The notes below the pieces were generated by a model. That model was not told the origin of the DNA. It searched no databases and was given only the letters and a program-made list of their open reading frames with translations. Shown here piece after piece: positions 1 through 64,000 of a stretch of DNA of 64,000 bases. The position numbers and the translations under genes were made by a program. The stretch is from Vescimonas coprocola. GTDB taxonomy: Bacteria; Bacillota; Clostridia; Oscillospirales; Oscillospiraceae. The stretch's first letter is position 1. The number at the start of each line of letters is the position of its first letter. Where the stretch lies: the NCBI RefSeq assembly GCF_018408575.1, contig NZ_AP023418.1:1516415-1580414 (forward strand), given 5' to 3'.

Positions 1-21
1 AAAGTGTCCGGGCTTGGACGC

Positions 22-52
22 AAAAAAGCTGCGGCACTGCCGCAGCTTTTTT
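22..52 (-). terminator. Intrinsic terminator at the end of the ICE relaxase region
   Basis: A near-perfect hairpin with arms AAGCTGCGG/CCGCAGCTT is flanked by A6 and T6 runs, so it can act on either strand. It lies directly downstream of the minus-strand stop at 51-53 and closes the long minus-strand ICE operon. Confidence 0.8.
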
Positions 53-150
53 AGATGATCTGTTCTACGGAGGAGAGCATCTGCACACTGATGTCCGCCA
101 GCTTTTGCGTGTCCACCTCATCAGGATGCTCCATCCAGTACGGCAATCCA
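51..150 (-). pseudogene. 3' end of an unidentified gene joined to the relaxase
   Basis: After the relaxase frame stops at 121, another minus-strand frame stays open to a TAA at 51-53 and ends in SVQMLSSVEQII immediately before the terminator. This looks like the natural 3' end of some gene, but it does not resemble the C-terminus expected of a MobA/MobL protein. The simplest reading is a deletion or recombination that joined a truncated relaxase to an unrelated tail out of frame. The exact junction cannot be fixed by eye and the parent gene is not recognised. Confidence 0.4.
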
Positions 151-984
151 ATCAAACAGGAGAGCGATTTTCTTCTTGATGTCCCGGATAACGGCATTGG
201 TTGCTCTGATCCAGCGGTTGAACTCGCCTTTCTCGGTGCGTATGCCTTTCTTCTCCATTGCCCGGACGGTTGCGCCCTCATGGACGGTGGGAAGAAGCTC
301 CACGCCCTGACGCTCATAGCTTCGGTGGTCGATACGAACATCAAGCCCTTTCTCCGCAAACTTGGCGTTGCATAGTTCCGCCCATGTCTGCCGCCAATGT
401 TCCAGCGTTTCGGGACTGCCCCAGTCGGTAGTGGGAACGGCATTGAAAACATACTCGCCGTTCTGGTCTCTGATACGATTTCCGTCCTCGTCCAGCTCGT
501 ACACTCGTCGTTGCTTTAGCCCCCATTTACCGTCCTGCTCGATGGGGCGGATGGGACAAAGCACATGGAAGTGTGGGTTTGGTATGCCGCCGTCCTCCCG
601 GTCTGGCTGGTGTACGGCGAAGTCAACCACCATGCCACGGCTCACAAAGTTCTCCAATAAAAATCGCCTTGCAAGAGCGATGTTTTCCTCAAGGGAAAAT
701 TCATTCTGCAAGGCAATGTCAAAGCTGTATGCAAGCTGGGCGTTCTTTCCACGCTCGGCTTTTTCCACGGCGTTCCATAGGGTCTGGCGGTCTGCGTATT
801 CTGGCGGTGCATGGGACGGCAAGAGAATGTCAGAGCAGATCACGCCGCCCTTGCGGGTGTAGTCGCTGTATTCGCCGTAATACTCGCTATACAATCGCTC
901 CCCGGCACGGTAGGCGGCAGAAGCAATAGCGGACTGTCCTGCGCTTCGCTTAGTCTGCGTGACGCTCAGATGAAATAGTGCCAT
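121..984 (-). CDS. MobA/MobL (MobQ-type) relaxase, C-terminally truncated
   Basis: Relaxases of this family nick oriT, attach to the 5' end and lead the DNA strand into the recipient. The N-terminus has the family pattern: an early conserved tyrosine in SAAYRAG near residue 25 and a metal-binding HxH in NPHFHVLCP, followed by a WAxLCNAKFAEKGL-type segment. The ATG at 984 has AAAGGAG upstream and overlaps the preceding DUF3847 gene by 35 bp. Homologues usually continue well beyond this point. Here the protein stops at 287 residues, shortly after RDIKKKIALLFDWIA, and the reading continues in another frame with an unrelated tail. The catalytic domain is intact but the C-terminal region is missing, so function is uncertain. 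Confidence 0.85.
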   Translation of the reverse strand: MALFHLSVTQTKRSAGQSAIASAAYRAGERLYSEYYGEYSDYTRKGGVICSDILLPSHAPPEYADRQTLWNAVEKAERGKNAQLAYSFDIALQNEFSLEENIALARRFLLENFVSRGMVVDFAVHQPDREDGGIPNPHFHVLCPIRPIEQDGKWGLKQRRVYELDEDGNRIRDQNGEYVFNAVPTTDWGSPETLEHWRQTWAELCNAKFAEKGLDVRIDHRSYERQGVELLPTVHEGATVRAMEKKGIRTEKGEFNRWIRATNAVIRDIKKKIALLFDWIAVLDGAS

Positions 985-1309
985 CGGCTTTCAACTCCTT
1001 TTCTCTGTTCGCTTGGTTGGTGTGAGTAATCGCCATGTGACGGACGGCTCGCTGGACTTCGGACAGAGAAAAGATGTACTCCATCAGCTCTGTCATTTCG
1101 GTGCGTGTGAGATCTTTGACCTCCGGGGCAAGGCTCTCAATCGTGCCGCCCAGATTGCAAAGACGATGGGTGCGTTTCTGCCTTTCGCCTTTCTCCAGAT
1201 ATTTCTTTCTGTTCTCAAGACGGTTGAGCTTGTGCTTCTCCTGTGCAAGCTGCGTCTCGGCTCGTTCCTTTTCGGCTCGGAGCTGTTCAAGGGTTTTCGG
1301 TTTTGTCAT
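950..1309 (-). CDS. DUF3847 family small coiled-coil protein
   Basis: This 119-residue protein is strongly charged and helical (EQLRAEKERAETQLAQEKHK near the start) and matches the DUF3847 proteins that normally sit immediately upstream of MobA/MobL relaxases in Clostridial mobile elements. The start is taken as the ATG at 1309 because AGGAGG lies about 9 bases upstream. A longer reading to 1357 has no better site. Its 3' end overlaps the relaxase start, which suggests translational coupling. Its function is unknown. By position it may be an accessory factor of the relaxosome. Confidence 0.8.
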   Translation of the reverse strand: MTKPKTLEQLRAEKERAETQLAQEKHKLNRLENRKKYLEKGERQKRTHRLCNLGGTIESLAPEVKDLTRTEMTELMEYIFSLSEVQRAVRHMAITHTNQANREKELKADGTISSERHAD

Positions 1310-1353
1310 TGTGATTGACCTCCTTTTTTGATTTTTGGGATAAAAAAAGACCG

Positions 1354-1585
1354 TCAACTTTTCGCATAGTGCGACCAGTCAACGGTCAGTTTTTCGGTAT
1401 TCAGTTTTTCAAACTTGCTGGCGGCGAACAGCATTTTATGCTGTTTGCGGACGGCAAGTCCACAAGGGATAGCCGCTTTAGCGGCGCAAGGGGGTGTAGC
1501 CACCTTGACGGAACGAAGTGACGCAACATTCTCGGTCAAGCAGTTTTCTTCTGCTGACGGAGAATGAAGCTCCGCAGGACGCACG
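1354..1585. other. Non-coding region with hairpins next to oriT
   Basis: Between DUF3847 and the next gene lie about 330 bases without a convincing gene. The region holds small perfect hairpins (AACAGCAT-TTT-ATGCTGTT near 1429-1447 and GCCGC-TTTA-GCGGC near 1472-1485). A 76-codon minus-strand open frame crosses it, but it has no good ribosome site and runs through the hairpins. The stretch is better read as structured DNA of the transfer origin. Confidence 0.5.
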
Positions 1586-1621
1586 ATACTCCCGATAGGA
1601 GAGTATAGAAGTGCGCCCTTA
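1586..1621 (+). other. oriT: Candidate oriT (RSF1010/R1162-like nic region)
   Basis: An imperfect inverted repeat (ATACTCCC, loop GATA, GGAGAGTAT; 1586-1606) is followed two bases later by AAGTGCGCCCTTA at 1609-1621. The core AAGTGCGCCCT closely matches the nic consensus known for the RSF1010/R1162 MobQ oriT family, where an inverted repeat also precedes the nick. The nearby relaxase gene is of the matching MobA/MobL family. By analogy, nicking would fall on the plus strand near 1616, so the rest of the ICE would enter the recipient first and the relaxase gene last. Confidence 0.7.
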
Positions 1622-1638
1622 GAGTTCTAAGGGTATTT

Positions 1639-3171
1639 TTAGATAATTGGGAATGTTTCTTTGTCAAACTGCGTAACATTGAACACGATACGCCACTCGA
1701 CATCATCACCAACCGGTTCAAAGTGCAGAGCAGAACAAGCAGCATGAAGTTTTTCTTGTGAATTTGTTCCATATATAACTGCTGTCGGACCATCTGCACC
1801 ACCAATAACACCAACAACAAAACAGGAACTACTGCCAACTGGACGGAACGAATGATCGTCTGGTGTAACTTCTATCGGTCTATCGCCTTCATCACAGTCA
1901 AAAACCGAAATGTTCTCCATCGGTTCAGGGGTAAGTGTATAACTCATGGCAATATAATGTGTCGGATAAATCCAGCGATCAGAACCAAAACTATTTTGAG
2001 GAACTGTCTGCTGTTCTATTTCCTGCACGGTCAGTGTATGGGTTATTCCGCTAACAGGATGGGAAAACATAAATGAATCTCCGGGTGCGTGAACTTTGAA
2101 ATGTGAGCCTGGAACTTGTCCTGGTTGCTGCTCCATTGTAAGAAAAAGTTTATTGATTTCAGGGTGATGCTTGGTTCCCCAAGGAAATACGTCTCTGCAT
2201 ATGACCCAGCCATAAGTACTATCCAGCCCATAATGGTCGATTGCCCATTTTGCTTCCAACTCATTGATAACGCCATCTGGCAGACAAGGATTAAAGCTCA
2301 CAGCGCAGCCATGGGTTGTCTGTAATATTTTCTCGTTTAACTTCAAGCAAGGTTTGAAGTTAAAACAAAGTGGGTTTTCCCATTCCATCTGCATCTGTTG
2401 CTCACGGGTAAAATTTTCACATGAGTCATTTTCCCAGTCCAGATTCCATTTTTTCATGAAGTCACGGATGCTTTCTGAATCAACTCGCATACAAAAATCA
2501 ACGACAAGTCCTTTGCTACATGAATAAGCTGCCGGAATTACCCAATGATATCCAGCCCAATCGAATTGTTTATCCAGCTTGATCTCTTTTCCGGCACGGT
2601 CTTTACCTCGATGTCCCCAGAAATCTCCATCAAAATAGACCTTCCATTCAGGGGCAACCAATTCTGCTTCTGAAGTCATATCATTATCGTAATAATCTTC
2701 TGTGTATTTAATCTGACTGTAATCAAAGGAAGATTGCAGGTTTTTGATATATGTCCACGGTTGTTCCATAGGCAACAAATTCATCTTCTCTGAAATTTCC
2801 GATAAAGTTTGCTGTTGTTCCTGGGTTGTAGGGTTTTCATTGAGAAAGGCTTCAAACTGTGCTTCGTTCCACATCCACGCTTGTTCCACTGCCGCCACAT
2901 CACCACAAGCCAGTATAAGCCGCAGAAAGTCGGTAAAATTTTCAGCTACTGGATGAACATAATCAGGAGAAGTATTCATGGGGCTGACAGAGAAAACCAT
3001 CTCTCCAAATCCACGAATGAAACAGAAGTGGATACCATCTATCCCTGCCCATCCAAAAACCGATGCCCCTTTTGGGGTACAAAAATAATTTGTATTATCC
3101 TCACGGAGTTCAACTCCCACAGGACTTAAATCGACACCCCGCTGTAAAAATTTTTTCAAAATTCTATTCAT
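1639..3171 (-). CDS. Conserved hypothetical protein with a GGADGPT motif
   Basis: A 510-residue soluble protein without signal peptide or membrane segments. The N-terminal part (GWAGIDGIHFCFIRGFGEMV...) and a following helical region resemble stand-alone Clostridial hypothetical proteins and are faintly like SUKH/SMI1-type domains. The middle is rich in Trp and aromatic residues. Near residues 455-465 it carries VIGGADGPTAVIYG, the short signature otherwise known from the beta subunit of sodium-pumping decarboxylases, although the transmembrane fold of that family is absent. The ATG at 3171 is preferred because GGGGGGAT lies 5-10 bases upstream. It is flanked by terminators, so it may be separately transcribed. 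Its function is unknown. Confidence 0.6.
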   Translation of the reverse strand: MNRILKKFLQRGVDLSPVGVELREDNTNYFCTPKGASVFGWAGIDGIHFCFIRGFGEMVFSVSPMNTSPDYVHPVAENFTDFLRLILACGDVAAVEQAWMWNEAQFEAFLNENPTTQEQQQTLSEISEKMNLLPMEQPWTYIKNLQSSFDYSQIKYTEDYYDNDMTSEAELVAPEWKVYFDGDFWGHRGKDRAGKEIKLDKQFDWAGYHWVIPAAYSCSKGLVVDFCMRVDSESIRDFMKKWNLDWENDSCENFTREQQMQMEWENPLCFNFKPCLKLNEKILQTTHGCAVSFNPCLPDGVINELEAKWAIDHYGLDSTYGWVICRDVFPWGTKHHPEINKLFLTMEQQPGQVPGSHFKVHAPGDSFMFSHPVSGITHTLTVQEIEQQTVPQNSFGSDRWIYPTHYIAMSYTLTPEPMENISVFDCDEGDRPIEVTPDDHSFRPVGSSSCFVVGVIGGADGPTAVIYGTNSQEKLHAACSALHFEPVGDDVEWRIVFNVTQFDKETFPII

Positions 3172-3265
3172 TAAGCATCCCCCCATAAAATTAGTGCTAT
3201 CACGCTCTTTATTGTAGTAAATTTTATCACAAGAGTGTGAATAAATCTACTGGCGAATGCTGAAA

Positions 3266-3296
3266 CCGCCCGAACAGTTTCTTTCTGCTCAGGCGG
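3266..3296 (-). terminator. Probable bidirectional terminator
   Basis: A 12-bp imperfect hairpin (CCGCCCGAACAG / CTGCTCAGGCGG, loop TTTCTTT) sits 7 bp after the stop of the DUF6809-like gene, with short pyrimidine runs on both sides. Confidence 0.5.
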
Positions 3297-3302
3297 CTTT
3301 CT

Positions 3303-3587
3303 TCATCTATTTTTCTTTCTTCTGCTGCACTTGTTCATGGGCTTCCTGCTGAACATCAGCCCAGCGGAAAAGCCATACTTGAAGTGACTTTCACTTTCTT
3401 CACATTGGGCGATTGCTGTCTGCGCCCGGAGTTCCTGCACCAGCTCATAGTCCTCTTTGCTGAGCCGCTGGGACAACTGCTCCATGAGCTTTTCACAGGC
3501 TATGACTGCCTTTCGGTATTCCGGTGATGTAGGTACAACTGTCTCGCAGGGATAAAACTCCCCATTATACATGGCTTCCAAAATCAT
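3303..3587 (-). CDS. DUF6809-like small protein
   Basis: A 94-residue protein beginning MILEAMYNGEFYPCE, with a central two-helix region (KLMEQLSQRLSKEDYELVQEL) and the pattern FKYGFSAGLM near the end. This resembles the small Clostridial proteins grouped as DUF6809. A GAGAGAGGT ribosome site precedes the ATG. It lies 13 bp after the TetR-type regulator on the same strand and is probably co-transcribed with it. The last 12 residues are basic. Its role is unknown. Confidence 0.6.
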   Translation of the reverse strand: MILEAMYNGEFYPCETVVPTSPEYRKAVIACEKLMEQLSQRLSKEDYELVQELRAQTAIAQCEESESHFKYGFSAGLMFSRKPMNKCSRRKKNR

Positions 3588-3600
3588 AGCTTTACCTCTC

Positions 3601-4386
3601 TCAACAGTAGATTAGTTCCGTCTTGATGATTTCCTCTGCCCGGCAGCGGATGGAGTTCATTGACTGCACCCATAACATCTGATTTTCCGCTTTCATGGCT
3701 TCGGTCACGCCCTCGGCTTTCATCATCTGCCGGATAATCAAGTCCAGCCTGTCTGCCGCCTGCTCGTTCAGATCGGCAACGACGGTGTGGAGGCTGCCGG
3801 ACAAAATTAGCTCGTTGTAAAGCATGGGACGGTGCAATTTCAGATAGGACTGGTGCAAGCGTCCCCAATGCCCAATAGGTCGGCGTTCCTCCGGCAGCTT
3901 CAAGTCCGGCACATAGTAGTCGCCCACCAACACATAGGTATACGCACCAATAACTGCCGAGGCGATGACTTCCATGATAAGCCCGCGGTTTGGCACAGCA
4001 TCTTTCTCTGGGAACCGGAGCCTGAAGTGATATTTGATGGCATCCTTCCATTTGGCGATATAGGCAAGATTCGGCTGTGCCACCAGAAAGGCATAGTTTT
4101 CCTCCCAATGGGACTTGATATAGTCCAATGTCTGAGCGAAGAACACATTCAGATTCATCTCCACAAAACTGCCTCCGGCGGTTGCTTTTGCAATTTTTAG
4201 AATGCCACCAATCAACTCGTCCTCGATTTCCGCTTTCAGCGTACCGAGATTGTCATAGTATTCATAAAATGTTGTCCGAGCTACCGGTGTCTGCACACAC
4301 AGCTCCTTAACATTCATTTGGTCATAGCTTTTTTTACGGTAGAGATCAATAAAAGTGGTTTGTATTGCTCGCTTTGTGCTGTTCAT
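3601..4386 (-). CDS. TetR/AcrR family transcriptional regulator
   Basis: A 261-residue regulator. The N-terminal HTH (AIQTTFIDLYRKKSYDQMNVK, then ARTTFYEYYDNLGTL, residues about 8-50) is typical of TetR proteins that begin a dimeric ligand-sensing fold. The remaining 200 residues form the helical sensor domain, longer than the common 190-210-residue total. It is followed closely by the DUF6809-like gene. No transporter or enzyme target is adjacent, so the ligand is unknown. The ribosome site is weak (GGAG about 14 bases before the ATG). Confidence 0.8.
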   Translation of the reverse strand: MNSTKRAIQTTFIDLYRKKSYDQMNVKELCVQTPVARTTFYEYYDNLGTLKAEIEDELIGGILKIAKATAGGSFVEMNLNVFFAQTLDYIKSHWEENYAFLVAQPNLAYIAKWKDAIKYHFRLRFPEKDAVPNRGLIMEVIASAVIGAYTYVLVGDYYVPDLKLPEERRPIGHWGRLHQSYLKLHRPMLYNELILSGSLHTVVADLNEQAADRLDLIIRQMMKAEGVTEAMKAENQMLWVQSMNSIRCRAEEIIKTELIYC

Positions 4387-4693
4387 AATATTCCGATTAT
4401 CTCCAGTTTAAAGTTCTGATTTTAGGATATTATAGCATACTTCTGCGAAGTTTTCTACTGCTTGCACAGGAATGACCCGGTGTGGGTTTTACTCATGCCG
4501 ATAATGGCTCATAGTTCGATTATCGGTAAACACGGAGTGCAAAGTAGAATAGCATAATAGCATAATAACATAACAACAGCCGGAATGGATCTGATCCATT
4601 CCGGCTGTCTTTCCCTTTTAACGATTTGAGTCTGAATGGCAGATTTTTGCCTCTGTCAGATAGCCGTGAGTTTCCGGATTAGTGTAAAGGCAC
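4387..4693. other. Intergenic region with a hairpin terminator at 4578-4606
   Basis: No gene is seen in these 307 bases. AGCCGGAATGGATC and its complement form a near-continuous 14-bp stem at 4578-4606, followed on the plus side by a pyrimidine-rich stretch and on the minus side by TGTTGTTATG. It most likely ends minus-strand transcription from the radical-SAM-like gene. Short AT-rich tandem elements (GCATAATA, ACATAA) precede it. Confidence 0.5.
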
Positions 4694-5659
4694 TTATACA
4701 CGCTTCGTGAACCTCCAATTCGTTTCCGGTCGCTTTGGACACCACTGCGGCGAAACTGCGGCATAGCGTCCTGGTATATGCCGTCCGCCGGAATCCTTAT
4801 CCTGACGAACAATTTTATAATGTCGGCAAGCTCTCCACAGTCCTCGTTTTCCTTGCCGCACCGAATAGCAATACTTGCATTCGCTGCAATGCGGCAGCGT
4901 CTTTTCTGCAGGGCGGTAAAGCAACGGCGGATATTCCTGTATGAGCGGAGCACGCCAAACATCCTTGAATAGTTTGCTTCCGATCATAAATACAGGGATG
5001 TTTCCTTTTCGTTCCATAACACTTTCAATCCAACTGCGTTTTAGTTTACCGTACCCGCCGAGTAGGATCCATTCCACATTTGGAATCTCCATTCTCTCTG
5101 CAAATAACCGCATTGGTTCAATGCAAAGAAATGTATGATACCCGTCAGCAGTAAACACATTGCCCCGCTCGGTCAGGCGAGTGCCATACCAGAAGTTATC
5201 CGTCGGCATCAGCACTCCTGTTTCAAGCAGTTCTTCATAACGGTTAGGATTCATCGTCAAAAACATATAATTGTGCCACGGTGCCTGCTTTGCCGCTTCA
5301 AACACCTGCAAGATCCACTCGGTCGGTATCCATTCGCCAAACAAGTCACCGGAATGGCAGACCCAAATATTTGCCGGCTTGATCTTCTGTATGACCTGCT
5401 GCAAACGGTACGGATGTAATGTGGGATAAAAACCTGTGGGTGCAGGAACAGATGAGCCGTTTTTGGCAAGCGGCGTTGTTATCACATACAGGCTGCGTTC
5501 TTCATCTATATGAATACGCTCATCGCTGAGATGAAAGCGTATATCCCCCTTGAAATGAGAAAGCCGCTTTCTGCTCTCGCAAAATGAGCAATCATTTCTG
5601 CATCCGGTAACCGGGTCCCAAGTGAAATCGCACCATTCAATATTACTTTTCTTCATCAT
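4694..5659 (-). CDS. DUF5131 (phage Gp37/Gp68-like) radical-SAM-type protein
   Basis: Members of this phage/mobile-element family contain a radical-SAM iron-sulfur signature. Here CRNDCSFC gives the CxxxCxxC arrangement at Cys20, Cys24 and Cys27, after the family opening NIEWCDFTWDPVTG. Further segments such as IWVCHSGDLFGEWIP and WILLGGYGK fit DUF5131. A second cysteine group (CSECKYCYS) near the C-terminus may bind another cluster or zinc. The ATG at 5659 is chosen, with AAAGGAG about 10 bases upstream; a TTG at 5665 is possible. The substrate is unknown. It neighbours a DNA methylase and a YkgJ-type cysteine-cluster protein. Confidence 0.75.
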   Translation of the reverse strand: MMKKSNIEWCDFTWDPVTGCRNDCSFCESRKRLSHFKGDIRFHLSDERIHIDEERSLYVITTPLAKNGSSVPAPTGFYPTLHPYRLQQVIQKIKPANIWVCHSGDLFGEWIPTEWILQVFEAAKQAPWHNYMFLTMNPNRYEELLETGVLMPTDNFWYGTRLTERGNVFTADGYHTFLCIEPMRLFAERMEIPNVEWILLGGYGKLKRSWIESVMERKGNIPVFMIGSKLFKDVWRAPLIQEYPPLLYRPAEKTLPHCSECKYCYSVRQGKRGLWRACRHYKIVRQDKDSGGRHIPGRYAAVSPQWCPKRPETNWRFTKRV

Positions 5660-5697
5660 GTGCAAGTCACTCCTTTCTTCAGAATATTCTGATTCTG

Positions 5698-6672
5698 TCA
5701 GGCCGCTTTATCCACAACCAGGACAACCGTATGTACACCGGTCATTTCAAATTTGGCACCGCATTCGTCAATGGAGTGGGTATGTTCTGACAGCCAATCA
5801 CGGAATTGCTCATACTTGCGTGTGCTTTTCCACTGAATACTGCTTGAACAGACCGCCACAAGACTGCCGCCGGGGCGAAGGAAGTCAAATGCCCTTTTAA
5901 TATGCTCACATTCTTCGCTGAACGGCGGATTCATCACAACAGCGTCATAGATCGGTGCTGTTTCAGCCGTCAACAAATCGTTTCCGATCACATTGTGCTT
6001 TTTCAGCTTCAGGATCTCGCAAAAGTCTGTCATACGCTCAATGCAGTCCACATGGTCCGTTACTTCCTTTGCGACGTCGGCAATGTTGCCGATCCCGGCC
6101 TCCGGCTCCAGCACACGGCTGTCTTTACGGACACCGGCCAGCGCCACAAGCTCTTTTGCCAGCTCCGGGGGCGTGAACTGAATATCTCCCTTTTGATACA
6201 TCTTCGCCCGATAAAGCATATCCCGTAAACGGATCGCATTCGGATCCGGCGGTATAACAGCCGATTGCAGGAGCGTATCAAAGCACTCGACCGCTGCGGC
6301 CAGTTCGTCGGTATCGGTGATGCCTGCCTTTTGCAAACGCTTCGTGCGGACATCATCGGGCTTGGGATACTGAAATTTGCAGTAGGGATTGTCCTTGCAA
6401 TATTTCTTAGAGGCAGAAAAACAGCGCATATCCTCATAAAAGGCAGCAACTGTCAGGTTCTGCTCAAGCAGCGTCAGCGTATCGGTTTCCGATTTCTGTT
6501 TCAAAAACTGCAATACCTGAATCTGCGAGTGATACATTTCCTTTTTTCTGTCTCGTTCCTGCTGTTCACGCTGGCGCTTCCATGTGTTTGTCAGATAATT
6601 CCCGCTGAGGGCGTCTATTTTGCCTTCCAGGGCAGTGATTTGGCGTTCAATCTTTTCTGTGATATTTGCCAT
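5698..6672 (-). CDS. N6-adenine-type DNA methyltransferase
   Basis: A 324-residue SAM-dependent methylase. A charged coiled-coil-like N-terminus (residues 1-60) precedes a methylase domain with the SAM-binding loop LEPEAGIG (188-195, the usual PxxGxG position) and the catalytic NPPF (248-251), diagnostic of amino-DNA methylases. FTPPELAKELV just before motif I matches the type I HsdM-like entry segment. No restriction subunit is adjacent, so it is probably an orphan methylase protecting the ICE or setting an epigenetic mark. The C-terminal target-recognition region is short. Confidence 0.75.
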   Translation of the reverse strand: MANITEKIERQITALEGKIDALSGNYLTNTWKRQREQQERDRKKEMYHSQIQVLQFLKQKSETDTLTLLEQNLTVAAFYEDMRCFSASKKYCKDNPYCKFQYPKPDDVRTKRLQKAGITDTDELAAAVECFDTLLQSAVIPPDPNAIRLRDMLYRAKMYQKGDIQFTPPELAKELVALAGVRKDSRVLEPEAGIGNIADVAKEVTDHVDCIERMTDFCEILKLKKHNVIGNDLLTAETAPIYDAVVMNPPFSEECEHIKRAFDFLRPGGSLVAVCSSSIQWKSTRKYEQFRDWLSEHTHSIDECGAKFEMTGVHTVVLVVDKAA

Positions 6673-6729
6673 TCTGTTCTTCCTTTCCTATGTATGGTCT
6701 TTGCTGATCGCAGCGATGCGGGTGATTTG

Positions 6730-7389
6730 CTAAGCCAGCTTTTCCAGCATTGCCTTCAAAAACAGCATATTGTCCCTGTACTGCGGCAGAAACGGCTGAT
6801 CAAAGTCGTAGGCCAGATAACGATACGCCACAATCAGCTGTTCGGCACGCTGAAAATTGTTTTCCGGCACACTTCGCAGCAGCTTGCCGAGCTCCGGCAA
6901 TATACGGCATTCGTCAAACCAGAAAGCCTCATCTTCATCGGACATATTTTTTCTTTGCCATTCCCGTGCAGTGACGGAGCCTAAGCCAAAGTGATGGGGC
7001 TGCTCCGTACACAAATACCACTTGATACGATGCTCCTCCGGGCAAGGCTCCGCCGTAAATGGGTACAGTCTGCAGGTGTGCGGGCGCACGGAATAGATCG
7101 TACACCGATCATCCCGCAGCATACCGCACATACCGCTGTCATTGACTGTTCTCAGCACGAATACATGGAAGCCGGGAGATAGTTCCTTCAGCTCAGCCAT
7201 ATTCCAAAGAATATCATCGGCAGAATCGGTGCAGCCGTTTTTCTGCTTATCCCGAACAATGCGGTAAGCATCCAACGGCTCCAGCACGATACTGTCCCGT
7301 ACATTTTTGCAGCAGACGCCGCAAGCACGGCACTTGAATGCGATTGGCTGGCGATTCGTGACCAGCACGGCATTTCTAAAAAGCTGCAC
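6730..7389 (-). CDS. YkgJ family cysteine-cluster protein
   Basis: The N-terminus has CRACGVCC (Cys20, 23, 26, 27), followed by CGMLRDDRCTIYSVRPHTCRLYP. Together these make the CxxCxxCC...C...RPxxC pattern of the YkgJ family, which probably binds iron-sulfur or zinc. The start is a GTG at 7389 sharing one base with the stop of the upstream HTH gene, with GGAGGG in front, so translation is coupled. The biochemical role is unknown. Its place beside a radical-SAM-like protein suggests shared metal chemistry. Confidence 0.75.
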   Translation of the reverse strand: MQLFRNAVLVTNRQPIAFKCRACGVCCKNVRDSIVLEPLDAYRIVRDKQKNGCTDSADDILWNMAELKELSPGFHVFVLRTVNDSGMCGMLRDDRCTIYSVRPHTCRLYPFTAEPCPEEHRIKWYLCTEQPHHFGLGSVTAREWQRKNMSDEDEAFWFDECRILPELGKLLRSVPENNFQRAEQLIVAYRYLAYDFDQPFLPQYRDNMLFLKAMLEKLA

Positions 7390-7613
7390 TACGCAACCCT
7401 CCGTTCGTTCAATACATACGGTTGCGGCTTCATCAGCTCCGCACCGCCATAAAAACGATCCGCAAAATATTTCTTGCTGACCTTTCCCGATACGGTAATA
7501 TAGCCTTTGTTTTCAAGTTCCTGATTCAGCCGTTTAATGATTCGATACGCTGTTGAGCGGGAAACGCCAATCGCTTCAGCCACCTGGTCAGCGGTAAGAA
7601 ATTGTATTGCCAT
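7389..7613 (-). CDS. Small HTH DNA-binding protein
   Basis: A 74-residue protein, nearly all of it a helix-turn-helix: FLTADQVAEAIGVSRSTAYR (residues 5-24) is a clear recognition unit, followed by a wing-like GYITVSGKVSKKYFADRFYG. This resembles small ICE regulators or excisionase-type proteins. AGGAGG precedes the ATG, which abuts the stop of the upstream gene. It probably regulates ICE genes or excision. Confidence 0.7.
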   Translation of the reverse strand: MAIQFLTADQVAEAIGVSRSTAYRIIKRLNQELENKGYITVSGKVSKKYFADRFYGGAELMKPQPYVLNERRVA

Positions 7614-7790
7614 TTAATCATCCTCCTTTTTTCGTTTCCAATTAGTGGAGTCGCCTGCACAGTTGAAATTCTCTTTTATTTCCGCAGTCAGTTCATTTGA
7701 ACGACCGGTTTGGATATAGCGCACGAATATGCTCATAGAGCGTTTCAAACAGGTGCTTTTTACAGCGCAGTTTACGCAGCTTCGTTCCAT
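7614..7790 (-). CDS. Small cysteine-containing hypothetical protein
   Basis: A 58-residue protein starting MERSCVNCAVKSTC, with three cysteines in CxxC...C spacing that may bind a metal. The ATG at 7790 is preferred over an upstream extension because AGGAGG lies about 8 bases before it. It lies inside the tight minus-strand gene series. No function is recognised. Confidence 0.55.
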   Translation of the reverse strand: MERSCVNCAVKSTCLKRSMSIFVRYIQTGRSNELTAEIKENFNCAGDSTNWKRKKEDD

Positions 7791-7849
7791 AAAACATTCC
7801 TCCTGTAAACAGGGACACCGCAGCAAACCGCTACGATGTCCCAAAAATC

Positions 7850-8080
7850 TTATGCACACATTTTTAGAAAGGTCGGGAGCGTTACACGGGCAGGAACCGG
7901 TTGAAGGCGCACCTTATAAACCGAGTTCAATGTCTCAAAGCAGGCGTAATCCGTTCTTTCTTCCATAATCTCAACGACAAGCGAAGTATAGATGAGTCTG
8001 TTGTCGGTTAAAATAACGGCTCGGTAGCCTTCCTCCAGCGGAAACACGATCCGACCGTTTATGCTCACTTCTTTTTTCAT
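7850..8080 (-). CDS. Hypothetical ICE protein
   Basis: A 76-residue beta-rich protein beginning MKKEVSINGRIVFPLEEGYRA. The start at 8080 is set by AGGAGG about 9 bases upstream. It resembles small uncharacterised proteins that recur in the accessory block of Clostridial ICEs. No motif indicates a function. Confidence 0.55.
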   Translation of the reverse strand: MKKEVSINGRIVFPLEEGYRAVILTDNRLIYTSLVVEIMEERTDYACFETLNSVYKVRLQPVPARVTLPTFLKMCA

Positions 8081-8164
8081 ACGGTATCTGATCCTCCTTT
8101 GTCTTCCGAAAAATAGCATCGCTTGTTTTTACAGCTTCTTGTGCGGTTGCACTGAGCCTCTTCC

Positions 8165-8386
8165 TCATAATAAATAAGGCCAACAGGTCTGTTTGCCGCT
8201 GCGCTCCAATTCTTCTTGTGCCGACTCAATAATCGGCGCAATGATTGCCATATCCCAGGGCAAGACCTCTTCATCGGTCTGATCGGGATGTGTGCGCAGA
8301 AGCGCCACAGCGAGGGCATAGGCTGCGTTGTCGATCTCGTCACCCTTACATTCCAGATAGCGTTCAAAATCATTTTTACAAGCCAT
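8165..8386 (-). CDS. Hypothetical ICE protein
   Basis: A 73-residue acidic, helical protein (MACKNDFERYLECKGDEIDN...). The start at 8386 follows GGGGGT and lies 5 bp after the stop of the sigma-like gene, so the two are probably co-translated. No family is recognised. Confidence 0.55.
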   Translation of the reverse strand: MACKNDFERYLECKGDEIDNAAYALAVALLRTHPDQTDEEVLPWDMAIIAPIIESAQEELERSGKQTCWPYLL

Positions 8387-8391
8387 AAGAA

Positions 8392-8931
8392 TTACCCCCA
8401 TAATACGCTGATGACCGTCGGATAGCAGCGCTCCAGCGCCTGATTGATCTGGCGGAAGGTCATTCGCTCACGCTTTGCAATGTCGTGCATACGGTCGCCT
8501 CGGACCTTCATACGAATGATCCGCATTTCACGGCGTGGCAGTCGAGCCGTCAAAGCGTGCAGGCACATCTCTGCCTCCAAACGCTGAAACAACTCATCCT
8601 GTCGGCTGATAACCTCCTCCCAGTACAGACCGCCCTCGTCTCCGATCAGCTCGCTAAAGCTGACAACTGGGGCGTTTCGTTTGGGTCTGGAAAGACACTT
8701 ATAGTAGTTTGACAGTGAGCTGCGCATACGCTGAAAAGCAAGCGTGGAGAACTTAAAGCGGTGCAGAGCCTGCACCTCGCAGTATTCCTGCACGGCCTTC
8801 AGGTAGCCGAAGATCACAACATCATAAAACGCCGACTCCGGCAGATCCTTTTGATTCAAAAATGTAAAGACCAGGTGATGGTTTTCCTCTGCAAATCGGC
8901 GTTGTTCTTTCGTTAATGGTCGTATATCCAT
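8392..8931 (-). CDS. Sigma-70-like regulatory factor (first of two)
   Basis: A 179-residue protein. Residues about 40-85 (VVIFGYLKAVQEYCE...STLAFQRMRSSLSNYYK) resemble sigma region 2, and the C-terminus (GDRMHDIAKRERMTFRQIN) forms an HTH like region 4. The ATG at 8931 follows AGGAGG with 10-base spacing, and an out-of-frame ATG lies in between. Together with the second sigma-like gene near 16.0-16.6 kb it may direct RNA polymerase to ICE promoters, as similar small sigma-like proteins do in other conjugative transposons. A role in transcription is likely but the target promoters are unknown. Confidence 0.65.
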   Translation of the reverse strand: MDIRPLTKEQRRFAEENHHLVFTFLNQKDLPESAFYDVVIFGYLKAVQEYCEVQALHRFKFSTLAFQRMRSSLSNYYKCLSRPKRNAPVVSFSELIGDEGGLYWEEVISRQDELFQRLEAEMCLHALTARLPRREMRIIRMKVRGDRMHDIAKRERMTFRQINQALERCYPTVISVLWG

Positions 8932-8950
8932 TTCATACGATCCTCCTTTC

Positions 8951-8994
8951 GCAAAAAAGAGGGATACCGCCGGCGTTTTGCCGACAGTATCCCT
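8951..8994 (-). terminator. Intrinsic terminator just ahead of the sigma-like gene
   Basis: On the minus strand, AGGGATAC pairs with GTATCCCT around an inner GC stem (GTCGGC / GCCGGC) and is followed by CTTTTTT. It lies 20-60 bases upstream of the sigma-like start, so it both ends the preceding gene and can attenuate the next one. Confidence 0.75.
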
Positions 8995-9030
8995 AAACTC
9001 TTGGCTCACGGCAGGCCGTGGGCGTCATTC

Positions 9031-9870
9031 TTACATCGGCAGATCCTCGTGATCGCCGTCAATAGGTGCTTCGGTGATACAGAAATGCTCGCCGTCATCG
9101 GTCGAGTGATAGCTGCTGTCCACCGCATCGCAGATCGGCTCGTTGTTGCCGAGCTCTGCTTCCATTGCACGCTGTTGATTCATGGCTTTGATCTGCTCAC
9201 GGAAACCGTCCGCATACTGTTTGATCTGCAGAAGGTCGTTGCCCTCAAATCTCTGCACCAGGCGGAAGGTAGCCACACTGTAGGTGTTGCTTCCGTTGTC
9301 CACACGCTTGAGGCCGATCTGCACCACACCGCTGTAAATCGGACGGCGGCGGGTCGCAAAGGCAGCCGTGATGAAATCGGAATAGGGGCGAAGGCTCGTA
9401 GGCGGAAGAGAGAGCAGCATAGGCATGTGCTCACCGCTGCGAAGAATATACAGATTGCGCATATTCTTGCAGGCCTTGCCTTTTCCTTTCTCCACGGAGC
9501 CGTACTGGTTGAGCGCACAGGTCGCACAAACACCGCCGGGGGCACCGTAACCCGTCTTGCCGTCAACGGACGAACAAAGTGGCGTTACATTGTCGTCATA
9601 CTCCGATCCCTCCGGCCAGTAGGCGCAGGTGTCATGATTGTAGAGGATCACGCCCTCGATATACTTGGTATAGTCGGGGTTCTCCGGGTCATCGCTGGGG
9701 ATCTCAAACTGCAGGCTGCCGCCTCCAGGAATCTTCACACGTGGGAAGCTCAAACGAAGCCCCTCGTAATCCTCGGATACATCCACGGAGATACAGTCGT
9801 CCTCGACCATAGCGGGCAGAATGAAATCCTTTTTGGTCTCCATCATGGCGTTTTCATTGTTGTAAGTCAT
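9031..9870 (-). CDS. Conserved ICE protein with a cysteine cluster
   Basis: A 279-residue acidic protein. The central region carries spaced cysteines (DTCAYWPEG; PLCSSVDG; GVCATCALNQYGS; GKACKNMRNLYIL), suggesting a metal or iron-sulfur centre. The C-terminal third is helical and acidic. A ribosome site GGAGGAAC precedes the ATG at 9870. It lies between the DUF932 and sigma-like genes, in the replication/accessory block with SSB, so a DNA-metabolism role is possible. No named family can be assigned with confidence. Confidence 0.6.
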   Translation of the reverse strand: MTYNNENAMMETKKDFILPAMVEDDCISVDVSEDYEGLRLSFPRVKIPGGGSLQFEIPSDDPENPDYTKYIEGVILYNHDTCAYWPEGSEYDDNVTPLCSSVDGKTGYGAPGGVCATCALNQYGSVEKGKGKACKNMRNLYILRSGEHMPMLLSLPPTSLRPYSDFITAAFATRRRPIYSGVVQIGLKRVDNGSNTYSVATFRLVQRFEGNDLLQIKQYADGFREQIKAMNQQRAMEAELGNNEPICDAVDSSYHSTDDGEHFCITEAPIDGDHEDLPM

Positions 9871-9916
9871 AAATTCGTTCCTCCTAAATTTTTTTGATAT
9901 GCGGAGCCGGACAGCC

Positions 9917-10996
9917 TTATGCGGCTATCTGGTTGATCCTGGTCCATTGTCTCGGCGGCATGGATAAGATGTTAAATCCGATGCCCTCCAAGTCTGTGGC
10001 ACGGTCATAGCTTTCAACATCCTGACTGTGCCGTGTCACTGCATTTGCGAGCCCGTAAAGACTCAAATCGTCACTTTCAATGAGGCGCTGCAAAACACCG
10101 TTTTGCTCGGTATCGGTGATACCGAAGTCGCGGCCTGCCGTATGTACGACAGCCGGAATATCGGCGGTGTTCATCGCTTGATGCTTTGCGCTTTGCATCA
10201 GTGTGACGATCTGCGAGAACTGTTCTTCATCGGTTGCCGAACGGACAGTTTCCTGCAGTTCGGTCAGAAAAGTGCGGTCTGCTTCGGTCAAGACTTCTTG
10301 TGAAGCCAACATAAAATGTTCTTCCGCAGAATTGACTCTTCCTCGATGAATCCGTTTTGTCGTTGCTCCGGCCACTGCGATACCGTTGCCGTCAAGCTCA
10401 CGATAAATCAGCGGCTGCACACTGACAGAGCCGAGTCCCACTTCGCTGTTGCTGATCACAACACCCGCTTTCACGGTGTCGCCTGGTGCGACCTCTGCCG
10501 TCAAATGCGGATCAACTGCTTTGATATACATACGGTTGTCCGTAATGTGGCAGCTGACGAATTGTACATCGGGTATCTCACCGATAACGGGAAGCACAGA
10601 GGCGAATATTTCATAGTGATCCATTCGCATATAGCTGTTGCTCAGATAGGCACGCACCTTCCCGTCAAGGACTCTCAGCATACGCTCGGTCGGCTCCCGT
10701 TCAAACCATGCGTTCACATTGGTTACCAGCAGGTCGGGATGCTCGGTCAGCATTTTTCCGTAGTATTTCGCCGGGATACCGAGACGGGTGCCGATCTGGC
10801 GATGGGCAGTATCTGCAATATCCAGCGGCTCAATGCGGTCAATATGACTGTCATCCAGCACACGCAGAACAAGCTCCGTACCGCAATGCTCCATTGCAAG
10901 CATGGAAGTGTTTACGATGTAGTCTGCTTTGGCATCTTTCTGACGCATGACCTCGGTTGCCAATTCTTCGATCGTCAATCCCGCTTTCATGCTCAT
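9917..10996 (-). CDS. DUF932 domain protein
   Basis: A 359-residue protein matching DUF932. It has the early LGIPAKYYGKMLTEHPDLLVTNVN segment, RAYLSNSYMRMDHYEI, and the beta-rich middle with VVISNSEVGLGS. These proteins are common in phages, plasmids and ICEs, often beside SSB, and are thought to be DNA-replication or recombination accessories without a known activity. The start ATG follows AAAGGAG with good spacing. Confidence 0.75.
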   Translation of the reverse strand: MSMKAGLTIEELATEVMRQKDAKADYIVNTSMLAMEHCGTELVLRVLDDSHIDRIEPLDIADTAHRQIGTRLGIPAKYYGKMLTEHPDLLVTNVNAWFEREPTERMLRVLDGKVRAYLSNSYMRMDHYEIFASVLPVIGEIPDVQFVSCHITDNRMYIKAVDPHLTAEVAPGDTVKAGVVISNSEVGLGSVSVQPLIYRELDGNGIAVAGATTKRIHRGRVNSAEEHFMLASQEVLTEADRTFLTELQETVRSATDEEQFSQIVTLMQSAKHQAMNTADIPAVVHTAGRDFGITDTEQNGVLQRLIESDDLSLYGLANAVTRHSQDVESYDRATDLEGIGFNILSMPPRQWTRINQIAA

Positions 10997-11024
10997 TCAC
11001 TCCTTTCCGTGGCTGTATCCTGCA

Positions 11025-11864
11025 TTACCAAGAAAGCAGGATGCCGCCATCTGTAATATTTGCCGCCATACCTTCACGCTCAAAGACCTTGCAAAGCCTT
11101 GCCCAATAGGGCTTTTCCGGGACGCTTTCAAAGGCAGTCCTGACCTTTTCGCTGTCGGCCTGCTGAATCGCAATATCGCCGTTTTCACGAATGGTCAGGC
11201 TGTTATATCCCCGGGAATGAAGGTCGGTAATCAAGGCTTCCAGCACCTTGCGGCCCTGTACCTCATACCACACCTGCGGATCGACCGGATCCGGCTGCTT
11301 CGGCATAGCTGCCGGAGCTTCAGCGGTATCCTCAGTATCGGACACAGAGGGGTGTGGGGCATTCGGCTGCTTCAACGGTACGATATTCACAAGCGCACAG
11401 TTGATACCGCCATTCTGGTCAAATGTCACATCAGCAAAATTATAACCGTCCACCCCGAACAGCTTGACTCGTCCGGTGCCGCCCTTTGCTATGATCCGTT
11501 CCGGGAATTCCTCACGCCACTCCCAGGTTGCGTTGGGGTATACCGATTGCAGATAGGCTGAAATGCGATAATTGGCATGGCGAAGCAGTACCTGCTCCAC
11601 AGGGTCGGACACTTCGGGGATAATGAATCGGTCGAAGGCCGCATCCTGCTTTTCGCATTTTCTGCGGATGCGCTTTGCCTCCCGCCTGTGGAACTCCTCC
11701 TTGATATACGGAACAAGGAAATAGCAGGTTGCCCATACCGCCCAAATGACAAAGGCTGCGGCAAGAAGCCACGCCTGCGCATTTCCACGGATAAAGGCTG
11801 TGATGACCAGCACTGCGACAATAAGTATCGAAACGCCGGACCATAGGTTTTTCTTTTTTCTCAT
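11025..11864 (-). CDS. ICE membrane protein with cytoplasmic C-terminal domain
   Basis: A 279-residue protein. A basic N-terminus (MRKKKN) is followed by two transmembrane helices (SGVSILIVAVLVITAFI and AWLLAAAFVIWAVWATCYFL, residues about 8-60) and then a soluble domain of about 200 residues ending in RLCKVFEREGMAANITDGG. A Pro/Ala-rich linker near residues 180-205 separates two beta/alpha parts. Translation may begin at the ATG at 11864 or at 11873. The gene is set off by a terminator from the SSB gene before it. Its function is unknown. Confidence 0.6.
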   Translation of the reverse strand: MRKKKNLWSGVSILIVAVLVITAFIRGNAQAWLLAAAFVIWAVWATCYFLVPYIKEEFHRREAKRIRRKCEKQDAAFDRFIIPEVSDPVEQVLLRHANYRISAYLQSVYPNATWEWREEFPERIIAKGGTGRVKLFGVDGYNFADVTFDQNGGINCALVNIVPLKQPNAPHPSVSDTEDTAEAPAAMPKQPDPVDPQVWYEVQGRKVLEALITDLHSRGYNSLTIRENGDIAIQQADSEKVRTAFESVPEKPYWARLCKVFEREGMAANITDGGILLSW

Positions 11865-11900
11865 TCGGTTCATCCTTTCTTTGTTGTTCTCTCTGAAAAT

Positions 11901-11951
11901 AAAAAAAGAGGAACCGCTGCATTTTCTTCCTAAAAACACAACGATTCCTCT
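11901..11951 (-). terminator. Intrinsic terminator after ssb
   Basis: On the minus strand, AGAGGAATCG pairs with CGGTTCCTCT across a 25-base loop and is followed by T7. It starts about 12 bases after the ssb stop and ends about 35 bases before the next start. Confidence 0.7.
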
Positions 11952-11963
11952 CGGCGCCGGAAA

Positions 11964-12380
11964 TTATCCCGGCAATGCGTCTCTTTCTCCGTCAATACCG
12001 TCATATTCCTGTTTTGGCGGTATTTTCGGCTCGGGCGGTGTCGGCTCCTGCTTTGAGGATCCGGCTCTGCCGACGGGAACAAAGCCCCAGTTATCGAGCA
12101 ATATTTTCATACGCTTATCTATGGAAATACCGTCACGCTTGGTGTACGGCTCAAGCTCCAGCGAGCCTGTCACCCAGATAAGGCTTCCTTTTTTTGCATG
12201 GGCTTTCATCAGCCTGTTGGCGTCCTCACCCCATGCACAAACCTGAAAATATTGTGTATGCAGGGCCTGACGGCTGCCGATATTCTCGGCAATGTCAAAG
12301 CGTACATACGGGTTGCTCTTTTCACTGGTCTTCAGCTCCAGATCGGCAGTTATCCGACCGATAACATTTACCTGTGCCAT
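11964..12380 (-). CDS. ssb: Single-stranded DNA-binding protein
   Basis: A 138-residue OB-fold protein: VNVIGRITADLELK, YVRFDIAENIG, QYFQVCAWGEDANRLMKA and GSLIWVTGSLELEPY are the standard SSB strands and turns. The tail is Pro/Glu rich but ends DALPG rather than the usual acidic DDDIPF, so contact with host repair proteins may differ. It probably coats transferred single strands or aids replication of the excised ICE. A structured leader with a terminator precedes it. Confidence 0.85.
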   Translation of the reverse strand: MAQVNVIGRITADLELKTSEKSNPYVRFDIAENIGSRQALHTQYFQVCAWGEDANRLMKAHAKKGSLIWVTGSLELEPYTKRDGISIDKRMKILLDNWGFVPVGRAGSSKQEPTPPEPKIPPKQEYDGIDGERDALPG

Positions 12381-12417
12381 TCTTCTCCTTTCTGCCTTAC
12401 GGCTGAAATATCTATAT

Positions 12418-12476
12418 AAAAAAGTGCCGGCAAACGATTCCTTCGCCCATAAGGGCAGAACCGTACTGTCGGCACT
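12418..12476 (-). promoter_or_regulatory. Structured leader / attenuator upstream of ssb
   Basis: On the minus strand, AGTGCCGACA begins a long hairpin with inner stem GCCC/GGGC and closing arm CGGCACT, followed by TTTTTT, about 40 bases before the ssb start. This is a terminator placed inside a leader, as in attenuation. The same AGTGCCGACA sequence opens the leader of the pilin gene near 34.86 kb. Confidence 0.55.
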
Positions 12477-12692
12477 GAATTACAAACTTAACGCTCTGTG
12501 CAATGTGGCACTGTACCACGATACTCCTTACGGAGAAACGCACAAAAATCAATTACAAGGGTATTATACCACTATATATTGTGATTGTCAAGTCTGTAAA
12601 GTCTATATATAGATATTTCGGGTTTTGATATGCTTGAAACTACCGGTTATTCCCATGCGTCGGGGCACACCGAAGTATTCTTTATACGCAAA
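12477..12692. other. Intergenic sequence without recognised gene
   Basis: AT-rich stretch between the leader of ssb and the terminator of the AAA-ATPase gene. No gene is evident. It may hold the promoter that restarts transcription into ssb. Confidence 0.3.
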
Positions 12693-12741
12693 ATTGACTT
12701 CCACGCTTATTCTGAAAGATAAATTAAGCATGGAAGTCAAT
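12693..12741 (-). terminator. Long hairpin terminator after the AAA-ATPase gene
   Basis: ATTGACTTCCACGCTTA and TAAGCATGGAAGTCAAT form a 17-bp stem with one mismatch, starting 8 bp past the stop of the minus-strand AAA-ATPase gene. On the minus strand TTTTGCG follows it. Confidence 0.75.
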
Positions 12742-12749
12742 CGCGTAGC

Positions 12750-14627
12750 TTATTCGGTGTCGCTCAGCAATTTGACATGCTTCTTGTAGAAGGAAACACC
12801 AACCTTGAAGAAATGGGTAATGCCTTGCTGCTTCATCGCCGTAACATATTGCTGTCTTTCAATCTGTGCCAGGGCCTCCTTGGCGGAAGCTTCAAGCTCA
12901 CTGTCAATGCGAGATTCGGCAACGCCGTCCTTTAACACCTTGAGTTCTATGATAATACCCGGCATTTTCTTGTCGTAAGGTCTTAGCTGAATGTCGTATC
13001 TGCCGTGGCCAGATTCTCTGTTGGAGTCCACACGATAGAGGTTATTCATGATTGCACAGATCCCGAGGATAAGTCCGTGATAGAAATTCTCATGGGCATA
13101 GTCAAAGGAACTGATGGAATTCAGCAGCAGCTTCTGCAGATTATCCTGCAGTTTCGGAACATCCTGCTTTATAATGGCCTGCTGGATCGCAATAGCGGTT
13201 GACTGGGAGATCACATTCGTCAGTGCAGAAAGGATCTCCTTTTCATAGACATAGAAAATCTCTTTATTCGGTATGGCAATGTCGCAGATGGCATTTCCAT
13301 CGTGCAGTTCATCCTTTTTTACGACCTTCAGATAGCCGGCAGAAAGCAGGAAGCTGTAGATCGTTGTCGGATTATTCCTGATTTCGGGATAGATAACAGA
13401 GGTGTCCACATAAGAGGAAACCATTTGTCCCTGCATCAATTTGCGGAGATTGTCTGCAGTCTCATCGTCTGCCTCCGCAACGATCTGTCGGATGATGCTG
13501 TTATCTCCCGTGGATTGCCAATAGGCTTTTGCCGAGCAATTCTCATCCATATAATTGAGAACGGACCAGGGATTGAAAATGTCCGTATCGCCAAAGCGAT
13601 AGCCGTCATACCACTCGCAGATCTCCTCATACTTATCCGTTCGGCCGTAATACTCCATGATGTCTCGGATCTCGTCTTTGGTAAAGCCGAAATATTCACT
13701 GTAGCGGTCTTCGAGAATGGAGTTTACCTTCAAGTTGTTGAGACCGCTGAAAATGCTTTCCTTTGCCACACGAAGAATGCCAGTTAGGAATCCATAGGAA
13801 AGGTTCGAGTTATCTTTGAAGGCGCCGGACAGAAGATTACGCATAAAGCCGGTGATCTGTTCGTAGTATCCTTCCGTGTAGCCCTGCTGGATAGGCGTAT
13901 CATATTCATCAATGATAATGACAGCGGGACGGCCATAATGCTTATTGAGCATGTGCGAAAGCTCCAGGAAAGCTCTTGCCATACTGACTTCCGTGATCGT
14001 TCCGTCAACGACCTTACGGAAATAGTCCTTTTCAAAATCATTGCACTTGTCACTCGTCAGCAAAACATCGTGGCGCAGATACTCATTTGCAATGATCTCA
14101 CGAATCGCCGTATAGGTCTGTTCCCATGTTGCAAACTTAATATCCTTAAAGGTAACGAAGATGACCGGGTATTTTCCTTGCTCACGACGGTACTCCTCGC
14201 CGCAGCTCCAAATCTTTTTATTCTTGAAATACTTGGAGGTATCCGTGTCGCTAACCTCGAAGAAGGTTTTCAGCATATCCATTGCCAATGTTTTTCCGAA
14301 GCGTCTTGGACGGGTAAAAAGAGAAACCTTGGGCTTGGAATCGATAAACTCCTTGAGCATCAGGGTCTTATCCACATAATAGTATCCCGAAACCAATTCC
14401 TTGAAATCGGACACACCAATGGGTAAAGGTAATTTGGCGGTTGTTTTCATAGCTCGTGAAGACTTATTTCTGCGGCCGTCCGCTGGTTTTTCAGCGTCGT
14501 CAGGAATAAGCCATAAGCCTCCTTCCTTTTTCGCACCCGCAATGCGTCCGTCTCTGCAGAGCGTGGTAATTCTTCTTTCGGTCAATTCCCAACGGTCAGC
14601 TGCAGTCTTAACATCCATATAGCTCAC
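12750..14627 (-). CDS. HTH-AAA_ATPase-like-PD-(D/E)XK nuclease-domain protein (ICE cargo)
   Basis: A 625-residue fusion. Residues 1-50 look like an excisionase-type HTH (VKTAADRWELTERRITTLCR, then GLWLIPDDAEKP). Residues about 65-300 match the AAA-ATPase-like family: LPIGVSDFKELV, a P-loop written RPRRFGKT (106-113), and Walker B AVIIIDEYDTP. The C-terminal part ends in a PD-(D/E)XK-type nuclease core (GRYDIQL...IIIELKV). Such proteins occur in many gut bacteria and are suspected of mobile-element or defence roles. The GTG start at 14627 has GGAGGA about 8 bases upstream. It has its own consensus promoter and strong terminator, so it is an independent cargo unit. Confidence 0.8.
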   Translation of the reverse strand: MSYMDVKTAADRWELTERRITTLCRDGRIAGAKKEGGLWLIPDDAEKPADGRRNKSSRAMKTTAKLPLPIGVSDFKELVSGYYYVDKTLMLKEFIDSKPKVSLFTRPRRFGKTLAMDMLKTFFEVSDTDTSKYFKNKKIWSCGEEYRREQGKYPVIFVTFKDIKFATWEQTYTAIREIIANEYLRHDVLLTSDKCNDFEKDYFRKVVDGTITEVSMARAFLELSHMLNKHYGRPAVIIIDEYDTPIQQGYTEGYYEQITGFMRNLLSGAFKDNSNLSYGFLTGILRVAKESIFSGLNNLKVNSILEDRYSEYFGFTKDEIRDIMEYYGRTDKYEEICEWYDGYRFGDTDIFNPWSVLNYMDENCSAKAYWQSTGDNSIIRQIVAEADDETADNLRKLMQGQMVSSYVDTSVIYPEIRNNPTTIYSFLLSAGYLKVVKKDELHDGNAICDIAIPNKEIFYVYEKEILSALTNVISQSTAIAIQQAIIKQDVPKLQDNLQKLLLNSISSFDYAHENFYHGLILGICAIMNNLYRVDSNRESGHGRYDIQLRPYDKKMPGIIIELKVLKDGVAESRIDSELEASAKEALAQIERQQYVTAMKQQGITHFFKVGVSFYKKHVKLLSDTE

Positions 14628-14662
14628 AAAAGATTCCTCCGTTCCTACTATATCATGTCAAC

Positions 14663-14691
14663 ATTATAGCAGAGATCAAAGTAGATGTCAA
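14663..14691 (-). promoter_or_regulatory. Consensus promoter of the AAA-ATPase cargo gene
   Basis: On the minus strand TTGACA (14691-14686), a 17-base spacer and TATAAT (14668-14663) form a perfect sigma-A promoter 36 bp upstream of the GTG start. Confidence 0.8.
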
Positions 14692-14767
14692 GATAAAAAG
14701 AACAATACAATCGGTGCGAAACTTGATATTTTGAGTCGAATTTGCGGTTTTAATATAACATTCAAAT

Positions 14768-14809
14768 GAGGCGCTTCTAAATGTGTCAATGCTATTACAG
14801 AAGCGCCTC
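14768..14809 (-). terminator. Inverted repeat after the 156-residue membrane protein gene
   Basis: GAGGCGCTTCT and AGAAGCGCCTC form an 11-bp perfect stem with a 20-base loop, 8 bp beyond the stop of the minus-strand gene. There is no strong T-run, so it may be a weak terminator or a processing hairpin. Confidence 0.5.
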
Positions 14810-14816
14810 CGTGGTA

Positions 14817-15287
14817 TTATTCAGTTGCTTCGGCCGTAAACTCACCCAACTCCTCATACCCGAGGAAATGATCTGAGGACATAGCGGAATTGAGATACTC
14901 GCTGCCGAGAGAAATATGCTGCGTTTCCTTGAAATAGAACCGATATCGATAGCCGATCTTCACCTTTGATTGCTTACCGAGCAGCATAGTAGACTCGTTA
15001 CCGTCGCCGTCCATAATTTTGATCTTACGGTATTTGCGCAGCGGCTTAGGGACGACCGAAACGCAGACGCCCTCGACGGTCTCGTAGCTTTTATCGGTGA
15101 TGATGCGGTAATAGCTCAGCGCCCTGCCGGCGCTGGCCACAAATACCGCAAGGCTCAGAAACAGCATGATCCGGTCCTTCAGTATGAAACACATTGAAAC
15201 ACCAATCAGCAGGCATCCGGCTCCGATGATCCCGGTAAGGAACAGCTTCCGCTTGAGCGGCGCCGGTGCGCCTTTTATTTGACCCAT
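14817..15287 (-). CDS. Two-helix membrane protein, ICE hypothetical
   Basis: A 156-residue protein. Two adjacent transmembrane helices (LFLTGIIGAGCLLIGVSMCF and MLFLSLAVFVASAGRALSY, residues about 14-60) are followed by a cytoplasmic beta-rich domain (VEGVCVSVVPKPLRKYRKI...). The start lies 3 bp after the stop of the upstream gene, so the two are co-translated. It belongs to the ICE block but no function is recognised. Confidence 0.6.
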   Translation of the reverse strand: MGQIKGAPAPLKRKLFLTGIIGAGCLLIGVSMCFILKDRIMLFLSLAVFVASAGRALSYYRIITDKSYETVEGVCVSVVPKPLRKYRKIKIMDGDGNESTMLLGKQSKVKIGYRYRFYFKETQHISLGSEYLNSAMSSDHFLGYEELGEFTAEATE

Positions 15288-15290
15288 GAC

Positions 15291-15980
15291 TTACATCCTT
15301 TCAAAAATGATTTGTTTTCGCAGGTACAGGTTGGCTACGGAAGTGATGACTGGACGGCACTGGGGCAGGAAGCGAACGCTGTGGGCGATGTTTTCGCTTG
15401 TCGTGTATTCGTCGTGATAAAGCGTATCGATCAATTCATCCTCGCTGTCGAACGCAAAGGTGTTTAACTCCGCACACTTGATCATTTCCGCCGTGGAAAG
15501 CATCGCTTGGTTTGCAAGCAGCATGACCTTCTGTTCATCACTGTTCCGCTTATCTCTGCGGAAGATCTGCTTGGTGACAGCATACGGGATATGCTCAAAC
15601 ACCGTCAGTCGAATAAAGGAGATCAGCCGCAGGATCGGGCTTTCCGAAATCGGCACAACATACAGGCCGGAAAGCAAATTGAACAGTGCGTCCGCACCGA
15701 GCTCGCCTTCGCCCTCGGCAACCAGGCCGCGCCGTACCAGCCGCTGCATACATTCCGCAGCAGAACGGTGCGTCATATAGCCGGTTTCCTGTGCTTTGTT
15801 TTCATACAGCGTTTTGATCTCATCATCAGAGAGGATACGCCAGTTCAGAATTGACCAAATCATCATTTCCTGGATGTCCAGAATGTATTCCTTGTTATTC
15901 AGAAGCACCATCGGGCAGCGCATATCCCGGTTTCTTCCTTTGAACTGCATCCGTCCGACTGCGGTATATAATTTCTTCAT
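15291..15980 (-). CDS. Hypothetical ICE protein, possible winged-helix
   Basis: A 229-residue protein. After a short N-terminal part, LDIQEMMIWSILNWRILSDDEI and ECMQRLVRRGLVAEGEG resemble a winged-helix pair. The C-terminal half is helical (SDEQKVMLLANQAMLSTAEM). GAGGTGG precedes the ATG. It could be a DNA-binding regulator, but this rests on pattern only. Confidence 0.5.
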   Translation of the reverse strand: MKKLYTAVGRMQFKGRNRDMRCPMVLLNNKEYILDIQEMMIWSILNWRILSDDEIKTLYENKAQETGYMTHRSAAECMQRLVRRGLVAEGEGELGADALFNLLSGLYVVPISESPILRLISFIRLTVFEHIPYAVTKQIFRRDKRNSDEQKVMLLANQAMLSTAEMIKCAELNTFAFDSEDELIDTLYHDEYTTSENIAHSVRFLPQCRPVITSVANLYLRKQIIFERM

Positions 15981-16019
15981 GAAACCACCTCATTTTTCCG
16001 TTTATTCTTCTTATACGAC

Positions 16020-16628
16020 TTACGAGCTGTCCATTTCAACAGGGCGGTCAAAATACTGCATGAAATCACGGTTTTGCTTTAACCGTCCGGCAGCTCTGGA
16101 GATCCACGCACCCACAAGATTCGGCTTGACCCCATACATTTTGGCGATCTCTGCACCGGACAAGCCCTTGACCTTCCATTCGATCGCTTCAATACCGAGG
16201 CGGGCAGTGCCGGCATACTGCCGCTTGCAGTTTTGCAGCAGCATACAGATGTCCTGCTCCTCAAGCAACCTGTCCAGCGTATCGTCCGCACTCGACAACT
16301 GCTCCATGGAAAGCCCGTCCTCCTCCGGCTCACTTTGGACCGGAAGTGAAATATGATGCTTTTGCTTGCCGCACATCAGGCGGCAGTATGTACGAAGTCC
16401 GTTGGTAACGACCTTTTCGGCGTAGGTCGCAAATTTGATGTTGCGTGTTTCATCAAAGCTGATGGCCGCCTTGCACAGCCAGATGCAGCCCTCCTGGTAC
16501 AGATCGTCATATTCAAAGCCGTAAAGGCTGTCGTTGACGATGATGTTTTTGTGGATAGCGTGCCGGACGACGCTTAGATTTTCCTCCACAAGCCGTTGCT
16601 GTCGGCTGTTTAGAGTCAGGTTTTTCAT
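16020..16628 (-). CDS. RNA polymerase sigma-70-like factor (second)
   Basis: A 202-residue protein. Region 2 is clear: EYDDLYQEGCIWLCKAAISF followed by KFATYAEKVVTNGLRTYCR (residues about 38-80). The C-terminal HTH (LSGAEIAKMYGVKPNLVGAW) fits region 4. The ATG at 16628 is chosen with AAAGGAG upstream; a longer reading overlaps the neighbour. With the other sigma-like gene at 8.4-8.9 kb it points to ICE-specific transcription control. Confidence 0.75.
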   Translation of the reverse strand: MKNLTLNSRQQRLVEENLSVVRHAIHKNIIVNDSLYGFEYDDLYQEGCIWLCKAAISFDETRNIKFATYAEKVVTNGLRTYCRLMCGKQKHHISLPVQSEPEEDGLSMEQLSSADDTLDRLLEEQDICMLLQNCKRQYAGTARLGIEAIEWKVKGLSGAEIAKMYGVKPNLVGAWISRAAGRLKQNRDFMQYFDRPVEMDSS

Positions 16629-16645
16629 TTGGACTCTCACTCCTT

Positions 16646-17050
16646 TCAAGCGGCGATTCTTTGGTTTTCCAGTGCCCTGTTGCACTCAATGATCAGGCGG
16701 TCACACATATACTCGCTGAATTTAGCGATATGCGCCTGCTCATCCGTCAGTGCCAGCTTGCCCTGCATCCACTTGTAAGCCTGCCACTTTGTCATAAGCC
16801 CGGACTTCCACATCCAGTCGAACGCTTTGTGTGCCTGGATCCGTTTGTTGCGCAGATCACCGTTGGCGAGCGTCCCCATCGGCTCCTTTGTGCGCTTATG
16901 GGCGCCTACATAGGAATCGCAGCGGGGATAGCGGTCGCATACATACAGGTAGCTGTCCGGCACCTTTGTTGCCGTGCCGTAAACTGCGGAAGCAGGGCGA
17001 AGCGATGCTTTGGCACCGCAATAGGGACAGTGGATTTGTTTCTTTTTCAT
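16646..17050 (-). CDS. DUF3268-type zinc-finger protein
   Basis: A 134-residue protein. HCPYCGAKASLRPASAVYG near the start and YVCDRYPRCDSYVGAH give two CxxC-like pairs, matching the DUF3268 zinc-finger family found in ICEs and phages. The rest is helical with KAFDWMWKSGLMTKWQAYKW. The ATG at 17050 has GGAGG 9 bases upstream. It probably binds nucleic acid, with no further detail. Confidence 0.7.
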   Translation of the reverse strand: MKKKQIHCPYCGAKASLRPASAVYGTATKVPDSYLYVCDRYPRCDSYVGAHKRTKEPMGTLANGDLRNKRIQAHKAFDWMWKSGLMTKWQAYKWMQGKLALTDEQAHIAKFSEYMCDRLIIECNRALENQRIAA

Positions 17051-17094
17051 TCGGTTCAACCTCCAATACTTTCTTTTTGCGGACATAACACGCA

Positions 17095-17424
17095 TTAGGT
17101 ACCCTGATCCTCCGGAATGGTCTGTAAAATGCTGCAGGTGTTCGGGTCAGTCACATTCCAGACCAGCCAGCTATGAAACAGCTTTTCAAATGCCTCTTTT
17201 GCGATGATGGCAGCGCACTCAAACTTATCTACCTTGTCGCCGGTCATCTTTTCAAAGAGCAAGACCGGCAAAAGAAGCGGAGTTCCCTCGGCATCGGCAG
17301 TGAGCAGATGACCGCCGCAATCGGTTCGGCCATAGGGGCACTCGATACAATCTACATAAAAGGCATTTCGCCATGAGCCCTGCGTTGATTGCAGGAACTG
17401 ATATAGTGTTTTTGAATTCTGCAT
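17095..17424 (-). CDS. Hypothetical ICE protein with cysteines
   Basis: A 109-residue protein with CIECPYGRTDCGGHLL near residues 26-40, a possible metal site, followed by a helical C-terminus. GAGGAC lies 8 bases before the ATG. It is separated from the upstream surface-protein gene by a terminator. No family is recognised. Confidence 0.55.
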   Translation of the reverse strand: MQNSKTLYQFLQSTQGSWRNAFYVDCIECPYGRTDCGGHLLTADAEGTPLLLPVLLFEKMTGDKVDKFECAAIIAKEAFEKLFHSWLVWNVTDPNTCSILQTIPEDQGT

Positions 17425-17479
17425 ATTTGTGTCCTCGCTTTCAATATACTACTTTCCAATAAAGATCCCCCTGGAGGGT

Positions 17480-17522
17480 AGATAAAGCAAAAGCGGCAGA
17501 CACCGCTTAGGATGTCTGCCGC
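17480..17522 (-). terminator. Intrinsic terminator after the SpaA-repeat surface protein
   Basis: GCGGCAGACACC and GGATGTCTGCCGC form a strong stem with loop GCTTA, and on the minus strand CTTTTGCTTT follows. It lies 9 bp past the stop of the surface-protein gene and upstream of the next start. Confidence 0.75.
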
Positions 17523-17530
17523 CGGTTAAG

Positions 17531-20500
17531 TCAAAGCGCTTTCCGCTTTTTTCTGCTTACAATGCTCACGGTAATGAGCACGGTCAAAGACCCGCTTGCC
17601 AGCAGGATCCAAAGCCAAAGCTTTGAATCGTCGCCGGTTTTGGGAGAGTCAGGGTATTCGGGTGTCGGAGTCGGAATCGGTTCATTGGTAAAGCCCACGC
17701 CGATTTCATTTTCCACGATGACCGTTTCACCGTCTTTTTGGATCCGGAAATAGAAGTAGCGGTCATCCTTTGTAAAGCCGTCGGGGGCCTTCGTTTCGAG
17801 CAGCAGATAGCCGCCGTGCTTCAGACCGCCAATCTCATATACGCCGGTATCAGCCTCGGAAAGCTCGCCGTACAGTGTGTCAATGTCCGGATCATAGGCC
17901 TTGTTGCCGTTTACATCCAGATAGAGCACAAATTCTGCGCTGCTGAGCAGCTTATCGTGATCCTTGCTGCTGACCTTCCTGACCTGCACCTTGCCGGTCA
18001 AGAATTTGTTGACGACCGTGATCTCGATGATCTGATCCATCTCGGATACCGTTACCTTGTAAGCTTCCTCTGAAAGCACCAGATGCGCCGGGCAGGACAG
18101 CTCACGGACGATCCAATCGCCATAGGGGATATTTTCAAAGACGAACACACCGTCCTCACCGGATGTTGCCGTTGCCAGCGCATTTTCCTCTGTGAACTCG
18201 GTCTCATTCGCCTTGAAGAGTCCGAACACAGCTCCGGACACGGGCGTATGATCCTCATCCACCTTTAAGCCGTGAATGCTGCCTCGGATGATGGTATTTT
18301 CGATCACCTCACCGTTGTTGATAACCAACTGAATGACCGCAACGGAAGCGTCTTCGTAATCAAAGGCAACGGGATAGACCGCATCCGACAGAAGATAGTG
18401 TGCGTCTGTAGCCACTTCCTTGACATAGAGCTTGGCACCGGCCGGAACATCCACCGTAAATACGGCAAGTCCGTTTTCGTCGATGCCCACGATCTCAAGC
18501 AATCCGTCCTGCGGGATCTCCGTGCCGTCCGCAGCGGTCAGGGTTTCGACAGCATACAATCCGAAGCGAATGTTCTTGTATTCCTCACCGAGTCCGACAC
18601 CGTAGGTATCATCGGATTCCAGCTTTTTAAGCAGGCTGATCACGACCTTCTGCCGTTCATTGACGGCGGTTTCGGAAACAGTCGTGATCTTAACCTGTTC
18701 ACCGGCATAGGTAAGCTCCGTTTGTACCGGCTCCTTTAAGAGCACCATACCGTAAGGCGCCTTTTCCTCACGCAGCTCAAACTTTCCGAGGAACAGCGGC
18801 TCACTCGTTGCCGTGCCGTCTGCCGCAGTGGTGAGAGTCGCCACCTTTTCTCCGGCGGAATAACGCTTTGTGCCGTCTAAGGTATAGGTATCCTCCACTG
18901 CATATACGCCGAACACAGCGCCGGTCAAGCCCTGCATTTCATAATGCGGAGTATAAATGCCGTCCTGCTCGGTGACTGTGGAGAACACCTCGCCGCGCTT
19001 CAGAATCGTGATCGTTCCCATCTGCGGCTGGTTGTATTTTTCCACAACGACTACTTCGGCGGAGCCGTCCACCTTGAATTTCACGGGTGTGCTGTCCAGC
19101 ACATAGCCTTCCGCGCCGCCGACGGTCTGCTCGATCAGCTCATATTCGCCGTAGCTAAGGGGTTCGGGCAGGCGCAGGCGTCCCGTGTTATCCGTATAGA
19201 AGACATCAATATCCATCGGCGTGGGGTAGTTGATCCGCTGGGTGATGAAATCACCGCTTTGCAGGTCACGGAGCTTAAAGCCGATACCGGCGGCGGGGAT
19301 CACCTTGCCGGTCGTGGCGTCCTTTTTCACCACATCGATCAGGGCGGTGATGGGTGCGTTGTTGATGATATAGCTGTAAATATCCGCATGAGTCTTGATG
19401 TAGACTTCAAAGGCGGGCAGCAGCTCCGCACCTTCTTTGCCGGAGATCTGTTCTACGATATAGGTGCCGTAGGGCAGGTCCCTGGATACGCCGAAGCCGT
19501 GCGCGTCAATGGTAATGAGATCACGCTCCGTTTCATCGGCGGCATCATAGGAGCCGGACGATTTGAGCCAGATCTTAAACTGTGCGCCCGCTTCCGGCGT
19601 TTCGATCTGCGTGTCGCCATTGTCCGAATGCTTCACAAGCACGATATTGCTTTTAATGGGTGTTTCATACAAATCCATCGTCAGCGTGTTATACTCGACG
19701 GAATACTTTTCGGGATAGGCGCCCACCGGGTAGATCGTATCATCCAGCAAATAGCCTTCGCTCGGTGTGATCTCACGGATCGTCCAGCCGTCTCCGCAGG
19801 GGAAATAGTCGGTCAGGATATATCCGTCTTTATCGGTCGTGTAGGTCTTCACCAGCTCGCCGTTTTGATACACGCCGTAAACAGCGCCCTCAAGCGTAGC
19901 GTCTCCGCGGGTGTAACCGTAGGGATAGCCGAGATCTTCCGCGCTTTTGTATTCGTAATCATCGGCTGCCATCAGCTTCGGCATTGCCGATTGGTCGTTG
20001 CAGTCAGCGTGTTCGGCATCCAGCTTGTAAATATCCGCACGCCATTTTTTCAAGGTGTTGTCTACGGCGGCTTCGGCTGTTTCTTTCCATGTGACCGTTA
20101 CGGTCTGATCCTCCGGAATAACATAGCGGGCAGCCGTGTTTTCTTCGGAAAGTGTGTAGGTACCTACGGGCACATCCTTGAAGGTTGCCTTTCCGCTGCT
20201 GTCAGAAACAGCGTACATATCCACCTGCTGTCCCGTAGTAGAAGTCCCGTACAAGCGGAACTCATGGCCCTCGACCAAGCCATCCTCGGATGTTTTCGTC
20301 ACAACAAGATTGCCACGCTGCAGAAGATTGCTGAAGGTTACGATGGAAGTGCCGCCGGAAACGACGGTGACGGCCTGCGGCGGCTGCGGCACATAGCCCT
20401 CATATTCGTATTCGGACACGGTATAGGTGCCAGGCTTCAGGTTCTTTACGGTAATGCCGCCGTCAGAGCCGGTGACAACATCCTCGTTCACGCCATTGCC

Positions 20501-21595
20501 GGAGATATTCAGCCGGATACCGCTGATCTTGCCGTCCTCGGACTCCTTGACGATCTTCACATTTCCGGGAATTTCCTCATTCACAGCGGTAAATTTGACA
20601 ACGCCGTTATTGGCGGCGCTGACAGTGACTGTCCACTCGGTCTGCCCGTAGGCACGGTAGTTTGCCGGGAATACCGTTTCCTTTACCGTGTACTGCCCAT
20701 AGGGGATGCGCTCGATGCTGGAGCCGTGACCGCCGGCGTCGGTCGGGCCGATCAGATACTGTGTGCCGTCTTTCTGTGATGTTGCAACGAAGTAGGCTCC
20801 GGCAAGGCCTTTGCCGTTGGTATCGTTTTTCTGCACTTCAATGGACCCGTAGGCCTCTACAAATTCCGGTACGACGACCTGCACGACCGCCTCGGGGTAA
20901 TCGCCCTTGCTCATACCGACGATGGTAGAAAATTCAGGGCCTCGGTCATTGCCGACATGGGTGACGAAGTGTTTGCCGTTATAATAGCCTGCATAGATTG
21001 CCACATGGGCAATGCTGCCCGTCGGGATATGCTTGAAGACGATCAACGACCCGATGGGGATTTCCTCGGAAGGATTGAAGTTACTTCCGTCCGAGCTTTG
21101 CGTAAAGCTGATGCGTCTGGCCTTGCCGCTGTCTACCCAGCCGTTCGCCGCAGTGTTATAGGCGGTTGCCGATCTCGGGTTGGATGGGCAAGGCACAGTG
21201 GCGGTATTGATATGCGCCACATTCGGCATATAGTTGTAATAAACATAGCTGACATAGGAGGCACAGCAGAGTCCGTGTGAACGGAATCTGGCAATATCCG
21301 GTACGCCGCCGGAATTGGTTTCAAAGCCGGACGGGCCTGTGCCGTAGCCGATACCCGAACGAATTGAGGCGGACACCGAGCTGCCGGTCTTTATAAAGAT
21401 CGTGCCATCGTCCTTTTGGGCCTGAACATTGTAGCCGGTATAGGCGAGGGCATCCAGATAGACATTATCCAGCATATTCGCCGGGATTCCCGAAGCGGGC
21501 GCCGCAAAGGCACTGATGGGCAAAGCGGCCACCAGCATTACGGCGGTCAAAAGCATGGACAGCCATTTTTTGAAGCTAAGCTTTTTCTTTGTCAT
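17531..21595 (-). CDS. Giant C40-peptidase / SpaA (Cna-B) repeat surface protein with sortase-like anchor
   Basis: A 1354-residue cell-surface protein. A signal peptide (residues 1-31, ending ISAFA) is followed by an NlpC/P60-like domain, residues about 40-245, with candidate catalytic Cys110/Cys111 in HGLCCASYV and His197 in IAHVAIYAG. Then come many prealbumin-like SpaA/Cna-B repeats, each with the GxYxVxExxxPxGY pattern. The C-terminus has a Pro-rich spacer, SPKTG (1317-1321), one hydrophobic helix and RKKRKAL, a variant sortase signal. In an ICE such a protein probably remodels peptidoglycan and mediates donor-recipient adhesion. Its ATG follows AAAGGAAAG and a hairpin. Confidence 0.85.
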   Translation of the reverse strand: MTKKKLSFKKWLSMLLTAVMLVAALPISAFAAPASGIPANMLDNVYLDALAYTGYNVQAQKDDGTIFIKTGSSVSASIRSGIGYGTGPSGFETNSGGVPDIARFRSHGLCCASYVSYVYYNYMPNVAHINTATVPCPSNPRSATAYNTAANGWVDSGKARRISFTQSSDGSNFNPSEEIPIGSLIVFKHIPTGSIAHVAIYAGYYNGKHFVTHVGNDRGPEFSTIVGMSKGDYPEAVVQVVVPEFVEAYGSIEVQKNDTNGKGLAGAYFVATSQKDGTQYLIGPTDAGGHGSSIERIPYGQYTVKETVFPANYRAYGQTEWTVTVSAANNGVVKFTAVNEEIPGNVKIVKESEDGKISGIRLNISGNGVNEDVVTGSDGGITVKNLKPGTYTVSEYEYEGYVPQPPQAVTVVSGGTSIVTFSNLLQRGNLVVTKTSEDGLVEGHEFRLYGTSTTGQQVDMYAVSDSSGKATFKDVPVGTYTLSEENTAARYVIPEDQTVTVTWKETAEAAVDNTLKKWRADIYKLDAEHADCNDQSAMPKLMAADDYEYKSAEDLGYPYGYTRGDATLEGAVYGVYQNGELVKTYTTDKDGYILTDYFPCGDGWTIREITPSEGYLLDDTIYPVGAYPEKYSVEYNTLTMDLYETPIKSNIVLVKHSDNGDTQIETPEAGAQFKIWLKSSGSYDAADETERDLITIDAHGFGVSRDLPYGTYIVEQISGKEGAELLPAFEVYIKTHADIYSYIINNAPITALIDVVKKDATTGKVIPAAGIGFKLRDLQSGDFITQRINYPTPMDIDVFYTDNTGRLRLPEPLSYGEYELIEQTVGGAEGYVLDSTPVKFKVDGSAEVVVVEKYNQPQMGTITILKRGEVFSTVTEQDGIYTPHYEMQGLTGAVFGVYAVEDTYTLDGTKRYSAGEKVATLTTAADGTATSEPLFLGKFELREEKAPYGMVLLKEPVQTELTYAGEQVKITTVSETAVNERQKVVISLLKKLESDDTYGVGLGEEYKNIRFGLYAVETLTAADGTEIPQDGLLEIVGIDENGLAVFTVDVPAGAKLYVKEVATDAHYLLSDAVYPVAFDYEDASVAVIQLVINNGEVIENTIIRGSIHGLKVDEDHTPVSGAVFGLFKANETEFTEENALATATSGEDGVFVFENIPYGDWIVRELSCPAHLVLSEEAYKVTVSEMDQIIEITVVNKFLTGKVQVRKVSSKDHDKLLSSAEFVLYLDVNGNKAYDPDIDTLYGELSEADTGVYEIGGLKHGGYLLLETKAPDGFTKDDRYFYFRIQKDGETVIVENEIGVGFTNEPIPTPTPEYPDSPKTGDDSKLWLWILLASGSLTVLITVSIVSRKKRKAL

Positions 21596-21621
21596 GATGG
21601 TTCTTTCCTTTCTTGAAAGAG

Positions 21622-21655
21622 AAAAGACTCCATCGCATAGGCAATGAAGTCTTTT
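21622..21655 (-). terminator. Hairpin just ahead of the surface-protein gene
   Basis: AAAAGACTCCAT and ATGAAGTCTTTT form a 12-bp stem with one G-U-type mismatch and a 10-base loop, with a TTTTCTCTTT tract on the minus strand, only 27 bp before the start at 21595. Confidence 0.65.
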
Positions 21656-21673
21656 GGCTTTGATTATTCTGTT

Positions 21674-22483
21674 TTATCCGTAGTTGTCTTTGGTGAGCGC
21701 CACATCGCAGTACCACATTCCGCTTTCGTAGGTGATGCCGACACCGATATACCGATATTCGCCGCTTCCTATGTAAGACCAGTGATCGGGGCTGTTTCGT
21801 ATCAGGCGAGCCAAAGAGCTTGCTACATAATCGACAGTGCCCGCATATCCGGCCTTGGCGATCGCTTCGCCCGCGCAGGCGGTATAATATGGTTCTCCAT
21901 CCATTCCGTATGCAGAAGGATCCACATACAACCCGTAGGACAGTGCCGTTGCCGCCGCCCGTTCATCCATGGTGTTGTGTGAGAAGTCCGAGATAATCTG
22001 GCGGCTGCGGTATTCGGCATATCCTGTGAGACCGGACAGCCGGGTGACGGCAGCAGTGCCTTGCGCCGTGCGGTAGTCGTTCAGATACTGTGCGACCAGC
22101 TCTGCGATTGCTCCGGCATCGGAAGCCGAAGCATTGGGCACGGTCGGTGTCGTTTCCGTCGGCTCTGTTGGCGATGTGTTTTCTGCCGGAGCCGTCTTTT
22201 CAGTAGGCTCAGTCGGTCCGCCGGAAGGTGTGTTTTGTTTCGGCTCCTTTACGGAACTGTCGGAAGTACCGCTTTCCGCCTTGGATACAGCGGTTTCTTC
22301 CGGCACTTCGGTAGTTTTGGCAGGCTCGGAAGAGGGCACCGTGCTTTGTTCCGTTTTTTCCTCAGTGGGAGATGTGATATGAGTATCCTCCGAAGGTACA
22401 GAGGATGTTTCCGGCAAAGCCTCTTTGCCGCAGCCTGCAAGAGTCAGCAGCAAAGCGAGCAAGACGAAGATGATTTTACGCAT
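21674..22483 (-). CDS. CAP/SCP-domain lipoprotein
   Basis: A 269-residue exported lipoprotein. The signal peptide ends in the lipobox LTLAGC (Cys about 18). A Thr/Pro/Glu/Ser-rich linker of about 95 residues spans the wall, and the C-terminal half is a CAP domain (AIAELVAQYLNDYRTAQG...; DFSHNTMDERAAATAL; SPDHWSYIGSGEYRYIGVG). The ATG at 22483 follows AGGAGGGG. Such CAP proteins are typical in Firmicute cell envelopes. Here it probably supports the conjugation surface with the adjacent SpaA protein. Confidence 0.75.
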   Translation of the reverse strand: MRKIIFVLLALLLTLAGCGKEALPETSSVPSEDTHITSPTEEKTEQSTVPSSEPAKTTEVPEETAVSKAESGTSDSSVKEPKQNTPSGGPTEPTEKTAPAENTSPTEPTETTPTVPNASASDAGAIAELVAQYLNDYRTAQGTAAVTRLSGLTGYAEYRSRQIISDFSHNTMDERAAATALSYGLYVDPSAYGMDGEPYYTACAGEAIAKAGYAGTVDYVASSLARLIRNSPDHWSYIGSGEYRYIGVGITYESGMWYCDVALTKDNYG

Positions 22484-22557
22484 AAAAAGCCCCTCCTTGT
22501 TCGGAAATTTCCGCCTTGCTCTTTTTATACGACCTGCGCTCACCGTTTTTCAACAGA

Positions 22558-23754
22558 CTACAGATGCTGCTTGATAATACGGGTGATGATTCCGACCGCC
22601 ACGCCACGGTCTTCATCAATGTGCGTCACGGCAAAAGAAACATCGTCTTTCTTGCCGGGCGTGCGCCGGTCGAGGCAGGTGTGAGCAATGGCGTTGGCTC
22701 CGTTATTCAGTCGGACATACACCACGCCCTTATGCACATCTGTCACCTTGCCGGCATACTTGCTTTGCACCCGACACTGCTTCAGATAGGTGCGGTTGGT
22801 GTTCTCGGATACACTTTTTACATCGGCACGGATGGAAAGCTCCTCCAAGCTATCACGGTTGACCTCCAGAATACGGACGAGGATCTGATCCCCGACAGAA
22901 AAACGGTCGTTGGCATCCCCGATCCAATCCCAGGACAGGTCCCGTGCCATGATCGAGCACTCCACGCCGAAGGCTTCGATGCGTACTGCCTTTTCCGCCA
23001 CGGCAATCACACGGGCCTGCACGGTGCGTCCCTCATAGATGCGGTATGCGCCGGAGGTATCCTGATTCATGTAAAAGACCTGCCGCTTTTTGAGCATCGC
23101 TTCCTTGCGGCTTGCCACAACGGTGCGTGTCTTCTGATCCACGCCCTTTACAATGAAGTCGATCTCGCAGCCCAACATATTGCTGAGCAGCTTGTTCTGG
23201 CGGCGGATCATTTCGGTATACTCTGTGCCTTTGAGGTTCTTTTCCAGCTTCACAAGCATTTCCTTTAGCGGGATGACTACACGAAAGCCCTTGTAATCTA
23301 CAACGGCGAGCGTTTTCCCGGCTTCCGTTTCTTCCACGCCGCCGAGCATTCCGGTCAGGATGCGGTGCGAGCGGTTGGAAGTCAGGATCTCGTGCCATGC
23401 GGCGTCCATCTCATGTGTCTCGGTCGTAACTTCACCGCCGACTTCCAGCGTCAGAATAGGATCTGCCTTCGGCTTATTCTGCCGATCCGCTGCGGCGGTT
23501 TCTTTTTTCTTTGCGGCGGTCTCCTTGGGGGCAGCCGGTTGAGGCTCGGGTAAAGCTTCCTCATCCACGGCATCCGTTTTCTTTTTGCGGGTGCGTTTGG
23601 GCTTCGGTGGCTCTTCAGCTGCCGGCTCGATCGGCTCGGCAGATACTTCGGCGGCAGGTTCGACGGGAACGGGCTCAATATCGGTCACCTCCGCAGCGCT
23701 TTCGGTCGTTTCCACCGCAGCGGCAACTTCCGGCTCTTCTTTTTTCTTAGGCAT
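22558..23754 (-). CDS. S1-type RNA-binding domain protein of the ICE
   Basis: A 398-residue protein. Residues 1-115 are low complexity, rich in Ala, Glu, Pro and Lys with basic clusters (KPKRTRKKK). The rest has a conserved middle (EMDAAWHEILTSNRSHRILTG...) and a C-terminal S1/OB-like beta domain (YAGKVTDVHKGVVYVRLNNG...). The ATG at 23754 follows AGGAGGAAC. It lies between VirD4 and the CAP lipoprotein, in a conserved position for this ICE family. A role in binding DNA or RNA at the transfer apparatus is possible but unproven. Confidence 0.65.
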   Translation of the reverse strand: MPKKKEEPEVAAAVETTESAAEVTDIEPVPVEPAAEVSAEPIEPAAEEPPKPKRTRKKKTDAVDEEALPEPQPAAPKETAAKKKETAAADRQNKPKADPILTLEVGGEVTTETHEMDAAWHEILTSNRSHRILTGMLGGVEETEAGKTLAVVDYKGFRVVIPLKEMLVKLEKNLKGTEYTEMIRRQNKLLSNMLGCEIDFIVKGVDQKTRTVVASRKEAMLKKRQVFYMNQDTSGAYRIYEGRTVQARVIAVAEKAVRIEAFGVECSIMARDLSWDWIGDANDRFSVGDQILVRILEVNRDSLEELSIRADVKSVSENTNRTYLKQCRVQSKYAGKVTDVHKGVVYVRLNNGANAIAHTCLDRRTPGKKDDVSFAVTHIDEDRGVAVGIITRIIKQHL

Positions 23755-23768
23755 AGGTTGTTCCTCCT

Positions 23769-25652
23769 TTAGTTTTTGGACATGATACTGTCTTTGTCGG
23801 TCGGCACCACATTGGATGCCGGCGTTTTTTTCTTTCTGCCCGGTTTTTTGATCGGCGCAGGCGATACTTCTTCCACCTCCTTCGGTTGCTGTTTTTGCCA
23901 CTCAGGTATATGTGCAGAAGCCTTGCAGGAGATCATCTTTTTGCTTTCCGGGTGCTCTGTGTAATCGCATTTGTCTACCTGCAATAGCTTGCGGCCTCGA
24001 ATAATGATGAGCGCCTTGCTGATCGGCAGCCGCAAGACCTCATCCATCGTCAGCAGCTTTCGCTTGCCGACGCCGCTGGTCTCTCTGTATTCCGGTGTGT
24101 AGTTGGAAATCCGCCAAGTGCCGAGCTGCTTTGCCTTGCTCTGCACATGCACGGAAACCTCGCCGGAGCGGTCGCTGATGTACTTTGCCGTCAGCTCATC
24201 CACGCAGCCGAGAAAAAGCTGCACATCACTGTTGCCGAGGATCTCCTGCCATTGGTTCAGCGGGTATCGGTTCTGAAGTCCGGCAAGGTTCTGGAACACG
24301 CAGCTCATGCTGATGTTTCGGGAGCGTATCACGCTGATTTTTCGGCTGAGGTCTGGAATAACGCCGCAGGCCGTCAATTCTTCACCGAGCACATGAACGG
24401 GGATAGGCAGCTTGCCGCCCTCGCAGTTTTTGTCTGCATAGCGCACCAGCTTGATAAAAACAAAGGACAGAAACAACGATGATAAAAAGTCGAAGGTACT
24501 GTCCTGGTCGCTGGTAATACAGAAATAAGCGCAGGGCTGCTGTCCCGGCAGCTCCATATCGATCTCGTCAAAGGCAGTCATATTGCAGATGGATTTGTTC
24601 TGGAACACCTGCAGTCTTGAGCCAAGGCCGATAATCACGCCGCTGCGCACGGTGTCGGACGCCTGCTGAAAAATGGCGTAAGGGGCTTTCGCCGGATGTG
24701 AGGACGGCAGCATATTGAACAGGCTGTTCAGCTCTTTTTCGTCACAGTGGGTCAGCAGCCGATAGACCTGCCCGATATTCTTCCGCTCGGGCAGATACCC
24801 TTGTTCCACATAAAGGACCAACGCTTTGAGCAGATTCATTTCGGCGCTGTCCCAGAAGTGGTCGCCCCGTTCCGAGCCGGTGTTTTTAATAATGACATCG
24901 CAAAAGCGCTGTGCCATCAGTTCATCGCCCTCGATCTCCGCAAGGCAATTCCACGAGTCTGAATTTTCAGGGCACACCAGATTGAACACCTTAACGGTAT
25001 GCGTCTTGCGCAGCAGCTCGCTGGTCTTTTCGTACAGCTCGGATTTCGGGTCGCAAATGATCAGCGATTCCATTTTTCCGTCCTTGTTCGGAACGGTCGC
25101 CTGCAAAATGCGGTTGATACAGTAAGCCCTCGTTTTCATGCTGCCGCTGGCACCGTACACCGCCACATTTTTGTTGAGCATACTTTCCTCCGGCATACAC
25201 ACATACCGCCCGTTCAGCAGCCCGAAGATCGTGCCGTTATGGTTTTTAAGGCTCGTCCGTAAGTCAAATATCTCCTCGGCTTCCTTTTCGCTCATAAAGC
25301 CGGATGTGCCGTAGGTGCCCTTCTTGGAATAGATGAAGTTACGGTCCTTGTCGTATTCGCCGGTTTCACTGTAGCCCATACGCATGACCATAACGATGAG
25401 CAGCACCAGCGCTCCCACGCAAATGAGAATGCCGACTATGCCGTATGGCATAGTAAAAATGGCACGCAGGCACTCGCTGACAGCAAAGGACGGCACGGTG
25501 GGTGAAGTTCCGTTGCCGGGCGTTCCGCCGGCAGCCTCCCACTCATGATAATTGCGCATAAACTGGGCAATATATCCGCCGCCGTAGAGCAGTCCCAGCA
25601 GAAGCGGCGGAAGCGCCAGCAATATGCCAAACAGTCTTTTCTTCTTACTCAA
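23769..25652 (-). CDS. VirD4/TraG-type coupling ATPase
   Basis: A 627-residue type IV coupling protein that would deliver the relaxase-DNA complex to the channel. Two N-terminal transmembrane helices (residues about 7-32 and 71-92) precede the ATPase with Walker A GASGSMKT (167-174) and LIICDPKSELYEK. The usual Walker B DE appears as VLGEEL, with Gly in place of Asp. The start is a TTG at 25652 with AAAGGAG 6 bases upstream. It overlaps the stop of the preceding gene, so translation is coupled. The C-terminus is a basic Pro/Lys tail. Confidence 0.85.
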   Translation of the reverse strand: MSKKKRLFGILLALPPLLLGLLYGGGYIAQFMRNYHEWEAAGGTPGNGTSPTVPSFAVSECLRAIFTMPYGIVGILICVGALVLLIVMVMRMGYSETGEYDKDRNFIYSKKGTYGTSGFMSEKEAEEIFDLRTSLKNHNGTIFGLLNGRYVCMPEESMLNKNVAVYGASGSMKTRAYCINRILQATVPNKDGKMESLIICDPKSELYEKTSELLRKTHTVKVFNLVCPENSDSWNCLAEIEGDELMAQRFCDVIIKNTGSERGDHFWDSAEMNLLKALVLYVEQGYLPERKNIGQVYRLLTHCDEKELNSLFNMLPSSHPAKAPYAIFQQASDTVRSGVIIGLGSRLQVFQNKSICNMTAFDEIDMELPGQQPCAYFCITSDQDSTFDFLSSLFLSFVFIKLVRYADKNCEGGKLPIPVHVLGEELTACGVIPDLSRKISVIRSRNISMSCVFQNLAGLQNRYPLNQWQEILGNSDVQLFLGCVDELTAKYISDRSGEVSVHVQSKAKQLGTWRISNYTPEYRETSGVGKRKLLTMDEVLRLPISKALIIIRGRKLLQVDKCDYTEHPESKKMISCKASAHIPEWQKQQPKEVEEVSPAPIKKPGRKKKTPASNVVPTDKDSIMSKN

Positions 25653-26766
25653 AAAAGCTCCTTTCCCATTTCTCAAAGTCAATGGTCTGAAATTTTACCC
25701 GGTCGCTGCAATAGCGCTCCAGCGCCTCCCGTTGGGAGTCAAAGCAGATCAGCGTGCCGCACTTGTTTTGCAGCTGCAACGCCGTGTCAAATCGCTTGAT
25801 ACGGGGCAGATCGCAAAAGAAAGAGAGCAGCACCGGCTCGCCGTCTCGGTCGGCGGCGTCGCATTCCAAGTTGCCTGCAAAATCACATTCGTACAGGTCA
25901 GCATACAGAATATCCGTGAGCTGTTCTGTCAGCGCCCTGCTGCATAGCAGGCTCAACAGCCGTTCTCCCTTGCGGTCGTTTGTGAGAAAATAGAAATGCT
26001 CATAATTTCCGTCAAGGATAAAATACTGCCGTCCCTCGTTCTCTTTGAGAATGTCATAGGCTTGCTCCATACTGTCTGCCAGCAGAAGTCCCTGTACCGC
26101 TTCGGGCGGATACTGGTGCGGCAGGCGCTCCCGGCACAGCACCGTTTTCATCAGCGCCTTTGTCCTCATTTCGGATTTGTACTCCCATTTCATCAGAGAA
26201 TTGCCGAGGTCATAGACCACGAACACATCGGCCGGGGTGAGTAGCACGCCAACCGAACGGGCGCCGCGGATCTTAGCAAATACCGTTCCCATCTCCTTGA
26301 TCTCCCGCGAGGTATAAAATGCCGGAGCCGTTATGGAGAGAGAATCGGTTTTCTCCCATTCGGGAGAAAAGACATCCGGCTTTTCGTCTCGAAAAATCAG
26401 CACACCGGCATTTTTCATTGTCAGTGTCGCTTCAGCCACACGGTGAAGGCGCAGGCGGCGTGTGATCTCGCTTTTCACCAGATTGGTCTCAGCCGAGCCG
26501 GACAGCGAAAAGGAAAAGCGTTCGGGAACATCACGGCAAAGGGCTTTCTTGGCCGAGGCCGTCAGCCTGTATCCACGCACACCGTCACGGTAATAAGTCC
26601 GCAGCAGCTTTTGCGATTTGAGAGCACGGACAACATTCAGCTTATAACTGTCGCCGCCCGGGAGTCGGCAGAGTTGATTGGCCGGAAGCTCGCCGGATAT
26701 GGCAACAAGTTCAAGCAGCGTGTAGCCCACCGTCTGCTTATCCGGCAGACCGTTTGTGCAGCGCAT
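25645..26766 (-). CDS. Hypothetical ICE protein with N-terminal winged helix
   Basis: A 373-residue protein. Residues 10-75 look like a winged helix (TVGYTLLELVAISGELPANQ, KLNVVRALKSQKLLRTYYRDG). The rest is an alpha/beta domain of unknown kind, superficially like the replication-relaxation family often next to VirD4. The ATG at 26766 has AGGAGG upstream. The final codons overlap the TTG start of VirD4. A DNA-binding role in transfer or replication is inferred only. Confidence 0.55.
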   Translation of the reverse strand: MRCTNGLPDKQTVGYTLLELVAISGELPANQLCRLPGGDSYKLNVVRALKSQKLLRTYYRDGVRGYRLTASAKKALCRDVPERFSFSLSGSAETNLVKSEITRRLRLHRVAEATLTMKNAGVLIFRDEKPDVFSPEWEKTDSLSITAPAFYTSREIKEMGTVFAKIRGARSVGVLLTPADVFVVYDLGNSLMKWEYKSEMRTKALMKTVLCRERLPHQYPPEAVQGLLLADSMEQAYDILKENEGRQYFILDGNYEHFYFLTNDRKGERLLSLLCSRALTEQLTDILYADLYECDFAGNLECDAADRDGEPVLLSFFCDLPRIKRFDTALQLQNKCGTLICFDSQREALERYCSDRVKFQTIDFEKWERSFFE

Positions 26767-26912
26767 AGCGCACCACCTCCTTTTGCTTTGAATATTACCG
26801 AGGTTGCTGATAACCCGGGTAGTTTTTCGGCTTTGGCACGGCTGAAAAAGCCTTGATTTACGGGCATTTTTGTCTTGCCGCACCGTATCGTGAAATTTTC
26901 GCCCACCAACCG

Positions 26913-27575
26913 CTAAAAATCCGATATGGTTTTCAGGCTCTTTTCCCGTTCATTCAGCCACTTCGGGAAGTCCTCTTTTGCCATTACGGAAATGCGGGTG
27001 CAATCTGCTTCACCGATCTCCGTTGTGTTATAGGCATCTACCAAAAGGCCGGTATCGTCTACCATAATGAAAGTAGACAACACATCCAAAAGCTGTTTGA
27101 GCTCCAGGTTGTCGTAGTCCCGTACCCGGCGGTTATGGAATTTCTCACTGTAAATATGCGAAAAACACACAACGCACTGCCGGAACTTCGGCAGCTCATT
27201 GTTGTCCGAATACTGGCTCAGGGTGAAATACAACGGGTCGATCAGAAATTCCGTGCTTTGCCGCTGCTTTCGTTTAGGCAGCAGGCACGGCAGCGTGATC
27301 TCCAGCATATTCTCCTGCGCCTTAATGCGGATACCTTGCACCACACCGGCAGAGGCGAGATAGGTTTCCTTCCGTGTGGCCGTTGAGCCGTATAACAAAT
27401 GCCGCATACGGCAGGCGATAAGTTCGCTGCGTAATGCGGCATCGGTAGTCAGCATAGCGTAATTGTCTGGATAGTTTTCTATATCCGTCTTTTCGATGGC
27501 ACAAAGGGTGTTTGACAGCTTTTCTATGTCGCCCTTGATGCTTCCGATTCGTCTTGAAATACTTGTTCTATCCAA
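26913..27575 (-). CDS. DUF6100-like ICE protein
   Basis: A 220-residue protein that starts with a TTG at 27575, 6 bases after AGGAGG. It begins with a short coiled coil (RRIGSIKGDIEKLSNTLCAI) and continues as a mixed alpha/beta protein with RMRHLLYGSTATRKETYL. The closest recollection is the DUF6100 group of Clostridial ICE proteins, with moderate certainty. It lies 10 bp after the DUF5697-like gene and is probably co-transcribed. Function is unknown. Confidence 0.5.
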   Translation of the reverse strand: MDRTSISRRIGSIKGDIEKLSNTLCAIEKTDIENYPDNYAMLTTDAALRSELIACRMRHLLYGSTATRKETYLASAGVVQGIRIKAQENMLEITLPCLLPKRKQRQSTEFLIDPLYFTLSQYSDNNELPKFRQCVVCFSHIYSEKFHNRRVRDYDNLELKQLLDVLSTFIMVDDTGLLVDAYNTTEIGEADCTRISVMAKEDFPKWLNEREKSLKTISDF

Positions 27576-27585
27576 TGCGGTCCTC

Positions 27586-28110
27586 CTATTCCTGCTTATA
27601 ATACTGAACAGCGCCGGTGTTCATATCCACGGTGCAGTACGCCGTCACATCGGGGATGTTCAGCTTGCCGATCTGCTCGGCGCTTTCTACGATGACGATG
27701 CGTTTTTCTGCATCGTCCGGCTGCTTGGCAACGGCGTGCTCGATCAGGGCCTCGCCGCCTGTTTCTACATAGATGACCTCGTACAGTTCGCCGTCGGCAA
27801 TAAAAATCAGCTTTACCGGAAAGTCCGTGGAAGAGTGGTAGTCCACCCGGTCGATAAAATCCGTCAGCACCCAAAGCGCCGCCAGCATTTCCTTGTCGGC
27901 GTGGGCTTCGGTGCCATCGTGATATAAACCGGAATGTTCATCCCGAAAGATTCGTCCCTGCCTTAGAAAGAAGGACAGAAGATTATCAATTTTTTCTTCC
28001 TTTCCCGGATAGAGCCGCAAAAGCTGATCGTGCCGCATATAGTGATAGGTCGTGATATTCCGCAGTATATCTGCAGCCTCTTTGCTGTATATCTCTGCTC
28101 GCGTTTTCAT
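27586..28110 (-). CDS. DUF5697 family protein
   Basis: A 174-residue protein. MKTRAEIYSKEAADILRNIT and HYMRHDQLLRLYPGKEEKI at the start match the DUF5697 proteins of Clostridial ICEs, with a winged-helix-like N-terminus and a beta-rich C-terminus. AAAGGAGACC precedes the ATG. A group of inverted repeats lies directly upstream, between this gene and virB4. Function is unknown. Confidence 0.65.
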   Translation of the reverse strand: MKTRAEIYSKEAADILRNITTYHYMRHDQLLRLYPGKEEKIDNLLSFFLRQGRIFRDEHSGLYHDGTEAHADKEMLAALWVLTDFIDRVDYHSSTDFPVKLIFIADGELYEVIYVETGGEALIEHAVAKQPDDAEKRIVIVESAEQIGKLNIPDVTAYCTVDMNTGAVQYYKQE

Positions 28111-28124
28111 TTTGGTCTCCTTTC

Positions 28125-28174
28125 TATACGCATTAAAAGCGTATTAAATCCGCAATGACACCTTAATGCGTATA
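28125..28174. promoter_or_regulatory. Inverted-repeat element upstream of the DUF5697 gene
   Basis: TATACGCATTAA (28125-28136) and TTAATGCGTATA (28163-28174) form a 12-bp perfect inverted repeat with a 26-base centre that contains a further half-site GCGTATTAA. The intergenic gap also has related GCGTATAAA and CCGTATT words. This looks like a multi-half-site operator rather than a terminator. Confidence 0.45.
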
Positions 28175-28194
28175 AATTCCGTATTCGGTCGGTA

Positions 28195-31119
28195 TTACCG
28201 TTTTTTCTGTTCGACCAGTTCCTGCAGCTCACGGCGGTCGGTCGTGATCAGGCTTTTCTCCAAGTCACTGCACCGAAACTCGACCGTGATATTATTGTTG
28301 TTGGTGCTAATCAGCCCGTTGCCACGCTCAAAGTGCGTGATTTCCATGACCTCCGCCTCGGACAGATGTAAAATACTCTGTACCCGCTGCGCCTCCTCGT
28401 CTTCAAGATTGAGGACGATTTTGGTCTTGCAGTTGTTGATGATGCCTTTGCCGTATTTTCCGTCGTCGAGAGCAAAGAAATCGTTGAGGTCCTGCGTAGC
28501 AAAAACGGCGCTGCCGCCATAGCCACGGATGATCTTGGCGATTTCCAGAACAAAGTTTGCGGCAAGCCGGTTGGCAGAGCCGCCGATCAGCGCCCAGCAT
28601 TCGTCGATGAAGATGGTCTTTTCTACGGTGCGGTTTTGCTTTGCCTTATCCCACACATAATCGAGTGCAACGAACATTCCCGCCGTCAGCAGATCACCGG
28701 ACAGCTCGGAAATATCCAGCACCGTGTATTTATTATCCAGGTTGACATTGGTGCGCTGGTTAAAGGTGCTGGCCGAGCCGTGTACCAAGCGGTTGAGGAT
28801 ATTTGCCAGACGTTTGGTTTCGGGTGCGATCAAGAGAATATCATACAGGTCACCCAAAATCGGCATTTCTCTGTAACGGTCGGGATTGTCTGGGTCTTTG
28901 AGCGTGTCATTGTCATGGGTGATCCCCTTGGCATTGTAGGTCTTGATCAGGGCTTCATCCAAAAGCTGCCGTTCTTCGTGAGTGATGTCGGGGATCAGCA
29001 GGCTGAAAAAGATGTGCAGCTGCTGAATTTTGGCGGCAAGCTCCGATTTCTCAATCGGAGCGCCGTCCAGCAGTTCATCCACCGACCGATCGGTCTTGCG
29101 TATCTCCATGACATTGATGCAGTTTTTCGATGCCGGAGAGATCTGAATGAACTCGCCGCCCGTATTGCGGCAGGCACGCAGAAATTCGTGCCCTTTCAGC
29201 GGAGCAATGATGAATACCTGGGTGCCTTTTCGCCGCATCCGCAATGCCATCAGCTGCAAGGTGAAGGTTTTGCCTGCGCCGCTGGTCCCCATGATTGCAA
29301 TGTTGGCGTTCTTATAGGCTGCGGAATTGAAAATATCCACGATCACAAGGGAATTGTTATATTTGTTGACGCCGAGCAAAATGCCATTGTCATCGCTCAA
29401 CTCATAAGCGGTAAAGGGATAGCAGCTTGCAGCCCCGCTTGTCAGCACATTGCGCTTGGAGCGCTCATACAGATGCTTTTCCAGATTTGTCAGCGGCAGC
29501 GATGACAAAAAGCCTTGTTCTTCCCGAAATGAGCAGGACACGATATTGAGATCCTGCGAGATAAGCAGCTTCCGCATTTCACACTCACGCCATTCCAGAT
29601 CCTCGGCGTTGTCGGCGGTCATCGTAATGAGGATGTTCATATAGTAAAAATCCTCGTTGTTGGAAAGCCCCTCCTTCAAAAAGTACCCGCTGCGGATAGC
29701 GCCGTCCAGATCGTCAAAGTCGCTGTTGGTATCACTGGCTTCTCGGATTTTGGAACGGTTGATACGAAGCTGCTGACCGAGCTTGTTCACCATACGCTCC
29801 TTCGGCTGACGGGTCAGAAACAGGTCGATGTCGATCCCGTCGCCGGCATTGACAAGCAGGCTCAGCCAACCGGCCGCCACTTGTGATTTGTAGCCGTAGG
29901 ATGGGATCAAAAGATATGACCGATATTGCCCGTCCACGCAAATGTATTTGGCGTGGGTAAAGTCCAGCGTCTGCGGTGCAAAAAACTCCGTACACGGAAT
30001 GGCGTCCGTATCCTTTCCTGCCGCAATATAGCTTGAAACGACATCCTGCACTCTTTGCGGAAGAGGAATGTCCGAGCTTTCCTGGCGGCAGAGGATGTTA
30101 TACAGCACATCCACTGTGAATTCGTCTTCGTTTTCCGGCGTCAGCACCTCATTGCCGCATTGCTTCAAATAGTTTGCCGCCGTCCTTGCGGCGGTTTGCA
30201 GCGAGGCAATGGCATCGGCCTCTTCATTGCTGCTGCGCCGCCCGACCTGCTCATATTCAAAAGCGACAAAGAAGCGGCGGGTTGTCGCCTCACGGGATCC
30301 GATCTGATTGATGAGCTTTAGGTAATCCTCCTGTAAGACCCGACAGTTTGGATCGGTTTCAGCTTCCATTTCACGATGCACGATCTCGGTGTGTTTATTG
30401 AGGTCCGCACGCTTTGTCAGCACCTTAAACTGGATCTTGACCGGGCTGATCTTCAGATAGCTGATAAAGGAGTAGATAATGCTCCGCTGTTCTCTGGCAC
30501 TTCGGAGCAGAAAATTGATCGGTACCACCTCAATCAGCTTGATATACCGGTGATCCTTGGTGTAGATAATGCCGTTTGCAATCTTTTCAATCGGCAGATA
30601 CTCCGCTACGGGGTTGAGAAAGGGCGAGTCCGCTTTGCTTCTGCGGTGCGGCTTCTTCTGTTTCGGTGTTTCCGCCGCCCGGGGTTCCTCGGTATGCTTT
30701 TTCTTTGCCGACTGCTTGCGGATAACACCGGCGATCTCCGATAGCATCGACTCGTTTTCCGGCGCAGGCTGCTTTTCTTTTTTCGGTTTCGGCTTCTTCC
30801 TTTCCTCTTTCGGCTCCGTCTTACCGACCACACGGCGGTTCTTGAGCCACTTGAAAAAGGCAATGATATACGAAGAAAGCGGCTCGCCAGCAATGCCCAT
30901 CAGCGCAAATAAGGCGAGCGGCAGTGCCGTCAGGCAAAGAATGATAATACGGACGGTGAGCGAAAGGTCAAGGGAGAATACCGGCACACCTACCGCTGCG
31001 GCAAGTACGCCGGCCTCGATCACATTCCGTATTTTGAACATCCCTCCGAATAAGGTGCTGCCCTCGATAAAATTCGGAGGGATGATGTAGGTATCGTGAT
31101 GTTCACTGTTTTTGCTCAT
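28195..31119 (-). CDS. PrgI-VirB4 fusion, conjugation ATPase
   Basis: A 974-residue protein. Residues 1-100 resemble PrgI: YIIPPNFIEGSTLFGGMFK, then two membrane helices (residues about 35-50 and 58-80). A charged linker rich in Lys and Glu (100-165) leads into the VirB4/TraE ATPase with Walker A GTSGAGKT (611-618) and Walker B TIFIDECWAL. VirB4 powers assembly of the type IV secretion channel. The ATG at 31119 follows AAGGAGG. Fusion of PrgI to VirB4 is seen in some Firmicute ICEs, where the two are more often separate genes. Confidence 0.85.
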   Translation of the reverse strand: MSKNSEHHDTYIIPPNFIEGSTLFGGMFKIRNVIEAGVLAAAVGVPVFSLDLSLTVRIIILCLTALPLALFALMGIAGEPLSSYIIAFFKWLKNRRVVGKTEPKEERKKPKPKKEKQPAPENESMLSEIAGVIRKQSAKKKHTEEPRAAETPKQKKPHRRSKADSPFLNPVAEYLPIEKIANGIIYTKDHRYIKLIEVVPINFLLRSAREQRSIIYSFISYLKISPVKIQFKVLTKRADLNKHTEIVHREMEAETDPNCRVLQEDYLKLINQIGSREATTRRFFVAFEYEQVGRRSSNEEADAIASLQTAARTAANYLKQCGNEVLTPENEDEFTVDVLYNILCRQESSDIPLPQRVQDVVSSYIAAGKDTDAIPCTEFFAPQTLDFTHAKYICVDGQYRSYLLIPSYGYKSQVAAGWLSLLVNAGDGIDIDLFLTRQPKERMVNKLGQQLRINRSKIREASDTNSDFDDLDGAIRSGYFLKEGLSNNEDFYYMNILITMTADNAEDLEWRECEMRKLLISQDLNIVSCSFREEQGFLSSLPLTNLEKHLYERSKRNVLTSGAASCYPFTAYELSDDNGILLGVNKYNNSLVIVDIFNSAAYKNANIAIMGTSGAGKTFTLQLMALRMRRKGTQVFIIAPLKGHEFLRACRNTGGEFIQISPASKNCINVMEIRKTDRSVDELLDGAPIEKSELAAKIQQLHIFFSLLIPDITHEERQLLDEALIKTYNAKGITHDNDTLKDPDNPDRYREMPILGDLYDILLIAPETKRLANILNRLVHGSASTFNQRTNVNLDNKYTVLDISELSGDLLTAGMFVALDYVWDKAKQNRTVEKTIFIDECWALIGGSANRLAANFVLEIAKIIRGYGGSAVFATQDLNDFFALDDGKYGKGIINNCKTKIVLNLEDEEAQRVQSILHLSEAEVMEITHFERGNGLISTNNNNITVEFRCSDLEKSLITTDRRELQELVEQKKR

Positions 31120-31258
31120 CAAAGCCTCCTTCTTGTTTTCCCGATTCTTTATCGGTGATACGGTATTCTTCCTGCGCCTCGTGCCAATTTATCTGAAACA
31201 GGCACATGAACACGCAGCCAACTGCACCTCCGATAAGAAACGCTATTGTTGTCCACAT
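31103..31258 (-). CDS. DUF3789 family single-helix membrane protein
   Basis: A 51-residue protein: MWTTIAFLIGGAVGCVFMCL forms one membrane helix, followed by the family pattern FQINWHEAQEEYR. It matches the short DUF3789 proteins found beside T4SS genes in Clostridia. GAGGAAAATC precedes the ATG, and the 3' end overlaps the virB4 start. It may be a small component or regulator of the channel. Confidence 0.65.
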   Translation of the reverse strand: MWTTIAFLIGGAVGCVFMCLFQINWHEAQEEYRITDKESGKQEGGFDEQKQ

Positions 31259-31272
31259 GATTTTCCTCTTTT

Positions 31273-32679
31273 CTATCCAATGATCCAAAAAGGTCCGCCG
31301 GCTCCGGCGTGGGTGCTTGCCTCATTCAGAATGATGGACAGATCCCACTCCATACTGCTTCGGTCGTAACTTGCCGGATCGGCTACAAGTATTTTCCCGT
31401 CCTTTACGCCACGCAGGACGATAAAGTGGCCGGAGCTTGTGAAATGTCCCTTCAGCATAATGGCAACCACTAATTTACCGTCAGCCAGAGCGTCTGCAAT
31501 TTTCTGCCCGTCCGAAGCCGAGCAGCCTTCAACATTCAATCCCCATGCTTTTGCGGCAGCAGGGATCAGCGCATGATAAGAGCCGCTGCCCGAACACCAA
31601 TAGCCGTTTTCATACGACCATCTTGCCATCTCGATGGGGTCAACGGTATCGTTTGCCAGCGAGGATACAACGATCGACATCGCCGTAGGCCCACAGCCGT
31701 AGCCGCCGATATTGTCAGTGCCATACGGTTGCCCCGCATAACGTTCGTCCAGCTGATTGAAATAGACGACTGCGGTTTGTCCGTCCGTAAAGCGGATATT
31801 GCCAAGCGAAGAAACTGTTGTATACCCGGCAGGAAGCCCCTGGAACATACTGTCTCCGAGGAATAGGCTGAGGTTATACGCATAATCGTCAGCAAGGTCT
31901 TTCTGCTCGGCGGTCAGATGGAATACCTCATCGGCAAAGTAGGCTTCGCCGTTGTAGGAAACCGTATAAATGATCCACTTTTCCGTGGTTGTCGTTACGG
32001 TCTCCGTTGTTGTTTCTTTGCCGGTCGAGGCATCCACCGTTACCGAGGTCGTGACCGTTTCAACTGTGCGTTCTTCTTCCTTTTTGGTATAGGAATAGAG
32101 CTTGTCCTTGCCGCTGCGCAGCATGGATTCCATATCCGACACAGACACAGCGGCATAATCCTCATTCTTTGCCGCACAGTATTGTCCGACAAACAGATTG
32201 GCGTTAAAATTCGGTGAGCTTTCATAAGGGTTTATGACCTCTTTGCCGTCAGCGGTGCAGGCAGCATAATCGTTTTCTATGGCGGTCAGCGTATCGGTAA
32301 GCGCCTCGGACAGCACGCAGCTCACGGCAGTAGAGATCTCGACCAGATTACTGTCGATTGCCGCACTGCTGTTCATGATCGGCGTATCGGGGTCGGCCGG
32401 AGAATGAGAATTGCCGAAGCCTCCGAATATGATTCCGGGGAGCATACACAGAATAAGGATCGGGATCATCAGCACGGCGGTCGCCGCAATGATGACCTTC
32501 CCGACAAACTTCCGATTTTCCCAAGCAAAGCCGGCAACGGCACCCCACACGCCTCCGGCAGCTGCACCTTTGGCGGCACCGGCAATGGCTTTTCCGGTTT
32601 TAACAGCACCTCGCACCGCTTGTGCGGCCTGTGCGCTTTTCTGCAACGGTTCAGCAACCGGACGACTGTTATCCGCCAT
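31273..32679 (-). CDS. C39-family peptidase of the conjugation apparatus
   Basis: A 468-residue protein. A Gly/Ala-rich cytoplasmic N-terminus precedes one membrane helix (VGKVIIAATAVLMIPILILC, about residue 75), then a Thr-rich extracellular linker and a C-terminal C39-like domain. Its candidate catalytic residues are Cys329 (GGYGCGPTAMS), His418 (SSGHFIVLRG) and Asp434 (LVADPASYD). ICE proteins with this architecture act like VirB1/CwlT wall-remodelling enzymes, although C39 domains usually cut peptides. It overlaps the next gene by one base. Confidence 0.75.
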   Translation of the reverse strand: MADNSRPVAEPLQKSAQAAQAVRGAVKTGKAIAGAAKGAAAGGVWGAVAGFAWENRKFVGKVIIAATAVLMIPILILCMLPGIIFGGFGNSHSPADPDTPIMNSSAAIDSNLVEISTAVSCVLSEALTDTLTAIENDYAACTADGKEVINPYESSPNFNANLFVGQYCAAKNEDYAAVSVSDMESMLRSGKDKLYSYTKKEEERTVETVTTSVTVDASTGKETTTETVTTTTEKWIIYTVSYNGEAYFADEVFHLTAEQKDLADDYAYNLSLFLGDSMFQGLPAGYTTVSSLGNIRFTDGQTAVVYFNQLDERYAGQPYGTDNIGGYGCGPTAMSIVVSSLANDTVDPIEMARWSYENGYWCSGSGSYHALIPAAAKAWGLNVEGCSASDGQKIADALADGKLVVAIMLKGHFTSSGHFIVLRGVKDGKILVADPASYDRSSMEWDLSIILNEASTHAGAGGPFWIIG

Positions 32680-33590
32680 CAGATCTTATCCTTTCGCCAG
32701 GGAGCCTTCGGCAGCCTTTTGACAAGGCTTTCCTCATAGACGATACTGCCGTCGTCTGCTTTGTGTGGCTTTCTCTCTACGGTATCCGTTGCATATTGCT
32801 TATACCAAGAGGTGCCGTCCGCAGCCGTGACGGTCGTGTATTCTCCTTCGGGCGGCATATACTGGTCGGTGTGATACATTCCCATAGCAATGCCCTCCGG
32901 GTGCTCGTCATTTGTTTCGGTTGCGAAGATATGTCCGCCGCCGATCTCTACATCTGAAAAGGATGGAACACTTTCCGCATCCGGCCCGAGCGCCGTATAT
33001 CCCATATAGGACATAAGAGAGTCTGCAGCGCTTTCACCGGAAATAGAGCCGGTAGAAGAAATATTACCGGTTGCGATCTTGCCGATCACGCTGTTGGCAA
33101 AACCGCCGCCCTTACTGAGCGAGGAATTGAATGCCATACCGCCGAGACCGCCGCTTTTTGAGCCGTTTGCATTGTTGATAGCGGTGTTTGTGACCTTTCG
33201 GCTTACAACGCCGGAAAGCCCGCCTTTCATAAAGGTGTTGCCTCCGCCACTACCGGAGGAACTTCCGCCGGAACCGCCTCTACCGGCAAAAGTCCTCGCC
33301 GTTCCGATTCCACGCATAGCGATCATCGCCTCAGCCAGCATAGAGCCGCCGGTGTGTCCGACATTGATGCCGAGGGAAGACATAAAGCTGTCGATTTTCT
33401 GCGATACCTTCAAAAAGGCAATCGCACACAGAAACCACACGAAGAGGTTTCCGGTAACAACTTCTTTCCCGACGGCGTTTACCTGATCCTGCACTTCGCT
33501 TTCGGTCAAAGCAAACGCCGGAACAGTTGTAAGCGAAACGGTCACGGCAACGGCAAGCAGGGTAATGAGTATTTTATGTTTTCTTTTCAT
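32679..33590 (-). CDS. T4SS-associated exported glycine-rich protein
   Basis: A 303-residue protein. A signal peptide (residues 1-27, ending VPAFA) is followed by a hydrophobic helix (NLFVWFLCAIAFLKV), then a Gly/Ser-rich region of about 80 residues (GRGGSGGSSSGSGGGN) and a polar C-terminal domain. By position between VirB6-like and C39 genes it is part of the transfer channel, comparable to TcpC/TrbL-side proteins of Clostridial ICEs. No enzyme motif is visible. Confidence 0.6.
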   Translation of the reverse strand: MKRKHKILITLLAVAVTVSLTTVPAFALTESEVQDQVNAVGKEVVTGNLFVWFLCAIAFLKVSQKIDSFMSSLGINVGHTGGSMLAEAMIAMRGIGTARTFAGRGGSGGSSSGSGGGNTFMKGGLSGVVSRKVTNTAINNANGSKSGGLGGMAFNSSLSKGGGFANSVIGKIATGNISSTGSISGESAADSLMSYMGYTALGPDAESVPSFSDVEIGGGHIFATETNDEHPEGIAMGMYHTDQYMPPEGEYTTVTAADGTSWYKQYATDTVERKPHKADDGSIVYEESLVKRLPKAPWRKDKI

Positions 33591-33599
33591 CGTTCCTCC

Positions 33600-34310
33600 T
33601 TAAAGTGCCAAAGGGTTGGAGAGGAACTGTCCCACCATACTGGTAAAGAGCCGCAGGCACCAGGCGTTCATCAGCAGCAGAAATACCTGGCCGCCGAACA
33701 TACGGCACCAACTCTTAAAGATATTGGAAGTGGTCTGCGATGCGCCCATGGCAAAGGCAACCGGTGCGGTAAACACCAGCACACCGAGCAGCACATAGCG
33801 CTCCGCCGCTTCAAACAGCAGTTTGATGTAATTCCAAGCCAGAATCAGTATGAGGATCAGTGCAATCAATGCCACCGTGCCGCTTGCACATACGCCGAGT
33901 ATCGTCAGGAAAACGGAATTGAAGCTGGCAAAGTCAAGCGGCGGTAATTCGGAATTGAGTATCCACTGATAGGGTGTTCCTCCGATTTTCAGTATGATAT
34001 TTACGATCTCGTCCGCAAAGTAGGCAAGGAGAATAAAGAGTATTGAACGGATGGAAAGTTTTACGGGATCCTCCGCTTCAATGCCGGCGGAAAGTCCGTA
34101 ATTCTTAAAGAGCTGCCACACCCAATTAAGCAGGATAAGCCCAATCGCCAGAGCGACGAATATTTTATACATCGTCTCTGCCGCAGGAAAATACCGATTG
34201 AAGGTGCTCATATTACAGCCCAGTGCGCCCAAAACTGAGGTGTTGATAAGGTCCAGTCCGTTCATGACCTGTTCTGCGATCCACTCTACGATTCCGTCAA
34301 GTATGCCCAA
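33600..34310 (-). CDS. VirB6/TrbL-like polytopic membrane protein
   Basis: A 236-residue protein with about five to six transmembrane helices (KIFVALAIGLILLNWVWQLF; LSIRSILFILLAYFADEIV; FLTILGVCASGTVALIALIL; YVLLGVLVFTAPVAFAMGAS). It fits TrbL/VirB6 inner-membrane channel proteins of conjugative elements. The start is TTG at 34310 with AGGAGG 8 bases upstream. An ATG 5 bases earlier is out of frame. It directly follows the pilin gene. Confidence 0.75.
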   Translation of the reverse strand: MGILDGIVEWIAEQVMNGLDLINTSVLGALGCNMSTFNRYFPAAETMYKIFVALAIGLILLNWVWQLFKNYGLSAGIEAEDPVKLSIRSILFILLAYFADEIVNIILKIGGTPYQWILNSELPPLDFASFNSVFLTILGVCASGTVALIALILILILAWNYIKLLFEAAERYVLLGVLVFTAPVAFAMGASQTTSNIFKSWCRMFGGQVFLLLMNAWCLRLFTSMVGQFLSNPLAL

Positions 34311-34343
34311 GACATCGACCTCCTTTCATTTTGGCGGGAACGA

Positions 34344-34733
34344 TTACCCGTTCCACTTGCCGCCGGAGAAGAAGGGAGTGATATAGGCCATAATGAAGCC
34401 GAGACCGTTAAGGATCGCCCAGGTGATGATGATACGCTTCAGCCAGGCACGGGCTTCGTCAACCGTCCGTCCCGATTTGGAGAAATTCATCATCAGAAGT
34501 GCGATAGCGGCGGTCACAACGGCGGCAATGGTAGAGATCGTGAGAATCTGCGTATACACATCCTTCATGATCTCGTTTGCCTTTTCCCATACCGTTGTCG
34601 CCGCAAAGGCGGGCATCGTGTTTGCCGCCAGCATCGTGACGCTGAGGAACCCGGCAAAAAGAAAACGCCCCCAGTTGATATGGCGGCGATCCTTTCGGTC
34701 CTTCGGCTTTGTGGTTTTCAGTTGATTTTTCAC
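34344..34733 (-). CDS. VirB2/TrbC-like pilin
   Basis: A 129-residue protein. A basic N-terminus and first hydrophobic segment (FLFAGFLSVTMLAANTMPAFA, about residues 25-45) form a long signal peptide. Two helices follow (ILTISTIAAVVTAAIALLMM and IIITWAILNGLGFIMAYIT), the hairpin shape of VirB2-type conjugative pilins. The GTG start at 34733 follows AGGAGG by 6 bases. It is preceded by two tandem terminators, so its expression may be attenuated. Confidence 0.7.
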   Translation of the reverse strand: MKNQLKTTKPKDRKDRRHINWGRFLFAGFLSVTMLAANTMPAFAATTVWEKANEIMKDVYTQILTISTIAAVVTAAIALLMMNFSKSGRTVDEARAWLKRIIITWAILNGLGFIMAYITPFFSGGKWNG

Positions 34734-34757
34734 TGTGTACCTCCTTGAAAAAATACT

Positions 34758-34857
34758 AAGCCGCCCCGAGAAATGGGGCGGCTTGTGCGGTCGTGCCAAT
34801 CAGGGCAACAAAAAAACACCATCGAAAAAATGGTGTCTGTTTTGCCCTTGTCGGCAC
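34758..34857 (-). promoter_or_regulatory. Tandem-terminator leader upstream of the pilin gene
   Basis: Two intrinsic terminators lie in series. The first in transcription order is a three-tier hairpin (outer GTGCC/GGCAC, middle AGGGCAA/TTGCCCT, inner ACACCAT/ATGGTGT with T7 within it). The second is AAGCCGCCCC/GGGGCGGCTT followed by TTTTTTC. The GTG start of the pilin gene lies 24 bp beyond. The outer structure begins with AGTGCCGACA, also found in the ssb leader. This arrangement is typical of attenuation or of processive antitermination. Confidence 0.65.
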
Positions 34858-34960
34858 TTGATACAGTTTTGAGCATACACATTATAGCACATACGGATTT
34901 GCGCCACAATAGCAAAACACTGCCAATATACTGCCATTGACCGCCGATTTGCTGCCAACG

Positions 34961-35482
34961 CTATTTATCGGGAAAAAATTGCTCCATAAGACTCAAACTA
35001 TCCCGGGAAGTATAGCCCCACAAGATTGAAGAAAGAGCCTCCACAGCATTCTTTCGCCTGCGGAAAAAGGTGCGTTCGCTGATGTCGGACACATGGGGTC
35101 GGATCATTTCAATAATCTCATCAACGCTCCGATACTGCTGGGGCGAAAGGTAGCTGTAATAAAGCAGCCAATAATACATCTCGCCGTGTTTATGCTTGTT
35201 TCGCATGATATTGACCGAGACTTCCAGCAACTTCAGCATTTGATAGCTTTTTTCAATGCTTCTGGCCTGTTCTTCGATGCCGTTATCCGAGAAATCCACA
35301 CCGGCAAGGTAGATGGACTCCAAAAAGTCCTCGATACTGCTGCCAACCTCCATCTGAAACCGTCGTTTGACCTGCTGCACCGACAGCTCCAAACCCCACA
35401 CCACATCCCGGTATTTTTTCAGAAGCAGGTAGGTATCGTGAAATCTTTGGTCTTCCGGCATCTGTTCCGGTTGCTTTTTCAT
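34961..35482 (-). CDS. Helical hypothetical regulator-like protein
   Basis: A 173-residue all-helical protein. Its last 60 residues (PQQYRSVDEIIEMIRPHV... SERTFFRRRKNAVEALSSILW) resemble the C-terminal HTH of phage ArpU-like or sigma-like regulators. It follows the replication/regulatory protein by 3 bp, with GGAGGTG before its ATG. It is likely a transcription regulator of the ICE, but no exact family is certain. Confidence 0.5.
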   Translation of the reverse strand: MKKQPEQMPEDQRFHDTYLLLKKYRDVVWGLELSVQQVKRRFQMEVGSSIEDFLESIYLAGVDFSDNGIEEQARSIEKSYQMLKLLEVSVNIMRNKHKHGEMYYWLLYYSYLSPQQYRSVDEIIEMIRPHVSDISERTFFRRRKNAVEALSSILWGYTSRDSLSLMEQFFPDK

Positions 35483-35485
35483 CGG

Positions 35486-36607
35486 TCACACCTCCTTCAC
35501 GGTTACGGGCGACAGCCGTACCTCAAACTGGAATATCTCTGTGGAATCCTTGCACGACAGCACAAGCAAATAGCGATAGTCTTTCAGTTTCCGGAGATCA
35601 CAGACATGAATAAATGCTTTCCTGCAATCGTCGGATAAGGGTAATAACTTACACTGGAGCCTTGGGCATGAAAAGCAAGGAAAGCCTTGTGCAGCAAGGA
35701 TTTTTGCCGCTTTTTGCAGAATAATCTCCGTGTGCGATTTTGAAACGCCGGAACTGTTTTCTGACACGCTACCTTCCTCCGTTTCTTCGTCCATCTGAAT
35801 ATGGATATTAAGCGACATTGCCACCTCATCTTTGTCGATCATCACATCGGAAATCTGGAACATGGTCGAAAGATATTGCTTGAGGTAGATAGCCGTGCCG
35901 TGCGTTCCGGGGAATGCGACCATAGATAGATAGTCGAGCTCCTGCATTTTGCGGAGATAGCGTCCTGCCGTCGCCTTGGACACGCCCCAGCGCTGTGCAA
36001 GCTCCGCATACCCGATGAGTGGGCTTCCGGTGCCGTTTCTCATATACACGACGGGACCGACCTCTGAGCCTTGCACCTGCGTGTCGTTGTATACGGTGTT
36101 GATCCACAGATCCAGCATAGCGTCCATTTCCGAACAGCGGCCGGCGCTGACCAATTCATTGGCAACCGAGATCGGCAGAAAGAAGAAGCCAGTATCCTTC
36201 TGGCACGGGGCGTTGTACTCTAAAACTCTGTTGTATTTGCACCATCCTTTGATTTTGAATTTCACCAGCCTGCCCCGGCCGAGCAGCGTATAGGTGATAA
36301 GGTGTCTGTCCTGCAGCTCCCTGAGAATGGCAAGTGCCTGATGCTGAAAGCGAGTGCGGAACCACTCGGTTAGCTCGCTCACACGGCAGAGCCATTCGCC
36401 GGGATAGATCGTGTAGCTGATTCCATCGATCCGTTTATAGGAAGTACGGAAGTTTGCAAAGCAGGACAGCACCGTGAAATGGTAAAGCCCCGATGTGCCG
36501 CCGACACGGATGCTTTTATCCTTCATCAGCAGCCCGATAAATTGCCGGTAGATCCGGCAGCGTGGGTAATCCACGATTTGTTTTAATTCTAATTGATACT
36601 CTGACAT
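35486..36607 (-). CDS. Replication initiator/regulator-like HTH protein
   Basis: A 373-residue protein and the first gene of the ICE operon in this window. The N-terminus (KQIVDYPRCRIYRQFIGLLM... GLYHFTVLSCFANFRTSYKR) resembles proteins annotated as replication initiators or MarR-like factors in Clostridial conjugative transposons. A central winged helix (YAELAQRWGVSKATAGRYLR) near residues 205-225 is clear. The C-terminal 100 residues are cysteine containing. The ATG at 36607 follows AAGGAGGAAAC. A hairpin terminator lies 25-55 bases upstream. Confidence 0.6.
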   Translation of the reverse strand: MSEYQLELKQIVDYPRCRIYRQFIGLLMKDKSIRVGGTSGLYHFTVLSCFANFRTSYKRIDGISYTIYPGEWLCRVSELTEWFRTRFQHQALAILRELQDRHLITYTLLGRGRLVKFKIKGWCKYNRVLEYNAPCQKDTGFFFLPISVANELVSAGRCSEMDAMLDLWINTVYNDTQVQGSEVGPVVYMRNGTGSPLIGYAELAQRWGVSKATAGRYLRKMQELDYLSMVAFPGTHGTAIYLKQYLSTMFQISDVMIDKDEVAMSLNIHIQMDEETEEGSVSENSSGVSKSHTEIILQKAAKILAAQGFPCFSCPRLQCKLLPLSDDCRKAFIHVCDLRKLKDYRYLLVLSCKDSTEIFQFEVRLSPVTVKEV

Positions 36608-36633
36608 GGTTGTTTCCTCCTTGAAACAGGAAA

Positions 36634-36665
36634 AGCGGTGCAGAACCAAATGGAACTGCACCGCT
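36634..36665 (-). terminator. Leader terminator ahead of the first ICE operon gene
   Basis: AGCGGTGCAG and CTGCACCGCT form a 10-bp stem, followed on the minus strand by TTTTCCTGTTT. It sits between the upstream region and the ribosome site of the replication-like gene. Confidence 0.65.
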
Positions 36666-36932
36666 CAGGCAGCAAACTATTGATTTTTGCGCCTTTTGTA
36701 GTATAATATTCATATAGCCTATAGAGAAACAAGGTTGTTCCTCTGTTGCCAACAAATATTGATACGAGTGAGATACCTGATTTTGAGGTACACGACGGGT
36801 ACACAAAAAAGTTTTTCTCGCAAAATCAGACTGGTAACGGAAGGAATAACCGCCGTATAAGATACCTATGACACTCATTTTTATGGGTGAGGAGATATTC
36901 AAAACGGAGTGGGAATAACCTCACACATCAAA
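36666..36932. other. Non-coding right end of the ICE
   Basis: No gene is supported in these 267 bases. They hold short direct repeats (GGTACAC twice at about 36792-36808; AGATACCT twice) and, on the minus strand, a weak promoter-like pair (TTGTTT, 18 bases, TATTAT near 36710-36740). The ICE junction with chromosomal DNA must lie here, but no attachment-site repeat could be confirmed because the other end is outside the window. Confidence 0.35.
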
Positions 36933-36970
36933 AGAGCGCTCTCCCCATTCCGGGGAGAGCGCTCTTTTTG
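36933..36970. terminator. Strong bidirectional terminator at the ICE/chromosome border
   Basis: AGAGCGCTCTCCCC and GGGGAGAGCGCTCT form a 14-bp perfect stem with a 5-base loop, followed by T5 on the plus side and TTTGATG on the minus side. It terminates the camelysin-like remnant on the minus strand. Confidence 0.8.
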
Positions 36971-36980
36971 ATGCAGGGAA

Positions 36981-37175
36981 TTACTCAGCAACCACAGTAT
37001 ACCAAATGCCGCCGTTGGTCAGAGCCTCCTTCAGTTCCGTAACGTTCACCACAGGGTAAGTGGCGTTCTCGTCATAGGTGTTGTTGAAGCTGTCGCCCTC
37101 CACGGTGTCCTGGGTGGCGTAGACGGTGATGGTAATGCCGTCAATAGACTCGTTCATGTAGTCGTTGCCAGCCCA
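36981..37175 (-). pseudogene. C-terminal remnant of a camelysin/TasA-type secreted protein
   Basis: Directly after the stop of the 187-residue gene and in the same frame, about 63 codons read WAGNDYMNESIDGITITVYA, then a motif like TQDTVEGDSFNNTYD and an end at GIWYTVVAE. This is the C-terminal pattern of SipW-dependent camelysin/TasA-like proteins. The N-terminal part, signal peptide and start are gone. It keeps its own terminator. A deletion or element insertion has removed the rest. Confidence 0.6.
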
Positions 37176-37739
37176 TCACGGCCCAAGTGGATCCAGCGGC
37201 CCCAGCTCCGGGTCGTAGGGCAAACACACCACCTCGTATCCCCCGCTGGGACGGCTCCCCGGCAGGAGCAGTCCCTCTTCCCCCAACCAGAAATCGCCGG
37301 GGTGCAGGACCAGCCCCCGCTCTTGCGCCGTCTCCCGCAGACGGCGGTGCCACGGCGTATGGGGCGGGAAGCACTCCCCCACCCCCACCGGCAGTCCCTC
37401 CGCCCACACATCGCCCCGGCAGCGGTACGGCCACGGTCCCGTAAGCTCCGTGCAGATGCTCACACCATGCTCCGTCTCCCGAACGATACGGCTGCGGAGG
37501 GCCGCCGTAGTCAGCGGCAGCATCCCGCCCTGTTCCAAAGCCCTCCGACATCGCTCCGCCAGCTGCGGCAACAGCACCCGGCGGCCATAGTCCAGCAGCC
37601 CCCTGCCCCACGCTGCATAATACCGGCAGAAGGCCCGCCTTCCCTCCCAATGGGGCAGCTCTGCCTCCACTGTCAGCAGCGGCAGTTCCTCCCAAGTCAG
37701 CACTTGGGGCGGAAAAACAGGTTCAACGGTCACAGCCAC
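37176..37739 (-). CDS. Hypothetical chromosomal protein
   Basis: A 187-residue GC-rich gene. The GTG start at 37739 has AGGAGGG about 6 bases upstream. The protein has an N-terminal beta part (TVEPVFPPQVLTWEELPLLT), a Trp/Tyr/Arg-rich helical part (FCRYYAAWGRGLLDYGRRVL) and ends LGPLDPLGP. The pattern is weakly reminiscent of DUF3298/RsiV-like domains, without a membrane segment. No firm family is assigned. It is divergent from the YerC/YecD gene. Confidence 0.5.
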   Translation of the reverse strand: MAVTVEPVFPPQVLTWEELPLLTVEAELPHWEGRRAFCRYYAAWGRGLLDYGRRVLLPQLAERCRRALEQGGMLPLTTAALRSRIVRETEHGVSICTELTGPWPYRCRGDVWAEGLPVGVGECFPPHTPWHRRLRETAQERGLVLHPGDFWLGEEGLLLPGSRPSGGYEVVCLPYDPELGPLDPLGP

Positions 37740-37818
37740 AGCCAGCCCTCCTCTCGTATCCTACCCTCCACTCTATGCACCCCCGGCACCGCAGGTGCAA
37801 AAAAGTTTCCGCCGCCCG

Positions 37819-37847
37819 TTTACTTTCATACGTTACCATGATACAAT
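37819..37847 (+). promoter_or_regulatory. Promoter of the YerC/YecD-methyltransferase-hslO genes
   Basis: TTTACT, a 17-base spacer and TACAAT form a plausible sigma-A promoter, 36 bp before the ATG at 37884. Confidence 0.5.
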
Positions 37848-37883
37848 ATGAAAGTACATCCAACAGAAACGGAGGAATGTTCC

Positions 37884-38201
37884 ATGGCGCACAAGACCAC
37901 CATCGCCACCAAGGAGAAAAACGAGCGGCTGTACCGGGCCATTCTGGCTCTGGAAACGGAGGAGGAGTGCTATGCCTTCTTTCAGGACCTGTGTACCATT
38001 GCCGAGCTGCGCTCCATGGAGCAGCGCTACGAGGTAGCCACCCTGCTCAGCGAGGGCATGGTGTACAGCGACATACTGGAGCGCACCGGCGCCTCCAGCG
38101 CCACCATCAGTCGGGTGAACCGGGCTCTCCTCAACGGGACCGGCGGCTACGTCAGTGTGCTGGGCAAGATGAAGGAGGGCGGTCATGATGAGCAGCTATG
38201 A
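37884..38201 (+). CDS. YerC/YecD family TrpR-like repressor
   Basis: A 105-residue DNA-binding protein of the YerC/YecD group, a TrpR-superfamily HTH common in Firmicutes. Its pattern includes LYRAILALETEEECYAFFQDL, TIAELRSMEQRYEVA and the HTH YSDILERTGASSATISRVNR. The start at 37884 follows GGAGGAATG. It ends inside the start of the methyltransferase gene, so the two are translationally coupled. The ligand and targets are unknown here. Confidence 0.8.
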   Translation: MAHKTTIATKEKNERLYRAILALETEEECYAFFQDLCTIAELRSMEQRYEVATLLSEGMVYSDILERTGASSATISRVNRALLNGTGGYVSVLGKMKEGGHDEQL

Positions 38202-38928
38202 GGGGCTTGCGGCGTCCTACGATGCCCTGACCACCGACGTAGGCTACGAGAAGCGGGCGGACTTTCTGGAAAAGCTCTTCCGCCGCAGCCGTATCCCCGT
38301 CCACACGGTGCTGGATCTGGCCTGCGGCACCGGCACCATGACGTGGCTGCTGACAGACCGGGGCTATGAGCTCATCGGCGTGGACGGCTCCGAGGAGATG
38401 CTGGCCGCCGCCATGGAGAAAAGCGGACAGGTGGAGGGCATCCCCCCCATCTTCCTGCACCAGTCCATGCCCCAGCTGGATCTTTACGGCACGGTGGATG
38501 CCGCCATCTGCTGTCTGGACAGCCTGAACTATCTCACCCGCCCCGCCGATGTGCAGCGCACCTTCCGGCGGCTGCACCTGTTCATCGCCCCCGGCGGGCC
38601 GCTGGTGTTCGACATCAATACCGTGGCCAAGCTGGCGGCGCTGGATGGACAGGTCTTTCTGGACGAGACGGAGGACACCTACTGCGTCTGGCGCACGGAG
38701 TATCACCGGGGACTGTGTACCTATTACATGGATCTCTTCGACCGCCGCCGGGACGGCGCATGGCAGCGGGAGCTGGAGATCCACCGGCAGCGGGCCTATA
38801 CCACAGAGGAGCTCACCGGCTGGCTGAGGGCTGCCGGTTTCAACGATATCCGCACTTGGGGCGACGGAAAGCTGCGCCGTCCCACGGAAAACGAGCAGCG
38901 GATCTATTTTTCCTGTATCAGAGAGTGA
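38185..38928 (+). CDS. Class I SAM-dependent methyltransferase
   Basis: A 247-residue enzyme. It has a SAM-binding motif VLDLACGTGTMTW near residue 40, an acidic residue after strand 2 (LIGVDGSEEML) and CLDSLNYLTRP as motif post-II. It fits the small-molecule methyltransferase group often found next to HslO in Clostridia. Its 5' end overlaps the upstream regulator. The substrate is unknown. Confidence 0.75.
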   Translation: MMSSYEGLAASYDALTTDVGYEKRADFLEKLFRRSRIPVHTVLDLACGTGTMTWLLTDRGYELIGVDGSEEMLAAAMEKSGQVEGIPPIFLHQSMPQLDLYGTVDAAICCLDSLNYLTRPADVQRTFRRLHLFIAPGGPLVFDINTVAKLAALDGQVFLDETEDTYCVWRTEYHRGLCTYYMDLFDRRRDGAWQRELEIHRQRAYTTEELTGWLRAAGFNDIRTWGDGKLRRPTENEQRIYFSCIRE

Positions 38929-38938
38929 GGTCATTTTC

Positions 38939-39829
38939 ATGAGCGATCATATTTTGCGTGCCATTACATCCGACGGTCTGGTGCAGGCCGCCGCTATCAG
39001 CAGCCGTGACCTGACGGAGCGGGCCCGGCAGATCCACAAGACCCTGCCGGTGGCCACCGCCGCCTTGGGCCGGACACTGGCCGGAGCCTCCATGATGGGC
39101 AACGCCCTGAAGGGCCACGGTGCCAGCCTGACCCTCCAGATCAAGGGCAGCGGCCCCTTGGGTACCATTCTGGCAGTATCCGACTCCGACGGCAACGTCC
39201 GTGGCTACGTCACCAACCCTCAGACGGAGTTGCCCCTGCGCCCCGACGGCAAGCTGGACGTGGGTGGGGCCGTGGGACAGGAGGGCTCCCTGACGGTCAT
39301 CAAGGACCTGCACATGAAGGAGCCCTATGTGGGTACCGTGAACCTGCTGGGAGGCGAGATCGCCGAGGACATCGCCGCCTACTTCGTGGAGTCCGAGCAG
39401 ATCCCCACCGCCTGCGCTCTGGGGGTGCTCATTGACCGGAATCAGAGCGTCAAGGCCGCCGGTGGCTATCTGATCCAGCTGATGCCCGGCGCCGGGGAGG
39501 ACACCATCGCTAAGGTGGAGGGCGGTATCATGGCCGCCGGCAACGTCTCCGCCATTCTGGAAAAGGATCCCGACCCGGAGGCCATGCTGCGGGCGGTGCT
39601 GTCGGACTTCGAGGTGAAGGTGCTGGAGCAGGAGCCTGTGGAGTACCGCTGCGGGTGCAGCCGGGAGCGCATCGAGCGGGCGCTGCTGTCACTGGGTCGG
39701 GACGAACTCTCCGCCATTCTGGCCGAGCAAGGCTCCTGCGACCTGACGTGTCAATTCTGCGACCGGGTGTACCACTTCTCCGGCCCGGAGCTGGAGGGGC
39801 TGATCCAGAGCCTTGAGAAAAAAGATTGA
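38939..39829 (+). CDS. hslO: Hsp33 redox-regulated chaperone
   Basis: A 296-residue Hsp33: N-terminal DHILRAITSDGLVQAAAIS and VGQEGSLTVIKDLHMKEPY are family-specific, and the C-terminal zinc site is present as CGC and CQFC (with SCDLTC). Oxidation of these cysteines activates the holdase in the cytoplasm. The length is normal. It ends the operon led by the YerC/YecD gene, just before the tRNA promoter. Confidence 0.95.
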   Translation: MSDHILRAITSDGLVQAAAISSRDLTERARQIHKTLPVATAALGRTLAGASMMGNALKGHGASLTLQIKGSGPLGTILAVSDSDGNVRGYVTNPQTELPLRPDGKLDVGGAVGQEGSLTVIKDLHMKEPYVGTVNLLGGEIAEDIAAYFVESEQIPTACALGVLIDRNQSVKAAGGYLIQLMPGAGEDTIAKVEGGIMAAGNVSAILEKDPDPEAMLRAVLSDFEVKVLEQEPVEYRCGCSRERIERALLSLGRDELSAILAEQGSCDLTCQFCDRVYHFSGPELEGLIQSLEKKD

Positions 39830-39847
39830 AAAAATCTGATTTTCCTG

Positions 39848-39876
39848 TTGACATGGCGGCCGGTTTTTAGTATAAT
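39848..39876 (+). promoter_or_regulatory. Consensus promoter of the tRNA operon
   Basis: TTGACA, a 17-base spacer and TATAAT lie 43 bp upstream of the first tRNA. Both hexamers are perfect. Confidence 0.9.
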
Positions 39877-39919
39877 TATCCTTGCCGTTGCGATGGTAAG
39901 CCCTTCCGGCGGCAAGGAC

Positions 39920-39996
39920 GGGAGCATAGCTCAGCTGGTTAGAGCACCTGCCTTACAAGCAGGGGGTCACTGGTTCGAGTCCAGTTGTTCCCACCA
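39920..39996 (+). tRNA. tRNA-Val (TAC)
   Basis: A full cloverleaf: acceptor GGGAGCA/TGTTCCC, anticodon loop CTTACAA, T-arm with GGTTCGAGTCC, and encoded CCA. First of a five-tRNA operon. Confidence 0.95.
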
Positions 39997-40002
39997 TGAT
40001 AC

Positions 40003-40079
40003 GGCCAAGTAGTTCAGTTGGTTAGAACGCCAGCCTGTCACGCTGGAGGTCGTGGGTTCGAGCCCCATCTTGGTCGCCA
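40003..40079 (+). tRNA. tRNA-Asp (GTC)
   Basis: Cloverleaf with acceptor GGCCAAG/CTTGGTC, anticodon loop CTGTCAC and encoded CCA. Confidence 0.95.
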
Positions 40080-40082
40080 TAT

Positions 40083-40158
<76 letters not shown>

Positions 40159-40183
40159 TGACGCTGAAATATCGGCGTCATCT

Positions 40184-40259
40184 GCGGGCGTAGCTCATCT
40201 GGTAGAGCGCGACCTTGCCAAGGTCGAGGTAGCGAGTTCGAGCCTCGTCGCCCGCTCCA
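40184..40259 (+). tRNA. tRNA-Gly (GCC)
   Basis: Cloverleaf with acceptor GCGGGCG/CGCCCGC, anticodon loop TTGCCAA and encoded CCA. Confidence 0.95.
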
Positions 40260-40265
40260 AAAACA

Positions 40266-40294
40266 GAGAAAACGGCGAACCTCGCCGTTTTCTC
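40266..40294 (+). terminator. Hairpin between tRNA-Gly and tRNA-Cys
   Basis: GAGAAAACGGCG and CGCCGTTTTCTC form a 12-bp stem followed by a short TTAT tract. It could end or attenuate the transcript of the first four tRNAs. Confidence 0.55.
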
Positions 40295-40300
40295 TTATCC

Positions 40301-40375
40301 GGTGACATAGCCAAGTGGTAAGGCAAGGGTCTGCAAAACCCTCATTCCCCAGTTCAAATCTGGGTGTCACCTCCA
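40301..40375 (+). tRNA. tRNA-Cys (GCA)
   Basis: Cloverleaf with acceptor GGTGACA/TGTCACC, anticodon loop CTGCAAA and encoded CCA. It lies immediately left of the second ICE remnant, so its 3' end is a candidate integration site. No second copy of its 3' end was found by eye. Confidence 0.93.
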
Positions 40376-40383
40376 TATTAACT

Positions 40384-40459
40384 AAACGGTATAGATGCGT
40401 CTGGCGAAAAGTCAGGCGCATCAACCGTTTCCGGGCTTTTTCAGGCCCGGATTTTTTCT
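40384..40459 (+). terminator. Double hairpin terminating the tRNA operon
   Basis: A nested hairpin at 40384-40430 (AAACGGT/ACCGTTT outside, GATGCG/CGCATC inside) is followed by CCGGGC...GCCCGG (40431-40450) and ATTTTTTC, a strong plus-strand terminator. Confidence 0.75.
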
Positions 40460-40758
40460 TTCAAACCATAGATGCAAATCGCTGTTTCAGAGCGTCTGCC
40501 CCGATTCGAACCGGGCGTTTTCCTGTTTCATGCAGATGCGTTCAGCCAGCGCCCTTTTTCAGCGGCGATTTTTCCGGCTGGCAGCGGTATTTTTCTCAAA
40601 AAAGAATCACAGAGATTTGGGCGTCGTTTTGTTGGTCCTGACGGACTAAGAAAGCGGTGCCCTTTTTCATTTCAAAAAGGGCGCTGGTCGCAGCGCCTGC
40701 ATTTGTAGGTCGGAGCATGATCGCTCCGGCCTTATTTTTTATGCATGGGAGGAGCTAT
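40460..40758 (+). other. Non-coding edge of the second ICE, with leader terminator at 40708-40740
   Basis: No gene is supported. Near 40500-40516 CCGATTCGAACCGGGC resembles an antisense tRNA T-arm and may be a leftover tRNA fragment. A GCCCTTTTT/AAAAAGGGC hairpin (about 40659-40682) precedes GGTCGGAGC/GCTCCGGCC plus TTATTTTTT (40708-40740), a terminator only 19 bases before the next start codon. Confidence 0.55.
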
Positions 40759-41448
40759 ATGAGCATCAGCGCAGAAGAAAAGGTCTGTTACCTCAGAGAA
40801 GCAGCAATCGTCCTTGCCAAGGAGGGTTTCCAGTTGGACGAAGTTCACACTGACAGGCTGTGTATCCTGCTTGACGGTGCGCCGCTGTGCGAAGTGACCG
40901 AGAACGGCGGCATCACCTACCGAAATGAGGACATTAATGAACCGGAACGGGTCGCCGCCAAGGACATGGTGTATGAGATCGTCAGAAACACAGCGGAATA
41001 TATGCGGCAGATGGAAACAGCGCCCTTTTTGAAAGCCGACGGTCTGGAGGACGGCTACAAGGTGCTGGCGGATTTCAACGGCACTGTGCTGGCTGGAGTT
41101 CAGAGCAAACACGGAGTCCACTTCGTCACATGGGATTGGGCCTATGGGCACACAGGAGTATGTCATGGGCACTATTTCATGGAGAACTATGCAGGAGCCA
41201 AACAGGACTTTGCTATCCGCTCCGCACTGATTCAAAAGGAACGGCTTTTCACCCCAGAGCAGATGACCGAGATTTATCGCTGCTGTGCGGACTCTGTAGA
41301 CGGAGATTTCTTTGAACTCACGGGAGAGCAGGAAAAAATGATCCGCAGTGTTCAGCAGCAGATTGAGGAGTGTGTGCCGGATTTGGACGAGCGAATCCGG
41401 CAGCAGGAAGAAGCCTTGGAACAAGTCGCGCAGCAACAGACAATGTAA
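40759..41448 (+). CDS. Hypothetical protein of the second ICE
   Basis: A 229-residue protein with ATG after GGGAGGAGC. Sequence features: a helical N-terminus (SAEEKVCYLREAAIVLAKEG), a middle with aromatic TWDWAYGHTGVCHGHYFM, and a coiled C-terminus rich in Gln/Glu. It resembles a recurrent hypothetical found just upstream of ArdA-like genes in Clostridial ICEs. Function is unknown. It is preceded and followed by terminators. Confidence 0.55.
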   Translation: MSISAEEKVCYLREAAIVLAKEGFQLDEVHTDRLCILLDGAPLCEVTENGGITYRNEDINEPERVAAKDMVYEIVRNTAEYMRQMETAPFLKADGLEDGYKVLADFNGTVLAGVQSKHGVHFVTWDWAYGHTGVCHGHYFMENYAGAKQDFAIRSALIQKERLFTPEQMTEIYRCCADSVDGDFFELTGEQEKMIRSVQQQIEECVPDLDERIRQQEEALEQVAQQQTM

Positions 41449-41461
41449 TATCAAACGGAAC

Positions 41462-41499
41462 GGGCCGGAGTCTTAGCAATAAGATTCCGGCCCTTTTTT
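41462..41499 (+). terminator. Terminator between two ICE genes
   Basis: GGGCCGGAGTCTT and AAGATTCCGGCCC form a long stem with loop AGCAAT, followed by TTTTTT. It ends only 22 bases before the next start codon. Confidence 0.8.
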
Positions 41500-41521
41500 C
41501 ATTTCAGAGAGGAGTTCGCTT

Positions 41522-42223
41522 ATGCCGTACTATTTCATGCGAGACACGCCGCTGCAGGCGTTGGAGCAGTTGATGATGTCTCAGCCCGGTCAAAAGCCCA
41601 GAGGTGGTGGAATATATCGCAGCCCATTTCGTTACACGCCCGAAGATATGGCGTGCGAATACTGCCAGAACTATGTCCGCAAGCATCCGTGCCGCCTATG
41701 TGAATGTACCTGCCTGGAGGAGCGGATCGAGGCAGGTGTGCTGGAGCTGAATGCGTTCATGTGGGACTGCTTCACCCCCTCTATGGGGCCGCAGTTTCGA
41801 AAAAGGATGCATCAGCAATTCAGAGAGAGGAAACCTCAATTCTTCCAATTCTTCCTGTCCGATGCCCACCGGCGAAGATGGACACATTGGCGAGAGCGCT
41901 GCTGGCGTTTGTCCGACCGGAACAAAGCGGCCCTCTTCCCGCTCACGGCATACGAGAGCCTTTGGCGCAGGATGGTCTGGAAATGCGGGAATGACGGCTT
42001 TGACTTCCAAAGCGTCCGGCTCGGAGGAATCGAGCCGGAGCTATACAGCGTCTACCAGGCGGCGAAGGCCATTGCGGTCGGCTGCTGTAATATCACTCTC
42101 GCAGACCTTGCGTCTCCGGAATTGGTCACAGATGAGGCGTTCCACCTGATCACTGGCGCACTACTGATGGCCAAGTACGGAGATGCGGTTTTGAATTTGG
42201 AAAAAGGAGTTGACGAAACATGA
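41522..42223 (+). CDS. Hypothetical cysteine-rich protein of the second ICE
   Basis: A 233-residue protein. CEYCQNYVRKHPCRLCECTC near residues 47-66 holds six closely spaced cysteines, suggesting zinc binding. The remainder is helical and Arg/Trp rich (RRRWTHWRERCWRL). GAGAGGAG precedes the ATG, and its stop overlaps the ArdA-like start (ATGA). It is probably part of the ArdA-linked antirestriction block. No named family is assigned. Confidence 0.55.
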   Translation: MPYYFMRDTPLQALEQLMMSQPGQKPRGGGIYRSPFRYTPEDMACEYCQNYVRKHPCRLCECTCLEERIEAGVLELNAFMWDCFTPSMGPQFRKRMHQQFRERKPQFFQFFLSDAHRRRWTHWRERCWRLSDRNKAALFPLTAYESLWRRMVWKCGNDGFDFQSVRLGGIEPELYSVYQAAKAIAVGCCNITLADLASPELVTDEAFHLITGALLMAKYGDAVLNLEKGVDET

Positions 42224-43431
42224 TGATACAAGCGGTGCTTGGCAATCCGCATCACCCGGAATACGGCGTGGCGACCATTCCGTTTCCTATTCCCCGCGAC
42301 CAGCACGCACACTGCATGGAGCTGCTGGAGGCGTTGGAAATCGGTGACGCGGTCAAGGCGGACTGCAAGGTGGAGAAGATCGACAGCTTCTACACCGTTC
42401 TCAAGCGAGTGGAAATGCTCACGGTCAATGTGGAGGAGCTGAACTACCTCGCCAAGCGGCTGGACAGCTTCGACACCGGCGAAGCCGCACAGTTTCAGGC
42501 GATGGCCCACAAGCTGGAGCTGTTCGAGTTAAAGGATCTCATCAACCTGACCTTCTGCTGCCAGCAGGCCACGGTCATTACTGACTTTTCCGACCTCGCC
42601 GCTGTTGGCCGTAACCACTACATGAACCTGCACGGCGGCAGCGCAAGCGTGGATGAGCTGAACGCGCTGGACGGCAAGAAAACCGCACGGCAGCTCATCG
42701 AAAGCGGCAGCGGCACGATCACCCCCTACGGTGTGGTCTACGACAACGGTATGAAGTTAGAGCAGGTCTACGATGGCCGGTTCTTCCCCTGCTATTACTA
42801 CAAGCCGAACGCCATCACCATTGCGGTGACCTCCAAAGCCGAACCGGAGGACACAGAGCATATCACATGGCTGTACCTCATCAAGCATCGCGGCATCGCA
42901 AGGGATGTGGTGGCGCACTTTGCCAAGGCCGGACTTCTGTATGAAGATGCCGAGTATCACAACGCCGTGTTTGTTGGCACGGATACAGATGGTGTCCCCC
43001 ACCACGCCCATAAGCGCAGCGCCAACAGCTACGGGAAAGCCTTTCGCTTGAATGTGGAGGGCAGTGATCCACGATACAGCTTCCATTATGTCGGCACAGA
43101 CAGAAGTCTGTATGTGTTTGAAGCGCCCATCGATATGCTGTCCTACATCACCCTTTACCCAGAGAACTGGCAGCGGCACAGCTATGTGGCCTGCTGCGGC
43201 ACATCCATTCAGCCAGTATTGCAGATGTTGGAACAAGCGCCGCAGCTCGACACCGTTCTGCTCTGTCTTGATAATGATGAAACCGGCCATCAGGCCAGCC
43301 GCCGGATGCGGGAGCAGTTGGAAATGCGCTATTCCGTGGAGCGCCTGATCCCGGAAAGCAAAGACTGGAATGACGATCTGACCCTGAGCATCGAAAACGC
43401 TCAGGGCTTTGCTATGAATGAAATGAGGTGA
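42220..43431 (+). CDS. ArdA-like antirestriction domain fused to DUF3991/TOPRIM
   Basis: A 403-residue chimera. Residues 1-200 resemble the ArdA-like antirestriction proteins of Clostridial ICEs: AVLGNPHHPEYGVATIPFPI, VNVEELNYLAKRLDSFD, ITPYGVVYDNGMKLEQVYDG. From about residue 220 the sequence changes to DUF3991 (IKHRGIARDVVAHFAKAGLL, YHNAVFVGTDTDGVPHHAHK) and TOPRIM (VFEAPIDML, LLCLDNDETG). These are normally separate genes. The join WLYLIKHRGIA is in frame, so it may be a deletion scar that kept one open frame, or a real fusion. It starts with an ATGA overlap. Confidence 0.7.
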   Translation: MMIQAVLGNPHHPEYGVATIPFPIPRDQHAHCMELLEALEIGDAVKADCKVEKIDSFYTVLKRVEMLTVNVEELNYLAKRLDSFDTGEAAQFQAMAHKLELFELKDLINLTFCCQQATVITDFSDLAAVGRNHYMNLHGGSASVDELNALDGKKTARQLIESGSGTITPYGVVYDNGMKLEQVYDGRFFPCYYYKPNAITIAVTSKAEPEDTEHITWLYLIKHRGIARDVVAHFAKAGLLYEDAEYHNAVFVGTDTDGVPHHAHKRSANSYGKAFRLNVEGSDPRYSFHYVGTDRSLYVFEAPIDMLSYITLYPENWQRHSYVACCGTSIQPVLQMLEQAPQLDTVLLCLDNDETGHQASRRMREQLEMRYSVERLIPESKDWNDDLTLSIENAQGFAMNEMR

Positions 43432-43432
43432 A

Positions 43433-45253
43433 ATGTTGAACGCAAGTATCTGGATCCTGATCGCAGCGGGAGCAACAATGTTCCTTGTCATCGGTGGGCT
43501 GTCCATGATGTCTCATCACTATACCCTTGGCAATATCAAATCCCGCACCGTAGGCGACGGGCAGCACGGCACAGCCCGATGGGCCACCGACAAGGAAATC
43601 AAGCAGACCTATGCCCATGTGCCCTTCAAAGTCAGAGAGTGGCGCAGCGGACAGAACCTCCCCTCGGAGCAGGGATTGATTCTCGGCTGTAAGGGGAAAC
43701 CGCAGGAGCTCACCGCACTGGTAGACAGCGATGACATTCACTGCCTCATGATCGGTGCCAGCGGTATTGGTAAGACTGCATTCTTCTTGTACCCCAATCT
43801 GGAATATGCCTGTGCCTCCGGCATGAGCTGGCTGGCGCTGGACAGCAAGGGTGACCTGGCCCGAAATTACGGCACGATTGCAAAAAACTGCTACGGCTAT
43901 CATGTGTCCGTCATTGACCTGCGAAATCCGACCCGTTCAGACGGTAATAATCTCCTGACACTGGTCAACCGCTACATGGACATTGCAAGGAAAGATCCCA
44001 AGAACCTGGCGGCTCGAGCCAAGGCGGAAAAGTACGCCAAGATCCTTGCCAAGACCATTGTCAACCCCGATGGTGATGACAGCAATCGCGGACAGAATGC
44101 CTTTTTCTATGATGCGGCGGAGGGCTTGCTCACTTCAGTCATCCTGATGCTGGCGGAGTTTCTACCGCCGGATAAGGAGCATCCACAGGAGCGCCGGCAT
44201 ATCGTCTCTGTTTTTAAGCTGGTGCAGGATCTGCTGGAACCCAGCAAGGTAAAGGGCAAGAGTCACTTCCAGCTCCTGATGGGCAAGCTGCCACCTGACC
44301 ACAAAGCCAGATGGTTTGCGGGCGCTGCACTCAATAGCGCGGAACAGGCCATGGCTTCTGTCATGTCTACTGTGCTTTCTCGCCTCAATGCGTTTCTGGA
44401 TTCAGAGCTGGAACAGGTGCTCTGCTTCGACAGCGCCATCGATGCAGAGAAGTTTGCTTCTGAAAAGTCTGCCATCTTTCTCATTCTTCCGGAGGAGGAC
44501 ACCACCAAAAACTTCATGGCGGGCTTGATGATTCAAAATCTAAGCCGTGAACTGTTTGCTGTGGCGGATGAAAACGGTGGAAAGCTGCAAAACCGCGTGG
44601 TACTGTATTGCGATGAATTTGGCACCATGCCGCCCTTCGATGTCCTCCCGCTGTTCTCAGCAGGCCGTTCCCGCCGCCTGACGCTGGTGCCGATCATTCA
44701 GTCCTTGGCGCAGCTTGAAAAGAACTACGGAAAAGAGGGCAGTGAAATTATTCAGGACAACTGCCAGGACACCATCTTCGGTGGCTTCGCACCCAACAGC
44801 CAAACGGCGGAGGTGCTGTCTAAGGCACTTGGAAACCGCACAGTTCTGTCTGGATCGGTGAGCCGCGGAAAAAACGATCCCAGCCAAAGCCTGCAGATGA
44901 TGGAGCGTCCGCTGCTGACGCCAGATGAGCTGAAGTCTATTCCCAAGGGAAATTTTATTGTTCAAAAGACAGGACATCATCCCATGCATACCCGCCTGCG
45001 GCTTTTTCTGGAATGGGGTATCACCTTCGAGGAACCTTATATCGTGCCGGAGCGGGTAGATCGTGCGGTAGCCTATGCCAACCGTGAGGATCTGGAACGC
45101 AACCTTCCGCAGTCAAATAAGGCGGAGGATGTGGATGTGAGCGGAGCCTATGCCGTCTCCAGACGCGGCGGCATGGCCCATGAGCCTGCCGCAGAGAAGC
45201 CCCGGCGCAGGAGTGGAAAGCAAATGAAAACCTATGGTGAGGAGGATCTATGA
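43433..45253 (+). CDS. VirD4/TraG-type coupling ATPase of the second ICE
   Basis: A 606-residue coupling protein, distinct from the one at 23.8-25.7 kb. It has an N-terminal membrane helix (residues 6-25), Walker A GASGIGKT (108-115), LALDSKGDLARNYG, Walker B VVLYCDEFGTMP with intact Asp-Glu, and the downstream RRLTLVPIIQSLAQLEKNYG. It would connect relaxosome to channel. AGGTG precedes the ATG two bases after the previous stop. It is full length although its element is otherwise incomplete. Confidence 0.85.
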   Translation: MLNASIWILIAAGATMFLVIGGLSMMSHHYTLGNIKSRTVGDGQHGTARWATDKEIKQTYAHVPFKVREWRSGQNLPSEQGLILGCKGKPQELTALVDSDDIHCLMIGASGIGKTAFFLYPNLEYACASGMSWLALDSKGDLARNYGTIAKNCYGYHVSVIDLRNPTRSDGNNLLTLVNRYMDIARKDPKNLAARAKAEKYAKILAKTIVNPDGDDSNRGQNAFFYDAAEGLLTSVILMLAEFLPPDKEHPQERRHIVSVFKLVQDLLEPSKVKGKSHFQLLMGKLPPDHKARWFAGAALNSAEQAMASVMSTVLSRLNAFLDSELEQVLCFDSAIDAEKFASEKSAIFLILPEEDTTKNFMAGLMIQNLSRELFAVADENGGKLQNRVVLYCDEFGTMPPFDVLPLFSAGRSRRLTLVPIIQSLAQLEKNYGKEGSEIIQDNCQDTIFGGFAPNSQTAEVLSKALGNRTVLSGSVSRGKNDPSQSLQMMERPLLTPDELKSIPKGNFIVQKTGHHPMHTRLRLFLEWGITFEEPYIVPERVDRAVAYANREDLERNLPQSNKAEDVDVSGAYAVSRRGGMAHEPAAEKPRRRSGKQMKTYGEEDL

Positions 45254-45507
45254 GTTACTTTGGAACGATTTATGCCGACACCGAACTGCCCTCCAGAGCG
45301 AGGGCGGTTTATATGTATCTGCGTGACCGCGCAGACAGTGAGGGAAAATGCTGGCCAGGGATCAAGACAATTGCCTCCGACATGCGCTTGTCCCGCTCCA
45401 CGGTCAAACGGGCATTGACTGATCTGGAGCAGCACGGGTATCTGCAAAAGATCCCACGCTACCGTGACAATGGGAGCAGCACATCCAACCTGTATTCCGT
45501 GCAGTAA
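45250..45507 (+). CDS. Small helix-turn-helix protein (HTH_36-like)
   Basis: An 85-residue winged-helix protein: ARAVYMYLRDRADSEGKCWP, TIASDMRLSRSTVKRALTDL and HGYLQKIPRYRDNG form an HTH_36-type domain typical of ICE and plasmid replication or control proteins. GGAGGATCT precedes the ATG, which overlaps the VirD4 stop. Confidence 0.75.
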   Translation: MSYFGTIYADTELPSRARAVYMYLRDRADSEGKCWPGIKTIASDMRLSRSTVKRALTDLEQHGYLQKIPRYRDNGSSTSNLYSVQ

Positions 45508-45519
45508 GGTCGCAGAAAA

Positions 45520-45549
45520 GCGCAGTCCTCCGTCAAGGGAGGACTGCGC
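45520..45549 (+). terminator. Perfect 12-bp hairpin after the HTH gene
   Basis: GCGCAGTCCTCC and GGAGGACTGCGC pair perfectly across GTCAAG. Only a weak TATTT follows. As elsewhere in this element it stands just before the next ribosome site. Confidence 0.6.
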
Positions 45550-45575
45550 CTATTTACTGAACCCAGGGGAGGTTC

Positions 45576-45617
45576 ATGATGGACCTCCCAGAAGGACTCA
45601 CTCTATCGGAGATTTAA
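45576..45617 (+). pseudogene. Truncated start of the next ICE gene
   Basis: After GGGGAGG, an ATG opens a 13-codon frame MMDLPEGLTLSEI that ends in TAA. The ribosome site and codon style fit a real gene start, but base composition changes to AT-rich right after GAGATT. The second ICE appears to be cut here, about 13 codons into the gene. Confidence 0.5.
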
Positions 45618-45809
45618 TACAGAGAAAGAACAAGTCCCACTTTCGGAATTGCTCTAAAATCCTCTATAATGTGCAAACTATAAAAAAGAGTATTGGTTAT
45701 CCGAAACATAAGTATAATTTTTATTGGATATTCTCAGCATATCGTAATTCTTTGGATTTGCGATGGCATCGTAGCAAAACTCAACGCCCATCATCAGTTG
45801 GTGCTGACA

Positions 45810-46136
45810 TTAGCTAATCTCTGGAATCACATTGGTATAGATGCTATTATTCACATAGCACATAGAACACGATATGGGGTTTAACTCCACAATGTCTATA
45901 TACGAATTACCGTTGCTGTCAATAAATTCGCCTAAATCTAATGCGTAGTTAGCTGGGAAAACGCCCAATCTTCTAATGTGATCTACCATATGTATGGCAA
46001 TATTTTTGTGTGATTTTGGCACGGTGTGTTTGAGTGAATGGAGCGCCCTGGATGAGTTGACAACCTGATTATTCAAAATAATGTGCCTGATTTCGCATGT
46101 GCCTAACTGCATGATTAACGCTCGCTTTAGATACAT
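45810..46136 (-). pseudogene. C-terminal remnant resembling an ATP-grasp protein
   Basis: About 80 codons (SLKHTVPKSHKNIAIHMVDH..., then YALDLGEFIDSNGNSYIDIV and ELNPISCSM) resemble the end of an ATP-grasp domain, where an Asp and a Glu-x-Asn bind metal. There is no start or N-terminal half. It follows the DtxR remnant in another frame, so a deletion probably joined them. Assignment is tentative. Confidence 0.4.
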
Positions 46137-46269
46137 TCATGTACTCAGCAACCTCTACTGAACGAACTGAACCATGTTGCGCTTCAAGAATAAATATGGC
46201 TTTTAGATAGTCTTCTCCTGAAGAATGAAGTCTTTCTTTTGTAACCGCCTCAGCCACACTGCTGGACAT
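46081..46269 (-). pseudogene. Truncated DtxR/MntR-type metal-dependent repressor
   Basis: The ATG overlaps the stop of the lipoprotein gene (TAATG). SGEDYLKAIFILEAQHGSV and EVAEYMNVSKASVNHAVRHM are the N-terminal winged helix of DtxR/MntR repressors, but the frame ends after about 66 residues. The dimerisation and metal-binding domain is missing. It was presumably the metal sensor of the uptake operon before the break. Confidence 0.7.
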
Positions 46270-47894
46270 TATTTCACATGAACAGATGCAATGTCTACGT
46301 AGCTGGCATCTGTGTAGAAGTCATAGCCAGTTATCTTATCAGTATTCCACAGAGCCAGATCGTGAGTGCCGGTTACAGGCACCAGAAGATTCTGATCTGC
46401 AATACCATTCAGAATCATTCCATAGATTTCCTGCACACGCTGAGAATCAGAAGTGGAGTCCAATTCTGCGAAAATTTCAGGATTCTCAAAGAAAGCAGAG
46501 AACTGGCAGAGGATCGGATCACCCATAGCGCCAGGAGCCATATTGCTCATATCTGTTGCAGGGTCAAAGGAACCGCCAGCAGTATTGTAGAAGGTCAGAT
46601 CATATTCGCCAGCCATCAAGGCTCCATACCAGGTGTTCATGTCTACTGCATCAATAGTAACATCGAAGCCAAGTTCTTTAAGAGAAGCTGCAATAGAAAG
46701 AACTGCATTGTCAACACTTGCAAGGCTCTGAGAATAGTTGAAATGAATGGCGAGAGAAGTTCCGTCCTTCTCCAGGATACCGTCATCATTGGTATCCTCA
46801 TAGCCGGCTTCCTTCATGAGCTGCTTTGCCTTTTCCATGTCGGTAGGATAGGTCTTAACCTCCACACCGCAGTTGGGCTTTTCATTCGTAAAGAGGGTTT
46901 CGGCAGCAGTCTCCAGACCATCGAAAACAGAGGTTTCCAACTCCTGCTGATTAACAGCGTAGGATACTGCTTCCCTTACAAGAGGATCATTAAAGGGAGC
47001 CTTATTCAGGTTCATACCCAGATAACGAGTTTGGTTGGTGCTGTCATCCATGGCATGACCGAAAGCGGCATCCTGGGAAATTTCCGTGTAGCCTTCTGCG
47101 CTAAGTCTGCTGGAGCCGAGAATTGCATCGATTTCGCCGTTGCGCAGAGCAAGAATTTTTGCAGCATTATCAGGAATCACTTTGACTTTGAACTCGTCCA
47201 CTTCAGGAGCTTCGCCCCAGTAGTAGGGATTGCGGATAAAGGTATAGGTATCTCCCTCGACCCGGTCAAACATATAGGGACCAGTACCCATAGTTGCACT
47301 CACGCAATTCTCGTAAGCCTTTTCTACGCCGCCTTCAAAGGCTGCGGGATTCACAATACCAAGAGGCAGCGCCATGGTCAGATTGTCAAGAGCAGCGTAA
47401 TAAGGGGTCTTCAAAGTCATTACAAAGGTTTTTTCATCCGGGGTTTCCAGCTTGTCAAACAAAGTAGTGAGCTTACCGAAGGCACCATTCTGGGGACCCA
47501 GATGGGTTACTACTGCTTCAAGGGTCATCTTTACTGCCTCGGAAGTCAGAGGAGTACCGTCAGAAAATTTGACACCATCACGCAGATGGAAGGTGTAAGT
47601 CTTGCCGTCATCACTGATTTCCCAGGTTTCAGCCAACTCGCCCTGGATCTTCCCGTTATCATCGTAGCTTACCAGAGTGTTGTAAAAATTACGACTCCAG
47701 AATCCGGCACCATAAGTGCTGGATACCATAGGCGTGATGACAGGATAGAAGCCTACAGAAAAGTCCCAATTCTCGGTGACAGTGATTGAGACCGGCTCTG
47801 CATCGGTTTTCTCGCCAGGGTTCGTGCCGCAAGCAGCCATAGCAAGGCACATCACAAGTGCGAGTCCGAAAGCTAAAAGTTTTTTCAGTTTCAT
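46269..47894 (-). CDS. ABC transporter substrate-binding lipoprotein (Opp/Nik, SBP family 5)
   Basis: A 541-residue lipoprotein. The signal peptide ends in lipobox LAMAAC, and family-5 motifs follow (LAETWEISDDGKTYTFHLRDGVKFSDGTPLTSE; FIRNPYYWG; LVREAVSYAVNQ). These proteins capture peptides, nickel or metal chelates outside the membrane. The ATG at 47894 follows AAGGAG. With YbtPQ-like transporters and a DtxR repressor in the same gene row, a metal chelate is the likely ligand. Confidence 0.85.
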   Translation of the reverse strand: MKLKKLLAFGLALVMCLAMAACGTNPGEKTDAEPVSITVTENWDFSVGFYPVITPMVSSTYGAGFWSRNFYNTLVSYDDNGKIQGELAETWEISDDGKTYTFHLRDGVKFSDGTPLTSEAVKMTLEAVVTHLGPQNGAFGKLTTLFDKLETPDEKTFVMTLKTPYYAALDNLTMALPLGIVNPAAFEGGVEKAYENCVSATMGTGPYMFDRVEGDTYTFIRNPYYWGEAPEVDEFKVKVIPDNAAKILALRNGEIDAILGSSRLSAEGYTEISQDAAFGHAMDDSTNQTRYLGMNLNKAPFNDPLVREAVSYAVNQQELETSVFDGLETAAETLFTNEKPNCGVEVKTYPTDMEKAKQLMKEAGYEDTNDDGILEKDGTSLAIHFNYSQSLASVDNAVLSIAASLKELGFDVTIDAVDMNTWYGALMAGEYDLTFYNTAGGSFDPATDMSNMAPGAMGDPILCQFSAFFENPEIFAELDSTSDSQRVQEIYGMILNGIADQNLLVPVTGTHDLALWNTDKITGYDFYTDASYVDIASVHVK

Positions 47895-47962
47895 GTACAA
47901 AATCTCCTTTATTTATTTTTATATCATGCTTTTCAGCAGGGTATACGTATTTATTGAATGGT

Positions 47963-48730
47963 TTAACCCAAATATGGAGCAATAGAATGCAGCAGAAGCT
48001 TGGTATACGGATGTGTAAAGCAGTCTGTCGAACCGTGAAATGTACGGTCTTCGATAATCTTACCGCAGCGCATCACCATCACACGGTCTGCAAGATATAG
48101 CGCAACGTCCAGGTCATGGGTAATGAAAAAGCAAGTCATTTTTCGCTCCTGATGGAGTCGCTTCAGCAAATCAAGAATATGTTTACGAACCAGGACATCC
48201 AGCCCACTGACTGCTTCATCAAAAATCAACACATCCGGTTGAGCCGCTAACGCTCTTGCAATACATACACGTTTTTGTTGTCCACCGGATAGCTCATGAG
48301 CTTTTCGCAGCTTGATCTCTTCGGGAGGCTCCATCATGGTAAGAAGATCATTGATTTCCCGTTCTTCTTCCTTTTTGCTGAGTTTTCTGAAATTGCGAAT
48401 TGGCTCTGCAATGATTTGATATACCGTAAAGCGAGGGTCCATTGCTCCCTTGCCATCCTGAAGAATCAGCTGTATTTTAGATCGCAGTACCTGCTTTTGC
48501 TTGCCCCGGCAGAGGGAAATGTTTTTTCCTTCAAACAGTACCTCTCCAGAAGATGGAACCAGAAGACCGCACATGAGCTGAGCCAAAGTGCTTTTACCAG
48601 ATCCGCTTTCTCCTACCAAAGCGCAAAATGAACCATTCTGAATAGTAAAATCTACATGATCAACGGCCAGAAGCTCGTTGCTTGTGCCTTGTTCGTGAAA
48701 TTCTTTTGATAGGTTGTTGACTTTAATCAT
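47963..48730 (-). CDS. Opp/Nik-type ABC transporter ATPase (second ATPase)
   Basis: A 255-residue ATP-binding subunit with Walker A GESGSGKS, signature LSGGQQKRVCIARAL, Walker B VLIFDEAVSG and H-loop FITHD. It corresponds to OppF/NikE. It overlaps the preceding ATPase gene by 4 bp (ATGA) and drives uptake through the two permeases encoded upstream. Confidence 0.85.
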   Translation of the reverse strand: MIKVNNLSKEFHEQGTSNELLAVDHVDFTIQNGSFCALVGESGSGKSTLAQLMCGLLVPSSGEVLFEGKNISLCRGKQKQVLRSKIQLILQDGKGAMDPRFTVYQIIAEPIRNFRKLSKKEEEREINDLLTMMEPPEEIKLRKAHELSGGQQKRVCIARALAAQPDVLIFDEAVSGLDVLVRKHILDLLKRLHQERKMTCFFITHDLDVALYLADRVMVMRCGKIIEDRTFHGSTDCFTHPYTKLLLHSIAPYLG

Positions 48731-49530
48731 GATTCCGCCCCTTTCGTGAAAGCACAGGAAAGGGAGTAAGCTTCAATCAGCGACCTTGTGTAAGGTTCTG
48801 TGGTATGATCGAAGACAGATTGAACTTCACCGGATTCTATAATTTTTCCTTCTTTCATCACCAACACGTTTCCACCTAATTGAAGAGCTGTTGCGAAATC
48901 ATGAGTTACCATAAAAATCCCAACTCCATTTGCTTTCATCTGCGAAAATAAATCTATGATTCCATTTCTGTGAATCACATCCAAAGCAGTTGTCGGCTCA
49001 TCGGCAAGCACGAATTTTGCATCAAGCATCATAGCCATTGCGATAATGACACGCTGAAGCATTCCTCCGGAAAGCATATGGGGGTATGCTCTGTATACCC
49101 TGTCAGGATCATCTAAGCCTACATCATGCAGAAGCCGCAGAATATAGTTGTAACGCTGCTGGCGGGATTTGTCGGAATGAAGCCGTAGCGTTTCATCCAT
49201 CTGTCTGCCAATACGCATAGAAGGGTCCAATGCAGTCATTGGATTTTGCGGGATATAGACAATCTGGTTTCCGTATATTCCTCGTCTCTGCTTTTCTGAC
49301 GAATTCAAAAGATCAGTCTCGCCGAAGAAAACGGAACCCGACACCTTAAATTTTTTAGGGTCCAATAAGTTTAGCACCGCACTACAGGTCATTGTTTTGC
49401 CGCTGCCTGACTGGCCTAACAAGATCAAAGACTCTCCTTCTTTGATTGCAAAGGATATTTCAGAAACCAAGTTATCCGTACCTGACCGAAGATTAATGCT
49501 TAAATGATCAATCATAAGTGATGGCATCAT
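48727..49530 (-). CDS. Opp/Nik-type ABC transporter ATPase (first ATPase)
   Basis: A 267-residue ATPase with Walker A GQSGSGKT, Q-loop YIPQNPMTALDPSMRIG (typical of OppD/NikD), signature LSGGMLQRVIIAMAM and Walker B FVLADEPTTALD. The ATG at 49530 follows GGAGGAC and overlaps the permease gene by 4 bp. Confidence 0.85.
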   Translation of the reverse strand: MMPSLMIDHLSINLRSGTDNLVSEISFAIKEGESLILLGQSGSGKTMTCSAVLNLLDPKKFKVSGSVFFGETDLLNSSEKQRRGIYGNQIVYIPQNPMTALDPSMRIGRQMDETLRLHSDKSRQQRYNYILRLLHDVGLDDPDRVYRAYPHMLSGGMLQRVIIAMAMMLDAKFVLADEPTTALDVIHRNGIIDLFSQMKANGVGIFMVTHDFATALQLGGNVLVMKEGKIIESGEVQSVFDHTTEPYTRSLIEAYSLSCAFTKGAES

Positions 49531-50351
49531 AGGCTGTCCTCCTCCGGCGTCAGAATATCACGGAGTGCTTCTCCAAATAAATTGAAGCCTGCTGCCGTTA
49601 CGAAGATGCACAAGCCTGGGTAGATTAGCAATTCCGGATGAGAGTAAAGCGCTGTCCTGGCATCATTTAACATGGCACCCCATTCCGGTGTGCCGGAGGG
49701 AAGGCCAAGTCCGAGGAAAGCAAAGCTGGAAACCATAATGATGGAAGAAGCGACACCAGTGGAAACATACACAAGAAACTGTGGCAGAATGTTAGGAATC
49801 AGATGTCTGAAGACCAGCTTTCCTGTATTGCACCCAGAAATTCGGGCTGCCAGGATATAATCTTTACCCATTTCTTGAACGGAATAAGATCTGACAACAC
49901 GAACAAACCAAGCCCAGGTCGCTATCACAACAGAAACGGCAATGTTTTGGAGTCCGTTCCCCAGAACGCCTATGACAGCAATAGCAATGATAAGAGAAGG
50001 AAAAGCAATAAACACATCACAGAGTATAGTAATGAAATGGTCTGCTTTTTTTCCAGCACAGGCGCTAAAAGTACCGACAATCAGACCAATCACAGACAAA
50101 ATCAGCAGCACAGGTAAACTGATTCCGATGGAATATCTGGCTCCATACAGCAGCCTTGATAAGGTACACCTGCCCAATTGATCTGTTCCAAGAGGGTATT
50201 CTGCGTCAGGCTGAGCATACTTTTGCGATAAATTCACCAATTCAGGGTCGTGAGGCGAAAAAGCAGGTGCTGCAATCGCAATTACAATCACAATAGCAAT
50301 CAGGCCCAGACCGATGATTGCCTGCGGCCTTTTGAGTAGCTTATGTATCAT
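49527..50351 (-). CDS. Opp/Nik-type ABC permease (NikC/OppC-like)
   Basis: A 274-residue permease with about six membrane helices, the family N-terminus (AIAAPAFSPHDPELVNLSQK; YPLGTDQLGRCTLSRLLYGA) and the coupling EAA loop (YILAARISGCNTGKLVFRHL). It overlaps the upstream permease gene by 11 bp. Confidence 0.85.
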   Translation of the reverse strand: MIHKLLKRPQAIIGLGLIAIVIVIAIAAPAFSPHDPELVNLSQKYAQPDAEYPLGTDQLGRCTLSRLLYGARYSIGISLPVLLILSVIGLIVGTFSACAGKKADHFITILCDVFIAFPSLIIAIAVIGVLGNGLQNIAVSVVIATWAWFVRVVRSYSVQEMGKDYILAARISGCNTGKLVFRHLIPNILPQFLVYVSTGVASSIIMVSSFAFLGLGLPSGTPEWGAMLNDARTALYSHPELLIYPGLCIFVTAAGFNLFGEALRDILTPEEDSL

Positions 50352-51282
50352 TTTCTTCCCTCACCATCCATGGACAAAGCAGACGGTTGATTATGTCTGC
50401 CATGAAATTTGCGACGACAAAAATTGCTGCAATGACGACTATACAGGTAGAAACTGCAATCGTATCTGCTGCAATCACACTGTCCACCAGATAAGTTCCG
50501 ATTCCCTTGATTGAAAAAACACTTTCGATTACCGCCCCTCCGGCAATTAGAAAGCCGAATTGCTGAAAGAAAATTGTAACAACAGGCGGTAAGGCATTTC
50601 GCAGAATGTGGCATACCAGAATTCTGTTGGCAGATAGTCCACGGGCTTTTGCAAACCGAACATAATCAGAAGATAATTCAGCCAGAAGAGAGGAACGCAT
50701 AATTCGGATGAGTGAACACGAACTGGGAACCGCCAGGGCAAATGAAGGTAGTAAAAAGCCCCTCCAACCTGGACTTGGTAAGACACTGAACCATTTCAGA
50801 TGAATCGCAAAGAACAGTAGAAGAAGGAATCCCAGCCAGAAAGTTGGCACACAAATACCGCAGATAGTAATGCCTCTGGTAACCTGATCGAAAAGGCGGT
50901 TCCGCTTTCTGGCACAGAGCAAACTAATCGGAACGGTGAGCGCGATAATCCATAGAATGGCCATCCCTACAAGAGATGTGGTCGCAGCCAGATACTTGTG
51001 CAGATCCTTTACAATCGGTTGATGAGTGGTCAAAGAAGTCCCAAGTTCTCCTGTAAACATTCCGGAAAGCCACTGAATATATCGCACAGGGAGAGGTTGA
51101 TCCAATCCCATTTCCACCCGAATCATCTCAATCTGTTCCGGCGTAGGATTGGATACGCCTCGGTGTGCAATAATTTCTGCAGGATCTTTTCCGGACCAAG
51201 CAATCAACAAAAAACTTAGAATGCTGACGCCTACCAGCACAATGAGGAAGCTAATGATCCTTTTTCCAATATATTTCTTCAA
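50341..51282 (-). CDS. Opp/Nik-type ABC permease (NikB/OppB-like)
   Basis: A permease of about 313 residues with six helices, IIAHRGVSNPTPEQIEMIRV near the start, LPVRYIQWLSGMFTGELGTS and the EAA loop (YVRFAKARGLSANRILVCHI). A TTG at 51282, 8 bases after GAGGAG, is the best start. A GTG at 51291 would overlap the ribosome site. A hairpin and a DtxR-like box lie just upstream, so this Nik half may also have its own control. Confidence 0.8.
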   Translation of the reverse strand: MKKYIGKRIISFLIVLVGVSILSFLLIAWSGKDPAEIIAHRGVSNPTPEQIEMIRVEMGLDQPLPVRYIQWLSGMFTGELGTSLTTHQPIVKDLHKYLAATTSLVGMAILWIIALTVPISLLCARKRNRLFDQVTRGITICGICVPTFWLGFLLLLFFAIHLKWFSVLPSPGWRGFLLPSFALAVPSSCSLIRIMRSSLLAELSSDYVRFAKARGLSANRILVCHILRNALPPVVTIFFQQFGFLIAGGAVIESVFSIKGIGTYLVDSVIAADTIAVSTCIVVIAAIFVVANFMADIINRLLCPWMVREENDT

Positions 51283-51311
51283 ATAATGCACCTCCTCACA
51301 TCAGAAATCAG

Positions 51312-51327
51312 TTAGACATAGTTAACC
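51312..51327. promoter_or_regulatory. Weak DtxR-like box before the Nik-type genes
   Basis: TTAGACATAGTTAACC keeps the TTAG-N6-(C/T)TAA spacing of the DtxR/IdeR consensus TTAGGTTAGCCTAACC, with one half-site mismatch. It lies 30 bp before the permease start. Confidence 0.35.
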
Positions 51328-51339
51328 AAATGCCTTTAT

Positions 51340-51375
51340 GTTACCCTTCAGTGCGGTCTGCATCTGAAGGGTAAC
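51340..51375 (-). other. Intercistronic hairpin in the uptake operon
   Basis: GTTACCCTTCA and TGAAGGGTAAC form an 11-bp perfect stem between the half-transporter and Nik-type genes. No T-run follows on the minus strand, so it is more likely an mRNA-stability or processing element, or a partial terminator. Confidence 0.5.
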
Positions 51376-51379
51376 CTGC

Positions 51380-53104
51380 TTAGTAGTTAAATTTCTCTGC
51401 CAGATTGGACTTTTCAATCATCTTTCTATATGTGGGCGACTGTTTCAGCAGATGAGCATGTTTTCCACAGGCTTCTACCGTACCTGCTTTCATAACGACG
51501 ATCTTATCTGCATTTTCAATAGACTTCAGTCTGTGTGAAATAACAATCACGGTCTTGCCTTGAATCAAATGATTTAATCCAGTCTGTATCTGGACTTCTG
51601 TTTCCACATCTAACGATGCAGCAATCTCATCCAGAATGATAATTGGAGCATCCTTCAGGATTGCTCTGGCAATGGACAGCCGCTGACGTTCTCCGCCGGA
51701 GAGTTTGGCTCCATTTTCCCCGATTATTGTCTGGTAGGTGTCTGGCAGACGGCTGACAAACTCATTGCAACCAGCCAGTTTTGCAGCTCGTATTACTTCT
51801 TCGTCAGAAGCATCCAGCCGCCCAAGGCGAATATTTTCCATAATAGAAGTATTAAATAGAATGACTTCCTGAAAAACAATGGAAACATACTTGAACAAGC
51901 TATCAGTGTGAATTTCTCGTATGTCGGTTCCTCCGATCTGAACGGTACCGGAATCTGCATCATATAGTCTGCTGATGAGCTTAAGCATTGTTGTTTTTCC
52001 GCAGCCGCTGGGACCGACCAATGCGGTTACCTGTCCTTGCTCCGCCGTAAAGGATGCATGGCGAATCACCTGGGTGTCTTTCTGGTAGGAAAAACAAACA
52101 TCCTTTATTTCTACATTGAAATCTGAAAGGACTGCCTTTTCTCCACCCTGAAGTTCATGATTCTTGATTTCACCAATCCGGGCAATTCTTGCGTCCAAAT
52201 AAAAGATTTCCGTCAGATAGAGCAAAACACCACCCATGGCCCCGCTGAGTTTCGCCGCCATAATAATATAGCCCAGAAGAATCAGGATACTTACCTGACC
52301 GGAGGCGAGCATTGAAAGGCCAACAGTCGCCGTGATTCCAATAGGAAGAATAGATAAAGTCTGGCCGATTGTAACAGGAATCGTCTGGGTGATCTGAGCT
52401 TTCCATTGAAGATTTTCTGACTCATCCAACTGCTGGTCCATTTGAGCTTCTACTTTTTCTTTCAACCCATAGCTTTTAATTTCCTGATTCAGTTCGATTG
52501 CATTCTGAAAGCTTTCGGAAATATCTCTCAACTTATCATAATGTTTATTTACATCTCTGACCTGCAGTTTCTTTGTCAGGAAAAGAACCGAAGCAGAAGT
52601 AAGAACGGGAAGCAATACACAGAGACCTAATTTCCAATTCATGATCAGAAGGGCTACGCTGATAACCAAAAAGTAAATTGCAAACCCTATGGAATTAGCC
52701 ACTGCGTTCGCAAAAGCATGCTCAATCGAAGCCACATCTGCCATGATTGTTTGAGCAAGGTCAGACAAATTGTGCTTTGAAAAATAGGATAGGGGCAGTT
52801 TGGAAAGCTGTTCCGCCAGATCAATTCTTAAATTTGCAGATTCCTGGTAGGTTTCATCATAGGTCGTTTTATAGTTATAGTTAATAACTAAGTACATCAC
52901 CAGGGTCGCTGCCAGCATAAACAGGAGATATACCACCGGTTTCCCGGTATTTCCATTCAACAGCCTGTCTGCAAACAGAAAAACACAGATCATCGGCGGT
53001 ACAAAAGAAACATAATAGAGAAAGAATGACCAGATTGATTTTGCAAGGCCCTTCACACCCGAATCACTCAGCTGGAAGGCTCTTTTTAGATATGTCTTCA
53101 TCAT
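51380..53104 (-). CDS. YbtQ/IrtB-like ABC half-transporter
   Basis: A 574-residue protein with six membrane helices and a nucleotide-binding domain: Walker A GPSGCGKT, signature LSGGERQRLSIARA, Walker B IIILDEIAASLD, H-loop VISHRLKS. It has the exporter fold, but the paired genes resemble YbtP/YbtQ and IrtA/IrtB, which import iron-siderophores. The ATG at 53104 overlaps the preceding stop (ATGA), as expected for subunits of a heterodimer. Confidence 0.8.
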   Translation of the reverse strand: MMKTYLKRAFQLSDSGVKGLAKSIWSFFLYYVSFVPPMICVFLFADRLLNGNTGKPVVYLLFMLAATLVMYLVINYNYKTTYDETYQESANLRIDLAEQLSKLPLSYFSKHNLSDLAQTIMADVASIEHAFANAVANSIGFAIYFLVISVALLIMNWKLGLCVLLPVLTSASVLFLTKKLQVRDVNKHYDKLRDISESFQNAIELNQEIKSYGLKEKVEAQMDQQLDESENLQWKAQITQTIPVTIGQTLSILPIGITATVGLSMLASGQVSILILLGYIIMAAKLSGAMGGVLLYLTEIFYLDARIARIGEIKNHELQGGEKAVLSDFNVEIKDVCFSYQKDTQVIRHASFTAEQGQVTALVGPSGCGKTTMLKLISRLYDADSGTVQIGGTDIREIHTDSLFKYVSIVFQEVILFNTSIMENIRLGRLDASDEEVIRAAKLAGCNEFVSRLPDTYQTIIGENGAKLSGGERQRLSIARAILKDAPIIILDEIAASLDVETEVQIQTGLNHLIQGKTVIVISHRLKSIENADKIVVMKAGTVEACGKHAHLLKQSPTYRKMIEKSNLAEKFNY

Positions 53105-54852
53105 GCCAACCTCCACTGATTTGCCTTGCAGTATACATCCTGAAAATCCTTATAACGTCCATTGCAGGCCATCAGTTCATTGTGGGTTCCCTGTTCCACA
53201 ACTTTTCCATTCTGGACAAACAGGATCTGGTCTACATTCTGAATAGAGGACAGCCTGTGTGCAATCATGATAACTGTTTTGCCACTCATCAGTTTTTGGA
53301 AAGCCTGCTGCAACTCGTATTCATTTTCCGGATCTGCAGCTGCAGAAGCCTCATCCATAATGACGATATTCGCATTCTTTAGAATAGCCCTCGCAATGGC
53401 GATCCTTTGCACCTCACCACCGGAAAGGTATACGTCCTTTGCCCCTATGACGGTCATCTCCCGCTGGGGAAATTTGTCAAGGATGGATGTGCAGTTCGCT
53501 GCGTCAAGTGCATCCATAATCTGCCGCCGTGTTGCCTGAGGATTTCCGATTCGGACATTTTCGTAAATTGAGGCCTTTAGTAATTGACTGCGCTGGAAAA
53601 CAAATGCGATGTTCTGAATGAGAGCTTTTTCAGAATAACTCTGAATGTTCTTTCCACCAATCAGAATTTCGCCGCCATCGACAGGATAAAAACCTGAAAT
53701 CAGCTTTGCAATGGTAGATTTTCCTCCCCCGGAAGACCCGATGAGCGCATAAGTTTTATTCTGATGAAGTGTCAGGCTGAAATCCTTCAGCACGAAGTTG
53801 TCATCATACTTAAAGTCAACATGACGAAATTCAATATTGAAATCTTGGAAGGTCTCTTCGTTTCCATGTGGAAGCTTTGCCTGATCCATAGAAGTAGTCA
53901 GCTCATCAAGCTGATTCAGCGTATTTTGTGCGCCAAAGTTATCCTGCCCCGTAAACATGATCGATGTGAAAGAAGTAAATACAGCTCCGGAGAACACAGC
54001 AAAGAAAACAATCTTTGCCAGGATTAGCATAGCAGGTTCTCCATAGCTGATGAATACAACTGCGGCTGGTACAGCAAAAGCATAAAACACGTTGAACAGA
54101 ACCTGGAATCCGACGTAGGGATTCTTACAGCTGAGGCTATACTGATAGACGTACTGTTTGTACTCTTTGATCGAGTTAATCAGAGTTTTGTAATACTGTA
54201 CAGTTACACCGAAGATTTTTATGATCTGCATTCCTCTGACATATTCTACTGTTGCCGCACTCATTTTTTGAAGCGCCGCTGAATAGCCAGACAGAAATTC
54301 AGTACCACCGGACATTTTACGATACTGAAGAACACCAATCACAGTTGTAAGGATCAGGAGAATACCAAGGCGATAGTCTATTGCAAACATCAGCACAAAC
54401 ATTAACACCGGCGTCATAACAGCAGTGACGTTGTCCGGAATCAAATGGGCCACTGTTTTGTGTGTTTCTGCTGCGTTATCATCAATAATTTTTCGAATCT
54501 CTCCAGAGCTGTTATGGTCAAAAAAGGAAGAAGAGGCATCCAATAATTTATGAAGCCCATTTTTCCTTAAGTTTGTTTCAAGCCGGAAGCCTAAGTAGTG
54601 GGAACACGTTGCCGATGCAATGTTGAGAATACCTCGTAAAATCATAAGTATGACTACAATAATTGCGTCATACATAGCCTTCTCATATACGGGAATAACC
54701 AGAATAGACACAATGGACTGCCACAGAAACCAATATGCTCCCATATATGAGCAGACGGCAGCGGCAGATAGTGCCATGGAGAAATATGCCCAAATTCTTT
54801 TATCTTGGACATAATGAAATAGTTTTTTATATAAACTGCGCATTGACTTCAA
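53101..54852 (-). CDS. YbtP/IrtA-like ABC half-transporter
   Basis: A 583-residue protein, first gene of the uptake operon. Six membrane helices (e.g. IIVVILMILRGILNIASA) are followed by Walker A GSSGGGKS, signature LSGGEVQRIAIARA, Walker B IVIMDEASAAADP and H-loop IAHRLSS. It pairs with the next gene. A TTG at 54852 lies 5 bases after AGAGGTG and is the most likely start; an ATG at 54843 is the alternative. The promoter upstream carries a DtxR-like box and AraC-type repeats. Confidence 0.8.
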   Translation of the reverse strand: MKSMRSLYKKLFHYVQDKRIWAYFSMALSAAAVCSYMGAYWFLWQSIVSILVIPVYEKAMYDAIIVVILMILRGILNIASATCSHYLGFRLETNLRKNGLHKLLDASSSFFDHNSSGEIRKIIDDNAAETHKTVAHLIPDNVTAVMTPVLMFVLMFAIDYRLGILLILTTVIGVLQYRKMSGGTEFLSGYSAALQKMSAATVEYVRGMQIIKIFGVTVQYYKTLINSIKEYKQYVYQYSLSCKNPYVGFQVLFNVFYAFAVPAAVVFISYGEPAMLILAKIVFFAVFSGAVFTSFTSIMFTGQDNFGAQNTLNQLDELTTSMDQAKLPHGNEETFQDFNIEFRHVDFKYDDNFVLKDFSLTLHQNKTYALIGSSGGGKSTIAKLISGFYPVDGGEILIGGKNIQSYSEKALIQNIAFVFQRSQLLKASIYENVRIGNPQATRRQIMDALDAANCTSILDKFPQREMTVIGAKDVYLSGGEVQRIAIARAILKNANIVIMDEASAAADPENEYELQQAFQKLMSGKTVIMIAHRLSSIQNVDQILFVQNGKVVEQGTHNELMACNGRYKDFQDVYCKANQWRLA

Positions 54853-54902
54853 ATATACACCTCTTTTTGCTTAAAAACGGTTTGACATGCATCACCTCTT
54901 TC

Positions 54903-54930
54903 ATTATAATTAGTTTTAGCTAACTGTAAA
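54903..54930 (-). promoter_or_regulatory. Core promoter with overlapping DtxR-like box
   Basis: On the minus strand TTTACA (54930-54925), a 16-base spacer and TATAAT (54908-54903) drive the uptake operon. The spacer contains TTAGTTTTAGCTAACT (54910-54925, plus strand), which matches 11 of 16 positions of the DtxR/IdeR consensus including both TTAG and CTAAC half-sites. A metal-loaded repressor would block the polymerase here. Confidence 0.6.
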
Positions 54931-54949
54931 GGGCAAAACAGATATAAAG

Positions 54950-54984
54950 TCTAAACAAGGTATTAATAAATCTAAACGAGGTAT
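54950..54984. promoter_or_regulatory. Tandem direct repeat, AraC-type operator
   Basis: TCTAAACAAGGTAT (54950-54963) and TCTAAACGAGGTAT (54971-54984) differ at one base and are spaced exactly 21 bp, two helical turns. They lie 20 bp upstream of the -35 of the uptake operon and 15 bp before the AraC-type start at 55000, which suits both activation of the operon and autoregulation. Confidence 0.7.
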
Positions 54985-54999
54985 CTTTGGGAGGAGCCA

Positions 55000-55923
55000 A
55001 TGATAGAAGTTAAACGAGATGATTTCTTTGTTGAATCGATAAAGAATCCAATAGAGTACGGAACATATTATAAGATCAACCCAAAATATGGAACCGGATT
55101 TCAATGGACGAGTGAGGTTCACCACGATTTCATCATTACAGCGACAGATATAAGATTTAACCAGGAAACTATGGTCGGAGAACATATTGGGTCTGGTTAT
55201 GTACTTGCTCTCTATATTAGTGGCGCAGGAGATGAATTCTATCCGTATCAAAATATTTCTCCGAATACATTGCGCTGCTATGAACCATCTGAAAAGTATA
55301 AAGCTATTTATCATCCTCAGATTCCATTAAGATGTATTACCGTGCAGGTTGACCAGGAATTTATTGATCAGTATCTCCAGGAAATTTCCGGTGATCTTGA
55401 AGTGAACTTTTCTGATTTTTTCAAAGAAAAAGGGAAATTCTATTTACCAAATGTTAATCATGCTATGCAAAGCCTATATGAGTATCTGCTTTCCATGAAA
55501 GCGTCCAGAATTACAGTAGAAGCAAAAATATATGAAATCATCTCTTATCTTGCTTCATATTTGAAAGAAAACAGACTAAATGAAGAGAATGGCCAGCCCA
55601 TTAACAAAACAGATTTGCAGGCATTAGCTGAACTAACGCATTACATGGACGAACATTACAGTTTTAATATTACGTTGCAGACGCTTTCCACCATTGCATG
55701 TATGAGTGAAAGCAAAATGAAAAAGCTATTTAAGTCAGTTTATAATATGTCCATTACTGAATACATTCAGAGGAAAAGGATCTCTGTAGCCGAGCATATG
55801 CTTATTCAGACCGACCTCACCATTGCGGAAATTTCAAGAATTGTTGGATACTCCAACCCCAGTAGATTGATTGAAATATTCAAAAGGTATTATGGATTTA
55901 CTCCCTCAAAATACAGAAAATAA
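55000..55923 (+). CDS. AraC family regulator (YbtA-like context)
   Basis: A 307-residue regulator. The N-terminal 180 residues form a sensing domain, and the C-terminal 100 residues carry the two HTH motifs of AraC (NITLQTLSTIACMSESKMKK and LTIAEISRIVGYSNPSRLIE), ending FKRYYGFTPSKYRK. GGGAGGAGCC precedes the ATG. It is divergent from the YbtPQ-like genes, as YbtA is in yersiniabactin loci, where the siderophore itself is the inducer. By analogy it may sense the imported chelate. Confidence 0.85.
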   Translation: MIEVKRDDFFVESIKNPIEYGTYYKINPKYGTGFQWTSEVHHDFIITATDIRFNQETMVGEHIGSGYVLALYISGAGDEFYPYQNISPNTLRCYEPSEKYKAIYHPQIPLRCITVQVDQEFIDQYLQEISGDLEVNFSDFFKEKGKFYLPNVNHAMQSLYEYLLSMKASRITVEAKIYEIISYLASYLKENRLNEENGQPINKTDLQALAELTHYMDEHYSFNITLQTLSTIACMSESKMKKLFKSVYNMSITEYIQRKRISVAEHMLIQTDLTIAEISRIVGYSNPSRLIEIFKRYYGFTPSKYRK

Positions 55924-55981
55924 AAGTGTTATACTAATTTGGATAAACCTAACCCTCTAAAAATCAACCAAATCAATCGTT

Positions 55982-56019
55982 ATGAGGTGACGCATACAAG
56001 CGTCACCTCATTTCTTTTT
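55982..56019 (+). terminator. Terminator of the AraC-type gene
   Basis: ATGAGGTGACGC and GCGTCACCTCAT form a 12-bp perfect stem with loop ATACAA, followed by TTTCTTTTT on the plus strand. Confidence 0.85.
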
Positions 56020-56505
56020 GGAAATTTCATCTTGAAAGCATCTGTGAAAGGTGGGAATGTCCTCCGGGTAGAGCAGATCGGAAAGAAACCGAAGCCAGAC
56101 AACCGACTTTCCTGCTTGTGGATTGTAGCCGATGGGAAACCGGCTGCGCACGATCTCAGACCGTCCCGCAAGGAAACTGCCGTCAATGCGGAGCGTCCCG
56201 TTCTGCACATGAATTTCATCCGGATTCGGCGGAAAGCTCTCTGCATGAACCACCAGCTTCATGATCTCCACGATATTGGAAATGGTGCGCAGAATGTTTT
56301 TTGCGGCACAGCACTCCAGCTCGGCATAGATCTTCTCTTTCAGCAGCAGCAGCGGGTCTGTCAGCCGCCTATCCGGTGTGAAGAATGCGTTGTCCGCATA
56401 GATGAGCTTGTTTTTCGATAGAAACTCCCGGCAAAAAGCTGCCTCATTGACATCCTTGCCATCGAACCATGCTGAAAAATCCAACCCGGCATACTTCTTG
56501 TTCAC
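56008..56505 (-). pseudogene. Fragment of a phage/plasmid P4-type primase-helicase
   Basis: A 165-codon open frame. ENAFFTPDRR-like and VHAESFPPNPDEIHVQNGTL, GYNPQAGKSVVWLRFLSDLL and PEDIPTFHRCF match the D5/P4-type primase N-terminal region just before the helicase domain. The ATPase part is missing. It is a truncated mobile-element gene. Confidence 0.6.
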
Positions 56506-56790
56506 GCTGCATTCCTCCCATTGATTGTTTCCTTGAGCTTGTCCAACCGACCATCTACAAGCAGATAACTGACAACCTCGGCACGTTCATGGGAATCCCC
56601 GGCGCACAGAATATCCAAGTAATACTCCGCCTCGTCCAGCTTTTGACAGGCTTCCACGAACCGCTTATCCGGTGCTTTTGCTGCATATTGCACCTTCCAT
56701 CTCCGCAGGACACGGGCGTAATTGGATAGAACAGAAAAGCACAGCCGCTCGTTTTCTCTGAGTTGCTGTGCTTCTGCTTCTTCCTGCACC
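56502..56790 (-). pseudogene. Fragment of an ICE-associated hypothetical gene
   Basis: Codons reading LRENERLCFSVLSNYARVLR, then KLDEAEYYLDILCAGDS and VSYLLVDGRLDKLKETINGR look like a genuine helical ICE protein. The upstream part of the open frame is antisense to another gene, so the N-terminus is lost near 56790. Its stop overlaps the start of the primase fragment (ATGA), suggesting they were once consecutive genes. Confidence 0.5.
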
Positions 56791-57229
56791 ACGCTGAAAA
56801 GCGTCTGAACAGCGCGATTTACCGCTTTCTCACCCGCAATGGCATTGACCGTTACGATCCGGCGCGCTTTCTGGACTACAAGCTGGAAGTTCTGCAAATG
56901 CTGCTGTACTGTCTGCCGAGGTTCGACCCGGAGCAGGAAACGGAGTTCCTGAAATACGCGAAACACTATGTCCGGGACGGGCTGCTGTTCTGCCGCATGA
57001 TGGTCGAAGCCGGTTCCTTTGCCAGCCTTGCGGAGTATCGGCACGTGCGGCAGATTGGCGCGATCTATAACAATTCGGCAAAAACTGCGCAGAAGTCATT
57101 TCCGAGTTTGCCGTCCAAAGCGGATACAAGGATGAAGGCGTATCTGCGGATGAACTGCTGACCATTGCCCAGCGCAACCACAGCATTGCCGAAGGCGAGA
57201 TTGCTGAAATCCGTGGTTGTGCCGTTTGA
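56763..57229 (+). pseudogene. Frameshifted sigma-like ICE gene remnant
   Basis: On the plus strand, EKRLNSAIYRFLTRNGIDRY, FLDYKLEVLQMLLYCLPRFD, TEFLKYAKHYVRDGLLFCRM and SLAEYRHVRQIGAIYNN resemble a sigma region-2-like ICE regulator. It has no proper start. Near 57090-57100 the coding continues in the next frame (AEVISEFAVQSGYKDEG...) to a TGA at 57227-57229. Both breaks mark it as dead. Confidence 0.55.
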
Positions 57230-57280
57230 GATGGAAAGGCTGGATCTGATTTGATCATGATGGAAAGCAAAACGACGCCG

Positions 57281-57309
57281 TTGACAACATCTTCGGATCG
57301 TGCTACAAT
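57281..57309 (+). promoter_or_regulatory. Consensus promoter of the TetR-type gene
   Basis: TTGACA, a 17-base spacer and TACAAT lie 46 bp before the GTG start of the regulator. Confidence 0.8.
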
Positions 57310-57355
57310 TTGACTGAAATGAACAATGTGGTCATAAATCCAAGGAGCGTGCGCA

Positions 57356-57934
57356 GTGGCTTTTACAGATGAACAGAATGAACAGATCCGCAAAGACCTG
57401 ATCCGGGAAGCCCGGCGCTGCGGCATTACCATCGGGATGCGGAAAACCTCAGTGGAGCAGCTGACAAATTCCGTCGGTATTTCCAAGGGATCGTTTTATA
57501 AATTCTTTGATTCCAAGGAGCTGCTGTTTTTCGCCGTGCTGGAGGATATCCATACAGAGTGTTTCGCAGCGGCGCAGAAGTCTTTGCAGGAAAATACAGC
57601 CTTATTGCCTACCGACCGCGCGGCAGCGGCGATCCTGGCGGCCTGTCGGTGGCTGGCCGAGACGAAAGCCTTTGTGTTCATCGAAAATGACGCGGATTTT
57701 CTCCTGCACCGACTGCCGGAGGAAGTGAAGACCGCTCACTATCACGACGACGAGGCCCACATCCGTGCCCTGCTGGAAGGGGGCGGCTTGCAGCCGAAGG
57801 GCGGCATGGCACTGGCAGCGGCCACGGTGCGCGGCTTGATTTTAACCGTCTCCCATCAGGAGCAGATCGGGGCGCTTTACCCGCAGGTGCTGGAAACGCT
57901 GGTGCGCGGCGCTTGCCGGGAACTATTTGAATAA
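57356..57934 (+). CDS. TetR family regulator of the methyltransferase operon
   Basis: A 192-residue TetR protein. The HTH (TSVEQLTNSVGISKGSFYKF, residues about 31-50) is followed by FFDSKELLFFAVLEDIH, and the rest is a helical ligand domain. The start is GTG at 57356 with AAGGAG 8 bases upstream. It lies 116 bp before the methyltransferase operon on the same strand and probably controls it together with the operator at 57975. Confidence 0.85.
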   Translation: MAFTDEQNEQIRKDLIREARRCGITIGMRKTSVEQLTNSVGISKGSFYKFFDSKELLFFAVLEDIHTECFAAAQKSLQENTALLPTDRAAAAILAACRWLAETKAFVFIENDADFLLHRLPEEVKTAHYHDDEAHIRALLEGGGLQPKGGMALAAATVRGLILTVSHQEQIGALYPQVLETLVRGACRELFE

Positions 57935-57974
57935 GCGGAAAGGCCGCAGCGATGCGGCTTTTCAAAAGGAATAC

Positions 57975-57992
57975 AGTTAGCTTACCCTAACT
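57975..57992. promoter_or_regulatory. DtxR-like / palindromic operator before the methyltransferase operon
   Basis: AGTTAG-CTTACC-CTAACT is a perfect 6+6 palindrome. TTAGCTTACCCTAACT matches 13 of 16 positions of the DtxR/IdeR consensus. It could bind a metal repressor, or alternatively the adjacent TetR protein. A second CTAACTC/GAGTTAG pair follows at about 57987-58016. Confidence 0.6.
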
Positions 57993-58050
57993 CGCTTGTG
58001 TCATCTGTGTGAGTTAGAGGAGTTTAACATCTCGTTGTGAGGGCGAAATC

Positions 58051-58665
58051 ATGAGGAACAGTCAAAATTTCTGGGATAAAAACGCCGGGCGGTACGACCG
58101 CTTCATGCGCAAGGACGCAGCGGCTTACGAGCGGCTGTACGAGCTGCTGCGCCCCGTGGTGCAGCACAAAACCGTGCTGGAACTGGCGACCGGCACGGGG
58201 CTGATCGCCAAAAATATCGTCCGCTCTGCTGACCATATTGAAGCTACCGACGCATCCCAAGAGATGATTGAGCAGGCAAAACAGGGCGTAAAATCTACGA
58301 AGCTCTATTTTTCGGTGCAGGATATGTTCCACCTGCCTTATGCCGACGAAAGCTTTGACGTAGTCATCGTGGCCAATGCGCTGCATATCGTGCCGGAGCC
58401 GGAGAGGGCATTGTCGGAGATTCGCCGGGTGCTGAAGGATGACGGCATGTTGGTTGCGCCGACCTTCACCCATGCGGATAACGCTTTCTTCGGAAAGGTC
58501 AAAGCATTTTTCATGAAGCTGGCGGGCTTTCCGCTGCACAGCAAATGGACGAGTGCAGATTACCTTTCGTTCCTGCGGGAAAACGGCTGGACGGTGCGGA
58601 AAAGCACCGTGCTGAAAACCTCGTTCCCGCTGACCTACGCAGAGTGCGTGAAATCGGAGGGGTGA
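58051..58665 (+). CDS. Class I SAM-dependent methyltransferase
   Basis: A 204-residue UbiE/Coq5-like methyltransferase, first gene of the operon. It starts RNSQNFWDKNAGRYDRFM and has SAM motif VLELATGTGLIAKNI (about 42-56), IEATDASQEMIEQA and post-motif YADESFDVVIVANALHIV. GAGGGCG precedes the ATG. Such enzymes methylate small molecules. The substrate is unknown. Confidence 0.85.
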   Translation: MRNSQNFWDKNAGRYDRFMRKDAAAYERLYELLRPVVQHKTVLELATGTGLIAKNIVRSADHIEATDASQEMIEQAKQGVKSTKLYFSVQDMFHLPYADESFDVVIVANALHIVPEPERALSEIRRVLKDDGMLVAPTFTHADNAFFGKVKAFFMKLAGFPLHSKWTSADYLSFLRENGWTVRKSTVLKTSFPLTYAECVKSEG

Positions 58666-58668
58666 GCC

Positions 58669-59457
58669 ATGCAGATATTGGAACACGGGCAGGCGCAGGA
58701 GCGGACGCTGCTGTTTTTCCCCTGCACGGCAGAGCCTGTATGGGCTTTTGCCGACACGATCACGCTGCTTTCTCAGAGATGGCATGTTTTTCAGGTGGTG
58801 TATGACGGCCATCAGCCGGAGTATCCCGGGGATTTCACCTCAGTCGAGCAGACCGTGGACGAGGTGATCTCCTATCTGAAAAGCCGCGGCGTCTCCCGAC
58901 TGGATGCGGCCTATGGCTGTTCCATGGGCGGTGCCTGTCTGACCCGTATGCTGGCATTGGGGAAAATGCCCATCAGCCGAGCCATCATTGATGGCGGGAT
59001 CACACCCTATCAGCTGCCCTTCTTGGTGCGAAAGCTGCTGCTGGCGCGGGATGTGCTGTCTTTCAAAATGGCGGCAAACAGCCGAAAGGTACTGGAAGCG
59101 GCTTTTCCGCCGGAACGGTTTACCCCCGCAGGGCACGACCCTAAAAAGGAATACGACGCCATGGAAGCCTATCTGAAAACCTTTTCAGACCGGACGATTC
59201 GCAACATATTCTGGTCCGCCAACAACTATGCGCTTCCGAAGTGCCCTGCGAAAATCGACACAAAAATCACCTACTGGTATGGCGACGACGAAAAGAAGGA
59301 CCGCAGACGCAACATTCAATTTATCAAGCACTATTTTCCGCAGACTCGCATCCACGGTATTCCCAAGATGGCCCATGCGGAGTTGGTGATGGTGCATCCG
59401 GAGGAGTTCTGCCGGTATGCGGAAAAATTTCTGGCTTTGCAAGCGGAGGAAGTATGA
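58669..59457 (+). CDS. Alpha/beta-hydrolase
   Basis: A 262-residue hydrolase. The nucleophile elbow is GCSMGGA with Ser85, an acid lies in YWYGDDEK and the histidine in KMAHAEL. It begins 3 bp after the preceding stop. It may be an esterase, thioesterase or acyltransferase of the same pathway. No lid or signal peptide is seen, so it is cytoplasmic. Confidence 0.8.
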   Translation: MQILEHGQAQERTLLFFPCTAEPVWAFADTITLLSQRWHVFQVVYDGHQPEYPGDFTSVEQTVDEVISYLKSRGVSRLDAAYGCSMGGACLTRMLALGKMPISRAIIDGGITPYQLPFLVRKLLLARDVLSFKMAANSRKVLEAAFPPERFTPAGHDPKKEYDAMEAYLKTFSDRTIRNIFWSANNYALPKCPAKIDTKITYWYGDDEKKDRRRNIQFIKHYFPQTRIHGIPKMAHAELVMVHPEEFCRYAEKFLALQAEEV

Positions 59458-59458
59458 C

Positions 59459-60247
59459 ATGAAAGAAAAAATCAAACTCTCCGGCGTGCCGGAGACCATG
59501 CTGCAAACCGTTTATGCAAGGGCGAAAGAGAGCAGCGGCAGAGGTGCGATCCACGACGCAAAAGCGGAGGGAATCATCGAGAAGCTGGACTACGATTTTT
59601 CCCTTGCGGACAAGGATACGGCCATGCGCAGCGGCGTCATTGCCCGAACCATCGTGCTCGACCGGATGACGAAGGAATGGCTTGCGTCGCACCCCGGCGC
59701 GGTGGTGGTCAACATCGCCTGCGGGCTGGATACCCGCTGCTACCGGATGTCGGGTTACGCACATTGGTATAACCTCGACCTGCCGGAAACGATGGCGGTG
59801 CGGGAAAAGCTTCTGCCGGAAAGCGGCACGATTTCGCAGATTACCATGTCCGCCATGGAAGATTGGGGCAGCGAAATCAGCGAGCAGAATGTGCCGGTGC
59901 TGATCGTCGTCGAGGGACTGACCATGTACCTTTCCGAGAGGAACATACAGCGTATTTTCACGGTGATTTCCAGCCGGTTTTCCAACGCCACAGTCTTTGT
60001 GGAAACCATGAATCCTACGATAGTGCGGCACTTCAAGGAGAAATCCATTGACGCAAGCAACGCAAAATTCAACTGGGGAATCAAGAATGGGAAAACACTT
60101 GCCGAACTGCTGCCGGATTTTCGCTTTGTGGAGGAACACAGCCTGACGGAGGGCATGGCGGCATTTGTACCGATCTATAAGTTGCTGGACAGGCTGCCCG
60201 CCGTGCGGAGTATTTCCAATAAAATCGTTGTACTGAAAAAGGAGTGA
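59459..60247 (+). CDS. Leucine-carboxyl-methyltransferase-family (PPM/LCM) methyltransferase
   Basis: A 262-residue enzyme of the LCM/PPM family, which O-methylates carboxyl groups: RTIVLDRMTKEWL, VVVNIACGLDTR (82-93) and YNLDLPE (104-110) with LIVVEGLTMYLSERNI are diagnostic. The ATG is one base after the previous stop. Family members such as TcmP act in natural-product pathways. The substrate here is unknown. Confidence 0.8.
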   Translation: MKEKIKLSGVPETMLQTVYARAKESSGRGAIHDAKAEGIIEKLDYDFSLADKDTAMRSGVIARTIVLDRMTKEWLASHPGAVVVNIACGLDTRCYRMSGYAHWYNLDLPETMAVREKLLPESGTISQITMSAMEDWGSEISEQNVPVLIVVEGLTMYLSERNIQRIFTVISSRFSNATVFVETMNPTIVRHFKEKSIDASNAKFNWGIKNGKTLAELLPDFRFVEEHSLTEGMAAFVPIYKLLDRLPAVRSISNKIVVLKKE

Positions 60248-60253
60248 CGGAAG

Positions 60254-60871
60254 ATGTCGTTTTTTGAAAACACCCGCAAGCCTGTGGGGCTTGGCGGGAA
60301 GCTCATGGTCACCATGATGAATTTGGGTCACAGCCCTGTGGTGCGGTGGGGGCTTCAATTTCTGAATGCTGCGCCGGATGCCAAGGTGCTGGACTGCGGC
60401 TGCGGCGGTGGGGCAAACATCAAGAGACTTCTGAAAAAATACCCGCAAGGGATCGTGAAGGGTATCGACTATTCGCCCGTCAGCGTGGAGAAATCCAAAA
60501 AGGTCAATGAAACTGCCGTTACAAAAGGACGCTGCGACGTGTTGCAAGGCAATGTGGCGGATATGATCTTCGCAGATGACTGGTTCGATGCGGTCACAGC
60601 TTTTGAAACCGTTTATTTCTGGCCTGATCTGCCGCAGTGCTTCCTGGAGGTTTACCGGGTGCTGAAGCCCAACGGGACCTTTCTCATCTGCAACGAGAGC
60701 AATGGCGACTCGGACAAGGACGAGAAGTGGACGGAGATTATCGGCGGTATGACCATATACAGCGGCGATGAGCTGAAAACATTTCTGGAAAACGCCGGAT
60801 TCTGCAATGTTCAAATCCATAAAAACAAAATGGGCTGGCTCTGCGTGACAGGACAGAAGCGGGAGAAATAA
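60254..60871 (+). CDS. Class I SAM-dependent methyltransferase
   Basis: A 205-residue enzyme with SAM motif VLDCGCGGGANIKRLL near residue 48, GIDYSPVSVEKSKKVN and FDAVTAFETVYFWPDLPQCF. It resembles the short UbiE-like methyltransferases of Clostridia. It is third of four methyltransferases in the operon, 6 bp after the previous gene. Confidence 0.85.
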   Translation: MSFFENTRKPVGLGGKLMVTMMNLGHSPVVRWGLQFLNAAPDAKVLDCGCGGGANIKRLLKKYPQGIVKGIDYSPVSVEKSKKVNETAVTKGRCDVLQGNVADMIFADDWFDAVTAFETVYFWPDLPQCFLEVYRVLKPNGTFLICNESNGDSDKDEKWTEIIGGMTIYSGDELKTFLENAGFCNVQIHKNKMGWLCVTGQKREK

Positions 60872-60874
60872 GGA

Positions 60875-61360
60875 ATGTTGCTGCAAACGATTCTGGAAGG
60901 ACTGGGGCTGGGGGCGTTGCTGGTCTTGGTGTGCGCTGTCGGCATCCACAAGGGCGCTGTCGGCATGGCGCATTTGTATGACTCGAAGGTACAGGAACGA
61001 TGCGTTGCGCTGGGTCTGACCACAAAAGAAAAGATCAAGCAAAACTCGCTGCGCTTCAAGCTGATCTGCGTTCCGGGATATCTTGCTTATGTGCTGATTT
61101 GCGTGTATGCCATCAACGGTGCGCAGACATTTTGGGGCGGCTTCTGGCAGTGCTTTGTAATCCTGTCTGTGATGAATCTCATCGACCGGCTTGGCATCGA
61201 CGGCTATTGGGTCGGACACACCAAGGCATGGGTGATACCGGGGACAGAGGATCTGATGCCGTACATCTCGAAAGCAGGCAAGCAGAAGAAATGGCTGTTC
61301 GGAACACTGGGAATGGCCATGATTTCTTTGCTCCTTGCGGGACTCGGGCTGCTGCTGTAA
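60875..61360 (+). CDS. Four-helix integral membrane protein
   Basis: A 161-residue membrane protein with about four helices (TILEGLGLGALLVLVCAVGI, ICVPGYLAYVLICVYAI, FWQCFVILSVMNLIDRLGID, GTLGMAMISLLLAGLGLLL). Conserved-looking polar residues HTKAWVIPGTEDL lie between helices 3 and 4. It could anchor the enzymes at the membrane or act on a lipid substrate. No family name is certain. Confidence 0.6.
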   Translation: MLLQTILEGLGLGALLVLVCAVGIHKGAVGMAHLYDSKVQERCVALGLTTKEKIKQNSLRFKLICVPGYLAYVLICVYAINGAQTFWGGFWQCFVILSVMNLIDRLGIDGYWVGHTKAWVIPGTEDLMPYISKAGKQKKWLFGTLGMAMISLLLAGLGLLL

Positions 61361-61373
61361 GGAGGAAATACCG

Positions 61374-62237
61374 ATGTCAAAGAAAGCGACTGAATTTCAG
61401 AAAAGAGAAATGAGCAAGATGTACCGCGGCAAGGAGATATTCAAGCCGCTGAACACCGGCTGGGTGGATGAGCGCGTGGCCTGCGTGCGGGAGTGGGTGG
61501 CGAACATCTTCTTCTACCGCAAGGGCGACACCACCATCATGATCGATGCCGGGTACAACTACGACCGGCTGGCAGAAAAAATGGGCTGGCTGGGCATCGA
61601 CCCGCAGTCCATCCGGCACATCCTCATCACTCATCAGGACACCGACCACGTGGGCGCGGTGGAGTCAGACAGCCCCGGTTTGTTCCGGAGCGCAAAGCTC
61701 TATATCGGCGAGATTGAAAACCGGTATCTCACCGGCGAGGTGCGGCGAAAAGTCATATATCATCTCTATAAATTGCCGCAGGTCACAATTAACAACGAAA
61801 AGGTGCTGCTGCATGACGGCGAGACTTTCGAGATTGACGGCATCAAAATTGAGTGCTTTCTCGTCCCCGGCCATACATGGGGGCATATGGTCTATCTTAT
61901 TGACGACAAATATCTCTTCACCGGCGATACTATCTGGTTCGGCGCGGACGGCGGCTACAGTTTCATTTCCTCTCTGGCAGAGGACAACAAACTGGCGGTG
62001 AAGTCGCTGGCGGCACTGGAGCAGAAGCTGCAAAGCCGTGGATTACACCCGCTGTTCCTCACCGGCCACACCGGCTGGACGGACAATTTTGACTTTGCCT
62101 TTGGCCATAAGGACAAGCTTTGCTCACCGTTCCGAAAGCGGGTTCCCGACCCCACCGCGCCTTACGACGCCTACGATGAATCAGACGATACGGAGGAAGT
62201 GGCGAGGGCCGGGTATCTTCAGGCTGTGGGGCGATAA
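61374..62237 (+). CDS. Metallo-beta-lactamase-fold hydrolase with altered metal motif
   Basis: A 287-residue MBL-fold enzyme: ITHQDTDHVG (His87-x-Asp89-x-Asp91-His92) takes the place of HxHxDH, followed by VPGHTWGHMVYL, LFTGDTIWF and LTGHTGW. The second histidine of the first motif is Asp, so metal binding may differ from glyoxalase II-like relatives. The ATG at 61374 follows AAGGAGG. It probably hydrolyses an ester or thioester in the pathway. Confidence 0.8.
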   Translation: MSKKATEFQKREMSKMYRGKEIFKPLNTGWVDERVACVREWVANIFFYRKGDTTIMIDAGYNYDRLAEKMGWLGIDPQSIRHILITHQDTDHVGAVESDSPGLFRSAKLYIGEIENRYLTGEVRRKVIYHLYKLPQVTINNEKVLLHDGETFEIDGIKIECFLVPGHTWGHMVYLIDDKYLFTGDTIWFGADGGYSFISSLAEDNKLAVKSLAALEQKLQSRGLHPLFLTGHTGWTDNFDFAFGHKDKLCSPFRKRVPDPTAPYDAYDESDDTEEVARAGYLQAVGR

Positions 62238-62249
62238 AGGAGGATGACT

Positions 62250-63110
62250 GTGCGCTATAAAATTGAAAAGAACACGGTGCAGGAGATGCTGATCATTCCG
62301 CTGTACGCACGGAAAATGTGCTCCGAGCTGTACCCCAATTTGTACCGGGATGAGGCGGTGCGGCGGCTGGTAAACGCGGTCGACTATGATTTTTCCGCCT
62401 TGGAGAAAAAATCCCGCAATTTGATGCAGCGCTTCGGCTTCCTTGAGGTCGCCATGCGGCAGAACGACCTTGCCTACGAGGTGCGGGATTATCTGAAAAC
62501 GCGCCCCACGGCAGCAGTGGTAAACCTCGGCTGTGGGCTGGACTGCACCGGCCGCACCTGCGACAACGGACACTGCAAAATCTACAATCTGGACTTTCCG
62601 GATGTCATTGCGGTGCGGAATCAGCTGCTTCCCTCCGGAGATCGGGAAACGAACATCCCCTGCGACCTGAATGACACAGCGTGGCTTGACAAAATCGACG
62701 CCTCCGGCGGCGCGGTCTTTTTTGCGGCGGGAGTGTTCTACTATTTCCTAAAGGAGCAGGTAAAAACACTGGTACGTGCTATGGCAGACGCCTTTCAAGG
62801 CGGCGTACTTGTGTTTGACGCCGCCAACGAAAAGGCGGTGAAACTGATGCTGAAAACATGGCTGAAGGATGCGGAAATCAAGGATGTGGGCGCGTACTTT
62901 GCCGTTTCGGACGCGAAAAGCGAGATCGGTGCGTGGGACAGCAGTTTGCGGGTCTCCAGCCGGGGCTATATGCTGGGCTACAACGATCTGAAAGGCCCGT
63001 CAGTCAGCGGCTTTTTCCGCTTCCTTGCCCGGGTCGGCGATGGGATGATGAGAATGCAGATCGTAAAAATCAAATTTAGAGGGGAAAGCGATGAAGCATC
63101 AGCACTTTGA
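62250..63110 (+). CDS. Second LCM-family methyltransferase, with cysteine insertion
   Basis: A 286-residue LCM/PPM-like methyltransferase: VVNLGCGLDCTGRTCDNG and YNLDFPDVIAVRNQLLP are the SAM-site motifs. Between them four cysteines (GCGLDCTGRTCDNGHC) replace the usual TRxxR, an unusual change that may create a metal site. The GTG at 62250 is 6 bases after AGGAGG and preferred over the ATG at 62244. It overlaps the last gene by 20 bp. Confidence 0.75.
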   Translation: MRYKIEKNTVQEMLIIPLYARKMCSELYPNLYRDEAVRRLVNAVDYDFSALEKKSRNLMQRFGFLEVAMRQNDLAYEVRDYLKTRPTAAVVNLGCGLDCTGRTCDNGHCKIYNLDFPDVIAVRNQLLPSGDRETNIPCDLNDTAWLDKIDASGGAVFFAAGVFYYFLKEQVKTLVRAMADAFQGGVLVFDAANEKAVKLMLKTWLKDAEIKDVGAYFAVSDAKSEIGAWDSSLRVSSRGYMLGYNDLKGPSVSGFFRFLARVGDGMMRMQIVKIKFRGESDEASAL

Positions 63111-64000
63111 TGTGGGAACCGTCGGCTTTTACGGCGCATACTGGGCGTGTGCCGGCGGATCGGACTGCGCGGTCATTGCGATGATTGGTGACGATCCGGA
63201 GGATCGGCTTGTGCGTTCAGCCGTGAAATGGCTCTGCGGGCGGGGCGTAAATGTGCTCACCATGTCGCCTGCGAAAAAGGATTACGGCCATCATAATTAT
63301 CCGCTGGAGCGTGTGGAGACGGCCATTTCGTGGCTGAAAGTCAACGGCAACCATAAAATTGGCATTGCCGGTGCATCGACTACGGGAACGCTGGCGCTGA
63401 CAGCGGCTGCCATGTTCCCGGATGTTACCCTGACCATTGCCATGACGCCCAGCGATTTTGTGTGGCAGGGTTTTATGCAGGGCAAAAGGGACGGCTGCAA
63501 GGAATGGCCGGTCGAGGGTGAATCGCTGTTCTCCTACCGGGGCAAACTGCTGCCCTATATGCCGTTTTGCTATCAGCACCCGGACTATTGGCACTGTATC
63601 GCCGCCGAGAGCAAACGCACCGGCGATATGGTAAACTCCCGCAAGCTGTTTGACGATTCCGAGGCGGCGCACCCGATCGAGCCGGAAGAATACATTCCCG
63701 TTGAAAACATCCGGGGAAAGCTGCTGCTGATCGGCGCGGAGGACGATGCGCTGTGGGACACCGCAAAGTATATCCGCCGGATGGAAAAGCGCCTTGCCGA
63801 AAAACCGCATGAATGCGAGATTGAGATGATGGTTTATGCCCACGGCACCCACTTCGTTTTCCCGGAGGGAATGCTGAAAATCATGCTGCCGATTGGCTCC
63901 GGTCTATTTGTGAAGTTCGCATTTCAGGCAGCAAAAAAATATCCGAAGGAATGCCGCCAGACCCGGATAGACATCGAGAAACGGATGTGCCGGGTGTTAG
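63091..64000 (+). CDS. BAAT-C-like acyl-CoA thioester hydrolase, cut by the window edge
   Basis: An open frame of at least 303 codons running off the right edge. It has the alpha/beta-hydrolase nucleophile GASTTG with Ser96, acid-containing GAEDDALWD and the final His in HGTHFVFPEG, matching the bile acid-CoA:amino acid N-acyltransferase C-terminal domain family. GGGGAAAG precedes the ATG, inside the end of the previous gene. It suggests transfer or release of an acyl group in this pathway. Confidence 0.8.
   Translation, partial: MKHQHFDVGTVGFYGAYWACAGGSDCAVIAMIGDDPEDRLVRSAVKWLCGRGVNVLTMSPAKKDYGHHNYPLERVETAISWLKVNGNHKIGIAGASTTGTLALTAAAMFPDVTLTIAMTPSDFVWQGFMQGKRDGCKEWPVEGESLFSYRGKLLPYMPFCYQHPDYWHCIAAESKRTGDMVNSRKLFDDSEAAHPIEPEEYIPVENIRGKLLLIGAEDDALWDTAKYIRRMEKRLAEKPHECEIEMMVYAHGTHFVFPEGMLKIMLPIGSGLFVKFAFQAAKKYPKECRQTRIDIEKRMCRVL

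What the first reader, a model, noticed from the sequence alone, without database searches (positions are those of the whole stretch)
57281..64000. Candidate undescribed operon: four methyltransferases, two hydrolases, membrane protein and altered MBL enzyme
Eight consecutive plus-strand genes, with spacings from a 20-bp overlap to 13 bp, follow a TetR regulator. They encode two UbiE-like methyltransferases, two LCM/PPM-family carboxyl-type methyltransferases, two different alpha/beta hydrolases, a four-helix membrane protein and an MBL-fold enzyme. No PKS, NRPS or other scaffold-building enzyme is seen in the window. The set looks like a compact small-molecule modification pathway whose product is unknown to me. 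The operon continues past the right edge.
Basis: partly seen in the sequence, partly recalled or inferred. Interest (0 to 1): 0.85.

Follow-up and report, generated by a model that had tools for sequence, protein, structure and literature searches.

The report
Iron-switch operon of shuffled enzymes
Gut bacteria related to Gemmiger and Faecalibacterium carry operons assembled from a shared, reshuffled set of methyltransferases, hydrolases and related enzymes, and these operons bear the same DNA switch as the cell's iron-uptake genes, so they probably serve metal acquisition in a way not yet described.

Summary
Eight tightly packed plus-strand genes follow a TetR gene, and the operon runs four genes past the window edge (two PF14196 'ATC hydrolase' genes, a third alpha/beta hydrolase, a ketopantoate-reductase-like gene), followed by AraC, lipoprotein and YbtPQ-like ABC genes. 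The same families recur in gut Clostridia as a gain-and-loss toolkit (80 loci examined) and were absent from 40 control windows.

The inverted repeat GTTAG-N6-CTAAC lies upstream of the operon. It occurs in 54 of 80 related loci and in 2 of 40 controls, one of which is a dtxR-feoA-feoA-feoB locus. It also stands beside the own genome's dtxR and feoAAB genes. The operon therefore very probably belongs to the iron regulon of a DtxR-family repressor.

Most likely it makes or tailors a small metal-binding molecule that the flanking importers take up. That step is inference; no product is known. NRPS condensation, NIS and nicotianamine-synthase families were not found in six cluster genomes. Breakdown of foreign iron chelates or haem is the main rival. 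Ten paper searches found no description.

The parts
46269..51291 (-). Five-gene Nik/Cnt-like importer (substrate-binding lipoprotein 46269-47900, ATPases 47963-48730 and 48727-49530, permeases 49527-50351 and 50341-51291); flank, probably same regulon
   Evidence: NikA model 329.6 bits and CntA model 249.9 bits, both below their cut-offs; NikA among the top PDB matches
51311..51326 (.). Box with one mismatch, 20 bp before the NikB-like gene
   Evidence: one-mismatch sites are not enriched genome-wide, so it counts by position only
51380..54852 (-). ABC half-transporter pair (51380-53116 and 53101-54852)
   Evidence: ORFs; best half-size PDB matches of 53101-54852 are IrtA 232 and YbtP 232 bits, MsbA close behind at 209
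54909..54924 (.). Box with one mismatch between the divergent ABC pair and AraC gene
55000..55923 (+). AraC-family regulator of the left flank
   Evidence: PF12833 over cut-off
57356..57934 (+). TetR-family regulator
   Evidence: PF00440 over cut-off
57976..57991 (.). First GTTAG-N6-CTAAC box, exact
58013..58028 (.). Second box, one mismatch, 37 bp from the first
58051..58665 (+). MT1, class I SAM methyltransferase
   Evidence: PF08241 over cut-off
58669..59457 (+). ABH1, alpha/beta hydrolase
   Evidence: PF12697 over cut-off
59459..60247 (+). LCM1, LCM-family methyltransferase
   Evidence: PF04072 over cut-off
60254..60871 (+). MT2, class I SAM methyltransferase
   Evidence: PF08241 over cut-off
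60875..61360 (+). Small membrane protein without a family
   Evidence: no family over cut-off; related to a second 165-aa family, hhalign 96.5%
61374..62237 (+). MBL-fold protein with HQDTDH motif
   Evidence: PF00753 over cut-off; motif in 30 of 30
62244..63110 (+). LCM2, LCM-family methyltransferase
   Evidence: PF04072 over cut-off
63091..64000 (+). ABH2, BAAT_C-family hydrolase; ends at extrapolated coordinate 64023. The operon continues beyond the window: ATC1 64025-64675, ABH3 64672-65463, ATC2 65460-66164, KPR 66181-67110, then AraC, lipoprotein and two ABC half-transporters to 72562
   Evidence: PF08840 over cut-off; continuation

Best explanation
The operon belongs to the iron-starvation regulon of a DtxR-family repressor. 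When iron is scarce the repressor leaves the paired GTTAG-N6-CTAAC boxes at 57976-58028 and the 12-gene enzyme operon is transcribed along with feoAAB and metal-complex importers. The methyltransferases, LCM enzymes, hydrolases, reductase-like protein and H-NOX-fold PF14196 proteins build or tailor a small metal-binding molecule (a siderophore-like metallophore) made without NRPS or NIS enzymes, and the flanking YbtPQ-like and Nik-like ABC systems bring its metal complex in. Species differ in which tailoring genes they keep, so they would make related but different molecules. Shown here: the operon and its extent, the recurring toolkit, the boxes and their sharing with dtxR/feo genes, the transporter neighbours. 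Inferred: repression by iron, binding by DtxR, the metallophore product, the direction of transport.
For: Box found by comparing the window spacer with a paralogous locus, then tested elsewhere: exact in 54 of 80 ATC1 loci, 14 of 20 LCM2 loci, 2 of 40 controls; spacing 6 gives 99 sites, every other spacing from 0 to 14 at most one; GTTAG ranks first of 1,024 half-sites, 99 against 17 for the next. Own genome: exact box with one-mismatch neighbours between dtxR and feoA-feoA-feoB. One of the two control windows with boxes is a dtxR-feoA-feoA-feoB locus. Box before feo genes in G031, G022, G091, G104. ZIP gene within 2.1 kb of 6 of 22 LCM2 places, 0.06 expected within 3 kb. ABC1 resembles YbtP and IrtA best among half-size PDB chains.
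Against: No product, no binding or expression data. No clear exporter for a metallophore. NRPS condensation, NIS and nicotianamine-synthase families were not found in six cluster genomes, so no scaffold builder is known. 26 of 80 ATC1 loci have no exact box. With one mismatch allowed the reversed control pattern is commoner than the box in the own genome, 34 against 20. P1B ATPase, DtxR and Nik genes are not enriched near the operons, and 7 of 23 fetched box loci have no recognised neighbour. The own genome has no ZIP match. No NCBIfam cut-off is met by the ABC genes.
Confidence: 0.5

Rival explanations
1. Uptake and breakdown of foreign iron sources. The importers bring in xenosiderophores, haem or dietary tetrapyrroles, and the hydrolases, H-NOX-fold proteins and methyltransferases alter them so that iron is released. 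The shuffling would mirror the range of chelates met.
For: Importer-like neighbours and no scaffold builder found; ATC1 has the H-NOX/V4R-type fold, a fold used for haem (recalled); a PF14196 member, TolI, is in the tolyporphin tetrapyrrole cluster (passage).
Against: Four SAM enzymes in one operon fit building better than breaking; no histidine is among the 7 invariant or 54 nearly invariant ATC1 positions listed, so an H-NOX-like haem ligand is not evident.
Confidence: 0.25
2. Iron-starvation metabolism other than chelation: for instance a secreted redox carrier that reduces ferric iron for FeoB and ZIP, or an iron-sparing or envelope modification.
For: Box shared with feo genes, ZIP neighbours, UbiE-like methyltransferases and small membrane proteins.
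Against: No quinone or flavin pathway gene seen among the families labelled; YbtPQ-like and Nik-like importers are not explained.
Confidence: 0.12
3. The box is the operator of the local TetR and the operon answers an unrelated small molecule, for example a drug or toxin to be detoxified.
For: The boxes lie just downstream of tetR in all 11 TetR rows examined, 10 distinct loci; a two-gene TetR-MT1 pair exists.
Against: The same box stands at feo, dtxR, DUF3793 and Nik genes and at clusters without tetR, and at a feo locus that turned up in a control window.
Confidence: 0.05

Closest known systems
Opine-type zincophore clusters (CntL/CntM with Opp-type importer)
   Same: Metal setting; Opp/Nik-family importer next door; some opine clusters carry extra methyltransferases (passages of PMC7438024).
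   Different: Nicotianamine-synthase family PF03059 not found in six cluster genomes; PF10100 not found, but its control was silent; iron-type regulator site instead.
Yersiniabactin and mycobactin loci with exporter-fold importers YbtPQ and IrtAB
   Same: AraC gene followed by a pair of exporter-fold ABC half-transporters; ABC1 closest to YbtP and IrtA among half-size PDB chains.
   Different: No NRPS condensation domain; the biosynthetic genes are unrelated.
DtxR/IdeR iron regulons
   Same: Inverted-repeat box at dtxR and feoAB genes; TTAG/CTAA-type half-sites (the known DtxR box is recalled).
   Different: GTTAG-N6-CTAAC spacing differs from the recalled DtxR box; regulated enzyme operon is unlike known iron-regulon members; binding untested.
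L-2-amino-thiazoline-4-carboxylate hydrolase family PF14196
   Same: ATC1 and ATC2 exceed the Pfam cut-off.
   Different: No evidence of a thiazoline substrate; fold matches are H-NOX, Bet3/TRAPP and phenol-sensor domains.

Membership tests
Iron (dtxR/feo) regulon of these bacteria | Same operator at the operon and at dtxR/feoAB | tested here: met
Iron (dtxR/feo) regulon of these bacteria | A DtxR-family repressor gene in the genome | tested here: met
   PF01325 and PF02742 over cut-off, beside feoAAB
Iron (dtxR/feo) regulon of these bacteria | Repressor binds the box; transcription rises in low iron | not testable with these tools
   needs EMSA and RNA-seq
NRPS siderophore cluster | Condensation domain PF00668 | tested here: not met
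   0 of 6 cluster genomes; control rang in 4 of 14
NIS siderophore cluster | IucA/IucC synthetase PF04183 | tested here: not met
   0 of 6 cluster genomes; control rang in 2 of 14
Opine metallophore cluster | Nicotianamine-synthase-like enzyme PF03059 | tested here: not met
   0 of 6; control rang in 1 of 14. CntL itself may lie outside this model
Opine metallophore cluster | Opine dehydrogenase PF10100 | tested here: inconclusive
   0 of 6 but no control rang
YbtPQ/IrtAB-type siderophore importer | Closest kinship to YbtPQ/IrtAB | tested here: inconclusive
   ABC1: YbtP 334 and IrtA 323 bits best among half-size chains, two-domain exporters higher in total; no NCBIfam cut-off met
ZinT zinc lipoprotein (gene 14, outside the window) | ZinT sequence family PF09223 | tested here: not met
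   no ZinT match at E up to 1; own genome none; hhalign to E. coli ZinT only 27 columns
ZinT zinc lipoprotein (gene 14, outside the window) | ZinT-like fold | tested here: inconclusive
   eight best Foldseek matches are ZinT/YodA/AdcA, but best E 0.003, TM at most 0.26, model pLDDT 50
Classical metallo-beta-lactamase-fold hydrolase | HxHxDH metal motif | tested here: not met
   HQDTDH in 30 of 30; the fold family PF00753 is met
PF14196 ATC hydrolase | Sequence family cut-off | tested here: met
   ATC1 74.3 and ATC2 45.7 bits against 28.1; activity not testable

The most novel reading that the evidence does not exclude
A previously undescribed class of siderophore or metallophore, made without NRPS, NIS or nicotianamine-synthase enzymes by a mix-and-match set of methyltransferases, hydrolases and H-NOX-fold proteins under a DtxR-type iron switch, widespread in commensal gut Clostridia including Faecalibacterium prausnitzii, and diversified from strain to strain by gain and loss of tailoring genes.
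Probability: 0.35. Interest if true: 0.92.

Novelty: new variant of a known kind. Interest (0 to 1): 0.74.

Why it matters
How commensal gut Clostridia, Faecalibacterium prausnitzii among them, obtain iron without NRPS siderophores is poorly explained (my judgement). An operator shared by feoAB, metal-transporter genes and a reshuffled enzyme operon gives a directly testable answer, a handle (the box plus the ATC1 gene) for finding the product, and possibly a new kind of metal-binding small molecule of the human gut. It also gives the poorly understood family PF14196 and two small membrane-protein families a physiological setting.

Tried and rejected
Fixed eight-gene unit: rejected; composition varies widely among the 20 LCM2 neighbourhoods and 80 ATC1 loci.

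Box as TetR operator: held unlikely, because it stands at feo, dtxR and tetR-less loci.

P1B ATPase, DtxR, Nik, ABC at the loose threshold and serine recombinase as statistically linked partners: not supported by the 40 control windows, although P1B and DtxR genes do lie in some related loci.

One-mismatch boxes across the own genome: no enrichment, 20 against 34 for the reversed pattern.

Locus against plasmids: no match. ATC1 profile against PDB sequences: none. ZinT family in 110 genomes: one match, below cut-off, so the ZinT reading rests on a weak fold search and on my reading by eye.

ATC1 tree (80 rows): Bacillota rows need 2 changes; Oscillospiraceae and Lachnospiraceae rows interleave by eye, which suggests but does not prove transfer.

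Boxes without a recognised neighbour: 7 of the 23 stretches (L185, L186, L192, L196, L200, L204, L205). In the own genome the exact box at C1:1594766 lies between a 687-aa ORF and the 3' end of an ORF that I read by eye as ferritin, and is unexplained.

Limits of the counts: L017 and L038 are one locus, L031 and L070 overlap; L044/L052, L048/L053 and L037/L057 share genomes, so loci are not all independent. The 40 control windows were set by me at round coordinates in 12 genomes of the same family, not by a random generator. Labels mean similarity to the sequences of this cluster at E 1e-6 or better, not presence of the whole Pfam family.
Full report
What is there. The window is G000:C1:1516415-1580414 of a 2.56-Mb genome without a name. 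On a tree of ATC1 it groups with Gemmiger formicilis DFI.6.10 and an Oscillospiraceae isolate (100/99 support). The eight genes exist as described. Past the edge the same strand goes on without a real gap. In extrapolated window coordinates: ATC1 64025-64675 and ATC2 65460-66164 (both PF14196), ABH3 64672-65463, KPR 66181-67110 (PF02558), then AraC 67225-68202, a lipoprotein 68276-68992 and two ABC half-transporters 69053-72562. To the left lie an AraC gene (55000-55923), a divergent ABC pair (51380-54852) and a five-gene Nik/Cnt-like importer (46269-51291), whose models stay below their curated cut-offs.

Is it more than chance? LCM2 relatives occur in 19 of 110 genomes of the family, own genome included, PF14196 in 20 of 110. 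A profile of ATC1 found 456 coding stretches among 500 pattern matches in species genomes, of which the best 80 were kept; they include Faecalibacterium, Gemmiger, Lachnospiraceae, Erysipelotrichaceae, two Actinomycetota and one Sphaerochaeta. Loci with relatives of the window's families, of 80 ATC1 loci and of 40 control windows of 20 kb: methyltransferases 46 and 0, alpha/beta hydrolases 38 and 0, LCM 32 and 0, the membrane protein 29 and 0, MBL 28 and 0, a second 165-aa membrane family 24 and 0, KPR 22 and 0, ZIP 19 and 0, DUF6796 10 and 0, DUF3793 8 and 0. ABC1 at 500 bits or more is in 11 and 0. Not significantly raised: P1B ATPase 11 and 3, DtxR 5 and 2, ABC at the loose threshold 28 and 9, recombinase 11 and 4, Nik 3 and 7. 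The operons are mosaics: genes come and go, but pairwise order agrees in 81% of cases against a mean of 63% (highest of 500 shuffles 70%) when shuffled.

The switch. Comparing the TetR-MT1 spacer with that of a second TetR-MT1 pair in the same genome (L005) showed a repeated inverted repeat, GTTAG-N6-CTAAC. In all 11 TetR rows examined (10 distinct loci, the paralogue included) at least one exact copy lies just downstream of tetR, in 10 of 11 with a second copy (at most one mismatch) 35-37 bp further on, and none at up to two mismatches in the 200 bp before tetR. Then it was counted in loci not used to define it: 99 exact sites in 54 of 80 ATC1 loci and 32 in 14 of 20 LCM2 loci (at least two loci are in both sets), against 4 sites in 2 of 40 control windows. 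The spacing is strict: at spacing 6 the ATC1 loci have 99 sites, at any other spacing from 0 to 14 at most one, and GTTAG is first of 1,024 half-sites, the next having 17. Exact sites stand before MT1, MT2, ATC1, MBL, LCM2, ABH1, ZIP, DUF3793, ABC1, lipoprotein and dtxR genes, among others. 45 of 80 ATC1 runs have an exact box within 350 bp upstream of a gene at or before ATC1; of the other 35, 10 reach the end of the fetched DNA.

Whose switch. The own genome has 8 exact sites against 1 for the reversed pattern. One, with one-mismatch neighbours on both sides, lies between a DtxR-family repressor gene (PF01325 and PF02742 over cut-off) and the FeoA domain of feoA-feoA-feoB. Others are at a DUF3793 gene, the TetR-MT1 paralogue (two), this operon and the lipoprotein; one is 325 bp before an S8-peptidase-like gene and one is unexplained. 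Six other cluster genomes, G031, G033, G041, G104, G022 and G091, have 13, 4, 2, 13, 13 and 11 exact sites against 2, 3, 1, 0, 2 and 0 for the reversed pattern. In G031, G022, G091 and G104 sites lie before feoA or feoAAB; in G033 one lies 423 bp before an ORF matching FeoB at only 167 bits; in G041 both lie before dtxR-like genes. Of 23 stretches fetched around such sites, 7 have no recognised neighbour. Of my two control windows with boxes, one is a dtxR-feoA-feoA-feoB locus in G098, a genome without an LCM2 or PF14196 match; the other has no labelled gene directly behind the box. The simplest reading is the operator of a DtxR-family, iron-responsive repressor. Binding and metal are untested. 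In the window, one-mismatch sites lie 20 bp before the NikB-like gene and between the left ABC pair and AraC; as one-mismatch sites are not enriched genome-wide (20 against 34), these count by position only.

Metal neighbours. ZIP genes number about one per genome (115 matches in 110 genomes), yet lie within 2.1 kb of 6 of 22 LCM2 places where 0.06 would be expected within 3 kb (Poisson p about 6e-11). The own genome has no ZIP match. Among half-size PDB chains ABC1 matches YbtP (334 bits) and IrtA (323) best, importers of metal-siderophore complexes (function recalled); two-domain exporters score higher in total but without a single passing stretch, and NCBIfam gives no call over cut-off. The lipoprotein model is poor (pLDDT 50); its eight best PDB matches are all ZinT, YodA or AdcA, but with E of 0.003 or worse and TM-scores up to 0.30, and sequence tests of ZinT kinship failed.

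Enzymes. All four SAM enzymes pass their Pfam cut-offs. The MBL protein keeps HQDTDH in 30 of 30 orthologues. ATC1 folds confidently (pLDDT 92), with H-NOX domains as the four PDB matches at E of 0.001 or better and Bet3/TRAPP and phenol-sensor domains further down (TM-scores below 0.5); this agrees with PMC5847659, of which I saw one passage. Three cysteines are invariant in 20 aligned PF14196 proteins, ATC2 included. A methyl-ester protect-and-release logic, as in the recalled BioC/BioH pair, is possible for MT1-ABH1 but untested.

What it does. The best-supported statement is membership of an iron-type regulon. From importer-like genes on both sides, many tailoring enzymes, and no NRPS condensation, NIS or nicotianamine-synthase family found in the six genomes searched (G000, G031, G033, G041, G014, G104), a metallophore of an unknown type is the likeliest function. 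Breakdown of foreign chelates or haem is next. I cannot name the scaffold.

Print status. Ten searches of the open-access library showed no description of this operon, the box or an iron role for PF14196 in their listings. I saw passages, not whole texts, of PMC9674144 (a table row names this hydrolase for one F. prausnitzii co-expression module, with the numbers 7 and 14), PMC8401325 (TolI), PMC7438024 (opine zincophores) and PMC545781 (Fur boxes of delta-proteobacteria, GTTAG not found). Most subscription papers are not in that library.

Noticed in passing
G000:C1:387169-388471 (L005 7169-8472) and G000:C1:136444-136905 (L006): A second TetR-MT1 pair with two exact boxes stands alone elsewhere in the genome, and a shortened TetR copy without MT1 stands at a third place beside a one-mismatch box.
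   Followed up: partly
L005 627-6230 (minus), box at local 6555-6570: An exact box 325 bp before a gene for a very large S8-peptidase-like secreted protein, named by eye.
   Followed up: no
L039, L045, L047, L048, L049, L052: In Faecalibacterium loci a large serine recombinase follows the AraC-lipoprotein-ABC1-ABC2 genes; not enriched over controls overall, but a possible means of cassette exchange.
   Followed up: no
L188, L193, L198, L199, L206, L161: DUF3793 (PF12672) genes regularly stand beside the box, so this family of unknown function is probably part of the same iron regulon.
   Followed up: partly
window 60875-61360 and the 165-aa family (L031 18281-18778): Two small membrane-protein families of these operons, without a Pfam family over cut-off, are related to each other (hhalign 96.5%, E 9e-10).
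   Followed up: partly
window 57938-57963: Hairpin followed by a T run just after tetR, a likely terminator that separates tetR from the enzyme operon.
   Followed up: no
window 43433-45253: A 606-aa ORF that looks by eye like a TraG/VirD4 coupling protein, hinting at an integrative element to the left.
   Followed up: no
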